Assembly (NCBI RefSeq): GCF_027532945.1
Contig: NZ_JAPZTZ010000005.1
Location: forward strand, 62,001-126,000
Direction: 5' to 3'
Source of the DNA: Phreatobacter sp.
GTDB taxonomy: Bacteria > Pseudomonadota > Alphaproteobacteria > Rhizobiales > Phreatobacteraceae
DNA: 64,000 nucleotides
Shown here in pieces: positions 1 through 64,000 of this stretch (its first letter is position 1; every line of letters begins with the position of its first letter). Under the pieces are notes generated by a model. It saw only the letters and a list, made by a program, of their open reading frames with translations. It made no database searches and had not been told where the DNA came from. The position numbers and the translations under genes were made by a program.

Positions 1-894
1 CGGCTCGCTGGCATCGTCGGCATCGCCGAGGTCGTTCTCGTCGGGCAGTTCGGCGGTCTCGGCCTCGGAGGCCTCCTGGGCGCCGTCGGGCGCCTCGTCG
101 GCCATCTCCTCGGCCTCGTCCATCTGCATGCCTTCGGAGGATTCCTCGTCCTGGCTGTCAGGGCTCTCGCCGGATTCCGGGCTCTCCTGCTCCTGGCTCT
201 CGGAATTGTCGTCGTCCTGGTCGTCGTCGGAGCGGCCCTGCTCGTCGCCCATGTCGAGCGAGGTCAGGAGGTCGCGCACCGCCTTGCCGAAGGCGCGCTG
301 GTTGTGCTCCAGCCCGACCAGGGCCTCGAGGTTCTTGCCGGCCTTGGCCTCGATCGTGTCGCGCCACAGATCGACGATTTTCGCCGCCTGGGCCGGCGCC
401 GCCTGTCCCGTCAGCCTCTCGCGCACCATCAGGGCGAGGGCATCCTCCAGCGGCGCATCGGCCTTGTCGGTGATCTCCTCGTACTTGCCCATGCGGTGGT
501 AGTGGTCTTCGAGCCGCGCCGTGAGGTTCTGCGCGACGCCAGTCATGCGGTTCGAGCCGATGGCCTCGATGCGGGCATTCTCCACCGCCTCGAAGACGGC
601 GCGGGCCGCCTGGCCGTCCGGCACGAGGGCGCGGTGGACCTTGGAATTGTGCACGGCGAGGCGCAGCGCCATGGCGTCGCCATGGCCGCGCACGATGGCA
701 GCGTCCTTCGGCGAGAGCTTGCGCGGCGGCTCCGGCAGGCGCGCCTTGTCGCCGGCGAGGCCCGGCTTGTCCGGCGCATAGGTGACCTCGATGTCGCGGC
801 GGGCGATGGCGCGCATGCAGGAGGCGACCGACCGCTTGAACGGCTCGGTCGGGCTCTCCTTGGTGTTTGGCTTCGCCTTGGAATTGGAGCTCAC
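1..894 (-). CDS. cobT: Cobaltochelatase subunit CobT (partial, C-terminus outside window)
   Basis: CobT is a subunit of the aerobic ATP-dependent cobaltochelatase (CobN-CobS-CobT) that inserts cobalt into hydrogenobyrinate a,c-diamide. The visible 298 residues are the N-terminal part; the reading frame runs off the left edge. The N-terminal half is the usual CobT domain, followed by a long Asp/Glu/Ser/Gln-rich acidic linker (about residues 215-298) that normally precedes the VWA/MIDAS domain, not seen here. The start is a GTG at 892-894 overlapping the TGA of the upstream GNAT gene (GTGA), which implies translational coupling. Family assignment rests on sequence pattern plus cobS two genes upstream. 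Confidence 0.9.
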   Translation of the reverse strand, partial: MSSNSKAKPNTKESPTEPFKRSVASCMRAIARRDIEVTYAPDKPGLAGDKARLPEPPRKLSPKDAAIVRGHGDAMALRLAVHNSKVHRALVPDGQAARAVFEAVENARIEAIGSNRMTGVAQNLTARLEDHYHRMGKYEEITDKADAPLEDALALMVRERLTGQAAPAQAAKIVDLWRDTIEAKAGKNLEALVGLEHNQRAFGKAVRDLLTSLDMGDEQGRSDDDQDDDNSESQEQESPESGESPDSQDEESSEGMQMDEAEEMADEAPDGAQEASEAETAELPDENDLGDADDASEP

Positions 895-1334
895 GGGAGG
901 TCCTTTTTCAGCCAGATGCGGCGATGGCCCGGCGGAAAGTCGCCAAGCTCGCCGTAAGTCTCGTATCCCAGCTTCTGGTAGAAGCCGTCTCCCTGGAAGG
1001 AGAAGGTGTCGACATAGATGTGGCGTGCCCCGCGCTTGGCCGCCAGCGCCTCGGCCTTGGCCATCAGCTCGGTGCCGATCCTGGTGCCGCGCAGCGCCTC
1101 GTCGATCCACAGGAGCTCGATGAAGCACCAGTTCCACATGGTCGAGCCGACGATGCCGCCGCGGACGACCCCGTCCTTGCGGACCGACACGGCGAAGCGC
1201 TTCCACTTCGACGGCCCGGCCTTCACCGTGTTGTAGGCGGTGAGGCCGCGAACGACCGCGCGGGCCGTTTCGGCCACGCGGGTTTCAGCGGTGACGACGA
1301 GGCCGGCCTGCGATGGGATCGTCGGGCCGGCCAT
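891..1334 (-). CDS. GNAT family N-acetyltransferase
   Basis: A 147-aa single-domain GNAT acyltransferase. The acetyl-CoA-binding region is recognisable near residues 70-110 (RGTRIGTELMAKAEALA, a variant of the R/Q-x-x-G-x-G/A signature), followed by the typical GFYQKLGYE C-terminal motif. The open frame extends upstream, but the ATG at 1334 has a GGAGG seven bases before it and begins the conserved part. It lies between cobS and cobT and overlaps cobT by four bases, so it is probably co-transcribed with them. The substrate is unknown; nothing shows a role in cobalamin synthesis beyond its position. Confidence 0.85.
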   Translation of the reverse strand: MAGPTIPSQAGLVVTAETRVAETARAVVRGLTAYNTVKAGPSKWKRFAVSVRKDGVVRGGIVGSTMWNWCFIELLWIDEALRGTRIGTELMAKAEALAAKRGARHIYVDTFSFQGDGFYQKLGYETYGELGDFPPGHRRIWLKKDLP

Positions 1335-1354
1335 GTCGTTGCCTCCGCGTGGCC

Positions 1355-2344
1355 TTAGCTCAGCGCCACGTTGACGGCGCTCTCCGGCAGCTCCTGGCCG
1401 AAGCAGCGCTGGTAGAACTCGGCGACCAGCGCCCGCTCGAGCTCGTCGCACTTGTTCAGGAACGTGAGCCGGAAGGCGAAGCCGATATCCTTGAAGATGT
1501 CGGCGTTCTCGGCCCAGGTCAGCACGGTGCGCGGGCTCATAACGGTCGACAGGTCGCCGTTCATGAAGGCGTTGCGGGTGAGGTCCGCCACGCGCACCAT
1601 CTTGTTCACCTGGTCGCGGCCCTCGGCCGTCTTGGCGAAGCTCTTCGCCTTGGCGAGGATGATGCCGACCTCGTTGTCATGCGGCAGGTAGTTCAGCGTG
1701 GTGACGATGGACCAGCGGTCCATCTGCGCCTGGTTGATCTGCTGCGTGCCGTGATAGAGGCCCGTCGTGTCGCCGAGGCCGACCGTGTTGGCGGTGGCGA
1801 AGAGGCGGAAAGCGGGATGAGGACGGATGACCCGGCTCTGGTCGAGCAGGGTGAGGCGGCCCGAGGATTCCAGCACGCGCTGGATGACGAACATCACGTC
1901 CGGGCGGCCAGCATCGTACTCGTCGAAGACCAGCGCGACATTGTGCTGGTAGGCCCAGGGCAGGATCCCGTCGCGGAACTCGGTGACCTGCTTGCCCTCC
2001 TTCAGCACGATCGCGTCCTTGCCGACGAGGTCGATGCGCGAGACGTGGCTGTCGAGGTTGACGCGGATGCAGGGCCAGTTGAGGCGGGCGGCGACCTGCT
2101 CGATATGGGTCGACTTGCCCGTGCCGTGATAGCCCGAGACCATGACGCGGCGGTTGTGGGCGAAGCCCGCGAGGATCGCCAGCGTCGTCGGCTTGTCGAA
2201 CAGGTAGTCGGGATCGAGGTCCGGCACATGGTCGCCGCCGGCCGCGAAGGCCGGCACCTGCATGTCGGAATCGATGCCGAACGTCTGGCGCACGGAAAGG
2301 GTCGTATCCGGGACGCCGGACACCTTGTCGGTCTGCACTGTCAC
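1355..2344 (-). CDS. cobS: Cobaltochelatase subunit CobS
   Basis: A 329-aa AAA+ ATPase of the MoxR/CobS type, the motor subunit that works with CobT to drive cobalt insertion by CobN in aerobic vitamin B12 synthesis. Walker A is GYHGTGKST at residues 71-79 and Walker B is ALVFDEYD around 136-143; an N-terminal segment of about 40 residues precedes the ATPase core, as in other CobS proteins. Length matches the family (about 330 aa). It is followed closely by the GNAT gene and cobT. A 151-base gap separates it from the upstream J-domain gene. Confidence 0.96.
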
Positions 2345-2495
2345 GAAAGAACCTCCGATGCCGCGCGCTGCGCAGCGTGACTTGTCTTGACGATCGGCGT
2401 CGACCTTACCAGATCGTCGCGCGCGCCCGGAAGGGTGCCCTTTGCGGGAATGCCATTCGAAATTCTGATGCGTCCGATCGATTAACCGGTCCGTA

Positions 2496-3146
2496 TCAGC
2501 AGAACCCGACGGATTTCAGGTAGTTGTAGGCCTGGATGATCTCGCGCAGCTTGTCCTCGTGCGAACGGTCGCCGCCGTTGGAATCCGGGTGCAGCCGCTT
2601 CGCCAGTTCCTTGAACCGCGCCTTGATCTCCGCCGGGCTGGCCTGAATGTCGAGGTTGAGCGTGCTCAGCGCCTTGCGCTCGGCATTGCGGATCATCCGC
2701 CCCTCGGGCTCCGGCGCGCGCGCGCCGGGCTGGCGCCATTCCGCATCCTCGAACAGGCCGAAGGGGTCGGCGCCCTTGCGCGGGTCGAATCCCGCCCCCG
2801 GGCCGGTTGAGGCGCGGGGATCCGGGCGGCGGCCCTCCTTCGTCCAGGAATTGACGCCCATGTTCCAGGTCGGCCGGTGGCCGGTCAGCGCGTCCTTCTG
2901 ATAGGCGGCAACCGCAGCGTCGTTCATGCCGGCGAAGTAGTTGTAGCTGGCGTTGTATTCCTTCACGTGGTCTAGGCAGAACCAGACGAACTCCCCCTCG
3001 CGATCGCGGCCAAGCGGCGCACGGTGGGTTGCCTCGAGATCGCAGTTCGGATGGGCGCAGACCCGCGTTCCGGGCCGCGCACGGGCGCGCCGGTCGTCCT
3101 CGGGCTTGACCCGGATGCGGTCGAAATAGGGTGAGTCGGTCTTCAT
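2496..3146 (-). CDS. J-domain (DnaJ-like) molecular chaperone protein
   Basis: A 216-aa protein with a C-terminal J domain (about residues 158-215), with the HPD tripeptide at 186-188 that stimulates DnaK ATPase. The N-terminal 150 residues lack the G/F and zinc-finger regions of DnaJ itself but contain cysteines at 30, 35 and 57 within a conserved-looking CAHPNC and WFCLDH context. Proteins of this form are commonly found beside cobS in Rhizobiales. The ATG at 3146 was chosen because conserved sequence starts there; the longer open frame upstream runs into the divergent GST promoter. Its client is unknown. Confidence 0.85.
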
Positions 3147-3303
3147 GGAGCCATGCGAAGCGAAGCGCCGATTATGGGGTCCAGGGTGCGTCGCGGCAAG
3201 GCGAGCGGCTGCGCTGGGGTCCTCCGCCACCGCCTCTTGACCGCCATGCGAGGGCCTGTGCAGGGTCCGCGCCGCACAAGAACCGGAACCGGGAAACGCC
3301 TCC

Positions 3304-3912
3304 ATGGCCCTGACGCTGCACTCCTCGCCCTTCTCCCCCTTCGGCCGCAAGGTGAAGCTGGCGCTCCTCCATCTCGGGCTGATGGACAAGGTCACCGTCG
3401 TCGGCACCGACACGATGAACCCGGAGGATCCGATCCGCCGCGCCAACCCGCTCGGCAAGATCCCGGCCCTCGTCCAGGAGGACGGCTCGGTCGTCTATGA
3501 CAGCCGCGTCATCCTCGAGGCGCTCGATCTCCTCGCCGGCGGCGGCCGCATCATCCCCGCCGAGGCCAAGGCGCGCATCGCCGCGCTGACGCTGCAGTCG
3601 TTGGCCGATGGCATCATGGATGCGCTGATCCTCACTCGCTACGAGGCGATGTTCCACGACGAGGCGGCCCGGTCGGAGAAGTGGGTCGCCCATCAGCGCG
3701 GCAAGGTCGAGCGCGCCATGGCGGCGCTGGAGGCCGCACCGCCCGCGCTCGCCGTCAATGTCGGCACCATCACGCTGGCCTGCGCGCTTGGCTACCAGGA
3801 CATCCGCTTCGAGGGCGCCTGGCGCAAGACCCATCCGCGCCTTGTCGCCTGGCTCGACGGCTTCATCGCCCAGATGCCGGCGGCCTGGGAGCAGACGACC
3901 CCGAAGAGCTGA
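3304..3912 (+). CDS. Glutathione S-transferase family protein
   Basis: A 202-aa GST-fold protein. The N-terminal thioredoxin-like domain (residues 1-78) begins with the SSPFSPFGRKVKLAL motif, where the Ser/Cys region binds the glutathione thiol, and includes NPLGKIPAL (cis-Pro) and the DSRVILEAL glutathione gamma-Glu contact. The C-terminal helical domain follows. It would conjugate or reduce electrophiles in the cytoplasm; the substrate is not predictable. It is divergent from the J-domain gene and convergent with ccmB. Confidence 0.9.
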   Translation: MALTLHSSPFSPFGRKVKLALLHLGLMDKVTVVGTDTMNPEDPIRRANPLGKIPALVQEDGSVVYDSRVILEALDLLAGGGRIIPAEAKARIAALTLQSLADGIMDALILTRYEAMFHDEAARSEKWVAHQRGKVERAMAALEAAPPALAVNVGTITLACALGYQDIRFEGAWRKTHPRLVAWLDGFIAQMPAAWEQTTPKS

Positions 3913-3947
3913 GTCGAACAGGAGGAACGGGCCGGACCTGTCCGGCC

Positions 3948-4619
3948 CTATTCCAGCCCGAAGCGCAGGGCGGCCGCCGCCGCGACCGGCCCGAGCACCA
4001 GGCTCATCAGAGACAGCGCCAGAAGGATGGCGAAGGGCTGGCCGAAGGGCAGTGGCCCGACGATGACCGATGTCGTCGCCGCGACGCCGAAGATCAGCAC
4101 GGGAATGGTGAGCGGCAGGACGAGGATGGCCATGAGCAGGCCGCCGCGCCTGAGGCTGACCGCCAGCGCCGCCCCGACCGCGCCGATGAGGCTCAGCGCC
4201 GGCGTGCCGGCGGCAAGGGTGAGCGCCACCGCGCCCATCGCCTCCGGCGGCACGTTGAGGAAAAGGCCGAGAAGCGGTGCCGCCGCCACCAGCGGCAGGC
4301 CGGTGGCGAGCCAATGCGCCGCGGCCTTGGCGGCGATGACGAGCGGCAGGGGCGTCTCCGCCATCATCATGATGTCGAGCGAGCCGTCATCGGCATCGGC
4401 CTGGAAGATGCGGTCGAGGCCGAGCAGCGTCGCCAGCAGCGCCCCGATCCACAGGATCGCAGGCCCGATGCGGGCGAGCAGGTTCATGTCCGGACCGACG
4501 CCGAAGGGCACGATGGTCACCACCGCCAGGAAAAAGACGACGCCGACCATGGCGCCGCCACCGATTCGGGTGGCGAGCATGAGGTCGCGGCGGAAGATGG
4601 CGGCGAGCGGCGATCTCAT
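3948..4619 (-). CDS. ccmB: Heme exporter protein CcmB
   Basis: A 223-aa integral membrane protein with about six hydrophobic segments, the permease subunit of the CcmABCD complex acting in heme delivery to CcmE during c-type cytochrome maturation. The motifs RDLMLATRIGG at the N-terminus, FQADADDGSLD, and the glycine-rich PPEAMGAVALTLAAGTPALSLIGAVGA region (quoted in part) are characteristic of CcmB. Its ATG overlaps the ccmA stop (ATGA), so the two are translationally coupled. ccmC and ccmD are not next in line here, since the GST gene is convergent downstream. Confidence 0.95.
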   Translation of the reverse strand: MRSPLAAIFRRDLMLATRIGGGAMVGVVFFLAVVTIVPFGVGPDMNLLARIGPAILWIGALLATLLGLDRIFQADADDGSLDIMMMAETPLPLVIAAKAAAHWLATGLPLVAAAPLLGLFLNVPPEAMGAVALTLAAGTPALSLIGAVGAALAVSLRRGGLLMAILVLPLTIPVLIFGVAATTSVIVGPLPFGQPFAILLALSLMSLVLGPVAAAAALRFGLE

Positions 4620-5242
4620 GCGGCGACCGGAGCTGTGGCAACGGTGCGGGCGAGCGACAGGTCGCGCACCGGCAGGCCGAGCGGTCCGTGGGTCGCGGCG
4701 AGGATGATGCCGCCGGCCGCCACATGCTCGGCCATGATGCCGGTGAGGACGCCCTGGCTGGCGACGTCGAGGGCTGCTGTCGGCTCGTCGAGCAGCCAGA
4801 CCGGCCGGCTGACAGTGAGAAGGCGGGCGAGCGCCAGGCGCCGCCGCTGGCCGGCGGAAAGGTACCCGGCCGGCAGATCCGCGAGATGGCCGATGCCGAG
4901 CCGCTCCATGGCGTCCGGAGCGGCGATGCCGCCGCCGCCGAGGAAATCGGTCCAGAAAGACAGGTTTTCGGCCACAGTCAGCGAGCCCTTGAACGCGTCC
5001 TGATGGCCGCAATAGTGGCATTGCTCGCTTAACCGAGCCTCGGGATCGCCCCCTTCGAGGGCGAGGTGGCCGGATTCGGCGCGCACCAATCCCGCAATCA
5101 GGCGCAGGAGGCTCGACTTGCCGGCGCCGTTCGGCCCGGTGACCTGGACCGCCTCGCCGGCGGTCACGGTGAAGCTGAGATCGGAGAAGACGACGCGGCC
5201 GCCGCGCTGGCAGGTCAGGGCATCGGCGATGAGGCGCAACAT
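4616..5242 (-). CDS. ccmA: Heme ABC exporter ATP-binding protein CcmA
   Basis: A 208-aa ABC ATPase that powers release of holo-CcmE from CcmC in cytochrome c maturation. Walker A is GPNGAGKSS at 36-44, the signature is LSAGQ at 128-132 and Walker B is VWLLDEP at 148-154; the CHYCGHQDAFKGSLTV segment is typical of CcmA. It is first in a two-gene ccmAB unit, overlapping ccmB by four bases, and divergent from acnA across a 178-base gap that must carry both promoters. Confidence 0.95.
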   Translation of the reverse strand: MLRLIADALTCQRGGRVVFSDLSFTVTAGEAVQVTGPNGAGKSSLLRLIAGLVRAESGHLALEGGDPEARLSEQCHYCGHQDAFKGSLTVAENLSFWTDFLGGGGIAAPDAMERLGIGHLADLPAGYLSAGQRRRLALARLLTVSRPVWLLDEPTAALDVASQGVLTGIMAEHVAAGGIILAATHGPLGLPVRDLSLARTVATAPVAA

Positions 5243-5420
5243 GCCGCATTCCTACGCGACGAAAGGGTGATCTGCGAGAGGCGATATGCGCTTCTAACCA
5301 TATGGCGGGCTGATTGGAATCCCTCTATAACGCCGCCGAACGGCCGCCGCGTCTTCCGCATCGTCCGACAGTCCCTGTCCGGGCGCGTCGACGGCCTCAT
5401 ATCGAGGGGATCACCGCTTC

Positions 5421-8141
<2,721 letters not shown>

Positions 8142-8162
8142 TCCTGATCAAGAACCCGCGAC

Positions 8163-8200
8163 GGCGGCTTGGCTTTTTCGCCAGGCCGCCATTATCTTTT
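8163..8200 (+). terminator. Rho-independent terminator of acnA
   Basis: An 11-bp stem (8163-8173 with 8180-8190, one G-U pair) around a loop of five T and a C, followed by the T-rich stretch ATTATCTTTT. It begins 21 bases after the acnA stop codon. Confidence 0.85.
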
Positions 8201-8326
8201 GGGGATGGGGCGGTGCTCACGGCCGTTTGCGGGACATTCACCCAACCGTGAGTAGCCTTGGCGGTGCCGGCGGGCCTAAAGACGGGCCGCGGGACCGGCA
8301 AGGTCACGATATCGGGGCGGATTCCG

Positions 8327-9094
8327 ATGGGTGTTGTGAAATGGAGCGTGGGGCTCGTGCTGGCCATGGTCGCCTTTGTTGGCGGCCCGGCTTCGGCACA
8401 GCAGCGTCCCACGGCAGTGCTCGAACTCTTTACCAGCCAGGGCTGCTCGTCCTGCCCTCCGGCCGACCGCTTCATCGCCGAGGTCGCCGACCGGCCTGAT
8501 GTCATCGCCCTGACGCTGGCCGTCGACTATTGGGACTATCTGGGCTGGCGCGACACGCTGGCCAACCCGATCCACGCCAAGCGCCAGAAGGCCTATGCCT
8601 ATATGCGCGGCGACCGGCAGATCTACACGCCGCAGATGATCGTCAACGGTGTCGGCCACGCCATCGGTTCCGACCGTGCTGCCGTCGAGCGCGTGATGGA
8701 GCAGAGCCGCGGCCAGCCGGGCGCGCTGTCGGTGCCGGTGAGCCTGCGCGTTGCCGGCGACACGATCACCCTCGTCCTGCCGCCGAGCATTAATGGCGTC
8801 AGCCCGGAGAACCCGGCGACCATCTTCCTCTTCGGTGTGTCGTCCCGCCAGCCGGTGGACATCACTCGCGGCGAGAACCGCGGCCAGACCATGGTCTATC
8901 GCAATGTCGTGCGCTCCCACGCCAATCTCGGCGAGTGGGGCGGCGGGCCGCGCACCGTGACCATCTCCCGCCGCGAACTCGTGGCGCCCGACTGCGAGAA
9001 GCTGGCGATCATCGTCCAGACCGGCTCGCCCCGTCGTCCGGGTGTCATCCTCGGCGCGGCGATGATCGACCTGCCGGGCCTCGCCGTTCACTGA
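8327..9094 (+). CDS. DUF1223 secreted thioredoxin-fold protein
   Basis: A 255-aa exported protein of the DUF1223 family. Residues 1-24 form a signal peptide ending in PASA, followed by a thioredoxin-like domain with the motif TSQGCSSCPPAD (CxxC at 40 and 43). The YWDYLGWRDTLANP and QIYTPQMIVNG segments are hallmarks of the family. The CxxC suggests a periplasmic thiol/disulfide role, but the family has no firmly established function. The ATG at 8327 was preferred over the 23-residue longer start because it begins a clean signal peptide. It is a single gene between the acnA terminator and a convergent small gene. Confidence 0.88.
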   Translation: MGVVKWSVGLVLAMVAFVGGPASAQQRPTAVLELFTSQGCSSCPPADRFIAEVADRPDVIALTLAVDYWDYLGWRDTLANPIHAKRQKAYAYMRGDRQIYTPQMIVNGVGHAIGSDRAAVERVMEQSRGQPGALSVPVSLRVAGDTITLVLPPSINGVSPENPATIFLFGVSSRQPVDITRGENRGQTMVYRNVVRSHANLGEWGGGPRTVTISRRELVAPDCEKLAIIVQTGSPRRPGVILGAAMIDLPGLAVH

Positions 9095-9142
9095 CGGCGT
9101 GAGCGCGGGGCTTCAAAGCCCCACGCCGCGCTCAGGTAACCA

Positions 9143-9403
9143 TCAGGCCGGCTGCAGCCACACCATGTCGGGAGCGACGATGCCGGGCACGTCCTCCTCG
9201 TCGATGCGCCGGACGGTCTCCACCGCCACATGCTTTTCCGCCTCGAGCGGCGACACACCGAAGCGCACCAGCTCGCGGCCGAGGCTCTGGCGCGCCTTCA
9301 GCGCAGCCGTTTCAGCCATGTCGGCCTCGATGAAGCGCGTGGCCGCGAAACGCGGTCCGGCGTTGTCGGTCTCCCCGCGGGCGTCGCAACGATACCAGGG
9401 CAT
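9143..9403 (-). CDS. Conserved-looking hypothetical protein (86 aa)
   Basis: A small soluble protein of 86 aa from the ATG at 9403, starting MPWYRCDARGE; the frame is open 26 codons further upstream, but no good ribosome site precedes those starts. The sequence is mixed and acidic, without signal peptide or membrane segment, and ends in VAPDMVWLQPA. I do not recognise a named domain. It is convergent with the DUF1223 gene and divergent from the CAP-domain lipoprotein gene. The start is uncertain; the coding call rests on amino-acid composition. Confidence 0.6.
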   Translation of the reverse strand: MPWYRCDARGETDNAGPRFAATRFIEADMAETAALKARQSLGRELVRFGVSPLEAEKHVAVETVRRIDEEDVPGIVAPDMVWLQPA

Positions 9404-9537
9404 GATCCCGTCCCATTTCCTGTCCAAACCTTTTTCAACCATGCCGAGGTTGAGAGAAGGTTGAGATGTTTGCTTAACCATTGGCGCGCATCCATGCGCG
9501 TCTGGGCATGGGTGGCGATGACAGAGGAAATGGTTCG

Positions 9538-10086
9538 ATGGCTGAACGGTATCTGAATGGCGAGGCAGCGGTTCTCGGGCGCAGGACGATCCTCGTCGGT
9601 GGCGGCGCCGCTCTCCTTGCCGCCTGTTCCGCCCCGCCGGTCCAGGCGCCGAGCCAGCCGAGCTTCTATCGCAACCTCGCCCAGACCGGCGCGCGCGTGG
9701 ACGCCGCCATGGCCGCCGAGATGATCTCCGGCTTCCGCCGCAACAATGGCCGCGGTTCCCTCAGCGTCGATCCGGTTCTGATGGCGGTGGCTGAGGCGCA
9801 GGCGGCCGCCATGGCCCAGGCCGACCAGGTCGGCGTGCGGACCGGCACGGTGGGTGCCCGCCTCACCACCGCCGGCTATCGTCACCGCGCCGCGGTGGAG
9901 AACACTTCGGCCGGTTATCTCACCCTCGCCGAGGCCTTTTCCGGCTGGCGCGATTCGCCGCCCCACCGCGCCAACATGCTCAACCCCGGCGTGACGCGCC
10001 TTGGCATCGCCACAGGCTTTCGGCCGGGCTCGCGCTACCGGGTGTTCTGGGCGCTGGTGCTGGCGGAGCCGGTGGCCACCGCCTGA
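9538..10086 (+). CDS. CAP (SCP-like) domain lipoprotein
   Basis: A 182-aa lipoprotein: the N-terminal region has a hydrophobic stretch ending in a lipobox (LLAAC, Cys30), and residues 50-180 form a CAP/CRISP/SCP domain of the YkwD type. Conserved pieces visible are FRRNNGRGSLSVDP, the HRAAVEN segment and the C-terminal SGWRDSPPHRANML motif with its His. Bacterial CAP proteins sit in the envelope; biochemical function is mostly unknown. The ATG at 9538 is preceded by AGAGGAAA at good spacing, better than the longer start at 9481. Confidence 0.87.
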   Translation: MAERYLNGEAAVLGRRTILVGGGAALLAACSAPPVQAPSQPSFYRNLAQTGARVDAAMAAEMISGFRRNNGRGSLSVDPVLMAVAEAQAAAMAQADQVGVRTGTVGARLTTAGYRHRAAVENTSAGYLTLAEAFSGWRDSPPHRANMLNPGVTRLGIATGFRPGSRYRVFWALVLAEPVATA

Positions 10087-10092
10087 GGGCTA

Positions 10093-10869
10093 TCAGACGG
10101 CGCACATGCCGCCGTCGACGCTGTAGATGCCGCCGTGGCAATAGCCGGCGGCATCCGATGACAGGAAGGCCACGAGCTCGGCCACCTCCTCCACGCGCCC
10201 GTAGCGCTGCTGCGGCACCATGGCCGCGACGGCGGCATGGGCCGCCGCCGCATCGGGGCTCTGCCCGGCATTGATCGAATCCATCATCCGGCTCTCGATC
10301 GGCCCGGGATTGACCGAGAGGACGCGCACGCCGCGTGGGCCGGCCTCCGCCGCCACCGAACGGGTGATGCCGATGACCGCATGTTTCGACGCGGTATAGG
10401 CGGACAGGCCCGGCGTGCCCTTGAGGCCGGCGATGCTCGACATGTTGACGATGCAGCCCGAGCCTTGGGCGTACATCACCGGCAGCACGTGCTTCAGCCC
10501 GAGGAAGACGCCGATCACATTGATGTCGATGACGGCCCGGAAGGCGTCGAGCGGATAGTCCTCGACCGGCTTCACCATTCCCTCGACCCCCGCATTGTTG
10601 ACGAAGATGTCGATGCGCCCGAAGGCCTTCACCGCCGCCGCTGCATAGGCCGCGACGTCGCGCTCCGTGCGGACATCCGCGGTGACGGGTGCGCATCGCG
10701 CGTCGGGAGGGAGGGCGGCGGCGAGCCCCGTGAGGTCCGATCCGTCCCGATCGACGGCAACGATCGCCGCGCCGCGATCGGCCATCAGGATGGCGGTGGC
10801 GCGGCCAATGGCACCGGCGGCGCCGGTGATGAGCGCGACCTTGCCCTGCAATGACGTGCGTTCGGCCAT
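10093..10869 (-). CDS. SDR family NAD(P)-dependent oxidoreductase
   Basis: A 258-aa classical short-chain dehydrogenase/reductase. The cofactor motif TGAAGAIG is at 15-22, the NNAG motif follows near residue 91, and the catalytic Ser (NMSSIAG) and YTASK are present. An Asp (VAVDRD) after the second strand suggests NAD rather than NADP. It lies downstream of the ABC importer genes on the same strand, separated by 96 bases, and may be the last gene of the allophanate/ABC operon. The substrate is unknown. Confidence 0.88.
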   Translation of the reverse strand: MAERTSLQGKVALITGAAGAIGRATAILMADRGAAIVAVDRDGSDLTGLAAALPPDARCAPVTADVRTERDVAAYAAAAVKAFGRIDIFVNNAGVEGMVKPVEDYPLDAFRAVIDINVIGVFLGLKHVLPVMYAQGSGCIVNMSSIAGLKGTPGLSAYTASKHAVIGITRSVAAEAGPRGVRVLSVNPGPIESRMMDSINAGQSPDAAAAHAAVAAMVPQQRYGRVEEVAELVAFLSSDAAGYCHGGIYSVDGGMCAV

Positions 10870-10965
10870 GGAACCCTCCAGCGTGCCGGCGTGATGATGC
10901 CGGAACGCTAGGGGGTCTCGGGGCTCTCCGCCTTGCGCGAGAGCAAGGCCGGCGTCACACCTCTG

Positions 10966-11745
10966 TCACGCCGCCTTCTTGCCGTGGTGGCTGTGCAGCT
11001 TGGCGCCGAGCACGCGGCGGACCTCGTTGAACTCCGGGCTCGCGACATCGCGCGGCCGCGGCAGGATCAGCGGGTTGTCGCTCTCGATCCGCCCGGGTCC
11101 CGGCGTCATCACCACCACGCGGTCGGCGAGGAAGATCGCCTCCTCGATGGAATGGGTCACGAACACCACCGTCAGCCCGGTGCGCTGCCAGATGTCGAGG
11201 AGCTCGTCCTGCAGGCGCTCACGCGTCATGGCATCGAGCGCGCCGAAGGGCTCGTCCATCAGCACGATCTCGGCGTCATTGGCCAGCACCCGCGCGATGG
11301 CGACGCGCTGCTTCATGCCGCCGGAGAGCTGGTGCGGATAGGCATTGGCGAATTTGGTGAGGCCGACGAGCTCGATGAACTTGTCGACCGTCTCCTTCAC
11401 CACCGGCTTCGCAAGGCCGCGGGAGGCGGGGCCGAAGCCGATATTGTCGCGCACCGACAGCCAGGGAAACAGCGCATAGTCCTGGAAGACCATGCCGCGG
11501 GTCGGGTCGGGCCCGGCGATCGGCGTGCCCCACATCAGCGCTTTGCCGCTGGTCGGCTGCTCGAAGCCGGCGATGATGCGGAGCAATGTGGACTTGCCGC
11601 AGCCCGACGCGCCGATCAGGCAGACGAACTCGCCCTTGCGGATGGTGATGTTGGCATCGTGCAGGGCGTTGATCGTCTGGTCCTGCAGTTTGAAGACCTT
11701 GGAGACCTGCTTGATCTCGATGATCGGCGTTTTCGACTCAGCCAT
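10966..11745 (-). CDS. NitT/TauT-type ABC transporter ATP-binding protein
   Basis: A 259-aa ATPase of the nitrate/sulfonate/taurine importer class. Walker A is GASGCGKST at 45-53, the signature is LSGGM at 140-144 and Walker B is VLMDEP at 161-166, followed by FGALDAMTRE, which is typical of SsuB/TauB/NrtD proteins. It energises import by the adjoining permease and periplasmic binding protein, overlapping the permease gene by eight bases. The neighbouring allophanate hydrolase suggests the cargo is a nitrogen compound such as a urea derivative, which is inference. Confidence 0.93.
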   Translation of the reverse strand: MAESKTPIIEIKQVSKVFKLQDQTINALHDANITIRKGEFVCLIGASGCGKSTLLRIIAGFEQPTSGKALMWGTPIAGPDPTRGMVFQDYALFPWLSVRDNIGFGPASRGLAKPVVKETVDKFIELVGLTKFANAYPHQLSGGMKQRVAIARVLANDAEIVLMDEPFGALDAMTRERLQDELLDIWQRTGLTVVFVTHSIEEAIFLADRVVVMTPGPGRIESDNPLILPRPRDVASPEFNEVRRVLGAKLHSHHGKKAA

Positions 11746-12589
11746 GGTGGGTCGGGCTCCACTTGAGCATGCGGTTGCCGATCATCACGACGATGCGGTC
11801 TGAGATGTAGCCGGCAATGCCGATGATGATCATGCCGCAGATGACGAGTTCGGTGCGGGAGAGCGTCCGTCCATCCATGATGACGGCGCCGAGGCCCTGC
11901 GGCACGCCGGTCATCTCGCCGACGACGATGACGAACCAGGCGAGGCCGAGGCCAAGGCGAAGGCCGGTGAAGATGGAGGGCAGGGCAGCCGGCAGCACCA
12001 CCTTGTAGAACTGGGCATTGCCCTGGCAGCCCAGCATCGAGGCGGCCTCGAACAGCTTGGGGTCCACCGAGCGCACGCCGAAGATCGTGTTGAGCAGGAT
12101 CGGATAAAAGGCGCCGAGGCAGACGAGGGCGAAGGCCGAGCGCGGCCCGAGCCCGAACAGGATCATCGACAGCGGCAGCCAGGCGGTGACCGGAATGGGG
12201 CGCATCACCTGGAGGAAGGGGTCGAGCACCATCCGCGCGGTGGGGATGCGTCCGATCATCAGCCCGAGCGGCAGGGCGAAGAGCGCGGCAAGGGCGAAGC
12301 CGCCATAGACACGGCCCATCGAGGCGAGGAGATGGGTGACGAGGGTTGCCGAGAAGGCGTCGTCATAAATGCCGCCGACGGCGAAATCGATCATGTACTC
12401 GCCGACCTCGTAGGGGGTCGGGATCAGCCGCGTCCAGCGACGCGTCGTGGCGATGTGCCAGAACAGCAGCAACAGGCCCGGCACGATGAGCGCCAGGACC
12501 GTCGGCTTCAGCCGCTCCCAGGGCGATTTCCCCACCGGCTTGTCCAGCGTCACCGCCGCCGGTGGCGGCGCGGTCTCGACCATCGCCAT
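11738..12589 (-). CDS. NitT/TauT-type ABC transporter permease
   Basis: A 283-aa inner membrane permease with about six membrane segments and the binding-protein-dependent transport motif EAASMLGCQGNAQFYKVVLPA (in part EAASMLG...LPAALPSIFTGLR) that docks onto the ATPase. The LGLGLAWFVIVVGEMTG stretch is typical of the SsuC/TauC class. It stands between the binding-protein gene and the ATPase gene on the same strand, with an inverted repeat just upstream. Confidence 0.92.
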   Translation of the reverse strand: MAMVETAPPPAAVTLDKPVGKSPWERLKPTVLALIVPGLLLLFWHIATTRRWTRLIPTPYEVGEYMIDFAVGGIYDDAFSATLVTHLLASMGRVYGGFALAALFALPLGLMIGRIPTARMVLDPFLQVMRPIPVTAWLPLSMILFGLGPRSAFALVCLGAFYPILLNTIFGVRSVDPKLFEAASMLGCQGNAQFYKVVLPAALPSIFTGLRLGLGLAWFVIVVGEMTGVPQGLGAVIMDGRTLSRTELVICGMIIIGIAGYISDRIVVMIGNRMLKWSPTHHG

Positions 12590-12617
12590 GTCGTTGGTCC
12601 TCCTGTCGGAAAGCGGT

Positions 12618-12643
12618 GGCCGTCCGCTCAGGAGCGGACGGCC
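12618..12643. repeat. Perfect 12-bp inverted repeat between ABC binding-protein and permease genes
   Basis: Arms at 12618-12629 and 12632-12643 are perfectly complementary with a two-base centre and no T-run. Such GC-rich hairpins between binding-protein and permease genes commonly stabilise the upstream mRNA or partly attenuate transcription, giving more binding protein than permease. That role is inferred from position. Confidence 0.6.
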
Positions 12644-12656
12644 GGGTTCAGCGCCG

Positions 12657-13613
12657 TCAGGCGGTGGCGACCTGGTTCGAGAAGGTCGGGTTCAGGAACT
12701 TGTCGAAGTCCGGCAGCTGGCGGATCTGGCGCAGCGACAGCATCTGCTCGGCATAGGTCTTGGCCTGCTTGAGCACCGTGTCGTCGAGCTTCCAGGCATA
12801 CTCGACATTGTTGGCGCCGAGCGCATGATCGACGGCTGCGCGGTTGGCGCCGAGGCGCTGCACCGTCATCTCCGCCACGGCAGGCTTGTTGGCGAGCATG
12901 AACTCGACCGCCTTGCGATGGATCGTCAGCGCGTCGCGCACCAGGGCCGGCCTGCCGGACACCGTGTCCTCATGGGTGGCGAAGACCATGTTCAGGCCGC
13001 CCATGGCAGTGCCATAGGGATACTCGACCAGCTGGCCGACGCCCGAGGAGATGGACAGGCCCGGGCCCGGCTCGGCGCCGACATAGGCGTCGATGTCGCC
13101 GCGCGACAGCATGGCGTGCATCTCGCCGAAGGGCACGCGCACCGCGGTCACGTCGCGGATCGACAGGCCCTCCATGCGCAGGCGCTCCATGATGAAGACC
13201 TCCTGGGTGGAGCCCGGCCAGATGCCGACGCGCTTGCCCTTGAGATCCTTCACCGTCTTGACGTCGGAGCCGGCCTTCGAGACGACGCCCATGCCCTTGT
13301 TGGAGAAGGCGCCGACCACCACGACGGGCTCGCCCGCCGCCCGGCCGAGCGTCGCCGCGGCGATGCCGAAGGCGCCGAAATCGACCGACTTGGTGACGAC
13401 GGCGTTCTTGCCGTCGGTGGGTGAGTCGAAGGTGATGATCTCGATCTTGGTCCCGGCCGGCGCGAAGCGCTCATAGAAATGCGGCGGCATGGAATGGATG
13501 AGCCTCAGCGAGCCCATCTTGATGGTGCGCTCCTGGGCGCGCAGCACGGAAGGGGCCGAGAGCGCGCCGGCGGCAAGGCCTGCGCCCATGAGGAAGTGGC
13601 GACGAAGGATCAT
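12657..13613 (-). CDS. NitT/TauT-type ABC transporter substrate-binding protein
   Basis: A 318-aa periplasmic binding protein of the NMT1/SsuA/TauA class. The N-terminus RRHFLMGAGLAAGA looks like a twin-arginine signal ending near SVLRA. The fold-defining pieces SVDFGAFGIAAAT, VKDLKGKRVGIWPGS and GDIDAYVGAEP are present. It captures the cargo for the downstream permease/ATPase. The ATG at 13613 starts the signal peptide; the longer open frame upstream overlaps the allophanate hydrolase C-domain gene. Ligand not identifiable by eye. Confidence 0.92.
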   Translation of the reverse strand: MILRRHFLMGAGLAAGALSAPSVLRAQERTIKMGSLRLIHSMPPHFYERFAPAGTKIEIITFDSPTDGKNAVVTKSVDFGAFGIAAATLGRAAGEPVVVVGAFSNKGMGVVSKAGSDVKTVKDLKGKRVGIWPGSTQEVFIMERLRMEGLSIRDVTAVRVPFGEMHAMLSRGDIDAYVGAEPGPGLSISSGVGQLVEYPYGTAMGGLNMVFATHEDTVSGRPALVRDALTIHRKAVEFMLANKPAVAEMTVQRLGANRAAVDHALGANNVEYAWKLDDTVLKQAKTYAEQMLSLRQIRQLPDFDKFLNPTFSNQVATA

Positions 13614-13662
13614 GACATTGCTCCTGTGGAAGGGGTGCGGGTTGGCTCCCGGTCGTGTGTGT

Positions 13663-13690
13663 GGGCCGCCGGCCACCCGGGCCGCCGGCC
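13663..13690. repeat. 12-bp direct repeat in an intergenic gap
   Basis: Two copies of GGGCCGCCGGCC at 13663-13674 and 13679-13690, four bases apart, between the AtzF C-domain gene and the binding-protein gene. Each is partly self-complementary, so the RNA could fold here. No known motif. Confidence 0.4.
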
Positions 13691-13698
13691 GTGAATGC

Positions 13699-14109
13699 TC
13701 ATGCGGCCCGGCCGGCGAGCGCCGCCATATAGGCGCGCCAGCCGCCATGGGCGGTGATCTCCTCGGCCCCGGAGAGGCCCTCGGGCTCAACGAGAAAGCC
13801 CTTGGGACGCGTGCCGTCGGCAAGGCGCAGCGTGCCAATACCGAGGGGCGAGGGGATGCCGTCGACGAAGGTGCCGAAGCCTTCCGCAGGAAGGGCCCAG
13901 ACCTCGCAGGCAATGGCCGCGCCGGTGCCGTCGGCGACGCGGATGAGGCCCGGCCGCTTCGGCGGTCCGCCGGCAAGCGCGTAGAAGCGGTAGTCCGCCG
14001 TCGTCATCGACGCCCGGCGGAAGACGCCGCCGCGGCTCGTCAGCTCGCCGTTGAGCGGCATGCCGGACAGGTGGGCGCCGACAACGACGATCTCGATCAG
14101 GTCGCTCAA
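13699..14109 (-). CDS. Allophanate hydrolase C-terminal domain as a separate protein
   Basis: A 136-aa protein matching the C-terminal domain of allophanate hydrolase (AtzF/DUR1), which decarboxylates the N-carboxycarbamate made by the amidase domain; the fold is related to gamma-glutamylcyclotransferases. Recognisable parts are VVGAHLSGMPLNGEL at the N-terminus and WALPAEGFGTFVDGIPSPLGIGTL (in part) in the middle. The best start is a TTG at 14107-14109 preceded by GGAGG five bases upstream. It lies 40 bases after the amidase gene, so what is usually one polypeptide is encoded as two here. Confidence 0.82.
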   Translation of the reverse strand: MSDLIEIVVVGAHLSGMPLNGELTSRGGVFRRASMTTADYRFYALAGGPPKRPGLIRVADGTGAAIACEVWALPAEGFGTFVDGIPSPLGIGTLRLADGTRPKGFLVEPEGLSGAEEITAHGGWRAYMAALAGRAA

Positions 14110-14149
14110 GGCTGCCTCCGGTGATGGGCGGGACGGATCATGGCGTGGC

Positions 14150-15529
14150 TCATGCAGCGGCCGTCGCGGGCTGACGGCGGCGGTCTCCCGCCGATGCCAT
14201 GAAGGCAGCGCCGAGCCTGGCCAGCGCCGCATCGGCGCCGCGCGGGCCGATCAGCGTGATGCCGGCGGGCAGGCCGTCGGCGCGGAACGGGCCGGGCACG
14301 GCGAGGGCCGAAAGGTCCAGCAGGTTGACGAAATTGGTGTAGGTGCCGAGCCGGCTGTTCGGGCCGATCGGATCGGCGGCGAGATCCGCGAGGCTGGGGA
14401 AGATGGGGGCTGTCGGCACGGCGATGACGTCGACACTGTCCCACACCGTGTCGCAGACCCGCCGGAGCTCGGCGAGCCGGTAGAGCCCCTCGAAAGCGTC
14501 GGTGGCGGAGAAGCGCTCGGCAGCGCCGACGATCTGCCGCGTCACCGGATGGACGTCGCCCGCGTTGGTGGCGAGGAAGGCGCGCATGGCGGCGTGCCGC
14601 TCGGCAACCCAGGGGCCTTCATAGAGCAGCTTCGCCACCGCGAAGAAGGGCGTCAGGTCGACGTCCACGGTCGCGCTGGCGAGCGGCCTGACGAGGCCGA
14701 GCGCCGCGTCATAGGCGCCTGCCATGGCGCCGTCGCCGAAGAACAGCCGGTCGGCCATGCGCGGCAGGCCGAGCCGGGTGAGCGGCGCCGCGGTCGCGGG
14801 ATCGTCGGCGACGATGGGCCGTGAGAAGGCGTCTTCGGCGTCGTAGCCGCGCATCACCGCATAGGCGAGAAAGGCATCGGCGGTGTCATGGGCGAAGACC
14901 GAGACGCAGTCGAGCGTCCGGCAGGCCGGCAGCACGCCGCGCGTCGAGATCGCCCCGACCGAGGGCTTCAGGCCGACGAGATCGTTGAGCCCGGCCGGCA
15001 CGCGGCCCGATCCCGCCGTGTCGGTGCCGAGTGACAGCGGCACGATGCCCTGGGCGACGGCAACCGCCGAGCCCGAACTCGAGCCGCCGGGTACGCGGGC
15101 GGGATCGAAGGCGTTGCGCGGCACCGGATAGGGCGAGCGCACGCCGACAAGGCCGGTGGCGAACTGGTCGAGATTGGTCTTGCCGATGACGATGGCACCC
15201 GCGGCCACCAGCTTCTCCACCGCCGTCGCCGAACGCTGCGGGACGAAGGCAAAGGCCGGGCAGGCGGCGGTGGTCGGCAGGCCGGCCACGTCGATATTGT
15301 CCTTCACTGCGACCGGGATGCCCCAGAGCGGATAGCGGACCGGATCGAAGGCCGGCAGGCGCGACGCCTCCGCCACCACGTCGGCTTCAGGTCGCAGATG
15401 GATGAAGATGCCGGGATCGTCGACGGCGGCGATGCGCGCGTAAACGCTGCCCATGACCGCGGCGACGGAAGTGCCACGGCGATAGGCGTCATGAAGGGAG
15501 GCGACCGTCGGTGCTGCTGGCGAAGGCAT
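14150..15529 (-). CDS. atzF: Allophanate hydrolase, amidase domain
   Basis: A 459-aa amidase-signature enzyme most like the N-terminal domain of allophanate hydrolase. The Ser-cisSer-Lys triad is visible as K76 (VKDNID), the serines at 150-152 (GGSSSGS) and nucleophile S174 (DTAGSGR). The segments LLYEGPWVAER and LGTYTNFVNLLDLSALAVP (in part) are typical of AtzF. Full-length enzymes are near 600 aa; the missing C-terminal domain is the next gene. It would release ammonia from allophanate made by biuret, cyanurate, urea or guanidine pathways, none of which is in the window. Confidence 0.88.
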   Translation of the reverse strand: MPSPAAPTVASLHDAYRRGTSVAAVMGSVYARIAAVDDPGIFIHLRPEADVVAEASRLPAFDPVRYPLWGIPVAVKDNIDVAGLPTTAACPAFAFVPQRSATAVEKLVAAGAIVIGKTNLDQFATGLVGVRSPYPVPRNAFDPARVPGGSSSGSAVAVAQGIVPLSLGTDTAGSGRVPAGLNDLVGLKPSVGAISTRGVLPACRTLDCVSVFAHDTADAFLAYAVMRGYDAEDAFSRPIVADDPATAAPLTRLGLPRMADRLFFGDGAMAGAYDAALGLVRPLASATVDVDLTPFFAVAKLLYEGPWVAERHAAMRAFLATNAGDVHPVTRQIVGAAERFSATDAFEGLYRLAELRRVCDTVWDSVDVIAVPTAPIFPSLADLAADPIGPNSRLGTYTNFVNLLDLSALAVPGPFRADGLPAGITLIGPRGADAALARLGAAFMASAGDRRRQPATAAA

Positions 15530-15701
15530 GATCCTGCTCGTGCTGGACCCTGTCTCGCAACGCTCGTGCCAAGGCGCGCGGGCCGGCGCCTCAGGCCGCT
15601 TCGGCCAGAGTGCCAGCGAGCGTCATCCTTGCAGGTCATTGAAAATGCGGAGAAAAGACTGCCCCGTCGTGGCGGCAAGCATCAGAGCCACAAGCCGAGA
15701 G

Positions 15702-15713
15702 ATTGTATGCAAT
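15702..15713. promoter_or_regulatory. Candidate GntR/FadR-type operator
   Basis: ATTG-TATG-CAAT forms an inverted repeat with four-base arms, resembling the TTGTATGCAA-like sites bound by FadR-subfamily GntR regulators. It lies in the 228-base gap between the GntR gene and the amidase gene, upstream of the operon the regulator would control. Short, so only suggestive. Confidence 0.4.
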
Positions 15714-15757
15714 ACGTCAGATAGTCCACAAGAATGCTCACAAAATAGGCAAATGCC

Positions 15758-16462
15758 TCAGGCTGGGCCTTGGGCGACGATCGTCTCCCAGGCGCGGGCG
15801 GACAGGCCGATATGGTCGCGCATGGCGGCGGCGGCGCGCTCCGCGTCCCCCCGCTGGATCGCCTGCACCACCTGGTCGTGCTCGTGGTGCGAGCGGGCCA
15901 GCCGGTCGCGCCCCTCGAACTGTGCGCGCCGGAACGGTGCCAGGCGCCGCCGCGTCGCCGAGGCCATCTCGGCGAGATAGCTGTTGTGCGAGCCGCGATA
16001 GATGGTGACGTGGAAGGTGATATTGGCAGCGCTATAGGCGTCGAGGTCGCCGTCATGGACGAGCCGCGCCATGGACCGGTGCAACTCGTCCAGGCCGGCG
16101 CGTTCGGCGCGGTCCATCTTCACCGCGCAGAGTCCGGCCGCGACGCTCTCGAGCTCGCCCATCACCGCGAACATGTCGCGCAACTGGGCATGGTCGGGCT
16201 TGGCGACCACGGCGCCACGATGCGGCCGGATGTCGACGAGCCCGGAGGAGGAGAGCTGCCGCAGCGCCTCGCGGACCGGCGTGCGCGATACCGAAAATTC
16301 CGCCGCGATCTGCGCCTCGTCGAGCGGCGCGCCGGGCAGCAGACGGCCGGAGACGATGGCCTCGGCGAGCCGGGTTTGCAGCTCTTCGGAGCGCGTGTTG
16401 CGGCCATTGCCGGTGGCGCGGCGGCTGGCCATGTCGCGCGACGGTGCGGTCATCGGTGCCAT
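15758..16462 (-). CDS. GntR family transcriptional regulator (FadR/FCD type)
   Basis: A 234-aa regulator with an N-terminal winged helix (about residues 20-85, including VSRTPVREALRQLSSSGLV in part) and a C-terminal all-helical FCD ligand-binding domain. The pattern DAYSAANITFHVTIYRGSHN and a later HHEHDQVVQAIQRGD fits FCD metal/ligand positions. Its ATG at 16462 overlaps the TGA of the DUF2125 gene (TGATG); an alternative ATG is three codons downstream. It sits directly upstream of the allophanate/ABC operon and probably represses it until a ligand binds. Confidence 0.88.
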   Translation of the reverse strand: MAPMTAPSRDMASRRATGNGRNTRSEELQTRLAEAIVSGRLLPGAPLDEAQIAAEFSVSRTPVREALRQLSSSGLVDIRPHRGAVVAKPDHAQLRDMFAVMGELESVAAGLCAVKMDRAERAGLDELHRSMARLVHDGDLDAYSAANITFHVTIYRGSHNSYLAEMASATRRRLAPFRRAQFEGRDRLARSHHEHDQVVQAIQRGDAERAAAAMRDHIGLSARAWETIVAQGPA

Positions 16463-17451
16463 CAGGGCAACAGCGAGGGCAGGCCGATGCGCAGCGGCCC
16501 GATCTGCAGCCGCCCGTCGGTGGCGCGCAGGGTGAAGAGCCGGCCCTGGCGGCCTTCGACCTCGGACGGTCGGCTGGCCATGGTGATGGCGCCGGCGGCG
16601 AGGGGCCCGAGATTGGCGGTCAGGCCCGTCGCCTGCAGCACCTGTTCGAGATTGGCGGCGCGCAGCTCGATCTCGCCCTCGGGCCGGCCCTCCGGCGTCA
16701 GCCGCACAGTACCCTTGGCCACGGCGAGGGCCTGGCCCTGGACGAGGCGCAGCAGCACGAGTTCGACCGCGCCGCCCGCCGCCACCCACTGGCGCAGCGG
16801 CAGGGGCTGCGGCCGGCTGGCATTGCGCAGCAGCTTGCGGGCGACGAACTGGATCTCGGCATCGACCGGCGCCATGGGGCGCAGCCCGAAACTCGCGGCG
16901 TTGAACTTCGCCACCACGTCGACGCTGACGGGATCGCCGCGGTTCGGGCGGGTGTGGAATTCGGCCCGCGGGGTCTTCACCAGCACCGTGCCGTCGCGCA
17001 CCACTTCGAGGTCGTCGATGACGACGCTGGAACTGTCATAGCCGCCGATGGCGAGCTGGGCCGAGGCCTGGGCGAGGCGCCAGGTGGCCTGGGTGACGGA
17101 GGGGTCGCCCTCGGTCACCACCGTCATCGGGCCGGTCCATTCGGAAATGACGTGTCCGGGGCTCCAGATCTGCGAGACCACCTTCAGCCGCTCGAAGCGA
17201 TAGGTCTGGTAGGGCCTCGCCTCGTCGCGCAGCTCCACCGTCGGCTTCGTGCAGGTGATCTCCATGCGGAACGGATAGCCGCCGCCGCTGCGCTCGCCGC
17301 AGGTGATGACGCGGCCATTGGCGGCCTCGGCGGTGAGCCAGCGCTGGATGGCGTCCTCGGCGCGTCCGGCACCCCAGGACCACACGGCGCTCCAGGCACC
17401 GATGGCGAGGGCGACGATGACCACGGGAATCGCGAAGGTCCTGAAACGCAT
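16462..17451 (-). CDS. DUF2125 domain-containing membrane-anchored protein
   Basis: A 329-aa protein with one N-terminal membrane helix (about residues 7-27) and a long periplasmic domain of the DUF2125 family, confined largely to Alphaproteobacteria. The ITCGERSGGGYPFRMEITC segment with its two Cys is a family hallmark. Function is not known. Its stop overlaps the start of the GntR gene, but the two need not be functionally related. It is divergent from chaC across an 84-base gap. Confidence 0.85.
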   Translation of the reverse strand: MRFRTFAIPVVIVALAIGAWSAVWSWGAGRAEDAIQRWLTAEAANGRVITCGERSGGGYPFRMEITCTKPTVELRDEARPYQTYRFERLKVVSQIWSPGHVISEWTGPMTVVTEGDPSVTQATWRLAQASAQLAIGGYDSSSVVIDDLEVVRDGTVLVKTPRAEFHTRPNRGDPVSVDVVAKFNAASFGLRPMAPVDAEIQFVARKLLRNASRPQPLPLRQWVAAGGAVELVLLRLVQGQALAVAKGTVRLTPEGRPEGEIELRAANLEQVLQATGLTANLGPLAAGAITMASRPSEVEGRQGRLFTLRATDGRLQIGPLRIGLPSLLP

Positions 17452-17535
17452 GGGGCTCCGTCCGGAAGGCTGCTTGCGCGGGCAGGGCCGCGTCTATAGC
17501 AGAACCGCTGCGCCCCGTCCCTCCTGGCACATGGC

Positions 17536-18069
17536 ATGGAACAGCAATCCGGCGATCTCTGGGTGTTCGGCTACGGCTCGCTGATGTGGCGACCGGGCTT
17601 CGATTGCGTCGAGCGCTGGCCCGCCCGCCTGATCGGCCTGCACCGCTCGCTCTGCGTCTATTCGCACCATCACCGCGGCACGCCGGAAAAGCCGGGCCTG
17701 GTTCTCGGCCTCGACCGCGGCGGGGCCTGCCGCGGCATGGCCTTCCGCGTCGCGGCGGCGTACGCCGAGGCGACCATCGCCTATCTGCGCGAGCGCGAGC
17801 AGGTGACCTCGGTCTACATCGAAGCCTGGCGCAACGTGACGCTGGAGCGGCCCGACGGCGCGCGTGTCCGGGCGCTGACCTATCTCGTCGACCGCGGCCA
17901 TCCCCAATATGCCGGCCGCCTCGACCGCGAACGGCAATTGCACATGGTCCGCCAGGGCCACGGCCATTCCGGCGCCAATCCGGATTATGTCGTCAACACG
18001 GTGAAGGCCATTGAGGAGCTCGGCTTCCGCGACGCCGACCTCCACTGGCTCGCCGCACAGCTCCGCTGA
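17536..18069 (+). CDS. ChaC-type gamma-glutamylcyclotransferase
   Basis: A 177-aa protein of the ChaC family, which cleaves glutathione to 5-oxoproline and Cys-Gly. The nucleotide-loop-like FGYGSLMW motif is at 11-18, followed by SHHHRGTPEKPGLVLGLD (in part) and the HSGANPDYV segment. Length and motif order agree with bacterial ChaC. It ends exactly one base before the stop of the convergent ubiH-like gene, so the two transcripts must overlap. Confidence 0.92.
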   Translation: MEQQSGDLWVFGYGSLMWRPGFDCVERWPARLIGLHRSLCVYSHHHRGTPEKPGLVLGLDRGGACRGMAFRVAAAYAEATIAYLREREQVTSVYIEAWRNVTLERPDGARVRALTYLVDRGHPQYAGRLDRERQLHMVRQGHGHSGANPDYVVNTVKAIEELGFRDADLHWLAAQLR

Positions 18070-19308
18070 TCAGGGCAGCTGGCCGCGCAGCAGCTTCGGC
18101 ACGTCGCCGACGATGCCGGCCGCCTGGCGCATGAAGAAGCCCTTGAGGGCCGGCATGCGGTCGACGAGGCCGAGGCCGAGATCGCGCACGACGCGCAGCG
18201 GCTGCGAGCCGTTGGAGAACAGGCGGTTGAGCCCGTCCGTCGTCGCGCCCATCAGCGTCGTGTCAAAGCGCCGCCAGCGCTGGTAGCGGGCGAGCACATC
18301 CGCGGCACCATGGTCGAGGCCGAGCCGGGCCGCATCGGCGACGCATTCGACCAGGGCCGCCACGTCGCGGAAACCCATATTGATGCCCTGGCCGGCAATG
18401 GGGTGGATGACGTGGGCGGCATCGCCCACCAGCGCGAGGCGCGGGCCCACGAAGTCGCGCGCCACCTGCAGCTTCAGCGGATAGGCGGCGGGCCTGTCGA
18501 GGACGGTGACCGTGCCGAGCTTGTGGCCGAAGCGGCTTTCCAGCTCGTCCTGGAAGAGTTCGCGTGGCAGGCGGCAGAGCCGCTCCGCGCGGCCGGTCTC
18601 CTCGGTCCAGACGATGGAGGACCGGCGGCCGGTCAGCGGCAGCACGGCGAAGGGGCCGGCGGGGAGGAAATGCTCCTCTGCCCGGCCCTCATGGTCGTTT
18701 TCGTGGGACACGGTGCAGACGACGCCGGACTGGCCATAGTCCCAGCCGACCGTTCGGATGCCCGCCATCTCGCGAATGCGGGAGCGGCCTCCATCGCAGG
18801 CGACGAGCAGCGGCGTCTCGATCACCGCGCCATTGGCAAGCGTGACGCGGGTGGTGCCAGCCTCTGCCTCGAAGCCGGTCACCGTCGAGGCGATCATGCC
18901 GACGCCGAGGTCGCGGGCGCGTTCCCACAGCGCGACGGTGACGGTGGCGTTCGGCGCCATGTGGGCGAAGGGTTCGCCCGGTGCGATCTCTCCGGCGAAG
19001 GTGAGGAACACGGGCCGGACCACGTCCATGGTGCGGCTGTCGGTGACGACCATGTCGAGGATCGGCTGGGCCTCGGGGGCGATGGCGTCCCAGACGCCGG
19101 TCGCCTCGAACATCCGGCGCGCCGCGGCGGCGAAGGCCGATGCCCGGCCCTGGTCGGCGGGCGGCGCGGCGATGGCGGGATCGACGATATGGACGGCAAA
19201 GCCGCGCCCCAGCGCCGTCTTGAAGGCGACGGCCAGCGACAGACCGGCGAGGCCTCCGCCGGCGATCAGGACGGAGGTGCGCTCAGCGGCGGAAACGGGT
19301 TCGGTCAT
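18070..19308 (-). CDS. UbiH/UbiF/COQ6-family FAD-dependent ubiquinone hydroxylase
   Basis: A 412-aa flavoprotein monooxygenase of the class that hydroxylates the ring of ubiquinone precursors. The N-terminal dinucleotide motif IAGGGLAGLS lies at 15-24, the DG motif ACDGGRSRIRE in the middle, and the second FAD motif GDAAHVIHPIAGQGINMGFRD (in part) is intact. The family contains UbiH, UbiF, UbiI and alphaproteobacterial UbiL/UbiM, which cannot be separated by eye. ubiG lies about 1 kb upstream on the same strand, which fits a ubiquinone role. Confidence 0.9.
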   Translation of the reverse strand: MTEPVSAAERTSVLIAGGGLAGLSLAVAFKTALGRGFAVHIVDPAIAAPPADQGRASAFAAAARRMFEATGVWDAIAPEAQPILDMVVTDSRTMDVVRPVFLTFAGEIAPGEPFAHMAPNATVTVALWERARDLGVGMIASTVTGFEAEAGTTRVTLANGAVIETPLLVACDGGRSRIREMAGIRTVGWDYGQSGVVCTVSHENDHEGRAEEHFLPAGPFAVLPLTGRRSSIVWTEETGRAERLCRLPRELFQDELESRFGHKLGTVTVLDRPAAYPLKLQVARDFVGPRLALVGDAAHVIHPIAGQGINMGFRDVAALVECVADAARLGLDHGAADVLARYQRWRRFDTTLMGATTDGLNRLFSNGSQPLRVVRDLGLGLVDRMPALKGFFMRQAAGIVGDVPKLLRGQLP

Positions 19309-19527
19309 GGCGGCAATCTAGCCCAGCCGGCGTCAACAGGGAAATCGGACGCGGCGGGCGCGCCGCGCATCCTGTCAACGCGCCGGCGGCCCGGCTGGAT
19401 CGCATCGGGCAGGGCGCGGCGAGGCCGGATCGGCGAGGACGCATGGATCGGCGGGCTTCAGGCAACGCGAGAGGCTGCCCGGACGGGATCGGTCGGGCGG
19501 TATCAGGTGGCCGTCTGGAGAGAACGA

Positions 19528-19743
19528 TCAACCGCGAACGGCGAGGTTCACGGCCTTGGGTCCCTTGCCCCGCTTGTCGGGCTCCAGTTCGAACGACAGC
19601 TTCTGCCCTTCGGCGAGGCTCGCCAGTCCCGATCGCTGGACAGCAGAGATATGGACGAAGATGTCCTTGCCGCCGTCATCGGGTTTGATGAAGCCATAGC
19701 CTTTCTCGGTGTTGAAGAACTTGACGGTCCCCGTCATCGACAT
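19528..19743 (-). CDS. Cold-shock domain protein (CspA family)
   Basis: A 71-aa single cold-shock domain. RNP1 is KGYGFIKP at 14-21 and RNP2 is DIFVHISAV at 27-35; it binds single-stranded RNA or DNA and melts mRNA structure. The start at 19743 has an AAGG nine bases upstream; an internal ATG two codons later is possible. The upstream frame stays open for 93 codons but does not look coding and is probably the long structured leader usual for csp genes. Confidence 0.94.
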
Positions 19744-19937
19744 GCCGGTCAGCCTTTCCGAATGCACTGCCGGTTCCGCACGATTGCGAACCTGCTCGGG
19801 CTCCTGATCAGGAATATCCGCGATGGTTCGCCTCCCTTGCGGGACGCTGGCCGCCGCCAGATCCTTGCCGCCCGGATCTGAGAGCCGCAAGAAGCGTAGT
19901 ACGGAATTTTCTGGCTGCACAGTCCCCTTCTGCTTGA
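19744..19937 (-). promoter_or_regulatory. Probable long 5' leader and promoter region of the csp gene
   Basis: A 194-base gap upstream of the cold-shock gene, downstream of a small secreted-protein gene. It contains a 12-bp palindrome TCCTGATCAGGA at 19802-19813. Long leaders that refold with temperature are known for csp mRNAs; a leader here is inference, and the transcription start is not visible. Confidence 0.4.
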
Positions 19938-20255
19938 TTAGCAGCGGTTTCCCTGCGTCATGAAGGCCGTTCTGTTGCGCTGCAAAGAAGAGGTGGCGCA
20001 AGGCACCGGAGATATACGCCACGTTGTAACGTTTTCATCGGTCGTACAGATTGCAATCCGCTCGCCGCCGGGCGTCTTGAGGCAAATTGTCTCGCCCACG
20101 AGCCAGCTTTTCCCAGCCGCCCGGCACGTGCAGGGCGGCAGGCTGACCGGCGGTCCGGGGGTAAAGGGCTGGCGTTGCGGCGCGGCCGGGTCCTGCGCGG
20201 CCAGGGGCTGGCCCACGCTGACGACGGCGAGAAGAACGAGGGCCGCGCGACGCAT
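19938..20255 (-). CDS. Small secreted hypothetical protein (105 aa)
   Basis: A 105-aa protein with a clear signal peptide (residues 1-20, ending PLAAQ). The mature part is Pro-rich and then Cys-rich: [30 protein letters not shown] and ISPVPCATS give four to five cysteines that could form disulfides in the periplasm. I do not recognise a named domain. It lies between csp and ubiG on the same strand. Confidence 0.7.
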
Positions 20256-20303
20256 GGAAGAAGGCTAGCAGGGCGGCGCGCCCTGTCCAGCGTCAGCTCG
20301 GCC

Positions 20304-21128
20304 TCAGCCGGCCCGGTTCGCCGTCACCATGTAATTGACCTGGAGGTCCGAAGTCTCAACCCAGCGGTCGCGCAGCACGTCGTAGCGGACGCCCTTGCGG
20401 TCGACGACGGCGAGGCCATTATCCGCCATGGCATCCGCCAGTTCTTCGGGAGTGACGAACTTGTCCCATTCGTGGGTTCCGCGCGGCAGCCAGCGCAGGA
20501 TGTATTCGGCCCCGACGATGGCGAGCGCGTAGCTCTTCATGGTGCGGTTGATCGTGGCCATGACGAGAAGGCCGCCGGGCTTCACCAGCTTTGAGCAGGC
20601 GCCGACGAAGAGCGGCACGTCCGCCACGTGCTCCACCACCTCCATGGCGAGGACCACGTCGAAGCTCTCGCCGGCCGCGGCGAGTTCCTCGGCCGTTGTA
20701 CAGCGATAATCAATGGTGAGCCCGGAGGTCTTGGCGTGGAGCCGCGCCGTCTCGACATTGGTGCGGGCCGGGTCGATGCCGGTGACGGTCGCGCCCATGC
20801 GCGCCAGCGGCTCGCAGAGCAGCCCGCCGCCGCAGCCGATGTCGAGGACCGACAGGCCCGAGAGGGCATCGACCGCTTCGCGCGACCGGCCGAAGGTCAG
20901 GCAGGCCTGTTCGCGGATGTGGGCGAGGCGGACGGGATTGAACTTGTGCAGGATCCCCATCTTGCCCGAGGGGTTCCACCATTCGCTGGCGAGGCGCGAG
21001 AACTTGTCGACCTCGATCGGGTCGAGCGTCGAGGTGCCGGCGGCTCCCGGCTGGGGGCCGTTCTGGCGCGTGTCCGTCTTCAGGTCGGCGTCGGTCGGTC
21101 GGGTGTCGGTCGCGGTCATCGGTGCCAT
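20304..21128 (-). CDS. ubiG: Ubiquinone biosynthesis O-methyltransferase UbiG
   Basis: A SAM-dependent methyltransferase of 274 aa catalysing both O-methylations in ubiquinone synthesis. The SAM-binding motif VLDIGCGGGLLCEPLARMG is intact, with later EVVEHVADVP and GGLLVMATINRT typical of UbiG. The N-terminal EWWNPSGKMGILHKFNPVR segment is diagnostic. Start at 21128 is chosen; an ATG three codons later (21119) is equally possible. Divergent from lysC across a 117-base gap. Confidence 0.96.
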   Translation of the reverse strand: MAPMTATDTRPTDADLKTDTRQNGPQPGAAGTSTLDPIEVDKFSRLASEWWNPSGKMGILHKFNPVRLAHIREQACLTFGRSREAVDALSGLSVLDIGCGGGLLCEPLARMGATVTGIDPARTNVETARLHAKTSGLTIDYRCTTAEELAAAGESFDVVLAMEVVEHVADVPLFVGACSKLVKPGGLLVMATINRTMKSYALAIVGAEYILRWLPRGTHEWDKFVTPEELADAMADNGLAVVDRKGVRYDVLRDRWVETSDLQVNYMVTANRAG

Positions 21129-21164
21129 GTCCCGGGGCCATCGGAAATGCCGGCGGCCTGTCCG

Positions 21165-21193
21165 TTGCCTTACATGCCTTCGGCCGTTATGCA
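21165..21193 (+). promoter_or_regulatory. Candidate sigma-70 promoter of lysC
   Basis: TTGCCT at 21165-21170 and TATGCA at 21188-21193 with a 17-base spacer, 52 bases before the lysC start. Three of six bases match in the -35 and the -10 is TAT-led, so this is plausible but weak. A GGCGCC-ACA-GGCGCC repeat follows and could fold in the leader. Confidence 0.35.
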
Positions 21194-21245
21194 TACGCGC
21201 CTTTTTGACCCAAGGGGGCGCCACAGGCGCCGGATCGCTCTCACC

Positions 21246-22484
21246 ATGCCTCGCCTCGTGATGAAGTTCGGCGGCACCTCCGTCGCCACTGTCGACCGCA
21301 TCAAGAATGTCGCGCGCCATGTGAAACGCGAGGTCGAGGCCGGCTATCAGGTGGCGGTCGTCGTCTCTGCCATGTCCGGCAAGACCAATGAGCTGGTCGC
21401 CTGGTGCAAGGAAGCCGCCCCCCTCTATGACCTCGCCGAATATGACACCGTGGTCGCCTCAGGCGAGCAGGTGACGTCGGGGCTTCTTGCCGTTGTGCTC
21501 AACGCCATGGGTATCAAGGCGCGCTCCTGGCAGGGCTGGCAGATCCCGATCCTGACCGACGAGGCCCATTCGGTCGCGCGGATCGCCGAGATTCCCTCGG
21601 CCAATCTCGACGCTGCCTTCGATCAGGGCGAGGTGGCTGTCATTTCCGGCTTCCAGGGCGTCACCCGCGAGACCGGCCGCATCGCGACTCTCGGTCGCGG
21701 CGGCTCGGACACCTCGGCTGTCGCCATTGCCGCCGCCATCCGCGCCGAGCGCTGCGACATCTACACCGACGTCGACGGCGTCTACACCACCGACCCCCGC
21801 ATCGTTCCGAAAGCCCGCCGCCTCGACAAGGTCGGCTTCGAGGAGATGCTGGAGATGGCGTCCCTCGGCTCCAAGGTGCTGCAGGTCCGCTCGGTCGAAC
21901 TCTCGATGATCCACGGGGTGCGCACCTATGTGCGCTCGTCCTTCGACGACCCCGAGACCCCGCAACTTGGCACTCTCATCTGCGACGAGGAGGAAATCGT
22001 GGAAAAGCAGGTCGTGACCGGCATCGCCTTCTCCAAGGACGAGGCGCAGGTGAGCGTGCGCGCCGTCGCCGACAAGCCGGGCGTCGCGGCCGCCATCTTC
22101 GGTCCCCTCGCGGAGGCCAATATCAATGTCGACATGATCGTGCAGAACGTCTCGGCGGACGGCGCGACCACCGACATCACCTTCACGTGTCCTGGTGCCG
22201 ATCTTGAGCGCGCCCGCCACGTCCTCATGGATGCGCGCGAGGCTGTCGGCTTCAAGTCGATCGAGACCGCGTCCGACGTGGTGAAAGTGTCCTGCATCGG
22301 CGTCGGCATGCGCTCCCATGCGGGCGTCGCTGCGCGCGCCTTCAAGGCGCTGGCGGAAAAGGGCATCAACATCCGCGCCATCACCACCTCCGAGATCAAG
22401 TTCTCTGTGCTGATCGATGCGGCCTATACCGAGCTCGCCGCCCGCACGCTCCACACGCTCTACGGCCTCGACAAGCCGAACTGA
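21246..22484 (+). CDS. lysC: Aspartate kinase
   Basis: A 412-aa aspartokinase that phosphorylates aspartate as the first step to lysine, threonine, methionine and diaminopimelate. The amino-acid kinase domain starts with KFGGTSVA at 7-14 and contains GRGGSDTSAVA and DVDGVYTTDPR; two C-terminal ACT domains (about residues 265-405) should give feedback inhibition by lysine and/or threonine. Starts further upstream in the open frame overlap ubiG and lack coding character. dapF and leuB are elsewhere in the window, so there is no amino-acid operon. Confidence 0.97.
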   Translation: MPRLVMKFGGTSVATVDRIKNVARHVKREVEAGYQVAVVVSAMSGKTNELVAWCKEAAPLYDLAEYDTVVASGEQVTSGLLAVVLNAMGIKARSWQGWQIPILTDEAHSVARIAEIPSANLDAAFDQGEVAVISGFQGVTRETGRIATLGRGGSDTSAVAIAAAIRAERCDIYTDVDGVYTTDPRIVPKARRLDKVGFEEMLEMASLGSKVLQVRSVELSMIHGVRTYVRSSFDDPETPQLGTLICDEEEIVEKQVVTGIAFSKDEAQVSVRAVADKPGVAAAIFGPLAEANINVDMIVQNVSADGATTDITFTCPGADLERARHVLMDAREAVGFKSIETASDVVKVSCIGVGMRSHAGVAARAFKALAEKGINIRAITTSEIKFSVLIDAAYTELAARTLHTLYGLDKPN

Positions 22485-22647
22485 GGCAGGAGCCGCCGCC
22501 GTCCCGTGTGGCGGGCGGCGGCTGCAACCACAGGCTGCTTCATCGTCGCCTTTGCAAACCGGTAGCGGCACCCTTAATGGTGGTTCTGCGGCGGAGGCCC
22601 GCCGCATTGTCGCCCAACCGGGGCTTGATCGCCCCAGACCCTGACCC

Positions 22648-24918
22648 ATGCCGATGCGCCCCGCATTCGGCGGACCCCGCCTCCTGCTCCGTCGCCTCCG
22701 CGAGGTGATGGCGGAGCAGATCTCGGCGCAGGAACGCCTCGACAAGATCGTGGTGCTGATCGCGGCCAACATGGTGGCCGAGGTCTGCTCGGTCTATGTG
22801 CTGCGCGTCGACGGGACTCTCGAGCTCTACGCGACCCAGGGCCTCAACCGCGAGGCGGTCCACCTCACCGTCATGCGCGCCGGCGAGGGCCTCGTCGGCC
22901 TCGTCGCCCAGACGGCCGAGGCGCTGAACCTGTCCGACGCCCAGGAGCACCCGTCCTTCTCCTTCAAGCCGGAGACGGGCGAGGAGATCTTCCACTCCTT
23001 CCTCGGCGTGCCGATCCTGCGCGGCGGCAACACGCTTGGCGTCCTCGTCGTCCAGAACCGGGCGCACCGGAAATACGAGGAGGACGAGGTCGAGGCGCTG
23101 CAGACGACCTCGATGGTGCTCGCCGAGATGATCGCCTCGGGTGAGCTGTCGGCGCTCGCCCCGCCCGGCCAGGAGCCGGTCGCCCGCCGCCCCCTGCACC
23201 TTCCCGGCGAGGGCCTCGCCGATGGCGTCGGCCTCGGTCACGTCGTGCTGCACGAGCCGCGCATCCATGTCGCCAAGCTCATCGCCGACGATCCGGCCCG
23301 CGAACTGGTGCGGATGGAAACGGCGATCGAGGCGCTGCGGGCCGAGATCGACGACATGCTGGACGATGAGGCGGTGGCCCGCGGCGGCGAGCATCGCGAC
23401 ATCCTCGAAGCCTATCGCATGTTCGCCCATGACCGCGGCTTCGTCCGCCGGCTCAAGGAGGCGGTCGGCACCGGCATCACGGCGGAAGCTGCGGTGGAGC
23501 GCGTCCAGTCGGACAACCGCGCCCGCATGATGCGCCAGACCGATCCCTATCTGCGCGAGCGGATGCACGATCTCGACGACATCGCCAACCGGCTGATGCG
23601 CCAGCTCACCGGCGACAAGGGTGTCGTCCCCGCCGAGCTGCCCGACAATGCCATCGTCGTTGCCCGCCATATGGGCCCGGCCGCCCTGCTCGACTATGAC
23701 CGCACCAAGCTGCGCGGCCTCGTGCTGGAGGAGGCGGGCTCCACCAGCCATGTGGCCATCGTCGCCCGCGCGCTGGGTATCCCGACCGTCGGCCAGGCGG
23801 AGAACGCCACCAGCCTCGCCGATCCGGGCGATGCCATCATCATCGACGGCGCCACCGGCGAGGTGCATCTGCGCCCCACCAGCGACGTCGAGAACGCCTA
23901 TGCCGAGAAGGTGCGCTTCCGCGCCCGCCGGCAGGCCCAGTACGCCGCCATCCGCCACCTGCCCGCGGTGACCCGCGACGGTGTCGAGGTGAAGCTGCAC
24001 CTGAACGCCGGCCTGATGGTGGACCTGCCCTTCCTCGAGGAGACCGGCGCCTCCGGCATCGGCCTGTTCCGCACCGAGCTGCAGTTCATGGTGGCCAACG
24101 CCCTGCCGCGCACCGCCGAGCAGCTCGACCTCTACCGCAAGGTGCTGGACGCCGCCGGCGAGCGGCCGGTGACCTTCCGCACCCTCGACATCGGCGGCGA
24201 CAAGGTCCTGCCCTACATGGAGGTGATCCAGGAGGAGAACCCGGCCATGGGCTGGCGGGCCATCCGCCTCGGCCTCGACCGGCCCGGCCTGCTGCGCAGC
24301 CAGGTCCGCGCCATGCTGCGCGCCGCCGCGGGCCGCGAGATCCGCATCATGTTCCCGATGATCGCCGCGGTGGAGGAGTTCGACGCTGCCAAGGCCATCG
24401 TGGAGCGCGAGCTGACCCATCTGCGCCGCCATGACCACCGGATGCCCGACCGTGTCCAGGTCGGCGCCATGGTCGAGGTGCCGGCGCTTCTCTTCCAGCT
24501 GGACGAGCTGCTGCCGCGCGTCGACTTCCTGTCGGTCGGGTCGAACGACCTCGTCCAGTTCATGTTCGCCGTCGATCGCGGCAACAGCCGCGTCGCCAAC
24601 CGCTTCGACACCATGTCGCCGCCGATCCTGCGCGCCCTGCGCCTGCTCGCCCGCAAGGGCCACGAGCACGGCAAGCTCGTCACGCTCTGCGGCGAGCTCG
24701 CCTCGCGGCCGCTGGAGGCGATGATCCTCGCGGCCCTCGGCTTCCGCTCGCTGTCGCTCTCGCCCGCGGCCGTCGGTCCGGTGAAGTCGGTGATCCGCGA
24801 CCTCGACCTCGCCCGCGTCTCCGCCCTCGTCGACGATCTCATCGACAAGCCGAAGCCCGGTCCCTCCATCCGCCAGCGCCTGCGCGACTTCGCCGAGGCG
24901 GAGGGCGTGAGCCTCTGA
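22648..24918 (+). CDS. ptsP: Phosphoenolpyruvate-protein phosphotransferase PtsP (EI-Ntr)
   Basis: A 756-aa enzyme I of the nitrogen PTS. An N-terminal GAF domain (about 1-165) senses a small ligand, glutamine in studied homologues, and is followed by the PEP-utilising N-terminal, mobile and TIM-barrel domains. The phosphorylated His is H368 in [16 protein letters not shown]; the PEP-binding region includes [10 protein letters not shown], and the C-terminal catalytic Cys is C681 (TLCGELAS). Phosphate passes to NPr and EIIA-Ntr, controlling nitrogen and potassium physiology. The stop overlaps the prfA start (TGATG). Confidence 0.96.
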
Positions 24919-25991
24919 TGCTGCCCGTCGCCAAGCTGGATGCCCTCGTGGTTCGCCGCGATCTCGTCGAGGCGGAGCTCTCTGCCGGCGTCGAGGGCGA
25001 GCGCTACATCGCCTTGTCGCGGGAATTCTCCGAGCTCTCGCCGGTGGTGGAGGCCATCCGCGCCTTTCGCACGGCGGAGGCGGAACTCGCCGACATCGCC
25101 CAGCTGCTCGCCGACCCTGCGACTGACCGCGAAATGGCGGCCCTCGCCCACGAGGAAAAGCCGGCGCTGGAGGAGCGTCTCGCGACCCTCGAGCACCAGC
25201 TCCGCCTCGCCCTGCTCCCGAAGGACGCTGCCGACGCCAAGAACGCCATCCTGGAGATCCGCGCCGGCACGGGCGGCGACGAGGCCTCCCTCTTCGCCGG
25301 CGACCTCTACCGCATGTACGAGCGCTTTGCGGCGCTGCAGGGCTGGCAGGTCGAGCTGATTTCCGCCAGCGAGGGCACTGTCGGCGGCTTCAAGGAGATC
25401 GTCGCGGAGGTGCGGGGGCCCGGCGCCTATGCGCGCCTCAAGTTCGAGAGCGGCGTGCACCGGGTACAGCGCGTGCCGGCGACTGAATCGGGCGGCCGCA
25501 TCCACACCTCGGCGGCCACCGTCGCAGTCCTGCCCGAGGCTGAGGAGGTCGACCTCGCCATCGACGAGGGCGACCTCAGGATCGACACGATGCGGGCGGG
25601 CGGCGCCGGCGGCCAGCACGTCAACAAGACGGAATCGGCCGTCCGCATCACCCACGTGCCCACCGGCACGGTGGTGGTGGTCCAGGACGAGCGCTCCCAG
25701 CACAAGAACCGCGCCCGCGCCATGGCGATCCTGCGCTCGCGTCTCTACGACGACGAGCGCCGCCGCCTCGCCGCGACCCGCGCCGAGGACCGCAAGCTTC
25801 AGGTCGGCTCCGGCGACCGGTCCGAGCGGATCCGCACCTATAACTTCCCGCAGGGGCGCGTCACCGACCACCGCATCGAGCTGACGCTCTACAAGCTTCC
25901 CGAAATCATCGCCGGCACCGCGCTGGGCGAGATCATCGACGCGCTGGTGGCAGACCACCAGGCGGGCCTCCTGGCCGCGGAAGCGGCGTGA
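24918..25991 (+). CDS. prfA: Peptide chain release factor 1
   Basis: A 357-aa class I release factor that reads UAA and UAG and triggers peptide release. The catalytic GGQ is at 231-233 ([18 protein letters not shown] in part). Its Gln is the residue N5-methylated by PrmC, encoded by the next gene. The codon-recognition PxT region is present as [14 protein letters not shown]. It overlaps ptsP (TGATG) and prmC (GTGA), so the three genes form a tightly coupled operon. Confidence 0.98.
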
Positions 25992-26845
25992 GCGCCGCCG
26001 GCGCAACCATCGCCAGCGCCCGCCGCGCTGCGGCCGAGCGGCTCGCCGCCGCAGGTCTCCCCGAGGCTTCGCTGGACGCGCGGCTGCTGTTGATGAGCGT
26101 TTGCGGCATCGATCCCGCCCATCCCGGCGCGGCCGCGCAACGGGCGCTCGATCCGGCGGAGGCGGCGCGCTTCGAGGCGCTGCTGCATCGGCGTCTGGCG
26201 CGCCAGCCCATCGCGCGCATTCTTGGCACGGCGGAATTCCACGGGCTGGCGCTCACCCTCAACCCCGACTGCCTTATCCCGCGGGGTGACACCGAGGCGC
26301 TGGTCGATGTGTCATTGGCGCTGCTCCCCGTCGACGCACCCCGCCGCATCCTCGACCTCGGCACCGGCCCGGGCACGATCCTCCTGGCATTGCTGGTCGA
26401 GCGGCCGCTGGCAACCGGCCTCGGCATCGACATCTCAGCCCACGCGGTCGCGGCGGCTGAAGCCAATGCGAGCGCCCTCGGTCTCGCCCCCCGCGCCCGC
26501 TTCCAGGCCGGCTCCTGGGGCGAGGGCCTCGCCGGGACCTTCGACCTCGTCGTCTCCAATCCGCCCTACATTCCCTCCGCCACCTGTGAGGCGCTGGAGC
26601 CGGAAGTGGCGCTCCATGACCCCCGCCGGGCGCTGGATGGTGGCGCTGATGGGCTCGACGCCTATCGCGCCATCCTCGCCGATGCCCTGCGCCTCCTCGC
26701 GCCCGGGGGCCGGCTGGGTCTCGAGATCGGCATCGGCCAGGCGCCGGATGTGGTGGCCATCGCCCGCCGCCATGGCCTCGTTCTCGACGGGCTCCGCTCG
26801 GATCTTGGCGCGGTGCCGCGGGCGCTGGTCTTCAGGCCGGCCTGA
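25988..26845 (+). CDS. prmC: Release factor glutamine N5-methyltransferase PrmC (HemK)
   Basis: A 285-aa methyltransferase that modifies the GGQ glutamine of release factors. The SAM motif DLGTGPGTI is at 123-131 and the catalytic NPPY is at 191-194. The start is a GTG overlapping the prfA TGA. A small departure is PRGDTE where PRPDTE is commoner. Gene order prfA-prmC is standard. In many Rhizobiales a DUF4167 gene follows; here that gene is 6.6 kb away at 33494. Confidence 0.97.
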
Positions 26846-26873
26846 CGCCGCCTGCACCCCCCCATAAAAGCAA

Positions 26874-26899
26874 AACCCCCGGCGCGGTGGCCGGGGGTT
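26874..26899 (-). terminator. Rho-independent terminator of the BI-1/YccA gene
   Basis: A 10-bp perfect stem (26874-26883 with 26890-26899) and a six-base loop. On the minus strand it is followed by GGTTTTGCTTTT-like T-rich sequence, so it ends the yccA-type gene whose stop is 36 bases away. It may also slow transcripts leaving prmC on the plus strand. Confidence 0.8.
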
Positions 26900-26934
26900 C
26901 CGTCAGGTCGGGAAGGCCTGTGAGGCGTGGACGA

Positions 26935-27780
26935 TCACTCGTCGCGCGAACCCAGCAGGGACATCAGGAACTGGAACATGCCCACGAAGTCCATGTAGAG
27001 CTGGAGGGCGCCGAAGATGGCGGCCTTCTGCACGATCGAGCCGTCCTGCGCATAGGACAGGCTGTAGATGTACTCGTTCTTGATGTTCTGCGTGTCGTAG
27101 GCGGTGAGGCCAGCGAAGATCAGCACGCCGACCACCGAGATGATCCACTGCAGCATGGACGAGGCCTGACCGGTGAAGGCGGCGATGCCGATGTTCACCA
27201 GAGAGGCGATGATCAGGCCGAAGAGGCCCATCATCAGGAACGTGCCCATGCCCGAGAGGTCACGCTTGGTCGTGTAGCCCCACAGCGACAGGGCGCCGAA
27301 GGAGGCCGCGGTGATGAAGAACACGCGGGCGACCGAGGTGTGGGCGTAGACGAGCAGGATGGTCGTCATCGAGACGCCGACCAGCGCGGCATAGACCCAG
27401 AAGGTCATCTGCGCGGCCGGGGCGCTCAGGCGATCGGCGCGGAACGACAGCAGCAGCACCACGCCGAGCGGCGCGAGGATGACGACGAACTTGAACCAGC
27501 TGGCGAACAGGAAGGCGCCGAAGGGCGTCAGGTACTGACCGCCCGAGACCGCCATCGCGCGGCCGGCATTCTTGTAGGCGAGGCTGGCATCGCCGGTCAC
27601 CGAGAGCATGTAGATGCCGAGCGCGGCGAGGCCGGTGATGGCCAGGCCAATCATCATGTAGTTGTACACGCCCAGCATGTAGGAGCGGAGCCCCTGGTCG
27701 ATCTGAGCCTGCTGAATGGCCGTCGGCTGGCCGTAGCCATAGCCGCCATAGGCCTGAGCATTCGGATCGTAATAGGACAT
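26935..27780 (-). CDS. Bax inhibitor-1/YccA family membrane protein
   Basis: A 281-aa inner membrane protein with about seven hydrophobic segments, in the BI-1/YccA family. A short Tyr/Gly/Gln-rich N-terminal tail (YDPNAQAYGGYGYGQ) precedes the first helix. The SWFKFVVILAPLGVVL region and the terminal FVGMFQFLMSLLGSRDE are typical of the alphaproteobacterial proteins. Family members modulate FtsH proteolysis or leak calcium, but the role here is unknown. The ATG at 27780 has AGAGG eight bases upstream; longer starts are rejected. Confidence 0.93.
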   Translation of the reverse strand: MSYYDPNAQAYGGYGYGQPTAIQQAQIDQGLRSYMLGVYNYMMIGLAITGLAALGIYMLSVTGDASLAYKNAGRAMAVSGGQYLTPFGAFLFASWFKFVVILAPLGVVLLLSFRADRLSAPAAQMTFWVYAALVGVSMTTILLVYAHTSVARVFFITAASFGALSLWGYTTKRDLSGMGTFLMMGLFGLIIASLVNIGIAAFTGQASSMLQWIISVVGVLIFAGLTAYDTQNIKNEYIYSLSYAQDGSIVQKAAIFGALQLYMDFVGMFQFLMSLLGSRDE

Positions 27781-27956
27781 GGAAGAACCTCTGGCTTTCC
27801 CCGTGAGCGTCCCATCGTCTGGTCCGCCCTTCGTCCGGAATATGGCTGATGCCGCCGGGGATACAAGCTCCCTCATTGCCGCAGGCCTATGCCGCCCTAT
27901 GTGTGCGGTTCTTTGTCGCAAGGGTCTGCGAAGCGCGGCGACAACCCCATGCCGGC

Positions 27957-30536
27957 TCACATGTTGCGCAGCACCGGCGCCGGTTTTTCGCCAAGCGCCC
28001 GCCAGGTACCGACGAGGCCGAATCCGACCGTCAGCAGGATGGCCAGCACGATGATGAGGGCAGCCTCCAGCGGCGCGAAGGCGAAGGGAATGTTCATGAC
28101 GCGGGTGGTGATGACCCAGGCGGTCACCGATCCCGCGGCGAGCCCGAACAGCGCCGTCACCGTGCCGAGCAGGGCATATTCGGTGGCGTAGGTGCGGATC
28201 AGCATGGCGCGCGGCGCGCCGAGCGTCTTGAGGATCACCGCGTCGTAGACCCTGGCGCGGTGCCCGGCGGCGAGCGCCCCGGCCAGCACGAGGATCGCCG
28301 CGACCAGCGTGACGATGCTCGCCCCGCGGATGCCGGTGCCGATCTGGGTGGCGAGCTGGCCGACGGCCTCCAGAGCGTCCTTGACGCGGACCGTCGTCAC
28401 CGCCGGGAAGGCGGCCGCCACCTGCTGCAGCAGCGCTACCTCCTCCGCCGCACTAGTGGCATGGCGGTAGGTCAGCGTCGCAAGATGCGCGTGCGGCGCC
28501 CCGCGGAAGGTGTTCGGCGAGAAGACGACAATGAAGTTGATGCCGAGATTGTCCCACTGGATGGCGCGGAAATTGGCGATCCGCGCGGTGATGTTGCGGC
28601 CGAGGACGTTGACCGTCACCTCGTCGCCGATCTTCAGGCCGAAACCCTGGCCCATGCGCTCGTCGAAGGAGACGAGCGGCGGGCCATTGTAGTCGGCGGG
28701 CCACCAGGAGCCCTCCACCACGCGGGAGTTCTGCGGCACGCTCGCGGCATAGGTGATGCCGCGATCGCCGCGCAGCGCCCAGGCGATGTCGTCGCGGGCG
28801 CGGATCTCCTCCACGGGCCGGCCGCCGAGGCGGACGAAACGACCACGCAGCATCGGCACGCGGTAAAGATCAGCGTCCGGCGCCTTCTCGGCGATGAAGG
28901 CGTCGAAGCGCGGCGCCTCGGCATTGACGATGTCGACGAAGAAGAACGAGGGCGCGCGCGCCGGCAGGGCATCCTCGAGCTGCCGGCGGAAGCTGGCATC
29001 GACCAGCGCGATGACCGCGAGCAGCGTCAGGCCGAGCCCGAGCGACAGCACCACCGAGGGCGTAAGCGCGCCGGGGCGGTGGAGATTGGCCACGGCGAGG
29101 CGCAGGCTGGTATCGCGGGCGCGCGGCATCCGCGCCGCAATGGCCATGATCGCCGCGGCGACCAGCCGGAGCGCCACGAAGATGCCGGCGGCGCCCGCCA
29201 TGAAGCCCATGGCGAGGCGCGGGTTGAACGAGGTCGCCACCGACAGGCCGACAAGGATCGCCAGCGTGGCGGCGACGAGGGCGAGGTAGCGCGGCCGCGG
29301 CCAGCGCCGCGTGCCGTCGACCGTGTCGCGGAACAGGGCGGAGACCGGGATGTCGTGGGCCCGGCCGAGCGGCCAGAGGGCGAAGGCGAGGGCGACCAGC
29401 AGGCCGTAGGCGGCGGCGGTTGCCAGTTCCACCGGCTGCACCGTGGTCGAGACGGGGATGGGGATGGCACTGCCGAAGGCGCCGACCACGAGGCTCGGCA
29501 GCGCCGCGCCGGCGGCAAGGCCAATGGCGGTGCCGACCAGGGCCAGCAGGCCAACCTGGGTCAGCGTCGCGGCGAAGACGAGGCCGCCGGTGGCCCCGAG
29601 CGCCTTCAGCGTTGCGATGTCGTCGCGCTTGCGGTCGACAAGGCTCGCCACCGCATTGGCGACGCCGACGCCGCCCACCAGCAGGGCGGTGAGGCCGACC
29701 AGCGTCAGGAACTGCGAGAAGCGCTCGATCTGGCTGGCGAGCTGCGGCGAGGCGTTCATCCGCGTCCGGACCTCGAAGCCGGCATCGGGGAAGCGGGCGC
29801 GCATGTCGGCGACGACGCGGCGGATCTCCGCCTCGGTGGTCTGTGAGGAGCCGAGGTCGAGCTGGTACATCCAGCGGATCAGCGAGCCCGGCTGGATGAG
29901 GCCCGAAGCGCGGAAAGCATCGAGCGACAGGATGAGGCGCGGACCGAAGCCGAGGCCGCCGGCCAGGCGGTCGGGCTCGGAGCGAATGACGCCGGCGATG
30001 CGCAGCGGCCGGTCGCCGAGGATCAGGCTGTCGCCGACCTTGAGGTCGAGGCGGGCAAGGAGGGCTGCCTCCACCAGCGCGCCGGGCAGTCCGTCCCGCG
30101 GGGCGAGTGCGGCAGCCGTGGTCGCGCCCGGATCGGTCTCGAGTTTACCCACCAGCGGATAGAGGCCGGGATCGACGGCTTTCAACTCGACCAGGGACGA
30201 TTTGACGGCGTCGCCCGTCCCGGTGGTGCGCGCCATGGCGCGGGTCGTCGCCATGGTGGCGACCGTGCCGCGTTCGGCAAGCGCCGCCACGACGGCGGCG
30301 GGCAATTCGGTGTGCAGCAGTTGGAACGAGGCATCGGCGCCGAGGATCACCCGGCCCTCGCGCTCCAGCCCCTCGACGAGGCCGCGCGCGAAGGAGCCGA
30401 CGCCGGCAATGGCCGCGACGCCCAGCGCGATACAGGCGATGAAAGTGCCGAAGCCGCGGATGCCGCCGCGCAGGTCACGCAGGCCGAGGCGGACAGCGGT
30501 CGGGAGCCGCGCCGGGCGGGCGACGAAACTGCTCAC
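27957..30536 (-). CDS. FtsX-like ABC transporter permease (YbbP type)
   Basis: An 859-aa large membrane protein of the MacB/FtsX superfamily, YbbP subtype, with two FtsX domains: a first set of helices near 265-430 following a large periplasmic domain, a central set near 410-500, and a C-terminal set after about 725. It starts with GTG overlapping the ATPase stop (GTGA). With the next gene upstream it forms a lipoprotein- or lipid-related ABC system; the substrate of YbbAP is not settled. Gene order ybbP-ybbA divergent from tesA matches Escherichia coli. Confidence 0.92.
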   Translation of the reverse strand: MSSFVARPARLPTAVRLGLRDLRGGIRGFGTFIACIALGVAAIAGVGSFARGLVEGLEREGRVILGADASFQLLHTELPAAVVAALAERGTVATMATTRAMARTTGTGDAVKSSLVELKAVDPGLYPLVGKLETDPGATTAAALAPRDGLPGALVEAALLARLDLKVGDSLILGDRPLRIAGVIRSEPDRLAGGLGFGPRLILSLDAFRASGLIQPGSLIRWMYQLDLGSSQTTEAEIRRVVADMRARFPDAGFEVRTRMNASPQLASQIERFSQFLTLVGLTALLVGGVGVANAVASLVDRKRDDIATLKALGATGGLVFAATLTQVGLLALVGTAIGLAAGAALPSLVVGAFGSAIPIPVSTTVQPVELATAAAYGLLVALAFALWPLGRAHDIPVSALFRDTVDGTRRWPRPRYLALVAATLAILVGLSVATSFNPRLAMGFMAGAAGIFVALRLVAAAIMAIAARMPRARDTSLRLAVANLHRPGALTPSVVLSLGLGLTLLAVIALVDASFRRQLEDALPARAPSFFFVDIVNAEAPRFDAFIAEKAPDADLYRVPMLRGRFVRLGGRPVEEIRARDDIAWALRGDRGITYAASVPQNSRVVEGSWWPADYNGPPLVSFDERMGQGFGLKIGDEVTVNVLGRNITARIANFRAIQWDNLGINFIVVFSPNTFRGAPHAHLATLTYRHATSAAEEVALLQQVAAAFPAVTTVRVKDALEAVGQLATQIGTGIRGASIVTLVAAILVLAGALAAGHRARVYDAVILKTLGAPRAMLIRTYATEYALLGTVTALFGLAAGSVTAWVITTRVMNIPFAFAPLEAALIIVLAILLTVGFGLVGTWRALGEKPAPVLRNM

Positions 30537-31255
30537 GCCACCGCCTCCGGAGCGCGACTATCCTCGACGATGACGCCGGAGCGCAGGCGCACGACGCGAT
30601 CGCAGCTCTCGGCAAGGCTCCGGTCATGGGTGACCAGGACGAGGGTCGCGCCGCGCTCGGCCTGCTTGGCGAACATCAGGTCGATGATGGTGCGGCCGGT
30701 GGTCTCATCGAGATTGCCGGTGGGCTCGTCGGCAAAAAGGATGTCCGGGCGGACGGAGAGGGCCCGGGCCAGCGCCGTGCGCTGCTGCTCGCCGCCCGAC
30801 ATCTGCGTCGGGTAGTGATCGAGGCGCGAGCCGAGGCCGACGGCGGCGAGTTCGTCCGCTGCCCGCTCGAAGGCATGGGCCTCGCCGGCGAGTTCCAGTG
30901 GCACGGCGACGTTCTCCAGCGCCGTCATGGTCGGGATGAGGTGGAAGGACTGGAAGACGATGCCGGCATGGCGGCCGCGAAAGCGGGCGAGCCCGTCCTC
31001 GTCGAGCCTGGTGATCTCGGTGCCGGCGACCGTCACCGTGCCGGAATCGGGTTTCTCCAGCCCCGCCATGACCATCAGCAGCGTCGACTTGCCCGAGCCT
31101 GACGGTCCAACGAGGCCCACCGACTGACCCTGTGCGATGGTCAGCGACAATCCTTTCAGGATGTGGACGCGCGAGGCGCCGCGGCCGAGCGACAGCTCGA
31201 CCCTGTCGACCACGATGGCCGGTCGGGAGGCGGAAGAGGCGGCGGCGGGCTGCAT
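30533..31255 (-). CDS. ABC transporter ATP-binding protein (YbbA/LolD type)
   Basis: A 240-aa ATPase of the LolD/MacB class. Walker A is GPSGSGKST at 50-58, the signature MSGGEQQR and Walker [13 protein letters not shown] follow in order. It pairs with the FtsX-like permease immediately downstream (four-base overlap). The divergent neighbour is a TesA-type esterase, as in the ybbAP-tesA arrangement of enterobacteria. It could also be called a generic lipoprotein-releasing ATPase. Confidence 0.93.
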
Positions 31256-31349
31256 CGGTGCGTCGGGTCCATCGAAGAGGCCGCACGTTGCGGCGGTGCA
31301 CTTGGGACCCTAGATGGCGGGAATGGCCTTGTTTGGGAAGGGACCGCCT

Positions 31350-32003
31350 GTGCGACAGTTCGTGATCGGCCTCGCCGCCGCCTGCGCCGCCCTTCTGAGC
31401 GTGCCCATGCCGGCCGGTGCACAGGCGCCCCGGCCCGTCACCATCGTGGCGCTCGGCGACAGCCTGACCGCCGGTTACCAGTTGCCCCCCGCCGACGCCT
31501 TCCCGGTCAAGCTCCAGGCAGCGTTGCGCGCCAAAGGCCTTGCCGTCACCGTCGAGAATGCCGGCGTCTCCGGCGACACCTCGACCGGCGGCCTCGAGCG
31601 TCTCGACTGGGCGGTGGGCGACGGCGTCGACGCGGTGATCCTTGAGCTCGGCGCCAACGACGCCCTGCGCGGCATCGATCCGGCCATCACCCGCCGCAAC
31701 CTCGAGGCCATCATCGCCCGGCTGAAGGAGCGCAATATCCCGATCCTCCTCACCGGCATGATCGCCCCGCCGAACATGGGCTCCACCTATGGCGCCGCCT
31801 TCAACCCGATCTTCCCCGAGCTTGCGGCGAAGCACGGCCTCATCTTCGATCCGTTCTTCCTCGAAGGGGTCGCGGCCGAGCGGGATCTCAACCTCGCCGA
31901 TGGCATGCATCCCAACGGCCGCGGCGTCGATGTCATCGTCCGCCGCATTCTGCCGAAGGTGGAGGAGCTCATCGCACAGGTGCGATCCCGCCGTGGCGGT
32001 TGA
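31350..32003 (+). CDS. tesA: SGNH-fold arylesterase/lysophospholipase TesA
   Basis: A 217-aa periplasmic esterase of the SGNH family. Block I is ALGDSLTAGY with nucleophile S38, block III is ELGANDALRG and block V is DGMHPNGRG with the Asp-His pair. A signal peptide covers residues 1-25. I chose the GTG at 31350, which has GGAAGGGA six bases upstream and a compact signal peptide; ATG starts at 31314 and 31323 give 12 and 9 more residues. It is divergent from ybbA. Confidence 0.92.
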   Translation: MRQFVIGLAAACAALLSVPMPAGAQAPRPVTIVALGDSLTAGYQLPPADAFPVKLQAALRAKGLAVTVENAGVSGDTSTGGLERLDWAVGDGVDAVILELGANDALRGIDPAITRRNLEAIIARLKERNIPILLTGMIAPPNMGSTYGAAFNPIFPELAAKHGLIFDPFFLEGVAAERDLNLADGMHPNGRGVDVIVRRILPKVEELIAQVRSRRGG

Positions 32004-32056
32004 CGGCTGGCGGCCCCCCACCTAACCACCGTCGGACCTCCCGCGAGAACCGTCCC

Positions 32057-33112
32057 ATGCAGACCCGTCCCCTCGGCCGATCCGGCCTGACTGTGCCTGT
32101 CATCTGCCTCGGCACCATGACCTTTGGCGAGCAGAACACCGAGGCCGAGGGTCATCAGCAGATGGACTATGCCGTCTCGCGCGGCATCACCTTCTTCGAC
32201 ACGGCGGAGATGTATTCCGTGCCGCCCAAGGCCGAGACCTTCGGTTCGACCGAGCGGATCATCGGCTCCTGGCTGAAGACGCGGGGAAAACGCGACGACA
32301 TCGTGCTCGCCACCAAGGTGGCCGGCGCTGGCGCCATGACCTGGCTGCGACCGGACGGCGCGCCGACGCGCCTCACCCGCCAGCAGATGCAGGTCGCCCT
32401 CGACCAGAGCCTGACGCGGCTCGGCACCGACTATGTCGACCTCTACCAGATCCACTGGCCGGAGCGCCCGGCGCCCTTCGGCGCCAATCCCTCCCGCTTC
32501 GATCCCGAGCTCTGGGCGCCGCGCGCCGACGAGACCGCCATCGCCGAGCAGCTCGACGTGCTGGGTGACTTCGTCAGGGCGGGCAAGGTGCGCTTCATCG
32601 GCCTGTCGAACGAGAGCGCCTGGGGCACCATGACCTTCCTCAAGGAGGCCGAGGCCAGGGGCCTGCCGCGCGTCCAGACGGTGCAGAACGCCTATCACCT
32701 CATGAACCGCACCTATGAGACCGCCATGGCCGAGGTGTCGATGCGCGAGGGGATCGGCCTGCTGGCCTATTCGCCGCTGGCCCAGGGCTTCCTCACCGGC
32801 AAATATCTCGACGGCGCGCGGCCCGCCGGCGCCCGCGTCACGCTTTTCGACCGGCAGCAGCGCTACCAGAAGCCGGGCTCGGAAGAGGCCGTGCGCGACT
32901 ATGTGGAGATCGCCCGCGACGCCGGCCTCGACCCGGCGACGCTCGCCATCGCCTTCGTCGTGAGCCGGCCCTTCGTCGCCTCCGCCATCATCGGCGCCAC
33001 CGGCATGGCGCAGCTCAAGACCGCCATCGATGCCGGCGAGGTCCTGCTGTCGCCGGCCGTGCTGGAGGCCATCGACCGCGTTCATCAGCTGCGCGGCAAC
33101 CCGGCCCCTTGA
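32057..33112 (+). CDS. Aldo/keto reductase (Tas-like)
   Basis: A 351-aa NADPH-dependent aldo/keto reductase resembling E. coli Tas. The catalytic tetrad is visible in DTAEMY (Asp, Tyr), LATKVAG (Lys) and IHWPERP (His). The C-terminal NADPH region FVVSRPFVASAIIGAT is intact. Substrate unknown. The start at 32057 begins the conserved MQTRPLGRSGL. It follows tesA by 53 bases and may share its transcript. Confidence 0.92.
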   Translation: MQTRPLGRSGLTVPVICLGTMTFGEQNTEAEGHQQMDYAVSRGITFFDTAEMYSVPPKAETFGSTERIIGSWLKTRGKRDDIVLATKVAGAGAMTWLRPDGAPTRLTRQQMQVALDQSLTRLGTDYVDLYQIHWPERPAPFGANPSRFDPELWAPRADETAIAEQLDVLGDFVRAGKVRFIGLSNESAWGTMTFLKEAEARGLPRVQTVQNAYHLMNRTYETAMAEVSMREGIGLLAYSPLAQGFLTGKYLDGARPAGARVTLFDRQQRYQKPGSEEAVRDYVEIARDAGLDPATLAIAFVVSRPFVASAIIGATGMAQLKTAIDAGEVLLSPAVLEAIDRVHQLRGNPAP

Positions 33113-33493
33113 GCGGGCCGGCGCGGCCGGACGCCCGAGAAAGCGCTTGGAATTCCGCGGCGGACGGGCTAAGGGTTTTCAAGACAAGATTCGACGCGGG
33201 CCGGGGTCATATCCGCGCGTCGATCCCAACATCAAACAGGTCTGGCGGGCTAGAAACGTCGGAGGGGCGCGAAGGGCGCCGTGATCCGCACCCGGAAGTA
33301 GGACGTCGGCGCCCGAGGCGCGCCGCAGGGCCTGGTCGAGGACCGTGGCCCCGAACCCTGAAGATCACTGGACTGCCGAGGGCCGCGAGGCCGGGCTCAT
33401 TGCCCGTGACACCCGCAAAGCCCGGCCCGATGGATCCGGACGCTCCGCGCGACAGTGGCGGGCTCCGCTTGAGGAGGTCGACAAAGGACCGAC
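33113..33493. other. 381-base gap before the DUF4167 gene
   Basis: No convincing protein-coding frame. It holds several short GC-rich inverted repeats, for example GGCGC-GAAGG-GCGCC near 33269, and ends with a good ribosome site (GAGGAGG) close to the ATG at 33494. It may be a structured leader for the DUF4167 mRNA or carry an unannotated RNA. I see no tRNA and no clear terminator for the aldo/keto reductase gene. Confidence 0.4.
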
Positions 33494-34591
33494 ATGAGGA
33501 ACAGCAACAACAAGCGCATGCGCGGCCGCAACAATCGCGGCGGCAAGGGTCCGAACCCGCTGTCGCGCAGCTACGAGTCGAACGGCCCGGACGTGAAGAT
33601 CCGGGGCACGGCGCAGCATATCGGCGAGAAGTATCTGCAGCTCGCGCGTGACGCGCACTCCTCCGGCGACCCGGTCGCCGCCGAGAGCTACCTGCAGCAC
33701 GCCGAGCATTATTTCCGTCTGATCGCCGCCGCGCAGGAGCAGCTGCGCCAGCAGCAGATGCCGCGCCAGGAAGGCCAGGTCGAGGACGAGGGCGATGACG
33801 GCGACGAGGACGACGATTTCGCCTCGCTCTTCGACAAGCGCTTCGAATCCCCCATTGCCAAGCCCGAGCCCCAGCCGCAGCCGCCGCGCGACTTCGGCGG
33901 CCAGCCCCGCGATTTCCAGGGCCAGCGCGACTATCAGGGCGGCCAGAACCGCGACTTCCAGGGTCAGCGCGACTTCCAGGGCCAGAACCGCGACCGGGAT
34001 CGTGACCGCGATCGCGACCGCGGCGACCGGGGGGATCGTTTCCCCGGCCAGCAGCGCTTCCAGGATCGCCCGCGTCCCCAGCCTGACCAGGCTGTCGGTG
34101 AGCAGCCCGAGCCGGGCGCCGAGGGCGAAGAGGGTTTCCGCGACGGCCAGCGTGCCGATGGCCGTCCCTACGAGTCCCGCCGCGAGCGCTTCGAGCGTCG
34201 TCGCGCCGAGCGCTTCGCTGAGCGCCAGGCCCGCCGCGACTCCGGTGGCTTCGAAGGCGAGGGCGGTGGTGCTCCGGCTGGAGATGCGCCGCGCCAGGAT
34301 TTCCGTCCCGATCGCCCCGAGCGTCAGGATCGCCAGGACTTCCGCGGTGATCGTCCGGACCGGCCCGAGCGCCCGGAGCGCGCCGAGCGGCCCGAGCGTC
34401 AGGATCGCGCCGAGCGTGACGAGCCGGTCGGCCTCGGCCTGCCTTCTTTCATCACCGGCGGCGCCCCGGCAGCCGTTGCGGCCTCCGACGAGGTGGCGGC
34501 GCCCAAGGCGCCCCGCGCCCGCCGCCGCACCCCCCGCGTCGAGGACGATCCGGCCGGCGGCCCCAACGAGAAACCCTCCGCCGCCGAGTGA
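33494..34591 (+). CDS. DUF4167 domain-containing protein with low-complexity tail
   Basis: A 365-aa protein. The N-terminal DUF4167 domain (about 10-85) has the Arg/Asn/Gly-rich start MRNSNNKRMRGRNNRGGKG and the family motif SRSYESNGPDVKIRGTAQHI (in part), followed by EKYLQLARDAHSSGDPVAAE. Beyond residue 90 it is disordered: acidic run, RDFQGQ repeats (130-165), alternating Arg-Asp, then RPERPERAERPERQ repeats (285-320). The composition suggests RNA binding or phase separation, which is inference. In relatives the gene usually follows prmC; here it is separated. Confidence 0.9.
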   Translation: MRNSNNKRMRGRNNRGGKGPNPLSRSYESNGPDVKIRGTAQHIGEKYLQLARDAHSSGDPVAAESYLQHAEHYFRLIAAAQEQLRQQQMPRQEGQVEDEGDDGDEDDDFASLFDKRFESPIAKPEPQPQPPRDFGGQPRDFQGQRDYQGGQNRDFQGQRDFQGQNRDRDRDRDRDRGDRGDRFPGQQRFQDRPRPQPDQAVGEQPEPGAEGEEGFRDGQRADGRPYESRRERFERRRAERFAERQARRDSGGFEGEGGGAPAGDAPRQDFRPDRPERQDRQDFRGDRPDRPERPERAERPERQDRAERDEPVGLGLPSFITGGAPAAVAASDEVAAPKAPRARRRTPRVEDDPAGGPNEKPSAAE

Positions 34592-34713
34592 CGGCGAGGC
34601 CATCGCATCATCGAGGGGCGCTCCCACCGGGGCGCCCTTCTGCTTTTCAGGTGCTTGCCCTTGGGCAGGCGGGGCGCTAGAGCCGCGCGACGTTCACGCG
34701 AGGACTAAACCCC

Positions 34714-35826
34714 ATGGCCACCCACAAGCTCCTGATCCTGCCCGGCGACGGCATCGGCCCCGAGGTCATGGCGGAGGTCGAGAAGGTCGTCGCCTGGTTC
34801 GGCCGCCAGGGCGTCGCCTCTTTCGAGACCGAGCACGGCCTCGTCGGCGGCACCGCCTATGACGCCCATGGCGAGGCGATCTCCAACGGCGATATGGCGC
34901 TGGCCCAGGCTGCCGACGCCGTGCTGTTTGGCGCCGTCGGCGGCCCGAAGTGGGCGGATGTGCCCTATTCAAAGCGTCCCGAGGCGGGGCTTCTGCGCCT
35001 GCGCAAGGATCTCGGCCTCTTCGCCAACCTGCGTCCGGCCATCTGCTTCCCGGCGCTCGCCGCCGCCTCCTCGCTGAAGCCCGAGGTGGTCGAGGGCCTC
35101 GACATCCTCATCGTCCGCGAGCTCACCGGCGGCGTCTATTTCGGCGAGCCGAAGGAGATCGTCACCCTGGAGGACGGCCAGCAGCGCGCCGTCGACACCC
35201 AGCTCTACACAACCTCGGAGATCGAGCGGATCACCCGAGTCGCCTTCGAACTCGCCAAGACCCGCCGCAACAAGGTCTCCTCGGCCGAGAAGCACAATGT
35301 CATGCGCTCCGGCGTGCTGTGGAAGCAGGTCGTCACCCGCATCCACAAGGCGGAGTTCCCCGAGGTCGAGCTCGAGCACGTGCTGGCCGACAACTGCGCC
35401 ATGCAGCTGGTGCGCTGGCCGAAGCAGTACGATGTCATCGTCTGCGACAACCTCTTCGGCGACATTCTCTCCGACGTTGCGGCCATGCTAACCGGCTCGC
35501 TGGGCATGCTGCCCTCGGCCTCGCTCGGCGCCGAGGACGCAGTCACCGGCCAGCGCAAGGCGCTCTATGAGCCGGTCCATGGCTCGGCCCCCGACATTGC
35601 CGGCAAGGGCGCGGCGAACCCCATCGCCACCATTTCGTCCTTCTCGATGGCGCTGCGCTATTCGTTCAAGGCCATCGAAGCCGCCGACATGCTCGACAAG
35701 GCGGTGACCAATGTGCTGGCCAGCGGCCTGCGCACGGCGGACATCAAGTCCGACAACACCCATGTGGTGGGCACGGCCCAGATGGGCGACGCCATCATCA
35801 AGGAACTGCAGCACCTCGCCGGCTGA
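34714..35826 (+). CDS. leuB: 3-isopropylmalate dehydrogenase
   Basis: A 370-aa NAD-dependent beta-decarboxylating dehydrogenase of leucine synthesis, converting 3-isopropylmalate to 2-oxoisocaproate. The N-terminal [11 protein letters not shown], substrate Arg motifs [29 protein letters not shown] and the metal-binding [12 protein letters not shown] with Asp residues are all intact. The NAD loop [14 protein letters not shown] follows. Its neighbours are not leucine genes. A gap of about 120 bases upstream would hold its promoter. Confidence 0.98.
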
Positions 35827-35869
35827 GGCGGGTCCCGGTCGCGGGCGGCTGTCGCCCGCGGCCTTCCGC

Positions 35870-36127
35870 TCAGGTGCGGAAGTCGATGTTGATGCCCGGC
35901 TTGGCCATCTGCTTCGGCTGCTTCGACGTGCCGATGGTGGCCGCAAAGCCTTCCAGCCGCGACAGATGCTGGCGTGCCTCCGGCGACAGTGTCACGGTGA
36001 CATTGGCGACGCGCGTCTTCGGAGCGGTCTCCGCCGGGCGCACGGCGCTCGCGTTGGAGCCGCCGGCGCGGTCGCCCGCGGCACCCGTCGTGCCCGTCGC
36101 TGCAGTTCCGATCGGTCCGACCGCCAT
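35870..36127 (-). CDS. Small hypothetical protein (85 aa) downstream of a CtrA box
   Basis: An 85-aa protein with a Gly/Ala/Thr-rich N-terminal half and a more ordered C-terminal half, VTVTLSPEARQHLSRLEGF. No signal peptide or membrane helix. The ATG at 36127 has GAGGAGG about six bases upstream. I do not recognise the family, although similar VTLSPEA peptides occur in small Rhizobiales proteins. It is convergent with leuB. A perfect CtrA binding motif 47 bases upstream suggests cell-cycle or motility regulation. Confidence 0.65.
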   Translation of the reverse strand: MAVGPIGTAATGTTGAAGDRAGGSNASAVRPAETAPKTRVANVTVTLSPEARQHLSRLEGFAATIGTSKQPKQMAKPGINIDFRT

Positions 36128-36173
36128 CGCCGCCTCCTCGTGTCGCGTTGGCGGTAATCCTGCATTTTCATGG

Positions 36174-36189
36174 TTAAGGAGCGGTTAAC
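36174..36189 (-). promoter_or_regulatory. Perfect CtrA box (TTAA-N7-TTAAC)
   Basis: TTAA at 36174-36177, seven bases, then TTAAC at 36185-36189, the full consensus for the cell-cycle regulator CtrA. A further TTAAC half-site is at 36203-36207. The gap lies between two minus-strand genes, so the natural target is the 85-aa gene starting at 36127. Confidence 0.65.
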
Positions 36190-36230
36190 GGTGAGCGAAT
36201 CGTTAACGCGCTGGCTTGTCGCGAAACGGC

Positions 36231-37043
36231 TCAGAGCCGGTTGAGGCGCAGCGGCGTCGGCCGTCCATTGCGCTCGGACACGGGCGCCGGCTGGGCTCCG
36301 GTCGGCGGCGCCGGGCAGGGCTGGCGGGCAAGTTCCGCCCGGGCAAAGATCGTGGCCACCTGCTGGTCGCGGACGCCGACGGAGAAGACGCGGTCGACGA
36401 AGCAGCTCGCCTCCTGGCGGCTGACCAGTTCTGGCCCGCCATTGCAGACCCATCCGGCAATGGCGATGCCGGCCTCCGCCTCGCGCAGCGCGAAGGCGAG
36501 GCAGGCCTTGCCGTTCTCCTCCGTCTCGATCGCCATGTCGACGGTCGCCATGGGGCCGAACTTGGTGACCAGCGGCAGCGGATTGGCGGTAACGCGGGTT
36601 GCCGGCACGCCGAGATCGGCGATCATGGCCGTTAGGCCGGCGAGCGGGCTCACCGCATCGATCTCGCCGCGGTCGATGATGATGGCGGCGTGGCGGCGGA
36701 AGTCGCTGGCATTGCCGAACTGGAACACTTCACGGGAGAGGCCGTCCGAGCGCCGCTGAAGGGTCGTCTCCTGGCCGAGCGATCGCCAGCGCGGCGCATC
36801 GACATCAAAGCCGGCATGGCGGTTCGCCACGGTGCGCCAGGTCGGCTCCAGAGGCTCGCTCGCGACGGGCTGCGGAGCGAGCGTCGGGCGGATCGCGGCG
36901 GAGGGGGTGACATCGCCCGCGGCAAGCGACCAGAGCAGCGCGATGGGCAGGCAGGCGAGGACCACGAAGCCGCAAAGCGCCAGCAGGGCGGATGTCGTCC
37001 GCCTGTCCTGGATCTTCAGTCTCGGCTCTGCCGCGCTGTACAC
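36231..37043 (-). CDS. Membrane-anchored hypothetical protein (270 aa)
   Basis: A 270-aa protein with one N-terminal membrane helix (about residues 18-42) and a periplasmic domain that I do not recognise. The tail is Pro-rich and basic. The start is GTG at 37043 with GGAGG eight bases upstream. The pieces HAGFDVDAPRWRSLGQE and CLAFALREAEAGIAIAGWVC look like an ordered domain with a few Cys. Position upstream of the CtrA-box gene may be incidental. Confidence 0.7.
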   Translation of the reverse strand: MYSAAEPRLKIQDRRTTSALLALCGFVVLACLPIALLWSLAAGDVTPSAAIRPTLAPQPVASEPLEPTWRTVANRHAGFDVDAPRWRSLGQETTLQRRSDGLSREVFQFGNASDFRRHAAIIIDRGEIDAVSPLAGLTAMIADLGVPATRVTANPLPLVTKFGPMATVDMAIETEENGKACLAFALREAEAGIAIAGWVCNGGPELVSRQEASCFVDRVFSVGVRDQQVATIFARAELARQPCPAPPTGAQPAPVSERNGRPTPLRLNRL

Positions 37044-37338
37044 CGACCCGTCCTCCGGCCTGACGGGCAGGATGGCGGGCCGGCCTTCAGCAGGCGGTTG
37101 AGGGACATGGTTGATCGCTGGTGAATCTGTCGTGTGGTGAATGGTTTATGACCGTTCACACGATCCGCCGGCAAAGCGTTGCGGCTGTGCAACAGACTCT
37201 CCTCCACGGCGTTCCAGCACAGCAAGGACTCGTTGACTCTCGCCGCGATTTTTCCTCTCTCGACAAGGGAAGAGAAACCGATCGCCCGTCTTCCTCGGCG
37301 CGTGCCGCCGGGTGGAAAGGGCGGCTTGGGAGTGGGTC

Positions 37339-37869
37339 ATGGGAACTGTCTGGAAGCGGCCTGTGCTGGCCGCTGCTTTCTCCTTGTGCGCGATGGTCGG
37401 TATCTCCACACCGCATCAGGCCGAGGCGCGCGAAATCGTCCGGGTCAATTTCAACGCCGAGCCCGGCACCATCATCATCCGCAATTCCGAGCGGCGCCTG
37501 TATCTCATCAAGGAGAACGGCATGGCGATCCGCTACCGTGTCGCCGTCGGCCGCGCCTCTGAGCAGTGGGAAGGCCGGACCGTCGTCAACGGCCGGCACG
37601 TGCGCCCCGCCTGGTCGCCGCCCGCCGTCGTCCGGCGCGCCAACCCGAATCTGCCGGACGTCATTCCCGGCGGTGCGCCGAACAATCCGATGGGTGAGGG
37701 CGCCCTGACGCTTGCCGGCGGCGAATATGCCATCCATGGCACGACCGAGGGCATGCGCCGCTCCGTCGGCACCGCCGCGTCCTTCGGTTGCTTCCGGATG
37801 CTCAACGAGGATGTGGTCGACCTGATGAACCGCGTCAGCGTCGGCACCCAGGTGGTCGTCACCCGCTGA
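37339..37869 (+). CDS. L,D-transpeptidase (YkuD/ErfK domain)
   Basis: A 176-aa exported enzyme that forms 3-3 cross-links in peptidoglycan or attaches outer-membrane proteins to it. After a signal peptide (residues 1-30, ending QAEA) comes a YkuD domain with the catalytic pair H133 (AIHGTTEG) and C151 (ASFGCFRM). The ATG at 37339 was preferred over a GTG nine codons upstream because it starts the signal peptide. The gene stands alone, convergent with the esterase gene. Confidence 0.93.
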   Translation: MGTVWKRPVLAAAFSLCAMVGISTPHQAEAREIVRVNFNAEPGTIIIRNSERRLYLIKENGMAIRYRVAVGRASEQWEGRTVVNGRHVRPAWSPPAVVRRANPNLPDVIPGGAPNNPMGEGALTLAGGEYAIHGTTEGMRRSVGTAASFGCFRMLNEDVVDLMNRVSVGTQVVVTR

Positions 37870-37924
37870 GCCTCCACCCATCTTGACGTGAGGGGCCGTC
37901 CCGCCGGGGCGGCCCTTCGTCGTT

Positions 37925-38572
37925 TCAGCGGCCTGCGAGGAAGTCGCGCGCCAGGGTGATGTCGCACTGGGTCAGCTGGTGACCGGCGGGCAGAACCTCG
38001 TGGGTCACCGCCGCTCCGGCGGCTGACAATTGCCGGGCGAGTTCAGCGGCATTGGCCTCGGGGATGATCGGGTCCATGGCGCCCGACAGGATCAGCACCG
38101 GCTTGGCCGTCAGATCCGCGGCCGGCGGCGCGGGCAGCGGCACCATGGCGCGGATCAATACGGCGCCGGCCAGAACCTCGGGCCTCAGCTGCAGGATCGC
38201 CGCGGCGATGTTGGCGCCGTTGGAGAAGCCGACCGCAACCGGCCTGGCGAGGCCGTGGCGCTCGCTGGTGGCAGTCACGAAATCGGCGAGCTCATGGGCG
38301 CGCCGCACGACGTCCTCGTGGTCGAAGACACCTTCTGCGAGCCGGCGAAAGAAGCGCGGCATGCCGTGCTCCAGCACTTTGCCGCGCGGCGACAGCAGGG
38401 CTGCGCCCGGCGCGATCATCTGGCCGAGGGGCAACAGGTCGGTCTCGTCGCCGCCGGTGCCGTGCAGCAGCAGGAGCGGCGCCGTACCGGCGGCGGTGCC
38501 GGGCACGAAGCGGTGGACGATGTCGGTGGCGGTGGTGGTAATGAGGGTCTCTCCGGGGTAGCGGGGCCGCAC
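37925..38572 (-). CDS. Alpha/beta hydrolase, MhqD-like carboxylesterase
   Basis: A 215-aa phospholipase/carboxylesterase-family hydrolase. The catalytic triad reads S117 (GFSNGAN), D167 (SGAMDPIIP) and H198 (PAGHQLT), with oxyanion segment LLHGTGGDE. It follows the MhqO-like dioxygenase by 21 bases, as mhqD and mhqO are linked in quinone/aromatic-stress regulons. The only available start is a GTG that lies inside a 26-bp perfect palindrome with no evident ribosome site, so translation may depend on the upstream gene. Confidence 0.85.
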   Translation of the reverse strand: MRPRYPGETLITTTATDIVHRFVPGTAAGTAPLLLLHGTGGDETDLLPLGQMIAPGAALLSPRGKVLEHGMPRFFRRLAEGVFDHEDVVRRAHELADFVTATSERHGLARPVAVGFSNGANIAAAILQLRPEVLAGAVLIRAMVPLPAPPAADLTAKPVLILSGAMDPIIPEANAAELARQLSAAGAAVTHEVLPAGHQLTQCDITLARDFLAGR

Positions 38573-38586
38573 CGGTGCGGCCCCGC
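38561..38586. repeat. 26-bp perfect palindrome covering an esterase start codon
   Basis: Thirteen-base arms, 38561-38573 and 38574-38586, meet without a spacer. The GTG start of the MhqD-like gene (38570-38572) lies at its centre. As RNA it would hide the start codon. There is no T-run, so it is not a normal terminator. Confidence 0.6.
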
Positions 38587-38593
38587 AGGGGTT

Positions 38594-39523
38594 TCAGGTG
38601 AGGGCGGGGAGCACCGCCTCGATGCGGGCGCGCATGGGCTCGAGGCCTGCCGGCAGCTTCAGGGCCTCGCCGAGGGTCGCCGCCGGCTCGTCCACGGCGA
38701 AGCCGGGAACATCCGTGGCGATCTCGAACAGCACGCCGCCCGGTTCGCGGAAATAGACGGAGCGGAAATAGTTCCGGTCCCGCTGCTCCGTCACCCGCTG
38801 GCCATGCGCCTCGCGCAGGCGCTTCACCATGGCCTCCTGGGCCGCATCATCAGCGGCGCGGAAGGCAATGTGATGCACCGAACCCGCACCCTCGCGGCCG
38901 GGCAGGAAGCCGCCGGCAACGCGGATGTCGACGATGCCGCCCATGGCGACGCCGGGCGCGACATAGCGCGTCGTGTTGCCCTCGGTGCCGGCCGTCTCGA
39001 AGCCGAAGACATCGGTGAGGATCGCCGCCGTCTTCTCGCCCTTCTCGACCAGCAGCGAGACGCCGTCGAAGCCACGGATCGCCGCCTCGGCCGGCACGGG
39101 GCCGGCGGCCCAGGCCGGCTCGCTCGCCGCATCGGTGACGCCGACAAGGGCGAGGCGCATGCCGTCCGGATCGCGGAAGGCGAGGGTGGAACGGCCGAAG
39201 CGCTTCTCGATGGCCTCGTGCAGGACGCCCTTCTCGACGAAGCGATGCGTCCACCAGCCCAGCGACTCCGCGGGCACGCGGAACGCCGTCTCCTGGGTCT
39301 GGCCGATGCCAAGCCGGCCAGGACCGGCATTCTCCCAGGGGAAGAAGGTCAGGATCGTGCCGGGGCTGCCGGCCTCGTCGCCGAAATAGAGGTGATAGGT
39401 GCCGGGATCGTCGAAGTTGACGGTCTGCTTGACCAGGCGCAGCCCGAGAATGTCGCCATAGAAGGCGAGGGTGCGGCGCGCCGGGCCGGAAATGGCGGTG
39501 ACGTGGTGAATGCCGAGGGACAT
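38594..39523 (-). CDS. MhqO-like ring-cleaving dioxygenase (VOC family)
   Basis: A 309-aa protein with two vicinal-oxygen-chelate modules. The N-terminal GIHHVTAISG and the C-terminal GSVHHIAF supply His ligands and GVLFEIATD the Glu for a non-heme metal, as in MhqO and PcpA-type hydroquinone dioxygenases. AAGG/GGAGG lies six bases before the ATG at 39523. With the MhqD-like esterase it probably detoxifies quinones or catechols. The LysR gene upstream on the same strand is a candidate regulator. Confidence 0.88.
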   Translation of the reverse strand: MSLGIHHVTAISGPARRTLAFYGDILGLRLVKQTVNFDDPGTYHLYFGDEAGSPGTILTFFPWENAGPGRLGIGQTQETAFRVPAESLGWWTHRFVEKGVLHEAIEKRFGRSTLAFRDPDGMRLALVGVTDAASEPAWAAGPVPAEAAIRGFDGVSLLVEKGEKTAAILTDVFGFETAGTEGNTTRYVAPGVAMGGIVDIRVAGGFLPGREGAGSVHHIAFRAADDAAQEAMVKRLREAHGQRVTEQRDRNYFRSVYFREPGGVLFEIATDVPGFAVDEPAATLGEALKLPAGLEPMRARIEAVLPALT

Positions 39524-39632
39524 GGTGGCCTCCTTGTGACGCGGTGTCCGCGTATCATGAGGCCAAGATAGGTGGCGGGCCCGGCGCCGCCACCGCAATC
39601 GGCTTGCAGCGCCGCAAGCGGGACGTGCGGCC

Positions 39633-40664
39633 TTAGCGGAAGGCCTCGGCTGCCTGGAAGTCGGAGAAGAGCTGGCCGCGCTCCTGCGCCATCAGCTGCA
39701 TCTTGTCCGGCTCGACATAGGCCTCGCCGAACCAGGGATAGCGCTGCGGATCGAAGGAGCGCTTCACCCAGTCGATCGCTTTGCGTACATGCGGCAGGTC
39801 GGCGGCGCGCGGGTGGTAGACGAGCCAGATATCCCGGCGGATGTGGTAGTCGCGGGCGACGTGGACGAGGCTCGGCGCCAGTGCGCGGGCATAGGTCGGC
39901 AGCGCGGTCACCCCGGCACCGCTGGTCACCGCCAGCACCTGCGCCGAGCTGGTGTTGACGCGCAGGCCCACGAAGGCGCGGTGGTCTTCCCGCGTCACGT
40001 CAGCCTGCAGCTTCTGGCTGGGAATCTGGTTGGCGACGAGTTCGATGAAGGGATGGGCGGCGATGTCCGCCCGCGTCTCCGGCGCGCCATAGCCGCGCAC
40101 ATAGCGTTCGGAGGCAAAGAAGGCGATATGCAGCCAGCCGAGCCGGGTGACGATGAGGTCGCCGGCCGCCGGTGGCTCCAGCTGCACGGCGAAGTCGACC
40201 TCCAGGCCCTCGATGTCCGTAGGCCGCATGTCGCACTTGATGCTGACCTGCACGGTCGGTTCGGCGAGCGAGAAGTCGAGAATGCGCGGCACCAGCCAGA
40301 AGGTCCCGAGCCCTTCGGTGATCCCGAGCTTCACGGTCGAGCGCAACCCGGGTTTGGCCCTTTGCGAGACGTGGCTCAGCAGCCGCGCCTGTTGCAACAT
40401 GGCCTCGCCGGCCGTGCGAACCTTCTCGCCCTCCTCGGTCAGCACCATGCCCTGCTTGGTGCGGCGGAAGAGGACGCAATTGGTCCGCTGCTCCAGGTGA
40501 ACGATGTGGCGCATCAAGGCGCTGCGCGACATTGCGGCCTCTGCGGCGGCCCGCCGGAGGCTCCCGGTCCGCGCGAGGATCAGGAAGAGGCGGACATCGT
40601 CCCAGTTGAAGGCCGTGTCGATGTGGTCTCCTTCATGGGCCACGTCGGCGCGTTTTGAGGACAT
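39633..40664 (-). CDS. LysR family transcriptional regulator
   Basis: A 343-aa LysR regulator with an N-terminal winged helix (about 18-78: NWDDVRLFLILARTGSLRRAAAEAAMS in part) and a C-terminal effector domain of the PBP2 fold. A 14-residue N-terminal extension precedes the usual start. It sits upstream of the MhqO/MhqD-like pair on the same strand and divergent from the tandem GNAT gene, so either may be its target. Confidence 0.9.
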   Translation of the reverse strand: MSSKRADVAHEGDHIDTAFNWDDVRLFLILARTGSLRRAAAEAAMSRSALMRHIVHLEQRTNCVLFRRTKQGMVLTEEGEKVRTAGEAMLQQARLLSHVSQRAKPGLRSTVKLGITEGLGTFWLVPRILDFSLAEPTVQVSIKCDMRPTDIEGLEVDFAVQLEPPAAGDLIVTRLGWLHIAFFASERYVRGYGAPETRADIAAHPFIELVANQIPSQKLQADVTREDHRAFVGLRVNTSSAQVLAVTSGAGVTALPTYARALAPSLVHVARDYHIRRDIWLVYHPRAADLPHVRKAIDWVKRSFDPQRYPWFGEAYVEPDKMQLMAQERGQLFSDFQAAEAFR

Positions 40665-40727
40665 GCAGCTACAACCTCATTTGCGAACATCCCTGTGTTG
40701 TTCCCGCGTAACCCAGGGGTATCTGCC

Positions 40728-41918
40728 ATGTTCCAGAGTAAAGAGCCTATCTCATCTAGCCGCAATCGCAACCGCAGCAGGAATGCTCGCAGTCTCCAGC
40801 CGGCTGTTTACGCTCGCTCCATCGTCGCATTCACCCCCACTCCCGCCATCATCGAAGAATTGATGGCCAAGGCGAGAACCAGCATCGAGGGTCTCGCCAG
40901 TACCGAGAAGGTCATCGAGATCTTCCGGCACAATCCGGAATGCATCTCGGTCTTCGCCCGCGGTGGCTACACCGACGATACCACCGGCAATGCGATGGGC
41001 TTCCTCGCCTTCCTGCCGCTGACCGAGGACGGTCACGCCGCGCTGTTTGACGGGCGTCTGGATACGGGTGATCCGGACCTGCGGTTCATCTGCCGGCAGC
41101 ACGAGCGGCCGGCCGCCGTCTACCATTGGGGCGTCATGAACGGTCCCGAGACGGCCGGCGGCATCGCCCATGTCTTCGAGCGCATGACCTCGGCCAAGTA
41201 CCGTGGGCTGCCGATGTATTGCCGCGCCGCCAACGAGCGCGCGCTGCAGTTCTTCCTCAACATCGGTTTCGTCCAGGGCGCCACCTTCAAGCGCCATTAT
41301 CTCAAGGACCTCATGCACCTGCCGATGCAGGCGCCGCCGGTGGCAAGCTACGACAGCTACGTGCCGGGGGTCGAGGCCGGGAGCTGCGGCATCAAGGTGG
41401 TGCACGACATGTCCGAGCTCACCATGGTGCTCGCCATGCGCGCCGCCGCCTATATCGGCGAGCAGGGCATCCCCTATCGCGAGGATGTGGACGGCAACGA
41501 CCTCAGCGCCACCCATCTCATCGGCTATGTCGGCGACGAGCCGGCGGGATGCGTGCGCATCAGGTGGTTTGCCGGCTTCGCCAAGGTCGAGCGCCTCGCC
41601 GTGCTGCCGCGCTCCCGCCGTACCCGCCTCGCCTTCAAGCTGGTACAGGCGGCCATCGATCTCGGCCGGGCCAAGGGCTACACCCATTTCTATGGCCATG
41701 CCGCCGCTGACGTGGCGCCGCTCTGGGAGCGTTTCGGCTTCGTCCGCCGCTCCGGCGAGGGCATCCGCTACCTCACCGACACCACCTATTTCGAGGGCGA
41801 CCTGATCGTCCCCGCGAAAGCTGACGCCCTGACGCCGCAGTCCGGCCCCGCCGTGCTGATCCGGCCGGAGGGGCGCTGGCACGAACCGTCACATCTGGAA
41901 GGGAGGATCGACACGTGA
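40728..41918 (+). CDS. Tandem GNAT-fold acyltransferase-like protein
   Basis: A 396-aa protein with two GNAT-like halves. The first (about 45-210) ends in ERALQFFLNIGFVQGATFKRHYL and lacks a clear acyl-CoA loop; the second (about 220-370) has VERLAVLPRSRRTRLAFKLV, an acyl-CoA motif A variant, and LWERFGFVRRSGEGI. Such duplicated GNAT proteins are poorly characterised. It ends overlapping a 78-aa gene (GTGA). The N-terminal 40 residues are Ser/Arg/Asn-rich and the ATG at 40728 is uncertain; a GTG eleven codons upstream is possible. Confidence 0.75.
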   Translation: MFQSKEPISSSRNRNRSRNARSLQPAVYARSIVAFTPTPAIIEELMAKARTSIEGLASTEKVIEIFRHNPECISVFARGGYTDDTTGNAMGFLAFLPLTEDGHAALFDGRLDTGDPDLRFICRQHERPAAVYHWGVMNGPETAGGIAHVFERMTSAKYRGLPMYCRAANERALQFFLNIGFVQGATFKRHYLKDLMHLPMQAPPVASYDSYVPGVEAGSCGIKVVHDMSELTMVLAMRAAAYIGEQGIPYREDVDGNDLSATHLIGYVGDEPAGCVRIRWFAGFAKVERLAVLPRSRRTRLAFKLVQAAIDLGRAKGYTHFYGHAAADVAPLWERFGFVRRSGEGIRYLTDTTYFEGDLIVPAKADALTPQSGPAVLIRPEGRWHEPSHLEGRIDT

Positions 41919-42151
41919 GAACGAACCGCAAGCCCGTCACGCCCCTCAATGGCGACGCGACCACGCCGGATGACGCGCTGCTGGCGCTCATCGGCGCGGC
42001 GCGGGCTGTCGCCTATGAGGCGAAAGGCTTCAGCGCCACCGCCACCTTCTGCCTGGAGATGGGGGTGCTGGAGCTGGAGAAGGAGTGGCAGGCGCGCAAT
42101 GGCAATGTCGTGAAGATCTTCCCGGCGCGTCCGACGCAAGATCAGGCCTGA
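41915..42151 (+). CDS. Hypothetical protein (78 aa) coupled to the tandem GNAT gene
   Basis: A 78-aa soluble protein beginning with GTG that overlaps the stop of the GNAT gene by four bases. It is acidic in the middle, with a helical stretch DALLALIGAARAVAYEAKGF and LEMGVLELEKEWQARNG. I do not recognise a domain. The coupling suggests it is a partner or carrier for the GNAT protein, which is inference. Confidence 0.7.
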   Translation: MRTNRKPVTPLNGDATTPDDALLALIGAARAVAYEAKGFSATATFCLEMGVLELEKEWQARNGNVVKIFPARPTQDQA

Positions 42152-42207
42152 CACGCCTGCGCTGAACACTGGGCCGGTGCCGTGTCCGCGGCGCCGGCCC
42201 TCTTGCG

Positions 42208-43062
42208 TCAGCGGGCCGGCGCGGTCTTCGGGAAGACGTAGATGAAGATCGCCATGGCCGTCTCCGGCGTGGTGTCGGGGTCGCGCACATATTCCTCGAC
42301 GAAGGCGTCCTCGGCGATGATGTTGCGCTCGTCGAGATGGTTGGCGATCTCGTCGTAGGTCTGCTCCATCGTGTCGTAGCCGCCATGATGGACGAAGCGC
42401 AGCGTCTTGCCGGACGGCGTCGTGCCCGGCGCGGCCGGCGCATAGGCACTGGCAGGCTTGCCCGCCTCCTTCACCGGCAGGATCGCCTCGAAATCCACCG
42501 CGTCGTCGGAGGACGACAGGAAACGCACCATCGGTGGCCCGGTCATCTCGGCGCCCTCGCGCGCGGCGATCGCCTTCAACTCGGCGATCGCGGTTCGGAA
42601 GGCGCCGTAGAGGTCGTCCCAGCTCGTCTTGCCCTTGCGCACCAGGGCGGGCCGCGCCTCCAGCGTCACCTCGTCGGCAAAGCCCGCCGCCGCGATGGCC
42701 TCGTCGGTCGGCAGGACCGAGGCGGCGGGGGCCGTGGGCGCAGGTGCTGCCGGCGTCGCCGTGGCAGGTGGTGTCTGGGCAGATGGTGTCTGGGCAGGCG
42801 GTGTCGGGGCCGCGGCCGCCGGAGCGGTGGGTGTGGTCGGCGCCGCCTCGGCGCTCGGAGGGGCGACCGGTGCAGGTGTGGTGGGAGCAGGCGTGGCGGG
42901 AGCCGGCGTCGTGGTCGCGGGAGTGGCCGGGGGTGGAGTCGTGGGCGCCGGCTGCGCCATCGCCGCAGCGAGGCCGAGCGCCAGCCACGCCGCAACCCCC
43001 GCCGAGGCGCGGCCGCCTATCGATCCCCCAACGCCCGTCGTGATGATCGCCCTGGTCCTCAT
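42208..43062 (-). CDS. Secreted GyrI-like effector-binding domain protein with Pro/Thr/Ala linker
   Basis: A 284-aa exported protein. A signal peptide (about residues 1-36, ending AMAQ) is followed by about 80 residues almost wholly of Pro, Thr and Ala (repeats such as PATPAPTTPAP), then a GyrI-like/SOUL-type small-molecule-binding domain (about 120-280) with LRFVHHGGYDTMEQTYDEI and a terminal AIFIYVFPK. GyrI-like domains usually sit in regulators inside the cell, so an exported one with a wall-spanning linker is unusual. GAGGGG precedes the ATG at 43062. Confidence 0.82.
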   Translation of the reverse strand: MRTRAIITTGVGGSIGGRASAGVAAWLALGLAAAMAQPAPTTPPPATPATTTPAPATPAPTTPAPVAPPSAEAAPTTPTAPAAAAPTPPAQTPSAQTPPATATPAAPAPTAPAASVLPTDEAIAAAGFADEVTLEARPALVRKGKTSWDDLYGAFRTAIAELKAIAAREGAEMTGPPMVRFLSSSDDAVDFEAILPVKEAGKPASAYAPAAPGTTPSGKTLRFVHHGGYDTMEQTYDEIANHLDERNIIAEDAFVEEYVRDPDTTPETAMAIFIYVFPKTAPAR

Positions 43063-43115
43063 CGCACCCCTCGGCGGGGCCTCGCGCCCCGGGCATTTCG
43101 ACAAGCGCGAGGATA

Positions 43116-43127
43116 GCCTATATAGGC
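43116..43127. promoter_or_regulatory. 12-bp palindrome in a divergent promoter region
   Basis: GCCTATATAGGC, a perfect palindrome in the gap between the GyrI-like gene and dapF. Its centre could serve as a -10 element on either strand or as an operator. No named motif. Confidence 0.35.
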
Positions 43128-43191
43128 GCGAGGCATTGTGTCCCCGCCGTCACAGGCCCCCGTCAACGCCACCCCGACCGGTCCTTCAGGC

Positions 43192-44058
43192 ATGAGCCCG
43201 CTCGCCCACCATCCGTTCTGGAAGATGAACGGCGCCGGCAACGAGATCGTCGTGGTCGACCTGCGCGCCTCCGCGCATGTCGTCACGGCGGCGGAAGCGC
43301 GTGCCATTGCCGCCGACGAGCGTTCGCGCTTCGACCAGATGATGGTGCTGCACAAGCCGCGCACGCCGGGCACCCGCTGCTTCATCCGCATCTACAACAC
43401 CGACGGTTCGCTGGCGGGCGCCTGCGGCAATGGGACGCGCTGTGTCGCCTGGGTGCTGGCCGAGGAGGACGGATCGAACAGTTTCCTCGTCGAGACGGTC
43501 GCCGGAATCCTCGCCTGCCGCCGCGTCGGGCCGGCTGCCTTCTCCGTCGACATGGGCGAGCCGAAGTTCGGCTGGCAGGACATCCCGCTCGCCGAGGAAT
43601 TCCGCGACACCCGCGCCATCGAGTTGCAGATCGGGCCCATCGACGCGCCCATCCTGCATTCGCCTTCCGTCGTCTCGATGGGCAATCCGCACGCCATCTT
43701 CTGGGTCGACGATCCCTATGCCTTCGACCTGACGAAGATCGGGCCGATGCTGGAGAACCACCCGATCTTTCCCGAGCGCGCCAACATCTCGCTCGCCGGC
43801 GTCAAGAGCCGCGACCACATCGTGCTCTGGGTCTGGGAGCGCGGCGTCGGCATCACCCGGGCCTGCGGCTCGGCCGCCTGCGCCGCCCTCGTCTCCGCCG
43901 CCCGCACCAAGCGCACGGAGCGCGCCGCCACCGTCTCGCTGCCCGGCGGCGACCTCTTCATCGAATGGCGCGACGACAACCACGTCGTCATGACCGGTCC
44001 GACCGAGGTCGAGCACGAGGGCCGCTTCGCGCCGGCGCTCTTCGCCACGGCCGCCTGA
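43192..44058 (+). CDS. dapF: Diaminopimelate epimerase
   Basis: A 288-aa PLP-independent epimerase converting L,L- to meso-diaminopimelate for lysine and peptidoglycan. The two catalytic cysteines are C78 (ACGNGTRC) and C225 (ACGSAAC), which act as base and acid. The start at 43192 aligns with the usual FxKMNGxGNE opening; a GTG 18 codons upstream (43138) is possible. mtaB begins five bases after its stop, a common alphaproteobacterial order. Confidence 0.97.
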
Positions 44059-44063
44059 CGCCC

Positions 44064-45353
44064 ATGTCCGCCGCCCGCCCCTCCGTCGAGGTCGTGACCT
44101 TCGGCTGCCGGCTGAACACGTCGGAATCCGAAGTCATGCAGCGCCTCGCCGCCGAGTCCGGCCTGTCGGACGCCATCGTCGTCAATACCTGCGCCGTCAC
44201 CGGCGAAGCGACGCGCCAGGCGCGGCAGGCCATCCGCCGGCTGAAGCGCGAGAACCCGGCCGCCCGCATCATCGTCACCGGCTGCGCCGCCCAGACCGAG
44301 CCCGAGGTCTTCGCCGAGATGGCGGAGGTCGATCGCGTCATCGGCAACGACGAGAAGATGAAGGCCGAGGCCTGGGGCGAGACGCGTCGCGTGCTGGCGC
44401 AGGGGCCTGATTTCGGTGTCGCCGCATCGGAGAAGGTCGCGGTCAACGACATCATGGCGGTGCGCGAACAGGCCCTCCACCTCGTCGATGGCCTCACCGG
44501 ACGCTCGCGCGCCTTCGTCCAGGTGCAGAATGGCTGTGACCACCGCTGCACCTTCTGCATCATCCCGTTCGGGCGTGGAAACAGCCGCTCCGTGCCCATG
44601 GGCGAGGTGGTGGCGCAGGTCAGGAAGCTGGTCGAGAACGGCTATCGCGAGGTCGTGCTCACCGGCGTCGACATCACCAGCTACGGCCAGGGCCTGCCCG
44701 GCGAGCCGAAGCTCGGGGCGCTCTGCAAGGCCATCCTGCGCCATGTGCCCGAGCTCGAGCGCCTGCGCATCTCCTCCATCGATTCCGTCGAGGCCGACCC
44801 GGATCTCATGGCGGTGATCGCCGGAGAGGAACGGTTCATGCCGCATCTCCACCTCTCGCTTCAGGCGGGTGACGACATGGTGCTGAAGCGCATGAAGCGC
44901 CGGCACCTCAGGGACGATGCCATCCGCTTCTGCGACGAGGTGCGCCGGCTGCGCCCCGACATGGTCTTCGGCGCCGACATCATCGCCGGCTTCCCGACCG
45001 AGACCGAGGACATGTTCGCCCGGTCGCTGGCCATCGTCGACGAGTGCGGGCTCACCCACCTCCATGTCTTCCCCTTCTCGCCCCGGCCGGGCACTCCGGC
45101 GGCGCGCATGCCGCAGGTGGCGCGCGATGTGGTGAAGGAGCGGGCGAAGCGGCTGCGGGCCAAGGGCGAGGCGGCGCTTGCCACCCATCTCGACGGCATG
45201 GTGGGCCGCGCCTTCTCCGTGCTGGCCGAGACCGACCGCATCGCCCGCACCGGCCATTTCACGCCGGTCCGCCTCGCGGGCGACGTGGCGCCCGGCTCGA
45301 TCCTCACCGTGACGGTGACCGGCCATGACGGCCGCGAGGCGCTCGCCGCCTGA
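44064..45353 (+). CDS. mtaB: tRNA t6A37 methylthiotransferase MtaB
   Basis: A 429-aa radical-SAM methylthiotransferase that adds a methylthio group to t6A at position 37 of ANN-decoding tRNAs. The N-terminal UPF0004 domain provides three cluster cysteines (FGCRLN, NTCAVT, TGCAAQ). The radical-SAM motif NGCDHRCTFCIIP holds the CxxxCxxC cluster, and a short C-terminal TRAM-like region follows. MiaB is the main alternative; the FGCRLN N-terminus favours MtaB. It follows dapF by five bases. Confidence 0.94.
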   Translation: MSAARPSVEVVTFGCRLNTSESEVMQRLAAESGLSDAIVVNTCAVTGEATRQARQAIRRLKRENPAARIIVTGCAAQTEPEVFAEMAEVDRVIGNDEKMKAEAWGETRRVLAQGPDFGVAASEKVAVNDIMAVREQALHLVDGLTGRSRAFVQVQNGCDHRCTFCIIPFGRGNSRSVPMGEVVAQVRKLVENGYREVVLTGVDITSYGQGLPGEPKLGALCKAILRHVPELERLRISSIDSVEADPDLMAVIAGEERFMPHLHLSLQAGDDMVLKRMKRRHLRDDAIRFCDEVRRLRPDMVFGADIIAGFPTETEDMFARSLAIVDECGLTHLHVFPFSPRPGTPAARMPQVARDVVKERAKRLRAKGEAALATHLDGMVGRAFSVLAETDRIARTGHFTPVRLAGDVAPGSILTVTVTGHDGREALAA

Positions 45354-45378
45354 GCCTCTCCGTCGGAACCTGGCCCGC

Positions 45379-45403
45379 GGAACCCCGCTACACCCCCGGC
45401 GTT
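45379..45403 (+). promoter_or_regulatory. EcfG (general stress) promoter of the 27-aa peptide gene
   Basis: GGAAC at 45379-45383, a 16-base spacer and CGTT at 45400-45403, the full EcfG consensus. The 27-aa gene starts 34 bases downstream. Confidence 0.75.
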
Positions 45404-45436
45404 ATCCGGTTCGAACGCGAACACAGGAGACGCATC

Positions 45437-45520
45437 ATGGGACTGGGACGCGGCGCATTGCTCTGGCTTGTCGGCGTACCGCTGCCGATCATCATTCTCC
45501 TCGCGCTGTTCTGGCGCTGA
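45437..45520 (+). CDS. 27-aa hydrophobic small membrane protein
   Basis: A 27-residue protein with one membrane helix (about residues 7-25, LLWLVGVPLPIIILLALF) flanked by an Arg near each end. The ATG at 45437 has AGGAGA six bases upstream and an EcfG promoter 34 bases before it, so it is probably a real stress-induced gene that standard length cut-offs miss. Single-helix proteins of this size usually modulate larger membrane proteins. No partner is indicated other than neighbouring stress genes. Confidence 0.7.
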   Translation: MGLGRGALLWLVGVPLPIIILLALFWR

Positions 45521-45541
45521 GGCTTTCGGCCCTGGGGCGTA

Positions 45542-45736
45542 TCAGCGGGCGAGGTGGTCCGCCGGCACGACCAGCACGGCAGTGAGGCCGCCACCGCTCC
45601 AGTCATGGGTCAGCGCCCCCTTCAGCTGGCGCTGCACGCTCATCTCGATGAGCTGGCTGCCGAAGCCGCGATGGCGCGGTGCCGCGACGGCGCCGCGGCT
45701 CGCCAGTCGCCCGGCCCAGTCGCTGGAAGGGGTCAT
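45542..45736 (-). pseudogene. Remnant of an HWE/HisKA_2-type histidine kinase C-terminus
   Basis: About 64 codons whose sequence matches the end of HWE-family kinase ATPase domains: HRGFGSQLIEMSVQRQL, then DWSGGGLTAVLVVP. The N-box, DHp and rest of the ATPase are absent. It begins with an ATG overlapping the stop of the intact kinase gene at 45733. The intact kinase already has its own complete ATPase end, so this is left over from a second kinase gene rather than a frameshifted continuation. It could still be translated as a short peptide. Confidence 0.6.
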
Positions 45737-46767
45737 GTGTTCTGCGCTGCTTTCAATCCCGAGGCCGACCAGGCGACTTCCAGGCGGTCCTCGATGACCG
45801 GGGCGCGGAACGTCAGCCGGCACAGCGTTCCGCCGTCGGACGCCATGGTGAAGCGCCCTTCGAGCTGACCGGCGAAGGCGCGCAGCACCGTCATGCCGAT
45901 GCTCCGCGCTGTCGCGACATCGAAGCCGGCGGGAAGTCCGGGGCCGTCATCGCGCACCGTCAGCTCGCAATCGGCCCCGACGCGGGTGAGCGTCACCTGG
46001 ATGCTGGCGTGCTCGCGCGCGCCGAGCCCGTGCTCCAGCGCGTTGTTGATGCATTCGGTCATGATCAGCGCCACGGGAAGGAACTTGTCCTGCGGCAGGG
46101 CGATGGGCGTGATCGAGGTCGCCAGCGAGACCTTCCCGCCCGCACCAGCCGTGGCGAGGCAGCGTTCCGCCAGCTCACGGGTGAAGTCCTCGTCGATCCG
46201 GCCATCGGCGTGGGCGGGATCGTGGAACATGCGGTGGATGTCGGCGATGATGCCGACACGTTGCACGGCGTCGGCGAGGGCCCGTTTGGCGGCGGGATCG
46301 GTGACGGCACGCATCTGCACGTTGAGCAGCGCCGAGACGGATTGGAGATTGTTGCCGATCCGGTGCTGCAGCTCCTTGAACAGCGTGTCCCGCTGCCCGG
46401 CATGGTGCAGCGCCTTTTCCCTCTCGGTCCGCAAGGCAGCGAGCGTCGTCGTCAGCCGGTCGATGATCAGGATGTCCACCGCGCAGATGATGGCGAAGAA
46501 GGCGATGGCGACCGCCGAGGGCAGGTCGAGCTGGAAGCTGCGCTCGGGCTGGATGAAGAAATAGAGCGCCGCCAGGCCGCTCAGCCCGGCGCACAGGATG
46601 GCCGGCCCGGCGCCCGCGACGAAGGCGGTGATGATCACCGCCGGGAAAAAGGTCAGGAAGGGAAAGCCGGGAGGCAGAAAGGGTTCAGCCGCCAAGCGCA
46701 GGCCGAGAGCCGCGGCGAACAGTCCGATCCCCCAAGCAAACCGCTGCAACACTTGACCATGCGTCAT
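45733..46767 (-). CDS. DUF4118 sensor histidine kinase (HisKA_2 type)
   Basis: A 344-aa membrane kinase. Four hydrophobic segments (about residues 9-105) form a DUF4118/KdpD-like module; the dimerisation domain has phospho-His H135 in LQHRIGNNLQ, and the ATPase domain carries ECINNALEHG (N box) and DDGPGLPAGFD (G1). HisKA_2/HWE kinases commonly phosphorylate PhyR or single-domain regulators in the alphaproteobacterial stress response. Its location within the GSR block suggests a stress input. Its own upstream gap shows no EcfG promoter. Confidence 0.88.
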   Translation of the reverse strand: MTHGQVLQRFAWGIGLFAAALGLRLAAEPFLPPGFPFLTFFPAVIITAFVAGAGPAILCAGLSGLAALYFFIQPERSFQLDLPSAVAIAFFAIICAVDILIIDRLTTTLAALRTEREKALHHAGQRDTLFKELQHRIGNNLQSVSALLNVQMRAVTDPAAKRALADAVQRVGIIADIHRMFHDPAHADGRIDEDFTRELAERCLATAGAGGKVSLATSITPIALPQDKFLPVALIMTECINNALEHGLGAREHASIQVTLTRVGADCELTVRDDGPGLPAGFDVATARSIGMTVLRAFAGQLEGRFTMASDGGTLCRLTFRAPVIEDRLEVAWSASGLKAAQNT

Positions 46768-46883
46768 GACATTCCGGTCACGCTACCCCGGCCCTCTGTA
46801 CCATCAGACCGCCGGGAGGACATGTCAAAAGACGCAGGGCGGAACCCGCGGCGAACCGCGGGCCCCGGTAGGCCCCTCGTCGG

Positions 46884-47057
46884 TCAGGCGCGCCGTATCA
46901 GGCTCGCGACCACGGACACCACGAAGAGCACGATGGCGACCCAGAACAGCAGTTGCGCGCCGCTCATGGCCGTGCCGGCAACGCCGCCGAAGCCGAGGAA
47001 CGCGGCGACTACCGCCACGATGAGGAAAACGACGGCCCAGTAGAGAAGATTACCCAT
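46884..47057 (-). CDS. DUF1328 small membrane protein
   Basis: A 57-aa protein with two membrane helices (about 4-24 and 31-53), in the DUF1328/YtjA family: [21 protein letters not shown] followed by [19 protein letters not shown] (each in part). CAGGAG is seven bases before the ATG at 47057. Members are often in alphaproteobacterial stress regulons; here an EcfG-type promoter lies 66 bases upstream. Molecular function is unknown. Confidence 0.88.
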
Positions 47058-47122
47058 GGTTGGCTCCTGAACATTGGTGCTTGGGCCCGCGCGGGCCGGC
47101 GACATCGAGATGTCAACCAACA

Positions 47123-47147
47123 AACCGGCGATCGGCCTTCGGGTTCC
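47123..47147 (-). promoter_or_regulatory. EcfG-type promoter of the DUF1328 gene
   Basis: On the minus strand GGAAC (47147-47143), a 16-base spacer and GGTT (47126-47123). The -10 differs from CGTT only at the first base. Confidence 0.65.
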
Positions 47148-47228
47148 GCAGAACCAGTACGATGGTAGCGGCTGCGCCCCGCTCTTCTTCTCGTCGGCAT
47201 CACCGTGCCGCCGATGCCCCTCGCGAAA

Positions 47229-47254
47229 AGCCCCGCACCATCCGGTGCGGGGCT
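47229..47254 (-). terminator. Rho-independent terminator of the PRC-barrel gene
   Basis: An 11-bp perfect stem (47229-47239 with 47244-47254), four-base loop, followed on the minus strand by TTTCGCG. It begins 28 bases after the PRC-barrel stop codon. Confidence 0.8.
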
Positions 47255-47281
47255 CGATCGCGTCTTGAAGGGAGCGTCTCG

Positions 47282-47908
47282 TCAGATGCGCGAGCGCTCG
47301 AAGGTCGGCATGTCCTGCAGCTGCTTCTTGGTGCTGCTGACGAAGCCGACGAGCGTGCCGTCTGCCATCCGCATGAACCGGACATCCGCCAGCGCGATGG
47401 CGACGTTCTTCTCGCCCATCCCGAGGAACCCGCCGACGCCGAGCACGGCGTGGGTAATGCGCCCGTCATTGCCGATCACCAGGTCGTCGATCTTGCCGAT
47501 GGAATCGTGGCCATCGCGCATCGTACGCCACTGCGCGTCGCTCACCGGCGTGATGCGCAGGACGGCGGGCCCGGTCGCCGCGGTGCTGCCCGAACCCGGC
47601 AGGGGCTGGGTGGCTGCCGCACCGCTCGAGTTGCTCATCGTGCCGCTCGTGTCGGTCGATGGGCGCGTCACAGTCGATCCCGTGGTGGCGGGAGCGTCCG
47701 GCTTCGGCGCATAGATGGTGATGCCGACGAGCTTGCTGGAGGTCAGCTGCTCGTTGGCCATCTGCTGGGCTCGGGTGGTGGCCGCCGGGGCGGTCTGGGT
47801 CTGCGGCTGGGCAGTGGGGCTGGTGGTGCCGGGTGCGTTGGTCTGGGCCAGCGCGCCGGTGGCCAGAAGGGTGGCGACGGAGGCGGTGACGAGGTGTTTG
47901 CTGAACAT
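47282..47908 (-). CDS. Exported PRC-barrel domain protein
   Basis: A 208-aa exported protein: signal peptide (residues 1-21, ending GALAQ), a Thr/Ala/Gln/Pro-rich disordered stretch to about residue 125, and a C-terminal PRC-barrel-like domain including [37 protein letters not shown] (in part). PRC-barrel proteins of this type are frequent stress-induced periplasmic proteins in Rhizobiales. GAGGAA is five bases before the ATG at 47908, and an EcfG promoter lies 70 bases upstream. Confidence 0.85.
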
Positions 47909-47977
47909 GGCGTTCCTCACTGTGGCTCTTCGGAAAAGCAGCGGCGCGAAACGGTTGCCGCGCGCTGTCGAAGTCCC

Positions 47978-48002
47978 AACCGCAGCCGGAGTCCTTTGTT
48001 CC
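47978..48002 (-). promoter_or_regulatory. EcfG-type promoter of the PRC-barrel gene
   Basis: Minus-strand GGAAC (48002-47998), 16-base spacer, GGTT (47981-47978). Confidence 0.68.
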
Positions 48003-48034
48003 CATCACCGGACGATTGCGTCGTCCAAAGAAAC

Positions 48035-48931
48035 TTAGCCGGCGTTCCGGAACCGGCTCATCGCCTGCCAGTGATCGCGCCGCTCGCCCGCGGTCTGCGG
48101 GAAGCGGTCGCCTTCAACCTCCTCGGTGATCACCGCGAAGCTCTCCAGCCGATGCGCGCCGAAGGTCGAGATCATCGCGACATCGGCGGCGTCGCGGCCG
48201 CGCGCCACCGGGGTGCGGCCGATGCGCGGGCGATTGTGGCGGGCGTCGAAGGCATGCCAGCGCCCCTCCAGCAGCACCTCGAACCAGGCGCTGAAATCCA
48301 TCGGCTCGGGCACGGCCGGCAGGCCGATGTCGCCGAGATAACCGGTGACGTAGCGCGCGGGAATGTTGAGGCAGCGGCACAGCGTCAGTGCCAGATGGGC
48401 GAAGTCGCGGCACACGCCGGTGCGCTCGTCCCAGGCCTCGGCGGCGGTGCGGGTGCTGCGCGCCGCCATGTAGTCGAAGCGCAGGTGGCCATGGACGAGG
48501 TCGCAGACCGCCTGGACCTGGCGGCCGCCGGCCGGAACTGTGCCGAACCGCTCCCAGGCGAGCGCCATCAGCCGGTCGGTCTCGCAATACCGGCTCCCCG
48601 CGAGGAAGGGCAGGGCCTCCTTGGGCAGGTCCTGCGGCAGCGTCGCGGCCGCGTCCAGCGGCAGCACCTCCGGGAAGCCCGGATCGTGGATCATGCCCGC
48701 GGCGGTGAGCCGCGCGCCACCGGCCGGCACCAGCAGCCGGCGGGCGATATTGCCGAAGGGATCGATGAAGGGCTCGGTTGAAAGGCTCGCCCCGTCGGCA
48801 AGCGCGGTGACCTCGGGCGTGTCCGGCTGCACCAGGTCGCCCCTGCGGTCGGGATGAACGTCGAGCATGAGGATGGCGGGGGTCGCCTGCTCGCAGGAAA
48901 TGGTGATGTCGTAGCCGTAGCGGATATGCAT
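48035..48931 (-). CDS. Transglutaminase-like cysteine protease family protein
   Basis: A 298-aa cytoplasmic-looking transglutaminase-like protein. The catalytic triad is seen as Cys in ERTGVCRDFAHLAL, His in GRWHAFDARHN and a following Asp. The N-terminal beta-rich domain (about 1-95) begins HIRYGYDITISCEQATP. GGGAG is six bases before the ATG at 48931 and an EcfG promoter lies 63 bases upstream. Bacterial members act as proteases or amidases; the substrate is unknown. A second, divergent member is at 51387. Confidence 0.88.
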   Translation of the reverse strand: MHIRYGYDITISCEQATPAILMLDVHPDRRGDLVQPDTPEVTALADGASLSTEPFIDPFGNIARRLLVPAGGARLTAAGMIHDPGFPEVLPLDAAATLPQDLPKEALPFLAGSRYCETDRLMALAWERFGTVPAGGRQVQAVCDLVHGHLRFDYMAARSTRTAAEAWDERTGVCRDFAHLALTLCRCLNIPARYVTGYLGDIGLPAVPEPMDFSAWFEVLLEGRWHAFDARHNRPRIGRTPVARGRDAADVAMISTFGAHRLESFAVITEEVEGDRFPQTAGERRDHWQAMSRFRNAG

Positions 48932-48993
48932 GAAGGCTCCCGGCGTTGCCGGCCGCGTCCGTGGCGGACCCGTCGCCGATGCCTGTGGAGGCC

Positions 48994-49019
48994 AACGCCG
49001 CGCCTGCCGTGCCGGTTCC
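48994..49019 (-). promoter_or_regulatory. EcfG promoter of the first transglutaminase gene
   Basis: Minus-strand GGAAC (49019-49015), 17-base spacer, CGTT (48997-48994). It lies just before the stop of the 61-aa gene, so it gives the transglutaminase its own start. Confidence 0.72.
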
Positions 49020-49031
49020 CGCACCACCCTG

Positions 49032-49217
49032 TCAGAGGATGGGCCGCTCCACCAGATCCCGCTCGAAATAGGCGGCGATGCGGCGGTGGTCGGTCTTGAA
49101 CTCGGCCGTGAAGGCGATCTCGGCTTCGGTCTTGGGGTGGAAGGCCCGTTTCCGGCGCAACGGGCAGGTGTGGCACCAGGGGTGCAGCGACTGCCGGGTG
49201 ACAGGATGGGAGAGCAT
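49032..49217 (-). CDS. Small HxxC-containing hypothetical protein (61 aa)
   Basis: A 61-aa basic protein with HPWCHTCPLRRKRAFHPKTEAE (in part), whose Cys and His pattern near residues 12-18 could bind metal, and an amphipathic C-terminal stretch FKTDHRRIAAYFERDL. GAGGA is five bases before the ATG at 49217. I do not recognise the family. It is transcribed from the minus-strand half of the interlocked EcfG promoter. Confidence 0.72.
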   Translation of the reverse strand: MLSHPVTRQSLHPWCHTCPLRRKRAFHPKTEAEIAFTAEFKTDHRRIAAYFERDLVERPIL

Positions 49218-49265
49218 GGGTCCTCGTGGTCTCGGGGGCGCGTGGCAGCCCGACCGAACCCGCAT

Positions 49266-49290
49266 GGAACCCGGTACCATCGAAGGCGTT
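49266..49290 (+). promoter_or_regulatory. EcfG promoter of the BclA-like exporter gene (plus half of an interlocked pair)
   Basis: GGAAC (49266-49270), 16-base spacer, CGTT (49287-49290). The exporter gene starts 85 bases downstream. Confidence 0.75.
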
Positions 49291-49292
49291 CC
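49268..49292 (-). promoter_or_regulatory. EcfG-type promoter of the 61-aa gene (minus half of an interlocked pair)
   Basis: Minus-strand GGAAC (49292-49288), 16-base spacer, GGTT (49271-49268). Each -35 element overlaps the other promoter's -10 on the opposite strand. Confidence 0.7.
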
Positions 49293-49374
49293 CGGCTCGA
49301 CCCTTCGATCACGGGGCCGCCCCCTTGAAGGATCGGGAGACGGCGGGAGGGCCTCACGATCCGCCGGACCATTC

Positions 49375-51204
49375 ATGACCGACACCGCCGCCCGTTCAGC
49401 CGACGTCCTTCCGGCCCGCTCCCGATCGCGCTGCTTCTTCCGCATGGCCAATGGCTTCTGGAAGGGCCCTTCCGCCGGCCGGGCCTGGTTGCTGACCGTC
49501 GTCGTGCTGGTCTTCGCCTTCGCCCAGATCGGCGCGCAGGTCGGCATCAACGGCTGGAACCGGCTGTTCTTCGACGCACTCGAATCCAAGGACATCGGCG
49601 CCGTCATCAAAGCCATCAGCCTGCTGCCGCTGCTGCTCGGCGCGGCCGCTCTCACCGTGTCCGGCCTCGTGGTCTCGCGCATGCTGCTGCAGGTGCGCTG
49701 GCGCGAATGGGTCACCGGGCGCCTTGCCGGCTGGTGGATCGCCGACCAGCGCTATTATCGCCTCGGCTTCCTCGACACCGAGCACAAGGCTCCCGAATTC
49801 CGCATCGCCGAGGATGTCCGCATTGCCACCGAGCCGCTGGTCGAGTTCGCCATCGGCCTTCTGAGCGCCGCCGTCACGGCCCTGACCTTCGCCACCATCC
49901 TGTGGACGGTGGCCGGCTCCATCACCTTCGAGATCGCCGGCCGCACCGTCTTCATCCCCGCCTACATGGCCATCGCCGCGGTGGCCTATGCCACCGTCGC
50001 CTCCCTCGCCGCCTACTATGTGGGCCGCGCCCTGGTGGGCAAGGTCTCGACCAAGAACGAGATGGAGGCCCAGTTCCGCGCCGAGATGACCCGTCTGCGC
50101 GAGAATGCCGAGAGCATTGCGCTGATCAAGGGCGATGCCGACGAGCGCTCCACCGTCATTGCGAGCTATGGGCACGTCGTCGCCGCCTGGCTGGCGGTGG
50201 TGCGCCGCCAGGGTTTCCTCGCCCTCGTCCTCAACACCAATGGCGCGCTCTTCCCCGTCGTGCCGCTGCTGCTGGCTGCGCCGAAATTCCTTTCTGGCGA
50301 GCTCACCCTCGGCGGTGTGATGCAGGTCGCCGCCGCCTTCTCCGCCGTGCAGGCGGCCCTCATCTGGTTCGTCGATAACTTCGTCCGGCTCTCCGAGTGG
50401 TATGCCTCGGTCGTCCGGGTCGATGAACTCTCCGAGACCCTGGAGGAGCTCGACATCGGCACCATCATGGAGGAGGACCAGCAGATCAGCCTCGAGGAAA
50501 GCGACGACGACGCCATCCAGATCGAAAACCTCTCGCTCGCCCACCGCAACGGCCGCGTTGTCATCGATGACGCCTCCATCCGCATCGAGCCCGGCGAGAA
50601 GGTGCTCATCGTTGGCGAGAGCGGCACCGGCAAGAGCACGTTCATCCGCGCCCTCGCAGGACTGTGGCCCTGGGGTTCGGGCCGCATCGCCTTCCCCCGC
50701 GGCCTCCGTTACGCCTTCCTGCCGCAGAAGCCCTACATGCCGCGCGGCACGCTGAAGGACCTGATGCTCTATCCCGACGGCGAGGTTGCGGTCGCCGACA
50801 ACATCATCCGCGCGGCGATGGAGCGCTGCGGCCTCGGCTACATGGTCAAGCGCCTGAACGAGGAGGACGACTGGGATCGTGTGCTCTCCGGCGGCGAGCG
50901 CCAGCGCATCGGCTTCTGCCGGCTGCTCATCCAGAAGCCGGCGATCATCGTCATGGACGAGGCGACCGCCGCGCTCGACGAGGGCAGCCAGGACTCGCTC
51001 CTCTCCTTGCTCGACGACGAACTCGCCGCCTCCACGGTCATCAGCGTCGGCCACCGGCCGGGGCTCGAGGAGTTCCACGGCCGCAAGATCACCCTGACCC
51101 GCCGTCCCGCCGGCGCCCATATGAGCTCCGCACCCATCCGCCACTCCTTGTGGCGCGTCGCGCACAGCGCTGAACGCCGCAATGCGCTGGCCGACAGACG
51201 GTGA
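49375..51204 (+). CDS. BclA/SbmA/YddA-type ABC transporter (fused permease and ATPase)
   Basis: A 609-aa half-transporter with an SbmA/BacA-like membrane domain (about residues 40-340, five to six helices, WNRLFFDALESKD and EFRIAEDVRIAT motifs) and a C-terminal ATPase with Walker A GESGTGKST at 414-421 region, LSGGE at 504-508 and Walker B AIIVMDEATAALDEG. Relatives import or export peptides, and BclA protects rhizobia from plant peptides. Earlier in-frame starts fall before the EcfG promoter, so the ATG at 49375 is used. Confidence 0.9.
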   Translation: MTDTAARSADVLPARSRSRCFFRMANGFWKGPSAGRAWLLTVVVLVFAFAQIGAQVGINGWNRLFFDALESKDIGAVIKAISLLPLLLGAAALTVSGLVVSRMLLQVRWREWVTGRLAGWWIADQRYYRLGFLDTEHKAPEFRIAEDVRIATEPLVEFAIGLLSAAVTALTFATILWTVAGSITFEIAGRTVFIPAYMAIAAVAYATVASLAAYYVGRALVGKVSTKNEMEAQFRAEMTRLRENAESIALIKGDADERSTVIASYGHVVAAWLAVVRRQGFLALVLNTNGALFPVVPLLLAAPKFLSGELTLGGVMQVAAAFSAVQAALIWFVDNFVRLSEWYASVVRVDELSETLEELDIGTIMEEDQQISLEESDDDAIQIENLSLAHRNGRVVIDDASIRIEPGEKVLIVGESGTGKSTFIRALAGLWPWGSGRIAFPRGLRYAFLPQKPYMPRGTLKDLMLYPDGEVAVADNIIRAAMERCGLGYMVKRLNEEDDWDRVLSGGERQRIGFCRLLIQKPAIIVMDEATAALDEGSQDSLLSLLDDELAASTVISVGHRPGLEEFHGRKITLTRRPAGAHMSSAPIRHSLWRVAHSAERRNALADRR

Positions 51205-51246
51205 GGCAGGCAGTCATGATGGCGGACAGAAATCGCGGCACGCGAC

Positions 51247-51271
51247 GGAACTGTCACCACCTCCACGCGTT
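51247..51271 (+). promoter_or_regulatory. EcfG promoter upstream of a candidate small RNA
   Basis: GGAAC (51247-51251), 16-base spacer, CGTT (51268-51271). A terminator follows about 50 bases downstream, before any gene. Confidence 0.72.
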
Positions 51272-51277
51272 CATGGC

Positions 51278-51348
51278 ATGATCATCGCCATTTCCCTTCC
51301 CGCGATGTAGACCTCTTTCCTGAAGCCGCCTCGTGCGGCTTCTTTTTT
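51278..51348 (+). ncRNA. Candidate EcfG-dependent small RNA (about 70 nt)
   Basis: Between an EcfG promoter (CGTT ends at 51271) and an intrinsic terminator (stem 51322-51329 with 51335-51342, T-run 51343-51348). The RNA would carry C-rich single-stranded stretches TTTCCCTTCCC (about 51291) and CCTCTTTCC (about 51312), able to pair with ribosome-binding sites, as in the sigma-T-dependent sRNA GsrN of Caulobacter. It also encodes a 10-codon hydrophobic ORF (51278-51310), so a leader peptide is an alternative. It could equally be an attenuator of the transglutaminase gene. Confidence 0.55.
51322..51348 (+). terminator. Rho-independent terminator
   Basis: Eight-bp perfect stem (51322-51329 with 51335-51342), five-base loop CTCGT and six T. 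It is 118 bases after the exporter stop and 39 bases before the second transglutaminase gene. Confidence 0.85.
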
Positions 51349-51386
51349 GTCCGGATCTCGCGGGGGATCAGCCGGGGCCGTCAGCC

Positions 51387-52265
51387 ATGGACCTCCATCT
51401 GCGTCACGTCACGCGCTATCACTATTCTCAGCCGGTCATGTTCGGCCCGCACAAGCTGATGATCCGCCCGCGGGACAGTTTCGACCTGCGCATCCTCGAG
51501 ACCGAACTCGACATCTTCCCCGCCGCCGCGCTCGCCTGGTCGCACGATGTCTATGGCAACCCGGTGGCCCTCGCGACCTTCGCGGACGCCGCCGATCGGC
51601 TGGAGATCACCTCCTCGCTCGTCCTGCGCCGCTACGGCTCTGCCCTGTTCCGCAAGCCCGGCCCGGCGACCGCCGCCTTCGTGCCGCATTATTCCGATGG
51701 CGAGCGCATCGTCCTCCAGCCCTTCATCACCCCCGCCAGCGCCGATGCCGACGGTGCGCTTGCCGCCTGGCTCGCCGGCGTGCTGCAGGACCCGGTCGGC
51801 GGCGATTCCCTGTCGCGGCTCGCCGAGGCGATCCATGCCGGCTTCGGCTATTCGGTCCGCTACGAGGAGGGCACGCAGGCGCCCTCCCAGACACTGGCGC
51901 TTGGCGCCGGCTCCTGCCGCGACCTCGCCTGGCTCTTCATCGAGGCCGTTCGCCGCCTCGGCTATGCCGCCCGTTTCGTCACCGGCTATCTCCACAACGC
52001 CACAGGCGAGGCAGGCTCCAACCGCGCCGCCGTGGGGCTCACCCATGCCTGGGCCGAGGTCTTCGTGCCGGGGGACGGCTGGGTGGAGTTCGACCCGACC
52101 AATGCCCTTGTCGCCGACCCCCATCTCATCCGGGTGGCGGTGGCGCGCGTCCCCACGGATGCCTCGCCGGTGTCGGGCAGCTTCACCGGACCCTTCGGGG
52201 CGCAGATCGGGCTGTGGGTCGGCGTCGAGATCACCCCGATTCAGGGCTTTGCCGCCGTCGCCTGA
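51387..52265 (+). CDS. Transglutaminase-like cysteine protease family protein (second copy)
   Basis: A 292-aa transglutaminase-like protein with N-terminal bacterial transglutaminase domain (about 1-80, LRHVTRYHYSQPV) and a core with catalytic Cys in GAGSCRDLAWL, His in THAWAEVFVPGDGW and Asp in VEFDPTN. It is of the type often adjacent to circularly permuted ATP-grasp genes, which are absent here. It lies downstream of a terminator, so readthrough or a separate promoter must serve it. It is not a recent copy of the 48035 gene, as the sequences differ widely. Confidence 0.9.
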   Translation: MDLHLRHVTRYHYSQPVMFGPHKLMIRPRDSFDLRILETELDIFPAAALAWSHDVYGNPVALATFADAADRLEITSSLVLRRYGSALFRKPGPATAAFVPHYSDGERIVLQPFITPASADADGALAAWLAGVLQDPVGGDSLSRLAEAIHAGFGYSVRYEEGTQAPSQTLALGAGSCRDLAWLFIEAVRRLGYAARFVTGYLHNATGEAGSNRAAVGLTHAWAEVFVPGDGWVEFDPTNALVADPHLIRVAVARVPTDASPVSGSFTGPFGAQIGLWVGVEITPIQGFAAVA

Positions 52266-52274
52266 CGCCCGGCG

Positions 52275-53921
52275 TCAGAGCGGGATGTCCCAGCGTCCGG
52301 TCCCGTCCTCGATGGCACCGCTCCGCCGTGTGGCGCCGATCTGGCGCAGCAGTCCGTGGACGATCTTGGTGTCGATGGCGCCGGTGCGGCGATCGTCGGT
52401 GGCCACCGACAGGGCGAGATGGTCGCCCCCGCCGCAGCTGACCTCCACCATCAGGTGGTCCGTGTGGGCCTCCTCGATGGCGTGGCAGGCGATCTCGACC
52501 ACCAGGAGGCCGAGCGGAATGGCGCGGTCCACCACCAGCGCCAGATCCGCCTCCGCCCTCGCCGTGACCCAGGGCCGGCCCGCCTGCAACAGCCCGTTGA
52601 GCATCACCGCCACCTCGTCGAGGAAGGGTTGCAGCTCGACCGGGCGCATCTCGCCCTGGGCGAGGGCATGGCGATAGGCGATGGAGAGGACCTGCACCTT
52701 CGCCTCGATGGCGGCGAGCACCGGCCGATGCTCCGGCCCATGTTGGCGGCGGGCGAGGCTGATATAGCTCTGCGCGACCTGGAGGCTGTTCTTCACCCGG
52801 TGGTGCAGCTCGCGCACCAGGTGGCGGTTCGCGCCGATCGTGACGTTGAGCCGATCGACGCGCTCCGCCTGGTCGGACATCAGCGCATTGAAGGCCTCCG
52901 ATACCCGCCGGATGTCGTCGGGCATCGCCGGATCGACCGGGGCCTCCTGCGGCTGCTGCGAGGCGCGCGCCACAGCCGCCGCCTCGATGCCGCGGATCCA
53001 GCGGACGATATTGGTGTCGATCGCCAGCGAATAGACAGCGAAGAGCAGCATCAGCGTCACCAGCGGCGTCAGCAGCAGGGCGATGAACTGGAGGAAGGCG
53101 GCGCGCTCGGCCTGCTGGTCGAAGCGGGCCAGGACATAGAGGTCGGGCTCGGCCACCTGCTGCATACCGAAGGTCGCCGTCGTACCGGTGCGGGTCAGCG
53201 CCTCCCAGCGTGTCAGCTGCGTCGTCGCAGGCAGCTCGGCCGGCAGCCAGCTCATATCGTCGTCGGCCGCGCCGCGGGTGATGACCACGTCGGCGGGGGC
53301 GCGCACGAGCCCGACGATGGTGCCGCCGCCAAGGGCGCCGAGATCGAAGGTGCGGTCCATGATCGTGGCGTTGACCAGCAGCACCCCCTCCATGCCGGTG
53401 ATGCCGCTGTCGCCGCGCCGGGCGTAAATGACCATATAGCGCTGGTCGCCAACCATGGTGACGCCGTAGCTCGTGTCGGCGATCTCGGCGCCGATCCAGG
53501 TCGGACTGCGCGCCCGCGACCGGTAATTCTCGACCAGCGCCCCGAGCGCGTCCTCGGTGATGCGGGCATCATTGCCGGAGAAGCAGCGCGAGCCGCCGCC
53601 GATCCGCATGGTGATGCCGCTGACGCCGATATTGTCGGCGATCAGCCGCTCGGCCACCGCCCGGCACTGGCCATCCGTCCCGCCGATCGCCGCCACGCTG
53701 GTGCTGGCGGTCAGCAGCGTGCGCAGCGACTCCCGGTACCAGATGCGGGTGCGGACGGAGAAATTGCCCACCGTCTGCAATTGCGAGGCCTCGATGGACG
53801 TCAGCACAGACCGATAGGTCGCGACCGCCGTCACCGCCGTGATGATGGCGATGGGCAGGATCACGAGCACGATCAGGGCCAGGAGCCGGCCCCGAACCGT
53901 TCGGAAGGCGGTGACGTTCAT
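52275..53921 (-). CDS. PhyK-like HWE/HisKA_2 sensor histidine kinase
   Basis: A 548-aa membrane kinase: one membrane helix near 13-33, a periplasmic sensor domain to about 315, a second helix (about 322-345), a linker, and a HisKA_2 domain with phospho-His H374 in HHRVKNSLQ. The ATPase domain ends the protein and is rather divergent: I see EIACHAIEEAH in place of the usual EALTNAFKHA-type N box. It is the third gene of the nepR-ecfG-phyK unit, four bases after ecfG, the usual position of the PhyR kinase. Confidence 0.87.
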   Translation of the reverse strand: MNVTAFRTVRGRLLALIVLVILPIAIITAVTAVATYRSVLTSIEASQLQTVGNFSVRTRIWYRESLRTLLTASTSVAAIGGTDGQCRAVAERLIADNIGVSGITMRIGGGSRCFSGNDARITEDALGALVENYRSRARSPTWIGAEIADTSYGVTMVGDQRYMVIYARRGDSGITGMEGVLLVNATIMDRTFDLGALGGGTIVGLVRAPADVVITRGAADDDMSWLPAELPATTQLTRWEALTRTGTTATFGMQQVAEPDLYVLARFDQQAERAAFLQFIALLLTPLVTLMLLFAVYSLAIDTNIVRWIRGIEAAAVARASQQPQEAPVDPAMPDDIRRVSEAFNALMSDQAERVDRLNVTIGANRHLVRELHHRVKNSLQVAQSYISLARRQHGPEHRPVLAAIEAKVQVLSIAYRHALAQGEMRPVELQPFLDEVAVMLNGLLQAGRPWVTARAEADLALVVDRAIPLGLLVVEIACHAIEEAHTDHLMVEVSCGGGDHLALSVATDDRRTGAIDTKIVHGLLRQIGATRRSGAIEDGTGRWDIPL

Positions 53922-53925
53922 CGCT

Positions 53926-54486
53926 TCATGTACGGGCCATGTCGGCCGGGCTTTGGTGGATGACGGCTGAGGTGCTGCGCTCCGGGCCGATGTCGTCGAC
54001 GCTGGAAATGCCCAGGAGGTCGGCGAGCTTGACGCGGGCACGGTTGACGCGGCTCTTGATGGTGCCCACGGCGACACCGCAGATCTCCGCGGCCTCCTCG
54101 TAGGACAGCCCGGAGGCGCCGACCATGATCAGCACCTCGCGATGTTCCTCGGAGAGCTTGGCGAGGGCAATGCGGAAATCCGCGAGGTCGAGGGCGCTCT
54201 CCTGCTCGCCCGACACGGTCAGGCGCTGGGCATAGGTGCCGTCGCTGTCCTGAACCTCGCGGCCGCGCTTCCGATAGAGCGAGTAGTAGGTGTTGCGCAG
54301 GATGGTGAAGAGCCAGGCGCGCAGGCTGGTGCCCGGCTGGAATTTCTCGGAATTGCCCCAGGCCTTGAGCATCGTATCCTGCACCAGGTCGTCAGCCTGC
54401 TGCACCGAGCCGCACAGTGACACGGCGAAGGCGCGCAGGTTCGACAACTCGGCGATGAGGCCCTCGCGGAACTCGTCACTGGCCAT
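53926..54486 (-). CDS. ecfG: General stress response sigma factor EcfG
   Basis: A 186-aa ECF sigma factor. Region 2 includes DDLVQDTMLKAW (about 32-43) and region 4 the helix-turn-helix SYEEAAEICGVAVGTIKSRVNRAR (in part, about 127-150). It directs RNA polymerase to GGAAC-N16/17-CGTT promoters. In unstressed cells it is held by NepR; phosphorylated PhyR frees it. It overlaps nepR by 11 bases. The nine matching promoters nearby include the one for nepR-ecfG itself, giving positive autoregulation. Confidence 0.96.
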   Translation of the reverse strand: MASDEFREGLIAELSNLRAFAVSLCGSVQQADDLVQDTMLKAWGNSEKFQPGTSLRAWLFTILRNTYYSLYRKRGREVQDSDGTYAQRLTVSGEQESALDLADFRIALAKLSEEHREVLIMVGASGLSYEEAAEICGVAVGTIKSRVNRARVKLADLLGISSVDDIGPERSTSAVIHQSPADMART

Positions 54487-54673
54487 TCTTGCGCTCCTTG
54501 GCCTCGAGTTCGGCCAGGAGGACGAGGAACCGGTCCGGCACGGGGGCCTTGATCAGGTCGTCGTAATGGGCCTTCAGCGATCTGCCGATGGCGTCCTGGA
54601 TGCGGGGGTCGAGCACGATGTCGCGTTCCACCTCGGGTTCCTCCGCCTCGCGTTTGTCCGCTTTTTCGCGCAT
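54476..54673 (-). CDS. nepR: Anti-sigma factor NepR
   Basis: A 65-aa NepR with the conserved core IQDAIGRSLKAHYDDLIKAPVPDRFLVLL (in part), which binds EcfG or the sigma-like domain of PhyR. The ATG at 54673 is chosen over 54721 because GAGGAGA precedes it by six bases and because the mapped EcfG promoter (-10 at 54725-54722) would place the longer start before the transcript begins. It overlaps ecfG by 11 bases. Confidence 0.95.
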   Translation of the reverse strand: MREKADKREAEEPEVERDIVLDPRIQDAIGRSLKAHYDDLIKAPVPDRFLVLLAELEAKERKNGQ

Positions 54674-54721
54674 CGATATCTCCTCGACATCCCCGCGGGA
54701 TGTGACGCCGATCCAACCCAA

Positions 54722-54746
54722 AACGCATCAGGCGATGGGCGGTTCC
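54722..54746 (-). promoter_or_regulatory. EcfG promoter of nepR-ecfG-phyK
   Basis: Minus-strand GGAAC (54746-54742), 16-base spacer, CGTT (54725-54722). It indicates autoregulation. An A-rich tract (54753-54767) lies between it and phyR; I find no EcfG promoter facing phyR. Confidence 0.78.
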
Positions 54747-54825
54747 GTCGTAGAAAAAAAATAAAAAGCTTGCCAAACCAACGGCTTCCGGGCTGCCTTT
54801 AGCGCTATTCGAGCAGGAGTTCGGC

Positions 54826-55623
54826 ATGACCATCGCTGCGGAAATCGCACCGCATCTCCCGTATCTGCGTCGCTTCGCCCGCGCCCTCAACGGCTCGCAG
54901 GCGGGCGGCGATTCCTATGTCGTGGCGACCCTCGAGGCGCTGGTCGCGGATCCGTCGACCTTCCCGCGGGACGTCCCGGCCCGCATCGCACTCTACCGCA
55001 CCTTCCTGAAGCTGTGGTCGTCGATGCCCGTCAACATGGTGCATCCGAACACGGCGGTCATCCGGGCCGGCGCGGTCGAACGGAACATCGAAGCTTTGAC
55101 GCCCCGGCCCCGCCAGGCGTTCCTATTGCGCACCGTCGAGGGCTTCGCGCCCGACGATGTCGCCGCCATTCTCGACATTCCGGTCGATGAGGCGAGCGGC
55201 CTCATCGAGCAGGCTGGCCGCGAGATCGCCGAGCAGGTGGCGACCGACGTGCTCATCATCGAGGACGAGCCGATCATCGCCCTCGACATCGAGACCCTTG
55301 TCCAGGAGCTCGGCCATTCCGTCACCGGCATCGCCCGCACCCACAAGGAGGCGGTGGCCCTTGTCGCCCGCAAGCGGCCCGGCCTTGTGCTCGCCGACAT
55401 CCAGCTCGCCGACGGGTCGTCGGGTCTTGAGGCCGTGGCGGAGATCCTCCAGTCCATCGACCTGCCGGTGATCTTCATCACCGCCTACCCTGAGCGCCTG
55501 CTGACCGGCGACCGGCCCGAGCCGGCCTTCCTCATCACCAAGCCCTTCCAGCCGGAGGCGGTGAAGGCGGCGATCAGCCAGGCCCTGTTCTTCGATCGGC
55601 GCTCCGAGCGGAAGGTCGCCTGA
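54826..55623 (+). CDS. phyR: Response regulator PhyR (sigma-mimic anti-anti-sigma factor)
   Basis: A 265-aa protein with an N-terminal sigma-like domain (residues 1-135) that sequesters NepR and a C-terminal receiver (141-258). Receiver residues are E146/D147, phosphoacceptor D191, T219 and K239. The ITKPFQPEAV ending is typical of the receivers in this signalling class. AGGAG is six bases before the ATG. Divergent from nepR-ecfG-phyK across a 152-base gap. Confidence 0.97.
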   Translation: MTIAAEIAPHLPYLRRFARALNGSQAGGDSYVVATLEALVADPSTFPRDVPARIALYRTFLKLWSSMPVNMVHPNTAVIRAGAVERNIEALTPRPRQAFLLRTVEGFAPDDVAAILDIPVDEASGLIEQAGREIAEQVATDVLIIEDEPIIALDIETLVQELGHSVTGIARTHKEAVALVARKRPGLVLADIQLADGSSGLEAVAEILQSIDLPVIFITAYPERLLTGDRPEPAFLITKPFQPEAVKAAISQALFFDRRSERKVA

Positions 55624-55665
55624 CGGCGCGCGCGATGCAGTCGGATGAAATGTCGAGGGCCGGCG

Positions 55666-55691
55666 GGAACTCCCGTCGGCCCTCGACCGTT
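55666..55691 (+). promoter_or_regulatory. EcfG promoter of the 52-aa protein gene
   Basis: GGAAC (55666-55670), 17-base spacer, CGTT (55688-55691). It begins 43 bases after the phyR stop. Confidence 0.7.
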
Positions 55692-55736
55692 TCAGGAGAG
55701 ATGGCGGAAGGTCCCTCGCTTATCCCGGAGAGCCTC

Positions 55737-55895
55737 ATGGTGTCGGCAGTCTCGGCGATCGTGGTCGCAACGGCGGCCGGCCTTGTGGTCGCAGGCATCG
55801 TGGACGTCGGTCCCGTTGCCATCGATGCAGGCCTCCTGGTCGCGGCTTTTGCCGGGGCCGGTCTCGTCCCCCGTTTCGCGGAGGCCGGCCATTGA
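55737..55895 (+). CDS. 52-aa small membrane protein under EcfG control
   Basis: A 52-residue, very hydrophobic protein with one or two membrane segments (SAVSAIVVATAAGLVVAGIV, then DAGLLVAAFAGAGLV). The ATG at 55737 has GGAGAG about six bases upstream and lies 46 bases after the EcfG -10 element, like the other genes of the block. An ATG at 55701 would be almost leaderless. No family recognised; its place beside phyR hints at a role in the stress response. Confidence 0.6.
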   Translation: MVSAVSAIVVATAAGLVVAGIVDVGPVAIDAGLLVAAFAGAGLVPRFAEAGH

Positions 55896-56043
55896 CTGTG
55901 CCCAGTGCCGCGGGCCGGTTGCTCATCGCATGCTCGTGCCCGGGTGGCATGGCGGATGACGGGGCGTTCATGGATTCGTGGTACCAGGAGGCTTCTTGGG
56001 GACCATTGGGGTCGCCGCGCGGTGCGGCCCGGGTTGGTTGAGG

Positions 56044-56430
56044 ATGGACAGGCAGCGCATACTCATCGTCGAGGATGATCCGTTCATCGCCATGGATATC
56101 GAGGCCGCTGTCCTCGACGACCTCGGCGACGCGACGGAGGTCATCGTCGTCGACAGTCTTCGCGAGGCGCAGAGCCTTGCCGAGGCTGATCTCGACTGCG
56201 CCCTCCTCGACGTCGACGTGGTCGGCGGCAAGACCTTCGACGTGGCCCTGAAGCTGCGCGCCCGCGGCACGCCCTTCGCATTCGTCTCGGGATCGCTGCC
56301 GTCGGACCTGCCGGAGGAACTGGCCGGGACGGTCTTCGTCCCCAAGCCTTTCCATTCCCGCGACATCATCGGCTTCGTCACGCGTGCCCTGAAGGCCGGT
56401 TCCGTCGGCTCGTCGGGCAGTGCCAGCTGA
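56044..56430 (+). CDS. Single-domain response regulator
   Basis: A 128-aa receiver with no output domain. Acidic pocket E10/D11/D12, phosphoacceptor D56 (ALLDVDVVGG), S82 and K101 (VPKPFHSRDI) are in place. In Alphaproteobacteria such regulators often share HWE kinases with PhyR and tune GSR activity. The frame is open from a GTG at 55978, but the ATG at 56044 starts the receiver fold. Neither start has a strong ribosome site. Confidence 0.85.
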   Translation: MDRQRILIVEDDPFIAMDIEAAVLDDLGDATEVIVVDSLREAQSLAEADLDCALLDVDVVGGKTFDVALKLRARGTPFAFVSGSLPSDLPEELAGTVFVPKPFHSRDIIGFVTRALKAGSVGSSGSAS

Positions 56431-56448
56431 GGCTTAAGGCTCTCGCCG

Positions 56449-57108
56449 TCAGCCCAGCAGCGTTGACCGGTGTGCCCGCTCGGCGGCGAGCCTGATGGCG
56501 GCCGGCACCGGCTCGATCACCGGAACCCCCACCTGACCCGCGATCTCACGCGCCGCCACGGCGAGCGGTCCGCCACCGATGACGATGGCCTTGGCGCCGT
56601 TGTCGTGGACGGCCCGGCGGCAGGCGGCGAGCAGCGCCGTCACCAGCCCCTTGCGGTCGGCCATGACCTGGTGCGCGTCGCCGGGGGTGAGCACCGTGCC
56701 GAGGAAGCGGTCGGCATGGCCATAGGCCATGGCCCGCTCGGCGATGCTGTCCACGAGGTCGGCGGTGGTGGTGACCACAGCGAAATCGCCATGGGCGGCC
56801 GCCTCCGCCATGCCCGCCTCGGCGATGCCGGTGACGGGGATGGCGACACTGCGCCGGAGCTCGGACACAGCCGGGTCGCCGAAGGCGGCGACGATGAGGC
56901 CGTGATAGCCGAAGGGGGGCCGCGCCGCCATCAGCGCCAGCACCGCGTCATGGGCGATGGCGAGCTCGGTCGGCCCTGTGATGAGCGGCACGCCGAAGGG
57001 CGCCGAGATTCCGTCGATCTGCGCCTCGGGCATGGCCTCGCGCGCGATGCCGACCATCGCGGCGGTCGTCGCCTGGCTGGTGTTGGGATTGACGAGGAGG
57101 AAGCGCAT
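56449..57108 (-). CDS. Asp/Glu/hydantoin racemase family protein lacking both catalytic cysteines
   Basis: A 219-aa protein with the racemase fold: VNPNTSQATTAAMVG opening, ITGPTELAIAHDAV and the later GGGPLAVAAREIA region. True hydantoin and aspartate racemases use two Cys, in ACFGDP and LGCAG contexts; here these read AAFGDP (residue 75 Ala) and IGGGP (residue 179 Gly). It is therefore unlikely to be a two-base racemase. It may bind a ureide or hydantoin without isomerising it, or have another activity. It overlaps nothing and is five bases from the PuuE-like gene. Confidence 0.82.
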   Translation of the reverse strand: MRFLLVNPNTSQATTAAMVGIAREAMPEAQIDGISAPFGVPLITGPTELAIAHDAVLALMAARPPFGYHGLIVAAFGDPAVSELRRSVAIPVTGIAEAGMAEAAAHGDFAVVTTTADLVDSIAERAMAYGHADRFLGTVLTPGDAHQVMADRKGLVTALLAACRRAVHDNGAKAIVIGGGPLAVAAREIAGQVGVPVIEPVPAAIRLAAERAHRSTLLG

Positions 57109-57113
57109 GGGGG

Positions 57114-58055
57114 TCAGGCCGGGACGGAGGCGGCGAAGGAGCGGGCGATATCGGCGCGGGTGCCGACATAGATGCGGTCGCCGAGGGCGCGCAGCCGGTC
57201 GAGGGTCCGCGTCAGGGCGGCGAAGCGGCCGGGACGGCCGACGATGCGGAGGTGGAAGCCGAGATTGAGGAGCCGCGGGCGGCCGCGCTCGGCCTCGGCC
57301 AGCAGCACCTCCAGCGAATCTGCCACATAGGCAACCATGGCGTCGGCGGTGACGAAGCCGTTGGGGTGGAAGAACTTCATGTCATTGGCGTCGAGCGCAT
57401 AGGGCACCACCAGCAGCGGCCGCTCGCCCGACCGGTCCCAATAGGGCAGGTCGTCGTCGAAGGCGTTGGAGGTGTAGAGGAAGCCGCGTTCGACCAGCAG
57501 CCCGCGCGTCCAGTCGCTCTCTGCGCCCCGGCAGAAAAAGCCAACGGGGCGCGGCGCGCCGGCCGCCTGCATGACCGCGACGCAGCGGTCGAGGTCAGCG
57601 GCTTCGGCCTCGCGGCTGCGGTAGTCCGCATGGGGACGCCAGCGCCAGCCGTGGACAGCCGCCTCATGGCCATCGGCGACGAGGGCGGCGAGCAGCGCCG
57701 GCGAGCGCTCCACGGCCCGGCCGCAGCACAGCCAGGTGGCGGGGATGCCGCGCTCGCGCAGCGCCTCCAGGATGCGCCAGAAGCCGGCGCGGGTGCCATA
57801 GGCGAAGATCTGCTCCTGGCCCATGTCGCGGGTGCCGGGCTCGACGACGCTGACGACCTCGCCAATGCGCTCGCTCGCCGGGTCGCCGTCCCCGACCTGC
57901 CACTCCGCGCCTTCCTCGAGGTTGATATTCACGCTCACCGCAAGGCGCGCCCCGTTCGGCCAGGCAAGGCGCGGCCAGGCGCCACCATAGCCGACGAGGT
58001 CGCGCGCCGCGCCCGCGCCCCCGCTTTCCGCGGCGACCGTCATCTCCCCCGTCAT
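57114..58055 (-). CDS. Polysaccharide-deacetylase-family allantoinase-like protein (PuuE type), copy 1
   Basis: A 313-aa protein of the NodB/PuuE fold. The metal/active-site HGWRW motif is in DGHEAAVHGWRWRPHADYRS (in part) and later motifs CRGAESDWTRGL and RLLNLGFHLRIVGRPGR match PuuE-like proteins, which open the allantoin ring or act on related amides. GGGAGG is six bases before the ATG at 58055. It forms a two-gene unit with the racemase-family gene and is divergent from the ABC importer operon, which includes a second member. Confidence 0.85.
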   Translation of the reverse strand: MTGEMTVAAESGGAGAARDLVGYGGAWPRLAWPNGARLAVSVNINLEEGAEWQVGDGDPASERIGEVVSVVEPGTRDMGQEQIFAYGTRAGFWRILEALRERGIPATWLCCGRAVERSPALLAALVADGHEAAVHGWRWRPHADYRSREAEAADLDRCVAVMQAAGAPRPVGFFCRGAESDWTRGLLVERGFLYTSNAFDDDLPYWDRSGERPLLVVPYALDANDMKFFHPNGFVTADAMVAYVADSLEVLLAEAERGRPRLLNLGFHLRIVGRPGRFAALTRTLDRLRALGDRIYVGTRADIARSFAASVPA

Positions 58056-58387
58056 GCCTGCCTCCCTGGGGCCGTCCCCGCCAGGCGGCCAACCTGACGG
58101 CAGCAAGACATGTGCCGTTGGCCGGGCCCGCGGCGCCGCTGCGATGACAATTTAAGCAAGGGGAAAGTCTGTGCAAGGTCCTGACGTAAAAATAGGCAGA
58201 GTCCCTCCAGCGTGCGGCCATCTGGTCCAGGGGTCTTGGGCGCAGTCGGGAGGTCGCGTAGCAATTTTCACCTAGAGAGCCCCCCAAACGCCAGGGCACT
58301 GGGCGTTTCGGCCAAGGAGCGGGCAAGGCGACGCTTGGCATGGGCGTTGCTCACAAGAGCCCGACACATGCCGGAGCTCCTGCATAC
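58056..58387. other. 332-base divergent regulatory gap
   Basis: Between the PuuE-like/racemase-family pair (minus) and the ABC importer operon (plus). It contains a relatively AT-rich core at about 58139-58200 and no reliable ORF. I see no consensus -35/-10 pair or named operator, though this is where promoters for both units must be. No regulator gene is adjacent. Confidence 0.45.
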
Positions 58388-59491
58388 ATGGCCTCGCCAT
58401 CCACCCCCGCCGTGCCCGCAGCCCAGCCGCTGACGCTGGATGGCGTGACGCACAGCTACGGCACGGGCCTCGCCGTCGACAACGTCACGCTTGAGGTGAA
58501 GGGCGGCGAGCTCGTGGCGCTGCTCGGTCCGTCGGGCTGCGGCAAGACCACGCTTCTGCGCATCGTCGCCGGCTTCATCCAGCAGACCAACGGCAAGGTG
58601 GTGATTGGCGACCGTCCGATCGACGAGCTGCCGCCGAACCGCCGCGAGATCGGCATCGTCTTCCAGAACTACGCGCTCTTCCCCCACATGACCGTGGCGG
58701 AGAACATCGCCTATGGCCTCGCCGCCCGCGGAGAGAGCCGGGCCGTGCAGGCCGAGCGGGTGAAGGAAATGCTGGCGACGGTCCGCATGGAGGGCTTTGC
58801 CGAGCGCAAGCCGCGCCAGCTCTCCGGTGGTCAACAGCAGCGCGTGGCGCTGGCCCGCGCGCTGGCCATTCGCCCGCGCATCCTCCTTCTCGACGAGCCT
58901 TTCGCGGCCCTCGACAAGAACCTGCGCCTCGACATGCAGATCGAGATCAAGCGCCTGCAGCGGCAGTTCGCGCTCACCGCCATCATGGTCACCCATGACC
59001 AGGACGAGGCCATGTCGATTGCCGACCGCATCGCGGTCATGAGTCACGGTCATATCGAGCAGCTCGGCGCGCCGGCCGAGATCTACGACGATCCGGCGAC
59101 GCTCTTCGTCAACAACTTCATCGGCTCCAGCAACCTCTTGAAGGGGGCTGTCGAGGCCGTGGACGGCAGCGAGGCGCGCATCGCGCTGGCCTGCGGCGCC
59201 ACCTGGACCGTCCCCGCCCGCGGCCGCTTCGAACCCGGCGCCCCGGTCCTCGTTTCGGTGCGTCCCGAGCAGATGATGCTGGCCGATGCGGCAGCGCCCG
59301 ATCGCATTCCCGTCGACCTCAAGCTCAGCCTGCCCATCGGCGGCGCCCTCATCTACGATGTGGCGGCCCCCGGCGGCGAGCAGCTCAAGATCGCCGTGCC
59401 GCGCCGCCCCGGCATGGCCGCCAGCGCCCCCGGGACGGCCCATGCCGCCCTCGCGCCCCATGCGCGTCCCGCCCTTTTTCCCGTAGCCTGA
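58388..59491 (+). CDS. Spermidine/putrescine-type ABC transporter ATP-binding protein
   Basis: A 367-aa importer ATPase of the PotA class. Walker A is GPSGCGKTT at about 47-55, the signature LSGGQQQR and Walker B ILLLDEPFAALD follow, with a C-terminal TOBE domain (about 285-350). The first 16 residues of the longer frame are excluded. It is first in a five- or six-gene operon with a binding protein, two permeases, a PuuE-like enzyme and an NHL protein, which suggests a nitrogen-rich cargo. Confidence 0.93.
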   Translation: MASPSTPAVPAAQPLTLDGVTHSYGTGLAVDNVTLEVKGGELVALLGPSGCGKTTLLRIVAGFIQQTNGKVVIGDRPIDELPPNRREIGIVFQNYALFPHMTVAENIAYGLAARGESRAVQAERVKEMLATVRMEGFAERKPRQLSGGQQQRVALARALAIRPRILLLDEPFAALDKNLRLDMQIEIKRLQRQFALTAIMVTHDQDEAMSIADRIAVMSHGHIEQLGAPAEIYDDPATLFVNNFIGSSNLLKGAVEAVDGSEARIALACGATWTVPARGRFEPGAPVLVSVRPEQMMLADAAAPDRIPVDLKLSLPIGGALIYDVAAPGGEQLKIAVPRRPGMAASAPGTAHAALAPHARPALFPVA

Positions 59492-59513
59492 TCCCCGTTC
59501 CAAGGAGCCCCGC

Positions 59514-60542
59514 ATGACCAAGCTCACCCGTCGTGACGTCCTCGCCGGCGCCTCCGCCCTCGGCCTCGCGGGCCTCGCGCCCCGCGGCGCCAGCGCTTCC
59601 GGCAGCATGACCGCCGCCATCTATCCCGGCACCTGGGAGGAGGCCTATCGCGCCGTCGTCGCTCCCGCTCTGAAGAAGGCGTCCGGTGTCGATGTCGCCT
59701 TCGACTCGCTCTTCGCCGTCGACCAGGTGGCCAAGGTCCGCGCCGCCCGCGGCGTGCCGCCCTTCGATTGCTTCGTGCTCGATCCGGGCCCGGCCGCCGC
59801 CGCCCGCGCGGCGGGTCTGTTCGAGCCCGTCGACTCCTCCAAGCTGACCAACGCGCCGAAGGTGCCGGCCGGCCTCATCACCCGCGATGGCGTCACCTGC
59901 AACGCCCAGGTCGTCGGTATCGCCTACAATCCGAAGAAGTTCCCGACCGCCCCGAAGAGCTGGACCGACCTGTTCCAGTCGCCCTTCGTCGAGCGCCTCG
60001 GCCTCACCGGTTTCCAGACCACCTTCGGTACGGTCTCGCTCATCGAGATGTGCAAGGCCTTCGGCGGGTCCGAGGCCAATATGGAGCCGATCTTCACCGA
60101 GCTGAAGAAGGCGGTGTCCAAGGTGGCCGCGGTTGCCGCGCCGGCCGCCATGCCCGGCCTGTTCCAGCAGGGCCAGATCGACGTGATGTATACCAACACC
60201 AACACGGTCGCGATCCTGAAGGGCCGCGGCGTCGACATCGCCTTCGCCGCTCCCGCTTCCGGCGCCATCACCTTCCAGACGAAGCTGCACATCGTGAAGG
60301 GCGCGGAGAACGTCGCCAACGCCCACAAGTACATCGATGTCGCGATCTCGGCCGAGGTGCAGAACGCCCTGCAGCGCAGCCCCTACAACATGATCCCGAT
60401 CAACAAGGACGTGACCTACGTCGACACGCTGGACATCAAGTCCATCGACGAGCTCGCCAAGATGGTCACCCACGACTGGACCCGGATCAATCCGCAGCGT
60501 GCGGCCTGGATCGAGCGGTTCAACAAGGAAATCACGAAGTAA
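59514..60542 (+). CDS. Spermidine/putrescine-type ABC transporter substrate-binding protein
   Basis: A 342-aa periplasmic binding protein of the PotD/extracellular solute-binding class. The N-terminus TRRDVLAGASALGLAGLA is a twin-arginine signal. The mature part has YPGTWEEAYR, GVPPFDCFVLDPG and YNPKKFPTAPKSWTDLF, typical of this class. It delivers the cargo to the following two permeases. The cargo cannot be read from sequence; the operon's amidohydrolase-like enzymes point to a ureide or related compound. Confidence 0.92.
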   Translation: MTKLTRRDVLAGASALGLAGLAPRGASASGSMTAAIYPGTWEEAYRAVVAPALKKASGVDVAFDSLFAVDQVAKVRAARGVPPFDCFVLDPGPAAAARAAGLFEPVDSSKLTNAPKVPAGLITRDGVTCNAQVVGIAYNPKKFPTAPKSWTDLFQSPFVERLGLTGFQTTFGTVSLIEMCKAFGGSEANMEPIFTELKKAVSKVAAVAAPAAMPGLFQQGQIDVMYTNTNTVAILKGRGVDIAFAAPASGAITFQTKLHIVKGAENVANAHKYIDVAISAEVQNALQRSPYNMIPINKDVTYVDTLDIKSIDELAKMVTHDWTRINPQRAAWIERFNKEITK

Positions 60543-60552
60543 GGCGCCGCAC

Positions 60553-61419
60553 GTGGCCGCAGCCGCTGCAACGACGGGCGCCGCGCCCGCGGGGGACAAG
60601 GTCGACTGGCGTCTGGCGACGCCGCTCGGCCTGACCTATCTCGTCTTCTTCGCGGCGCCCTTCCTCATCCTGCTCGGCATCAGCTTCTATGCCGATGCCG
60701 AGCAGACGCGGCTGGGATTGGATAGCTGGCTCAAGTTCTACACCGACCGCTTCTACCTGAAGGTCATCTGGGACACGCTGAAGCTCGGCATCTTCGCCGT
60801 CATCGCCACGACCCTGCTCGCCTATCCGCTGGCTCTGGTCTATCGCGCCGCCTCGCCCACCTGGCAGCGGGTGCTGCTCTTCATCATCCTGATGCCGCTG
60901 CTCACCTCGGTGGTCATCCGCACCTTCGCCTGGATCGTCATCCTGGCGCGCGAGGGCGTGGTGAACCAGACGCTGATGGGCCTCGGCCTCACCGCCACCC
61001 CGCTCAACCTGCTGCAGACCGAACTCGGCCTCGTCATCGCGCTCACCCAGATCGAGATGCCGCTGATGCTGCTGCCGCTGCTCACCATCATGAACCAGAT
61101 GGACCAGAACCTGGTCGATGCGTCCCGGGCCCTCGGCGCGTCCAAGTGGCGGACCTTCTTCCGGGTCATCCTGCCTCTGACCCTTCCCGGCTGGATCGCC
61201 GGCGCGACCCTGGTCTTCGCCTCCGCCACCACCGCCTTCATCTCGCAGTCGGTGATCGGCGGCGCGCGGCTCGTCTACCTGCCCTCGCTGATCTGGCAGC
61301 AGTCCATGGTGGTCTATAACTGGCCCTTCGCCGCGGTCGCCTCGCTGACGCTGCTCTTCACCGTGCTCGCCGGCATCATGGCGCTGAGCTGGCTCGGCCG
61401 CTTCGCCCGGACCACCTGA
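60553..61419 (+). CDS. ABC transporter permease (PotB type)
   Basis: A 288-aa inner membrane permease with about six helices and the EAA-like loop DASRALGASKWRTFFRVILPLTLPG (in part) that contacts the ATPase. The start is a GTG at 60553 with AAGGCG upstream, ten bases after the binding-protein stop. It forms the translocation channel with the next gene product. Confidence 0.9.
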   Translation: MAAAAATTGAAPAGDKVDWRLATPLGLTYLVFFAAPFLILLGISFYADAEQTRLGLDSWLKFYTDRFYLKVIWDTLKLGIFAVIATTLLAYPLALVYRAASPTWQRVLLFIILMPLLTSVVIRTFAWIVILAREGVVNQTLMGLGLTATPLNLLQTELGLVIALTQIEMPLMLLPLLTIMNQMDQNLVDASRALGASKWRTFFRVILPLTLPGWIAGATLVFASATTAFISQSVIGGARLVYLPSLIWQQSMVVYNWPFAAVASLTLLFTVLAGIMALSWLGRFARTT

Positions 61420-61427
61420 GGCCCATC

Positions 61428-62249
61428 ATGTCGCAGCGCTCCACTCCGGCCGACGTCTCCTTCAACCTCACGGTCGGCGCCATCGCGATCGTTGCGATCC
61501 TCATCCTCATCGGCCCCGTGCTCATCGTCATCGCCACCTCCTTCACCACGACGCAGGCGCTGCGCTTCCCGCCGCCCGGCCTGTCGCTGCGCTGGTATGG
61601 CGAGCTCTTCGATCCCGTCCGCTCGGCGCCCATCCACACTGCCGCGCTCAACAGCGTCTGGGTCGCAGGCTGGGCGACCGTGATCGGCTCGGTGCTCTCC
61701 GTCCTTGCGGCCCTCGCCATCACCCGTGTCGCCCGGCCCTCGGCACGGGCGCTGGAGGCGAGCTTCCTGTCGCCCCTCGTCCTGCCGACGCTGTCCTATG
61801 GCCTTGCCGCGCTGATGTTTTTCTCGGTCATGGGCATTCGGCCCTCGCTGAACCTGCTCATCGCCGGCCACCTCGTGGTCATCGCGCCCTTCGTCTTCCG
61901 CACCACGCTGGCGAGCCTCACCCAGCTCGACCCGGCCCTGCTGGAAGCCTCGGCCAATCTTGGCGCCAGCCGCTTCTATTCCTTCCGCCGCATCACCCTG
62001 CCGCTCATCGCGCCGGGCATTGCCGCGGGCGCCTTCCTCGCCTTCATCGCCTCCATGGACAATGTGCCCGTCTCGCTCTTCCTCTCGACGGCGCGCACCT
62101 CCATGCTGCCCATCCGCATGTGGGGCATGATGGAATCGACGCTCGACGTGCGCATCGCGGCAATCGCCGGCGTGCTGATCGTCGCCACCCTCGTGCTCAT
62201 GGTGGTGATGGACCGGCTCACCGGCCTGACCCGCCGCATGAGCGCCTGA
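61428..62249 (+). CDS. ABC transporter permease (PotC type)
   Basis: A 273-aa permease with six predicted helices and the EAA-like loop EASANLGASRFYSFRRITLPLIAPG (in part). It begins eight bases after the previous permease and pairs with it. The SMDNVPVSLFLSTAR segment is characteristic of PotC-type proteins. Confidence 0.92.
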   Translation: MSQRSTPADVSFNLTVGAIAIVAILILIGPVLIVIATSFTTTQALRFPPPGLSLRWYGELFDPVRSAPIHTAALNSVWVAGWATVIGSVLSVLAALAITRVARPSARALEASFLSPLVLPTLSYGLAALMFFSVMGIRPSLNLLIAGHLVVIAPFVFRTTLASLTQLDPALLEASANLGASRFYSFRRITLPLIAPGIAAGAFLAFIASMDNVPVSLFLSTARTSMLPIRMWGMMESTLDVRIAAIAGVLIVATLVLMVVMDRLTGLTRRMSA

Positions 62250-62270
62250 CGCAGTCCCCGGAGCCCTGCC

Positions 62271-63182
62271 ATGACCGTTCCCTACGACCGCGACCTCATC
62301 GGCTACGGCGCCAACCCGCCCGATCCGAAATGGCCGAATGGCGCCCGCATCGCCATCAACTTCGTCATGAACTACGAGGAGGGATCGGAGCCCTCCGTGC
62401 AGGATGGCGAGGGCTTCACCGAGACGGCGCTGACCGAGTCGAGCAGCCTCAACATGCCGGTGAAGGGCCGCGACCTCGCGGGCGAGGGCATGTTCGCCTA
62501 TGGCAGCCGCGTCGGCTTCTGGCGGCTGATGCGCCTGTTCCAGGAGCGCGGCCTGCCGATGACCGTCTTCGGCTGCGCGCTCGCCATCGAGCGGAATCCA
62601 GAGGCTGCCCGCGCCATCCGCGACTCCGGCTTCGACGTCTGCTGCCACGGCTGGCGCTGGATCAAGCATTACGAGCTCGATGAGGCCGAGGAGCGCGAGC
62701 ACATCCGCAAGGCCGTCGCCTCCCTCAAGGCCACCGTCGGCGACCGCCCGCTCGGCTGGTACTGCCGCTATGGGCCGAGCGTGAACACCCGCAAGCTCGT
62801 GGTGGAGGAGGGCGGCTTCCTCTACGATTCCGACGCCTATGACGACGAACTGCCCTACTGGACGAAAGTCGACGGCAAGCCGCACCTCGTCGTGCCCTAT
62901 TCGCTCGTCAACAATGACGGCAAGTTCGGCACCGGCTTCTTCGCCACCTCCGGCGACTATTTCGAATGGCACAAGGACGCCTTCGACATGCTCTATGCCG
63001 AGGGGCGCACCCAGCCGAAGATGATGTCGGTGGGCCTGCACATGCGGCTCATCGGTCATCCCGCCCGCGCCGCCGGTCTTGCCCGCTTCCTCGACTATGT
63101 GCAGTCCCACGAGGGAGTGTGGGTGACAAGGCGCCTCGACATCGCGCAGCATTGGGCGAAGACCCATCCCTTCCAGGGGTGA
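62271..63182 (+). CDS. Polysaccharide-deacetylase-family allantoinase-like protein (PuuE type), copy 2
   Basis: A 303-aa paralogue of the 57114 gene with the same layout: NGARIAINFVMNYEEGSEPS opening, MFAYGSRVGFWRLMRLF, CCHGWRW active-site motif and a closing MSVGLHMRLIGHPARAAGLARFLDY (in part). It resembles PuuE allantoinases more closely than the first copy in its GSEPSVQDGEG segment. It begins 21 bases after the permease and is co-transcribed with the importer, so it probably acts on the imported cargo. Confidence 0.9.
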   Translation: MTVPYDRDLIGYGANPPDPKWPNGARIAINFVMNYEEGSEPSVQDGEGFTETALTESSSLNMPVKGRDLAGEGMFAYGSRVGFWRLMRLFQERGLPMTVFGCALAIERNPEAARAIRDSGFDVCCHGWRWIKHYELDEAEEREHIRKAVASLKATVGDRPLGWYCRYGPSVNTRKLVVEEGGFLYDSDAYDDELPYWTKVDGKPHLVVPYSLVNNDGKFGTGFFATSGDYFEWHKDAFDMLYAEGRTQPKMMSVGLHMRLIGHPARAAGLARFLDYVQSHEGVWVTRRLDIAQHWAKTHPFQG

Positions 63183-63206
63183 GTCTCCCGCCCACGAGGA
63201 TCACCG

Positions 63207-64000
63207 ATGCCCCATGAGCTCATCGTCGCGCTCGGCGACCGGACCTACCGCGTCGAGCGCCCCTTCGGCTCGTGGCCGACCAATACCGGCTTCGTCACCG
63301 ACGTAACCGTCGATCCGCGCGGCCATGTCTTCGTCATGCTGCGCCATGATCCCCTCGTGCACCCCGCCGATCCACGCGTCATCGAGCTCGATCCGGAGGG
63401 CCGCTACATCGCGGGATGGGGCGGCGAGGCCATTGCCGATTCCCACATGCTGACCGCGACGCCCTCGGGTCATCTCATCGCGGTGGACCGCGACATGCAC
63501 GAGGTCATCTGGTTCACCGCCTCCGGCGAGCGCGTCGGCCAGCTCGGCACCCGCGGCCGGCCGAACAGCCCCTTCAACCACCCGACCGATGTGGCCGTGG
63601 CCCCCTGGGGCGACATCTATGTCTCCGACGGCTATGGCGCGCCCCATGTCCACCGCTTCGGCTCGGACGGCCGCCACATCCAGACCTGGGGCGGCCACGG
63701 CTCGAATGACGGCGAGTTTGTCTGGCTCCATTCCATCTGGGCCTTCGCCGATGGCCGGGTCGTGGTCATCGATCGCACCTGGAACCGCGTCCAGGTCTTC
63801 GATGGTGAGGGCCGCTGGCTCGACAGCTGGTACGATTTCTACCAGCCGGTCGGCATCTGGGGCGATCCGGAAGGCAATGCCTATATCACCGATATGGTGC
63901 CGAGCCTCACCAAGGTCGCGCCCGATGGCACCCGCATCGGCCGCTGCCGGCCGATGCTCAACGGCGCCCATGGCCTCTGCGGCACGCCCACCGGCGACAT
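63207..64000 (+). CDS. NHL-repeat beta-propeller protein (partial, C-terminus outside window)
   Basis: The first 264 residues of a protein with NHL/SMP-30-like beta-propeller repeats, such as FNHPTDVAVAPWGDIYVSDGYG and HSIWAFADGRVVVIDRTWNRVQVFD (each in part). Peptidyl-amidoglycolate-lyase-like and other hydrolases share this fold; members are often beside ureide or amide catabolic genes. GAGGA is seven bases before the ATG at 63207, 24 bases after the PuuE-like gene. No signal peptide is seen. Confidence 0.82.
   Translation, partial: MPHELIVALGDRTYRVERPFGSWPTNTGFVTDVTVDPRGHVFVMLRHDPLVHPADPRVIELDPEGRYIAGWGGEAIADSHMLTATPSGHLIAVDRDMHEVIWFTASGERVGQLGTRGRPNSPFNHPTDVAVAPWGDIYVSDGYGAPHVHRFGSDGRHIQTWGGHGSNDGEFVWLHSIWAFADGRVVVIDRTWNRVQVFDGEGRWLDSWYDFYQPVGIWGDPEGNAYITDMVPSLTKVAPDGTRIGRCRPMLNGAHGLCGTPTGD

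Follow-up and report, generated by a model that had tools for sequence, protein, structure and literature searches.

Why should so many promoters of one sigma factor lie beside the genes that control it, and which genes do they serve? The question is raised by a block (positions 45379-56430) of a 64,000-nt stretch of Phreatobacter sp. DNA (GCF_027532945.1, contig NZ_JAPZTZ010000005.1, 62,001-126,000, forward strand; this whole stretch is hereafter the window, and its numbering is used throughout). A sequence-only reading had placed nine EcfG-type promoters there, around a PhyR-NepR-EcfG core. Our analysis supports the core, the site cluster and the orientation of the sites, and for most of the promoters a counterpart stands before the same gene in relatives, with spacers that have diverged. 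We are confident that this is a general stress response (GSR) locus, in which EcfG is joined by eight nearby promoter elements, a predicted GsrN-like sRNA and a putative miniprotein, and all these genes would depend on EcfG. The nearest named relatives in the search were Bosea-type strains, a search that possibly omitted records very near the window.

The PhyR-NepR-EcfG core and its probable feedback promoter

The core was confirmed by Pfam. The phyR gene (54826..55623, + strand), encoding sigma-like and receiver domains (PF22029, PF22233, PF00072), is divergent from both nepR, encoding the anti-sigma factor (54476..54673, − strand; PF18557), and ecfG, encoding the ECF sigma factor (53926..54486, − strand), and the latter two genes overlap. 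The gene for an HWE/HisKA_2 sensor kinase identified by domain search (52275..53921, − strand) starts 4 bases after ecfG and probably shares its operon. An EcfG-type site (54722..54746, − strand) precedes nepR-ecfG, and such a site lies at most 260 bases upstream in 15 of the 18 orthologues located next to phyR; nepR-ecfG would thereby be autoregulated by EcfG. A promoter of this type is also usual before phyR, according to the accessible parts of PMC4814048 and PMC8103513. Counting exact N16/17 sites, we found one before phyR in none of the 11 genus loci, as compared to 60 of 113 loci overall. Because the exact site is present in just 60 of the 113, an EcfG-type promoter before phyR does not appear to be a strict requirement. 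A tRNA scan found none.

EcfG-type sites are concentrated near phyR

We defined an EcfG-type site as a GGAAC −35 box and a (C/G)GTT −10 box separated by a spacer of N16/17. All nine sites that had been claimed are exact at their positions (45379+, 47147−, 48002−, 49019−, 49292−, 49266+, 51247+, 54746− and 55666+). They correspond to eight DNA elements spanning 10.3 kb, as 49266+ and 49292− are one palindrome read both ways. The window contains 10 matches in total, whereas 100 dinucleotide shuffles gave a mean of 0.81 and a maximum of 5; spacers of 16 and 17 accounted for 8 and 2 matches, respectively, as compared to 0-2 for each of 21 other spacers (8-15 and 18-30). In the whole genome (4.13 Mb), we detected 107 matches versus 53.8 expected from spacers 20-29, and because about half of these are background, single sites can be chance matches. 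The genome-wide scan that the earlier reading had called for revealed a local density near phyR far above the genome's own, with 9 sites at up to 10 kb from phyR (taking the palindrome's two readings separately) versus 0.50 expected from genome density (Poisson P 3.3e-9).

The sites with an assigned gene had been described as always correctly oriented and 34 to 85 bases from the gene start. The orientation stands, and seven sites lie 33-84 bases away; the distance does not hold for 51247+, which is 115 bases from the ATG of transglutaminase 2, or for 55666+, with a gap of either 9 bases (ATG 55701) or 46 bases (ATG 55738, preceded by GGAGAG). Nor is it quite true that the other gaps scanned hold no equally good site. 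A tenth match outside the block, 40734− (GGAAC-N16-GGTT; 40710..40734, − strand), had been missed. It lies, correctly oriented, 45 bases before the start at 40664 of an ORF that looks LysR-like from its sequence, and it may be a chance match. The weakest sites are those with GGTT as the −10 box, namely, 47147−, 48002− and 49292−, plus 40734− outside the block.

Genes under the sites

Gene products were assigned by domain search, and promoters before orthologues were called at spacer 15-18. The DUF4118-HisKA_2 sensor kinase gene (45733..46767, − strand) is without an exact EcfG site of its own. The gene for a 57-aa DUF1328 small protein (46884..47057, − strand) is preceded by a site (47123..47147, − strand) that is also present in two of four orthologues. 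For the PRC-barrel protein gene (47282..47908, − strand; site at 47978..48002, − strand), all five near full-length orthologues carry a site, as do four of six for the gene of transglutaminase-like protein 1 (48035..48931, − strand; N17 site at 48994..49019, − strand).

A 27-bp palindromic two-way element, recognized by motif match (49266..49292; 49266+ and 49292−), faces an ABC exporter gene on one side (ABC_membrane_2 and ABC_tran domains; 49375..51204, + strand), and an EcfG site precedes 11 of 12 near full-length orthologues of this gene. On the other side lies a 61-aa ORF (49032..49217, − strand), which had been taken for simply a tiny protein of unknown role. Comparison with its G006 orthologue, which encodes 252 aa with cNMP-binding and HTH_Crp domains, identified it as what remains of a Crp/Fnr-type regulator after a deletion, shorter by 573 bases in frame; it has no Pfam match, to either of these domains or to any other. 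The Crp gene has an EcfG site before it in 5 of 10 orthologues. We dropped the idea that the palindromic two-way element is a general device. A listing of 100 of the 107 genome-wide places includes five such pairs.

Downstream of phyR, an N17 motif match (55666..55691, + strand) precedes a 52-aa small ORF from the ORF list (55738..55895, + strand), which probably starts at 55738 rather than 55701, and the gene for a single-domain response regulator (56044..56430, + strand; Pfam match below cut-off). The latter has its own EcfG site in all five Bosea-type loci L034-L038.

At the other end of the block, the site at 45379..45403 (+ strand) precedes an ORF for a 27-aa miniprotein, MGLGRGALLWLVGVPLPIIILLALFWR (45437..45520, + strand), which is presumably translated and, judging by its residues, probably has one membrane span. 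It belongs to a conserved family of 16 copies, some of them far from phyR, and an exact site precedes 12 of the 16. With a threshold of E 0.01, neither Pfam nor NCBIfam matched the miniprotein, and we found no mention of it in the accessible part of PMC4842269 or in the literature search results.

A predicted GsrN-like sRNA precedes transglutaminase 2

The site 51247+ (51247..51271, + strand; motif match) is followed by a predicted sRNA of ~73 nt (51278..51350, + strand, both ends estimated), which would be transcribed from it. The predicted layout comprises a 5' stem with a C-rich loop, a GACCUCU linker and a terminator hairpin (about 51322-51350). A GC hairpin followed by TTTTTT lies between 51247+ and the ATG of the gene for transglutaminase-like protein 2, identified by domain search (51387..52265, + strand). 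The fold has a z of −3.65, with 3 of 200 shuffles equally stable. Eight genus copies were found at E 2.6e-12 or better, five of which had been used to build the model; an exact EcfG site precedes six of them and a one-mismatch site (TGTT) the other two. The RNA sequence is far more conserved than the promoter spacer preceding it. Near the 5' end, an exposed C-rich loop is predicted for G000 and in the lowest-energy fold of six of seven relatives; that of the L002 RNA pairs the loop, and the L008 RNA folds little better than shuffles (z −1.81). Covariation in the stem was weak and is not used as proof because the single two-sided change was reached by 137 of 500 shuffles. Rfam gave no match across 44000-58000 at E 1. 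GsrN is an sRNA of Caulobacter, and homologues of it have been predicted for Rhizobiaceae (Tien et al. 2018, PMC5869019, accessible part). With an EcfG site, a position 3.5 kb from phyR and thus close to the GSR locus, and a C-rich 5' loop, the predicted RNA looks like one that the published criteria for GsrN-like sRNAs describe.

Alternatively, 51247+ might drive transglutaminase 2, with the hairpin serving as a leader attenuator instead of an sRNA terminator. The order of site, hairpin and transglutaminase 2 gene is kept in four genus relatives and two Bosea-type loci, and read-through into the gene could occur. However, the 115-base gap contains the GC hairpin and TTTTTT; the exact site is found in 6 of 11 near full-length orthologues, all six with a hairpin-terminator between and none without; and the RNA, besides its much stronger conservation relative to the promoter spacer, carries a C-rich loop as described for GsrN in the accessible part of PMC5869019. 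We therefore consider the attenuator unlikely and prefer the sRNA. Because the hairpin-terminator intervenes in all orthologues with an exact site, we rejected transglutaminase 2 as a proven direct target, and it is probably not a direct EcfG target. Of the two transglutaminases that had been counted as regulon members, the first has its own site, and the second is separated from the nearest site by a predicted sRNA with a terminator.

Promoter packing around phyR across the order

The GSR regulon had been assumed to be usually dispersed and its packing here unusual. In contrast, 11 of 11 same-genus and 13 of 22 other-family loci of the order were locally enriched (P<0.01), which rules out packing unique to this genome; 3 of the 22 other-family loci had zero sites near phyR. 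Site density drops with distance from phyR across about 20 kb. The cluster resembles a neighbourhood that is inherited and changes slowly: positions are alike in close relatives, and the gene content is partly different in the order's other families.

The sites might be real and yet serve another ECF sigma factor with similar −35 and −10 boxes. An AAC within the −35 box is a common feature of ECF promoters. We regard this explanation as improbable, since the nepR-ecfG promoter itself bears the motif, including in 15 of 18 orthologues, and the motif is that published for EcfG, GGAAC-N16-CGTT in R. etli (PMC3892343) and GAAC-N16,17-C/GGTT in M. extorquens (PMC4814048), as given in the accessible parts of both papers. 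A recently acquired stress island, which no direct evidence favours, is very unlikely, as the neighbourhood GC (0.68) is close to that of the window (0.687) and several genus members share gene and site positions. Least credible is a base-composition accident, with GGAAC and SGTT merely common here: background does supply about half of the genome-wide matches and permuted motifs occur too (mean 73, sd 56, 200 permutations), but the spacer control refutes composition or chance as the cause, with 491 (N16) and 145 (N17) box pairs in 113 phyR neighbourhoods, as compared to 17-50 for every one of 20 other spacers, while only two permuted motifs exceeded 179 (335 and 254, both one-base-shifted true forms) as compared to 636 for the true motif, 33 loci held 186 sites versus 10 reversed-pattern matches (9 versus 0 at the present locus), and the shuffles averaged 0.81 versus the window's 10.

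Genome-wide, the motif excess in other families differed weakly between genomes with a PhyR match (median ratio 1.13, n=20) and those without (1.06, n=29; one-sided P 0.019), and some of the latter surely have a more distant PhyR, because the class denotes no match at E 1e-40 with the query used. The same-genus genome G001 had no PhyR match at E 1e-40, yet the highest motif excess of 61 genomes; G024 and G040 have phyR and no genome-wide excess. A broader reading, to which we give slightly less than even weight, is that in this order the phyR locus attracts EcfG promoters generally, with a roughly tenfold density rise towards phyR over 15-20 kb and perhaps half of the strict-consensus regulon in some genomes (a noisy estimate, strict N16-CGTT shares carrying an error of 5-11 sites per genome), and that membrane miniproteins of 23-28 residues make up a so far unrecognised family within the regulon, mostly keeping an EcfG promoter wherever located.

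A model of the locus

Phosphorylated PhyR would take NepR away and free EcfG, and EcfG-RNA polymerase would then fire the eight promoter elements in 10.3 kb. Firing of nepR-ecfG would provide feedback, probably together with the adjoining kinase. Other targets would be the genes of the DUF1328 protein, the PRC-barrel protein and one transglutaminase; the ABC exporter gene and, in the opposite direction from the two-way element, the decayed Crp/Fnr gene; the small ORF with the receiver gene; the 27-aa miniprotein; and the GsrN-like sRNA, which would end at its own terminator before transglutaminase 2.

With these data, the presence of regulon members near their regulator has been measured as an effect of distance for one order, and the idea that the regulons of sigma factors assemble around their regulators can now be put to the test. 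Two candidate genes easily missed by annotation also come to light. One is for a predicted GsrN-like sRNA whose position is different, the other for a conserved miniprotein that might serve widely as an effector in the stress response of Alphaproteobacteria.

Comparison with known systems

The locus resembles the alphaproteobacterial PhyR-NepR-EcfG locus described in the accessible part of PMC8103513 in the divergence of phyR from nepR-ecfG, the adjoining kinase and the EcfG-type promoter before nepR. It differs in that phyR has no exact EcfG site and seven more promoter elements lie <10 kb away. According to the accessible parts of PMC6599016, PMC3892343 and PMC4814048, the EcfG regulons of S. 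melonis, R. etli and M. extorquens share the promoter motif and spacing, and a PRC-barrel protein is also among the S. melonis targets (PMC6599016). Within these parts and a limited literature search, we did not find a distance-dependent cluster reported for the three regulons.

The predicted sRNA shares with GsrN, as described in the accessible part of PMC5869019, an EcfG site upstream, proximity to the GSR locus and a C-rich loop near the 5' end, here together with a terminator. It is about 73 nt long, and the likeness is judged by described features. It lies 3.5 kb away on the ecfG side, between the ABC exporter and transglutaminase genes; the screen retained 14 candidates from other genera, of which 13 lie 1.2-2.5 kb away on the phyR side. 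By description, the predicted sRNA is also similar to the R. etli ncRNA ReC64, which has an EcfG1 motif and lies in the ecfG1-phyR region (PMC3892343, accessible part).

The EcfG-type sites exceed chance and are concentrated near phyR

The sequence-only reading had placed nine EcfG-type sites (GGAAC-N16/17-(C/G)GTT) around the PhyR-NepR-EcfG core, and an exact scan of the window recovered all of them (45379+, 47147-, 48002-, 49019-, 49292-, 49266+, 51247+, 54746-, and 55666+). Because 49266+ and 49292- are one 27-base stretch read both ways, the nine sites correspond to eight DNA elements. The 64-kb window contained ten matches, as compared to a mean of 0.81 and a maximum of 5 in 100 dinucleotide-preserving shuffles. 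With the boxes unchanged, eight matches fell at N16, two at N17, and zero to two at each of 21 other spacers. The tenth site (40710-40734, minus strand), which lies outside the reported block and 45 bases before the start (40664) of a LysR-like ORF, had been overlooked, and thus the remark that the other gaps scanned held no equally good site is not quite right; this site may be a chance match.

Genome-wide (4.13 Mb, 35 contigs), we found 107 matches against 53.8 predicted from spacers 20 to 29. Thus, roughly half of the genome matches represent background, leaving an excess of about 53. Nine of the 107 were located within 10 kb of phyR, while 0.50 were expected from the genome's own match density (P = 3.3e-9).

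Pfam assignments agreed with the proposed core, giving sigma regions 2 and 4 for EcfG, NepR itself, and sigma-like and receiver domains for PhyR. Its neighbors encode two sensor kinases, a DUF1328 protein, a PRC-barrel protein, two transglutaminase-like proteins, an ABC_membrane_2 exporter, and a single-domain receiver protein. Since nepR overlaps ecfG, and the gene for the kinase at 52275-53921 begins 4 bases past the latter, transcription of all three genes is probably driven by the promoter 54746-. An exact site before phyR was found in none of the 11 genus loci (54747-54825 in the window; L002-L011) and in 60 of 113 phyR loci overall. The DUF4118 sensor kinase (45733-46767) had no full-length orthologue in the phyR neighborhoods examined in genus relatives, which yielded partial matches alone (24-33% identity). 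The canonical partner switch of the general stress response (GSR), as outlined in the relevant passages of a review (PMC8103513), would likely feed this local promoter set.

Packing near phyR is shared with relatives

The packing had been regarded as unusual; however, it reached P < 0.01 in 11 of 11 genus loci and in 13 of 22 loci of other families, 3 of these 22 having no EcfG-type site near phyR. We analyzed 113 phyR neighborhoods, comprising the window locus, 32 relatives, and the best 80 named loci, which include many from Mesorhizobium and are thus not independent. N16 and N17 accounted for 491 and 145 occurrences of the boxes, while 20 other spacers gave just 17 to 50 each. Of 200 permuted motifs (mean, 73 matches), no more than two exceeded 179, both of them shifted versions of the true motif (335 and 254). 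When 300 bases around the phyR start were excluded, 490 sites were counted against 62 expected, with at least three in 76 loci and none in 15.

The distance profile was based on ten genomes picked for long contigs; since these include several of the richest clusters, the inner values run high. Density per 10 kb fell from 5.4 in the first 2.5 kb from phyR to 2.3 at 10 to 15 kb, 0.9 at 15 to 20 kb, and 0.35 to 0.5 beyond 20 kb; spacer controls gave 0.14 to 0.72. Among 30 genome rows, the highest shares were found in G012, G023, G031, and G037, where the 20 kb around phyR held 5 to 7 of an estimated 9 to 13 excess strict sites (error of the estimate, 6 to 7). The share in the remaining rows was 0 to 0.34, one row having no excess. 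One genome, G028, carries two phyR genes (L014 and L033; 66 and 40% identical to the window phyR), with a cluster at both copies (5 and 7 sites in 20 kb).

Inheritance of an old neighborhood would explain the genus-wide pattern. In other families, the cluster members differ, as judged by ORF groups from an automatic, uncurated screen, which hints at repeated gathering of regulon members near phyR.

Promoters recur before orthologous genes

We compared orthologues in 20 of the 112 other loci (ten from the genus and the ten nearest named), calling sites at spacer 15 to 18 within 260 bases upstream and counting near full-length orthologues. Orthologues preceded by a site numbered 11 of 12 for the ABC gene (2 partial matches left out), 5 of 5 for the PRC gene (3 partial left out), 4 of 6 for transglutaminase 1 (7 partial left out), 15 of 18 for nepR (1 match distant from phyR left out), 5 of 10 for the Crp/Fnr gene, and 2 of 4 for DUF1328. 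Because the scan requires exact boxes, box conservation is no independent measure, while the count of orthologues with a site is. The 16 to 17 spacer bases diverge freely among relatives.

The ORF at 45437-45520 would encode a 27-amino acid miniprotein. A search of 61 genomes down to E 0.1 gave 27 matches spread over 22 genomes, the weak ones being doubtful; three of these 22, the window genome among them, had contributed rows to the query alignment. Of the best 17 of these 27 (E 1.5e-5 or better), 16 contained a clean ORF of 23 to 28 amino acids, preceded 25 to 48 bases upstream of its start by an exact EcfG site in 12 copies and by a one-mismatch site in two more. Copies off the phyR contig, or about 0.86 and 3.1 Mb distant (G003, G009, and G045), retained the site, while a G037 copy 8.6 kb from phyR and the second G045 copy had none. 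Because distant copies keep the site and the near G037 copy lacks it, the promoter tends to follow the gene more than the place. Differences among copies by codon position (863, 216, and 1448 at positions 1, 2, and 3; 977 of 1769 codon differences synonymous) are as expected of coding sequence. At E 0.01, the miniprotein matched no Pfam or NCBIfam entry, although so short a sequence may fall to filters, and no mention of five of the family's peptide strings was found in the minor part of the open literature covered by the search.

A shortened Crp/Fnr gene retains its site

In G006, the orthologue of the 61-amino acid ORF at 49032-49217 is a 252-amino acid protein of the Crp/Fnr type that has both a cNMP-binding and an HTH_Crp_2 domain. 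Relative to it, the window copy lacks 573 bases, in frame; among the 8-base repeats of G006, one pair, ATCGCCGC, lies at the break points with a spacing of exactly 573 bases. The shortening may be an assembly error; on this comparison, the ORF is what an in-frame deletion has left of a Crp/Fnr regulator gene. The remnant retains its upstream EcfG site in the window. The G004 copy is shortened differently (77 amino acids) and has no exact site. In other families, Crp genes belonging to this group bear EcfG-type sites.

A predicted small RNA lies between 51247+ and transglutaminase 2

Within the 115 bases from 51247+ to the transglutaminase 2 ATG, a short stem closing CAUUUCCCUUCCC is followed by a hairpin with a T tract. 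The predicted sRNA is placed at about 51278-51350 (plus strand). The segment folds at -20.9 kcal/mol as compared to -10.8 for shuffled sequences, of which 3 of 200 were as stable. A covariance model built on five genus copies matched 8 of 12 genus genomes at E 1e-10 or better, the five source genomes (including that of the window) among them, and gave nothing convincing in G001, G003, G007, and G009. An exact EcfG site precedes six of the eight copies and a single-mismatch (TGTT) site the other two, and the GACCUCU linker is identical in all eight. Stem covariation was not significant; the loop is paired in the lowest-energy fold of the L002 copy, and the L008 fold is modestly more stable than shuffles (z = -1.81). 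Six of 11 transglutaminase 2 orthologues have an exact site, and the hairpin-terminator intervenes in all six. In the same gap, the Bosea-type loci L034 and L037 have shorter predicted RNAs of like layout, L035 a weaker one with a one-mismatch site, and L036 is unclear.

We screened all 636 sites, at thresholds of our own choosing, for a terminator downstream of a C-rich 5′ hairpin. This gave 20 candidates in 19 loci: five genus copies, -5590+ in L004, and 14 elsewhere, 13 of which lie on the phyR side at 1.2 to 2.5 kb. The L004 candidate, upstream of the ABC gene, looks accidental. At control spacings, 2 of 619 passed, both overlapping true sites. Separately, four loci of four other families (L122 to L125; about 1501-1566) gave weak model matches with a common AACAGGGAGGCGTCAAAC followed by a GAGTGG..CCACTC hairpin; this conserved stretch, which adjoins a terminator-like hairpin, may be a distinct conserved RNA or a leader.

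For RNAs resembling GsrN, the Caulobacter GSR sRNA, the pertinent passages of Tien et al. (PMC5869019) give intergenic transcription, an EcfG site, and proximity to the GSR locus as criteria, and describe an exposed C-rich 5′ loop. The predicted sRNA shares with the RNAs described there the EcfG site, the GSR proximity, and a C-rich 5′ loop that is predicted to be exposed.
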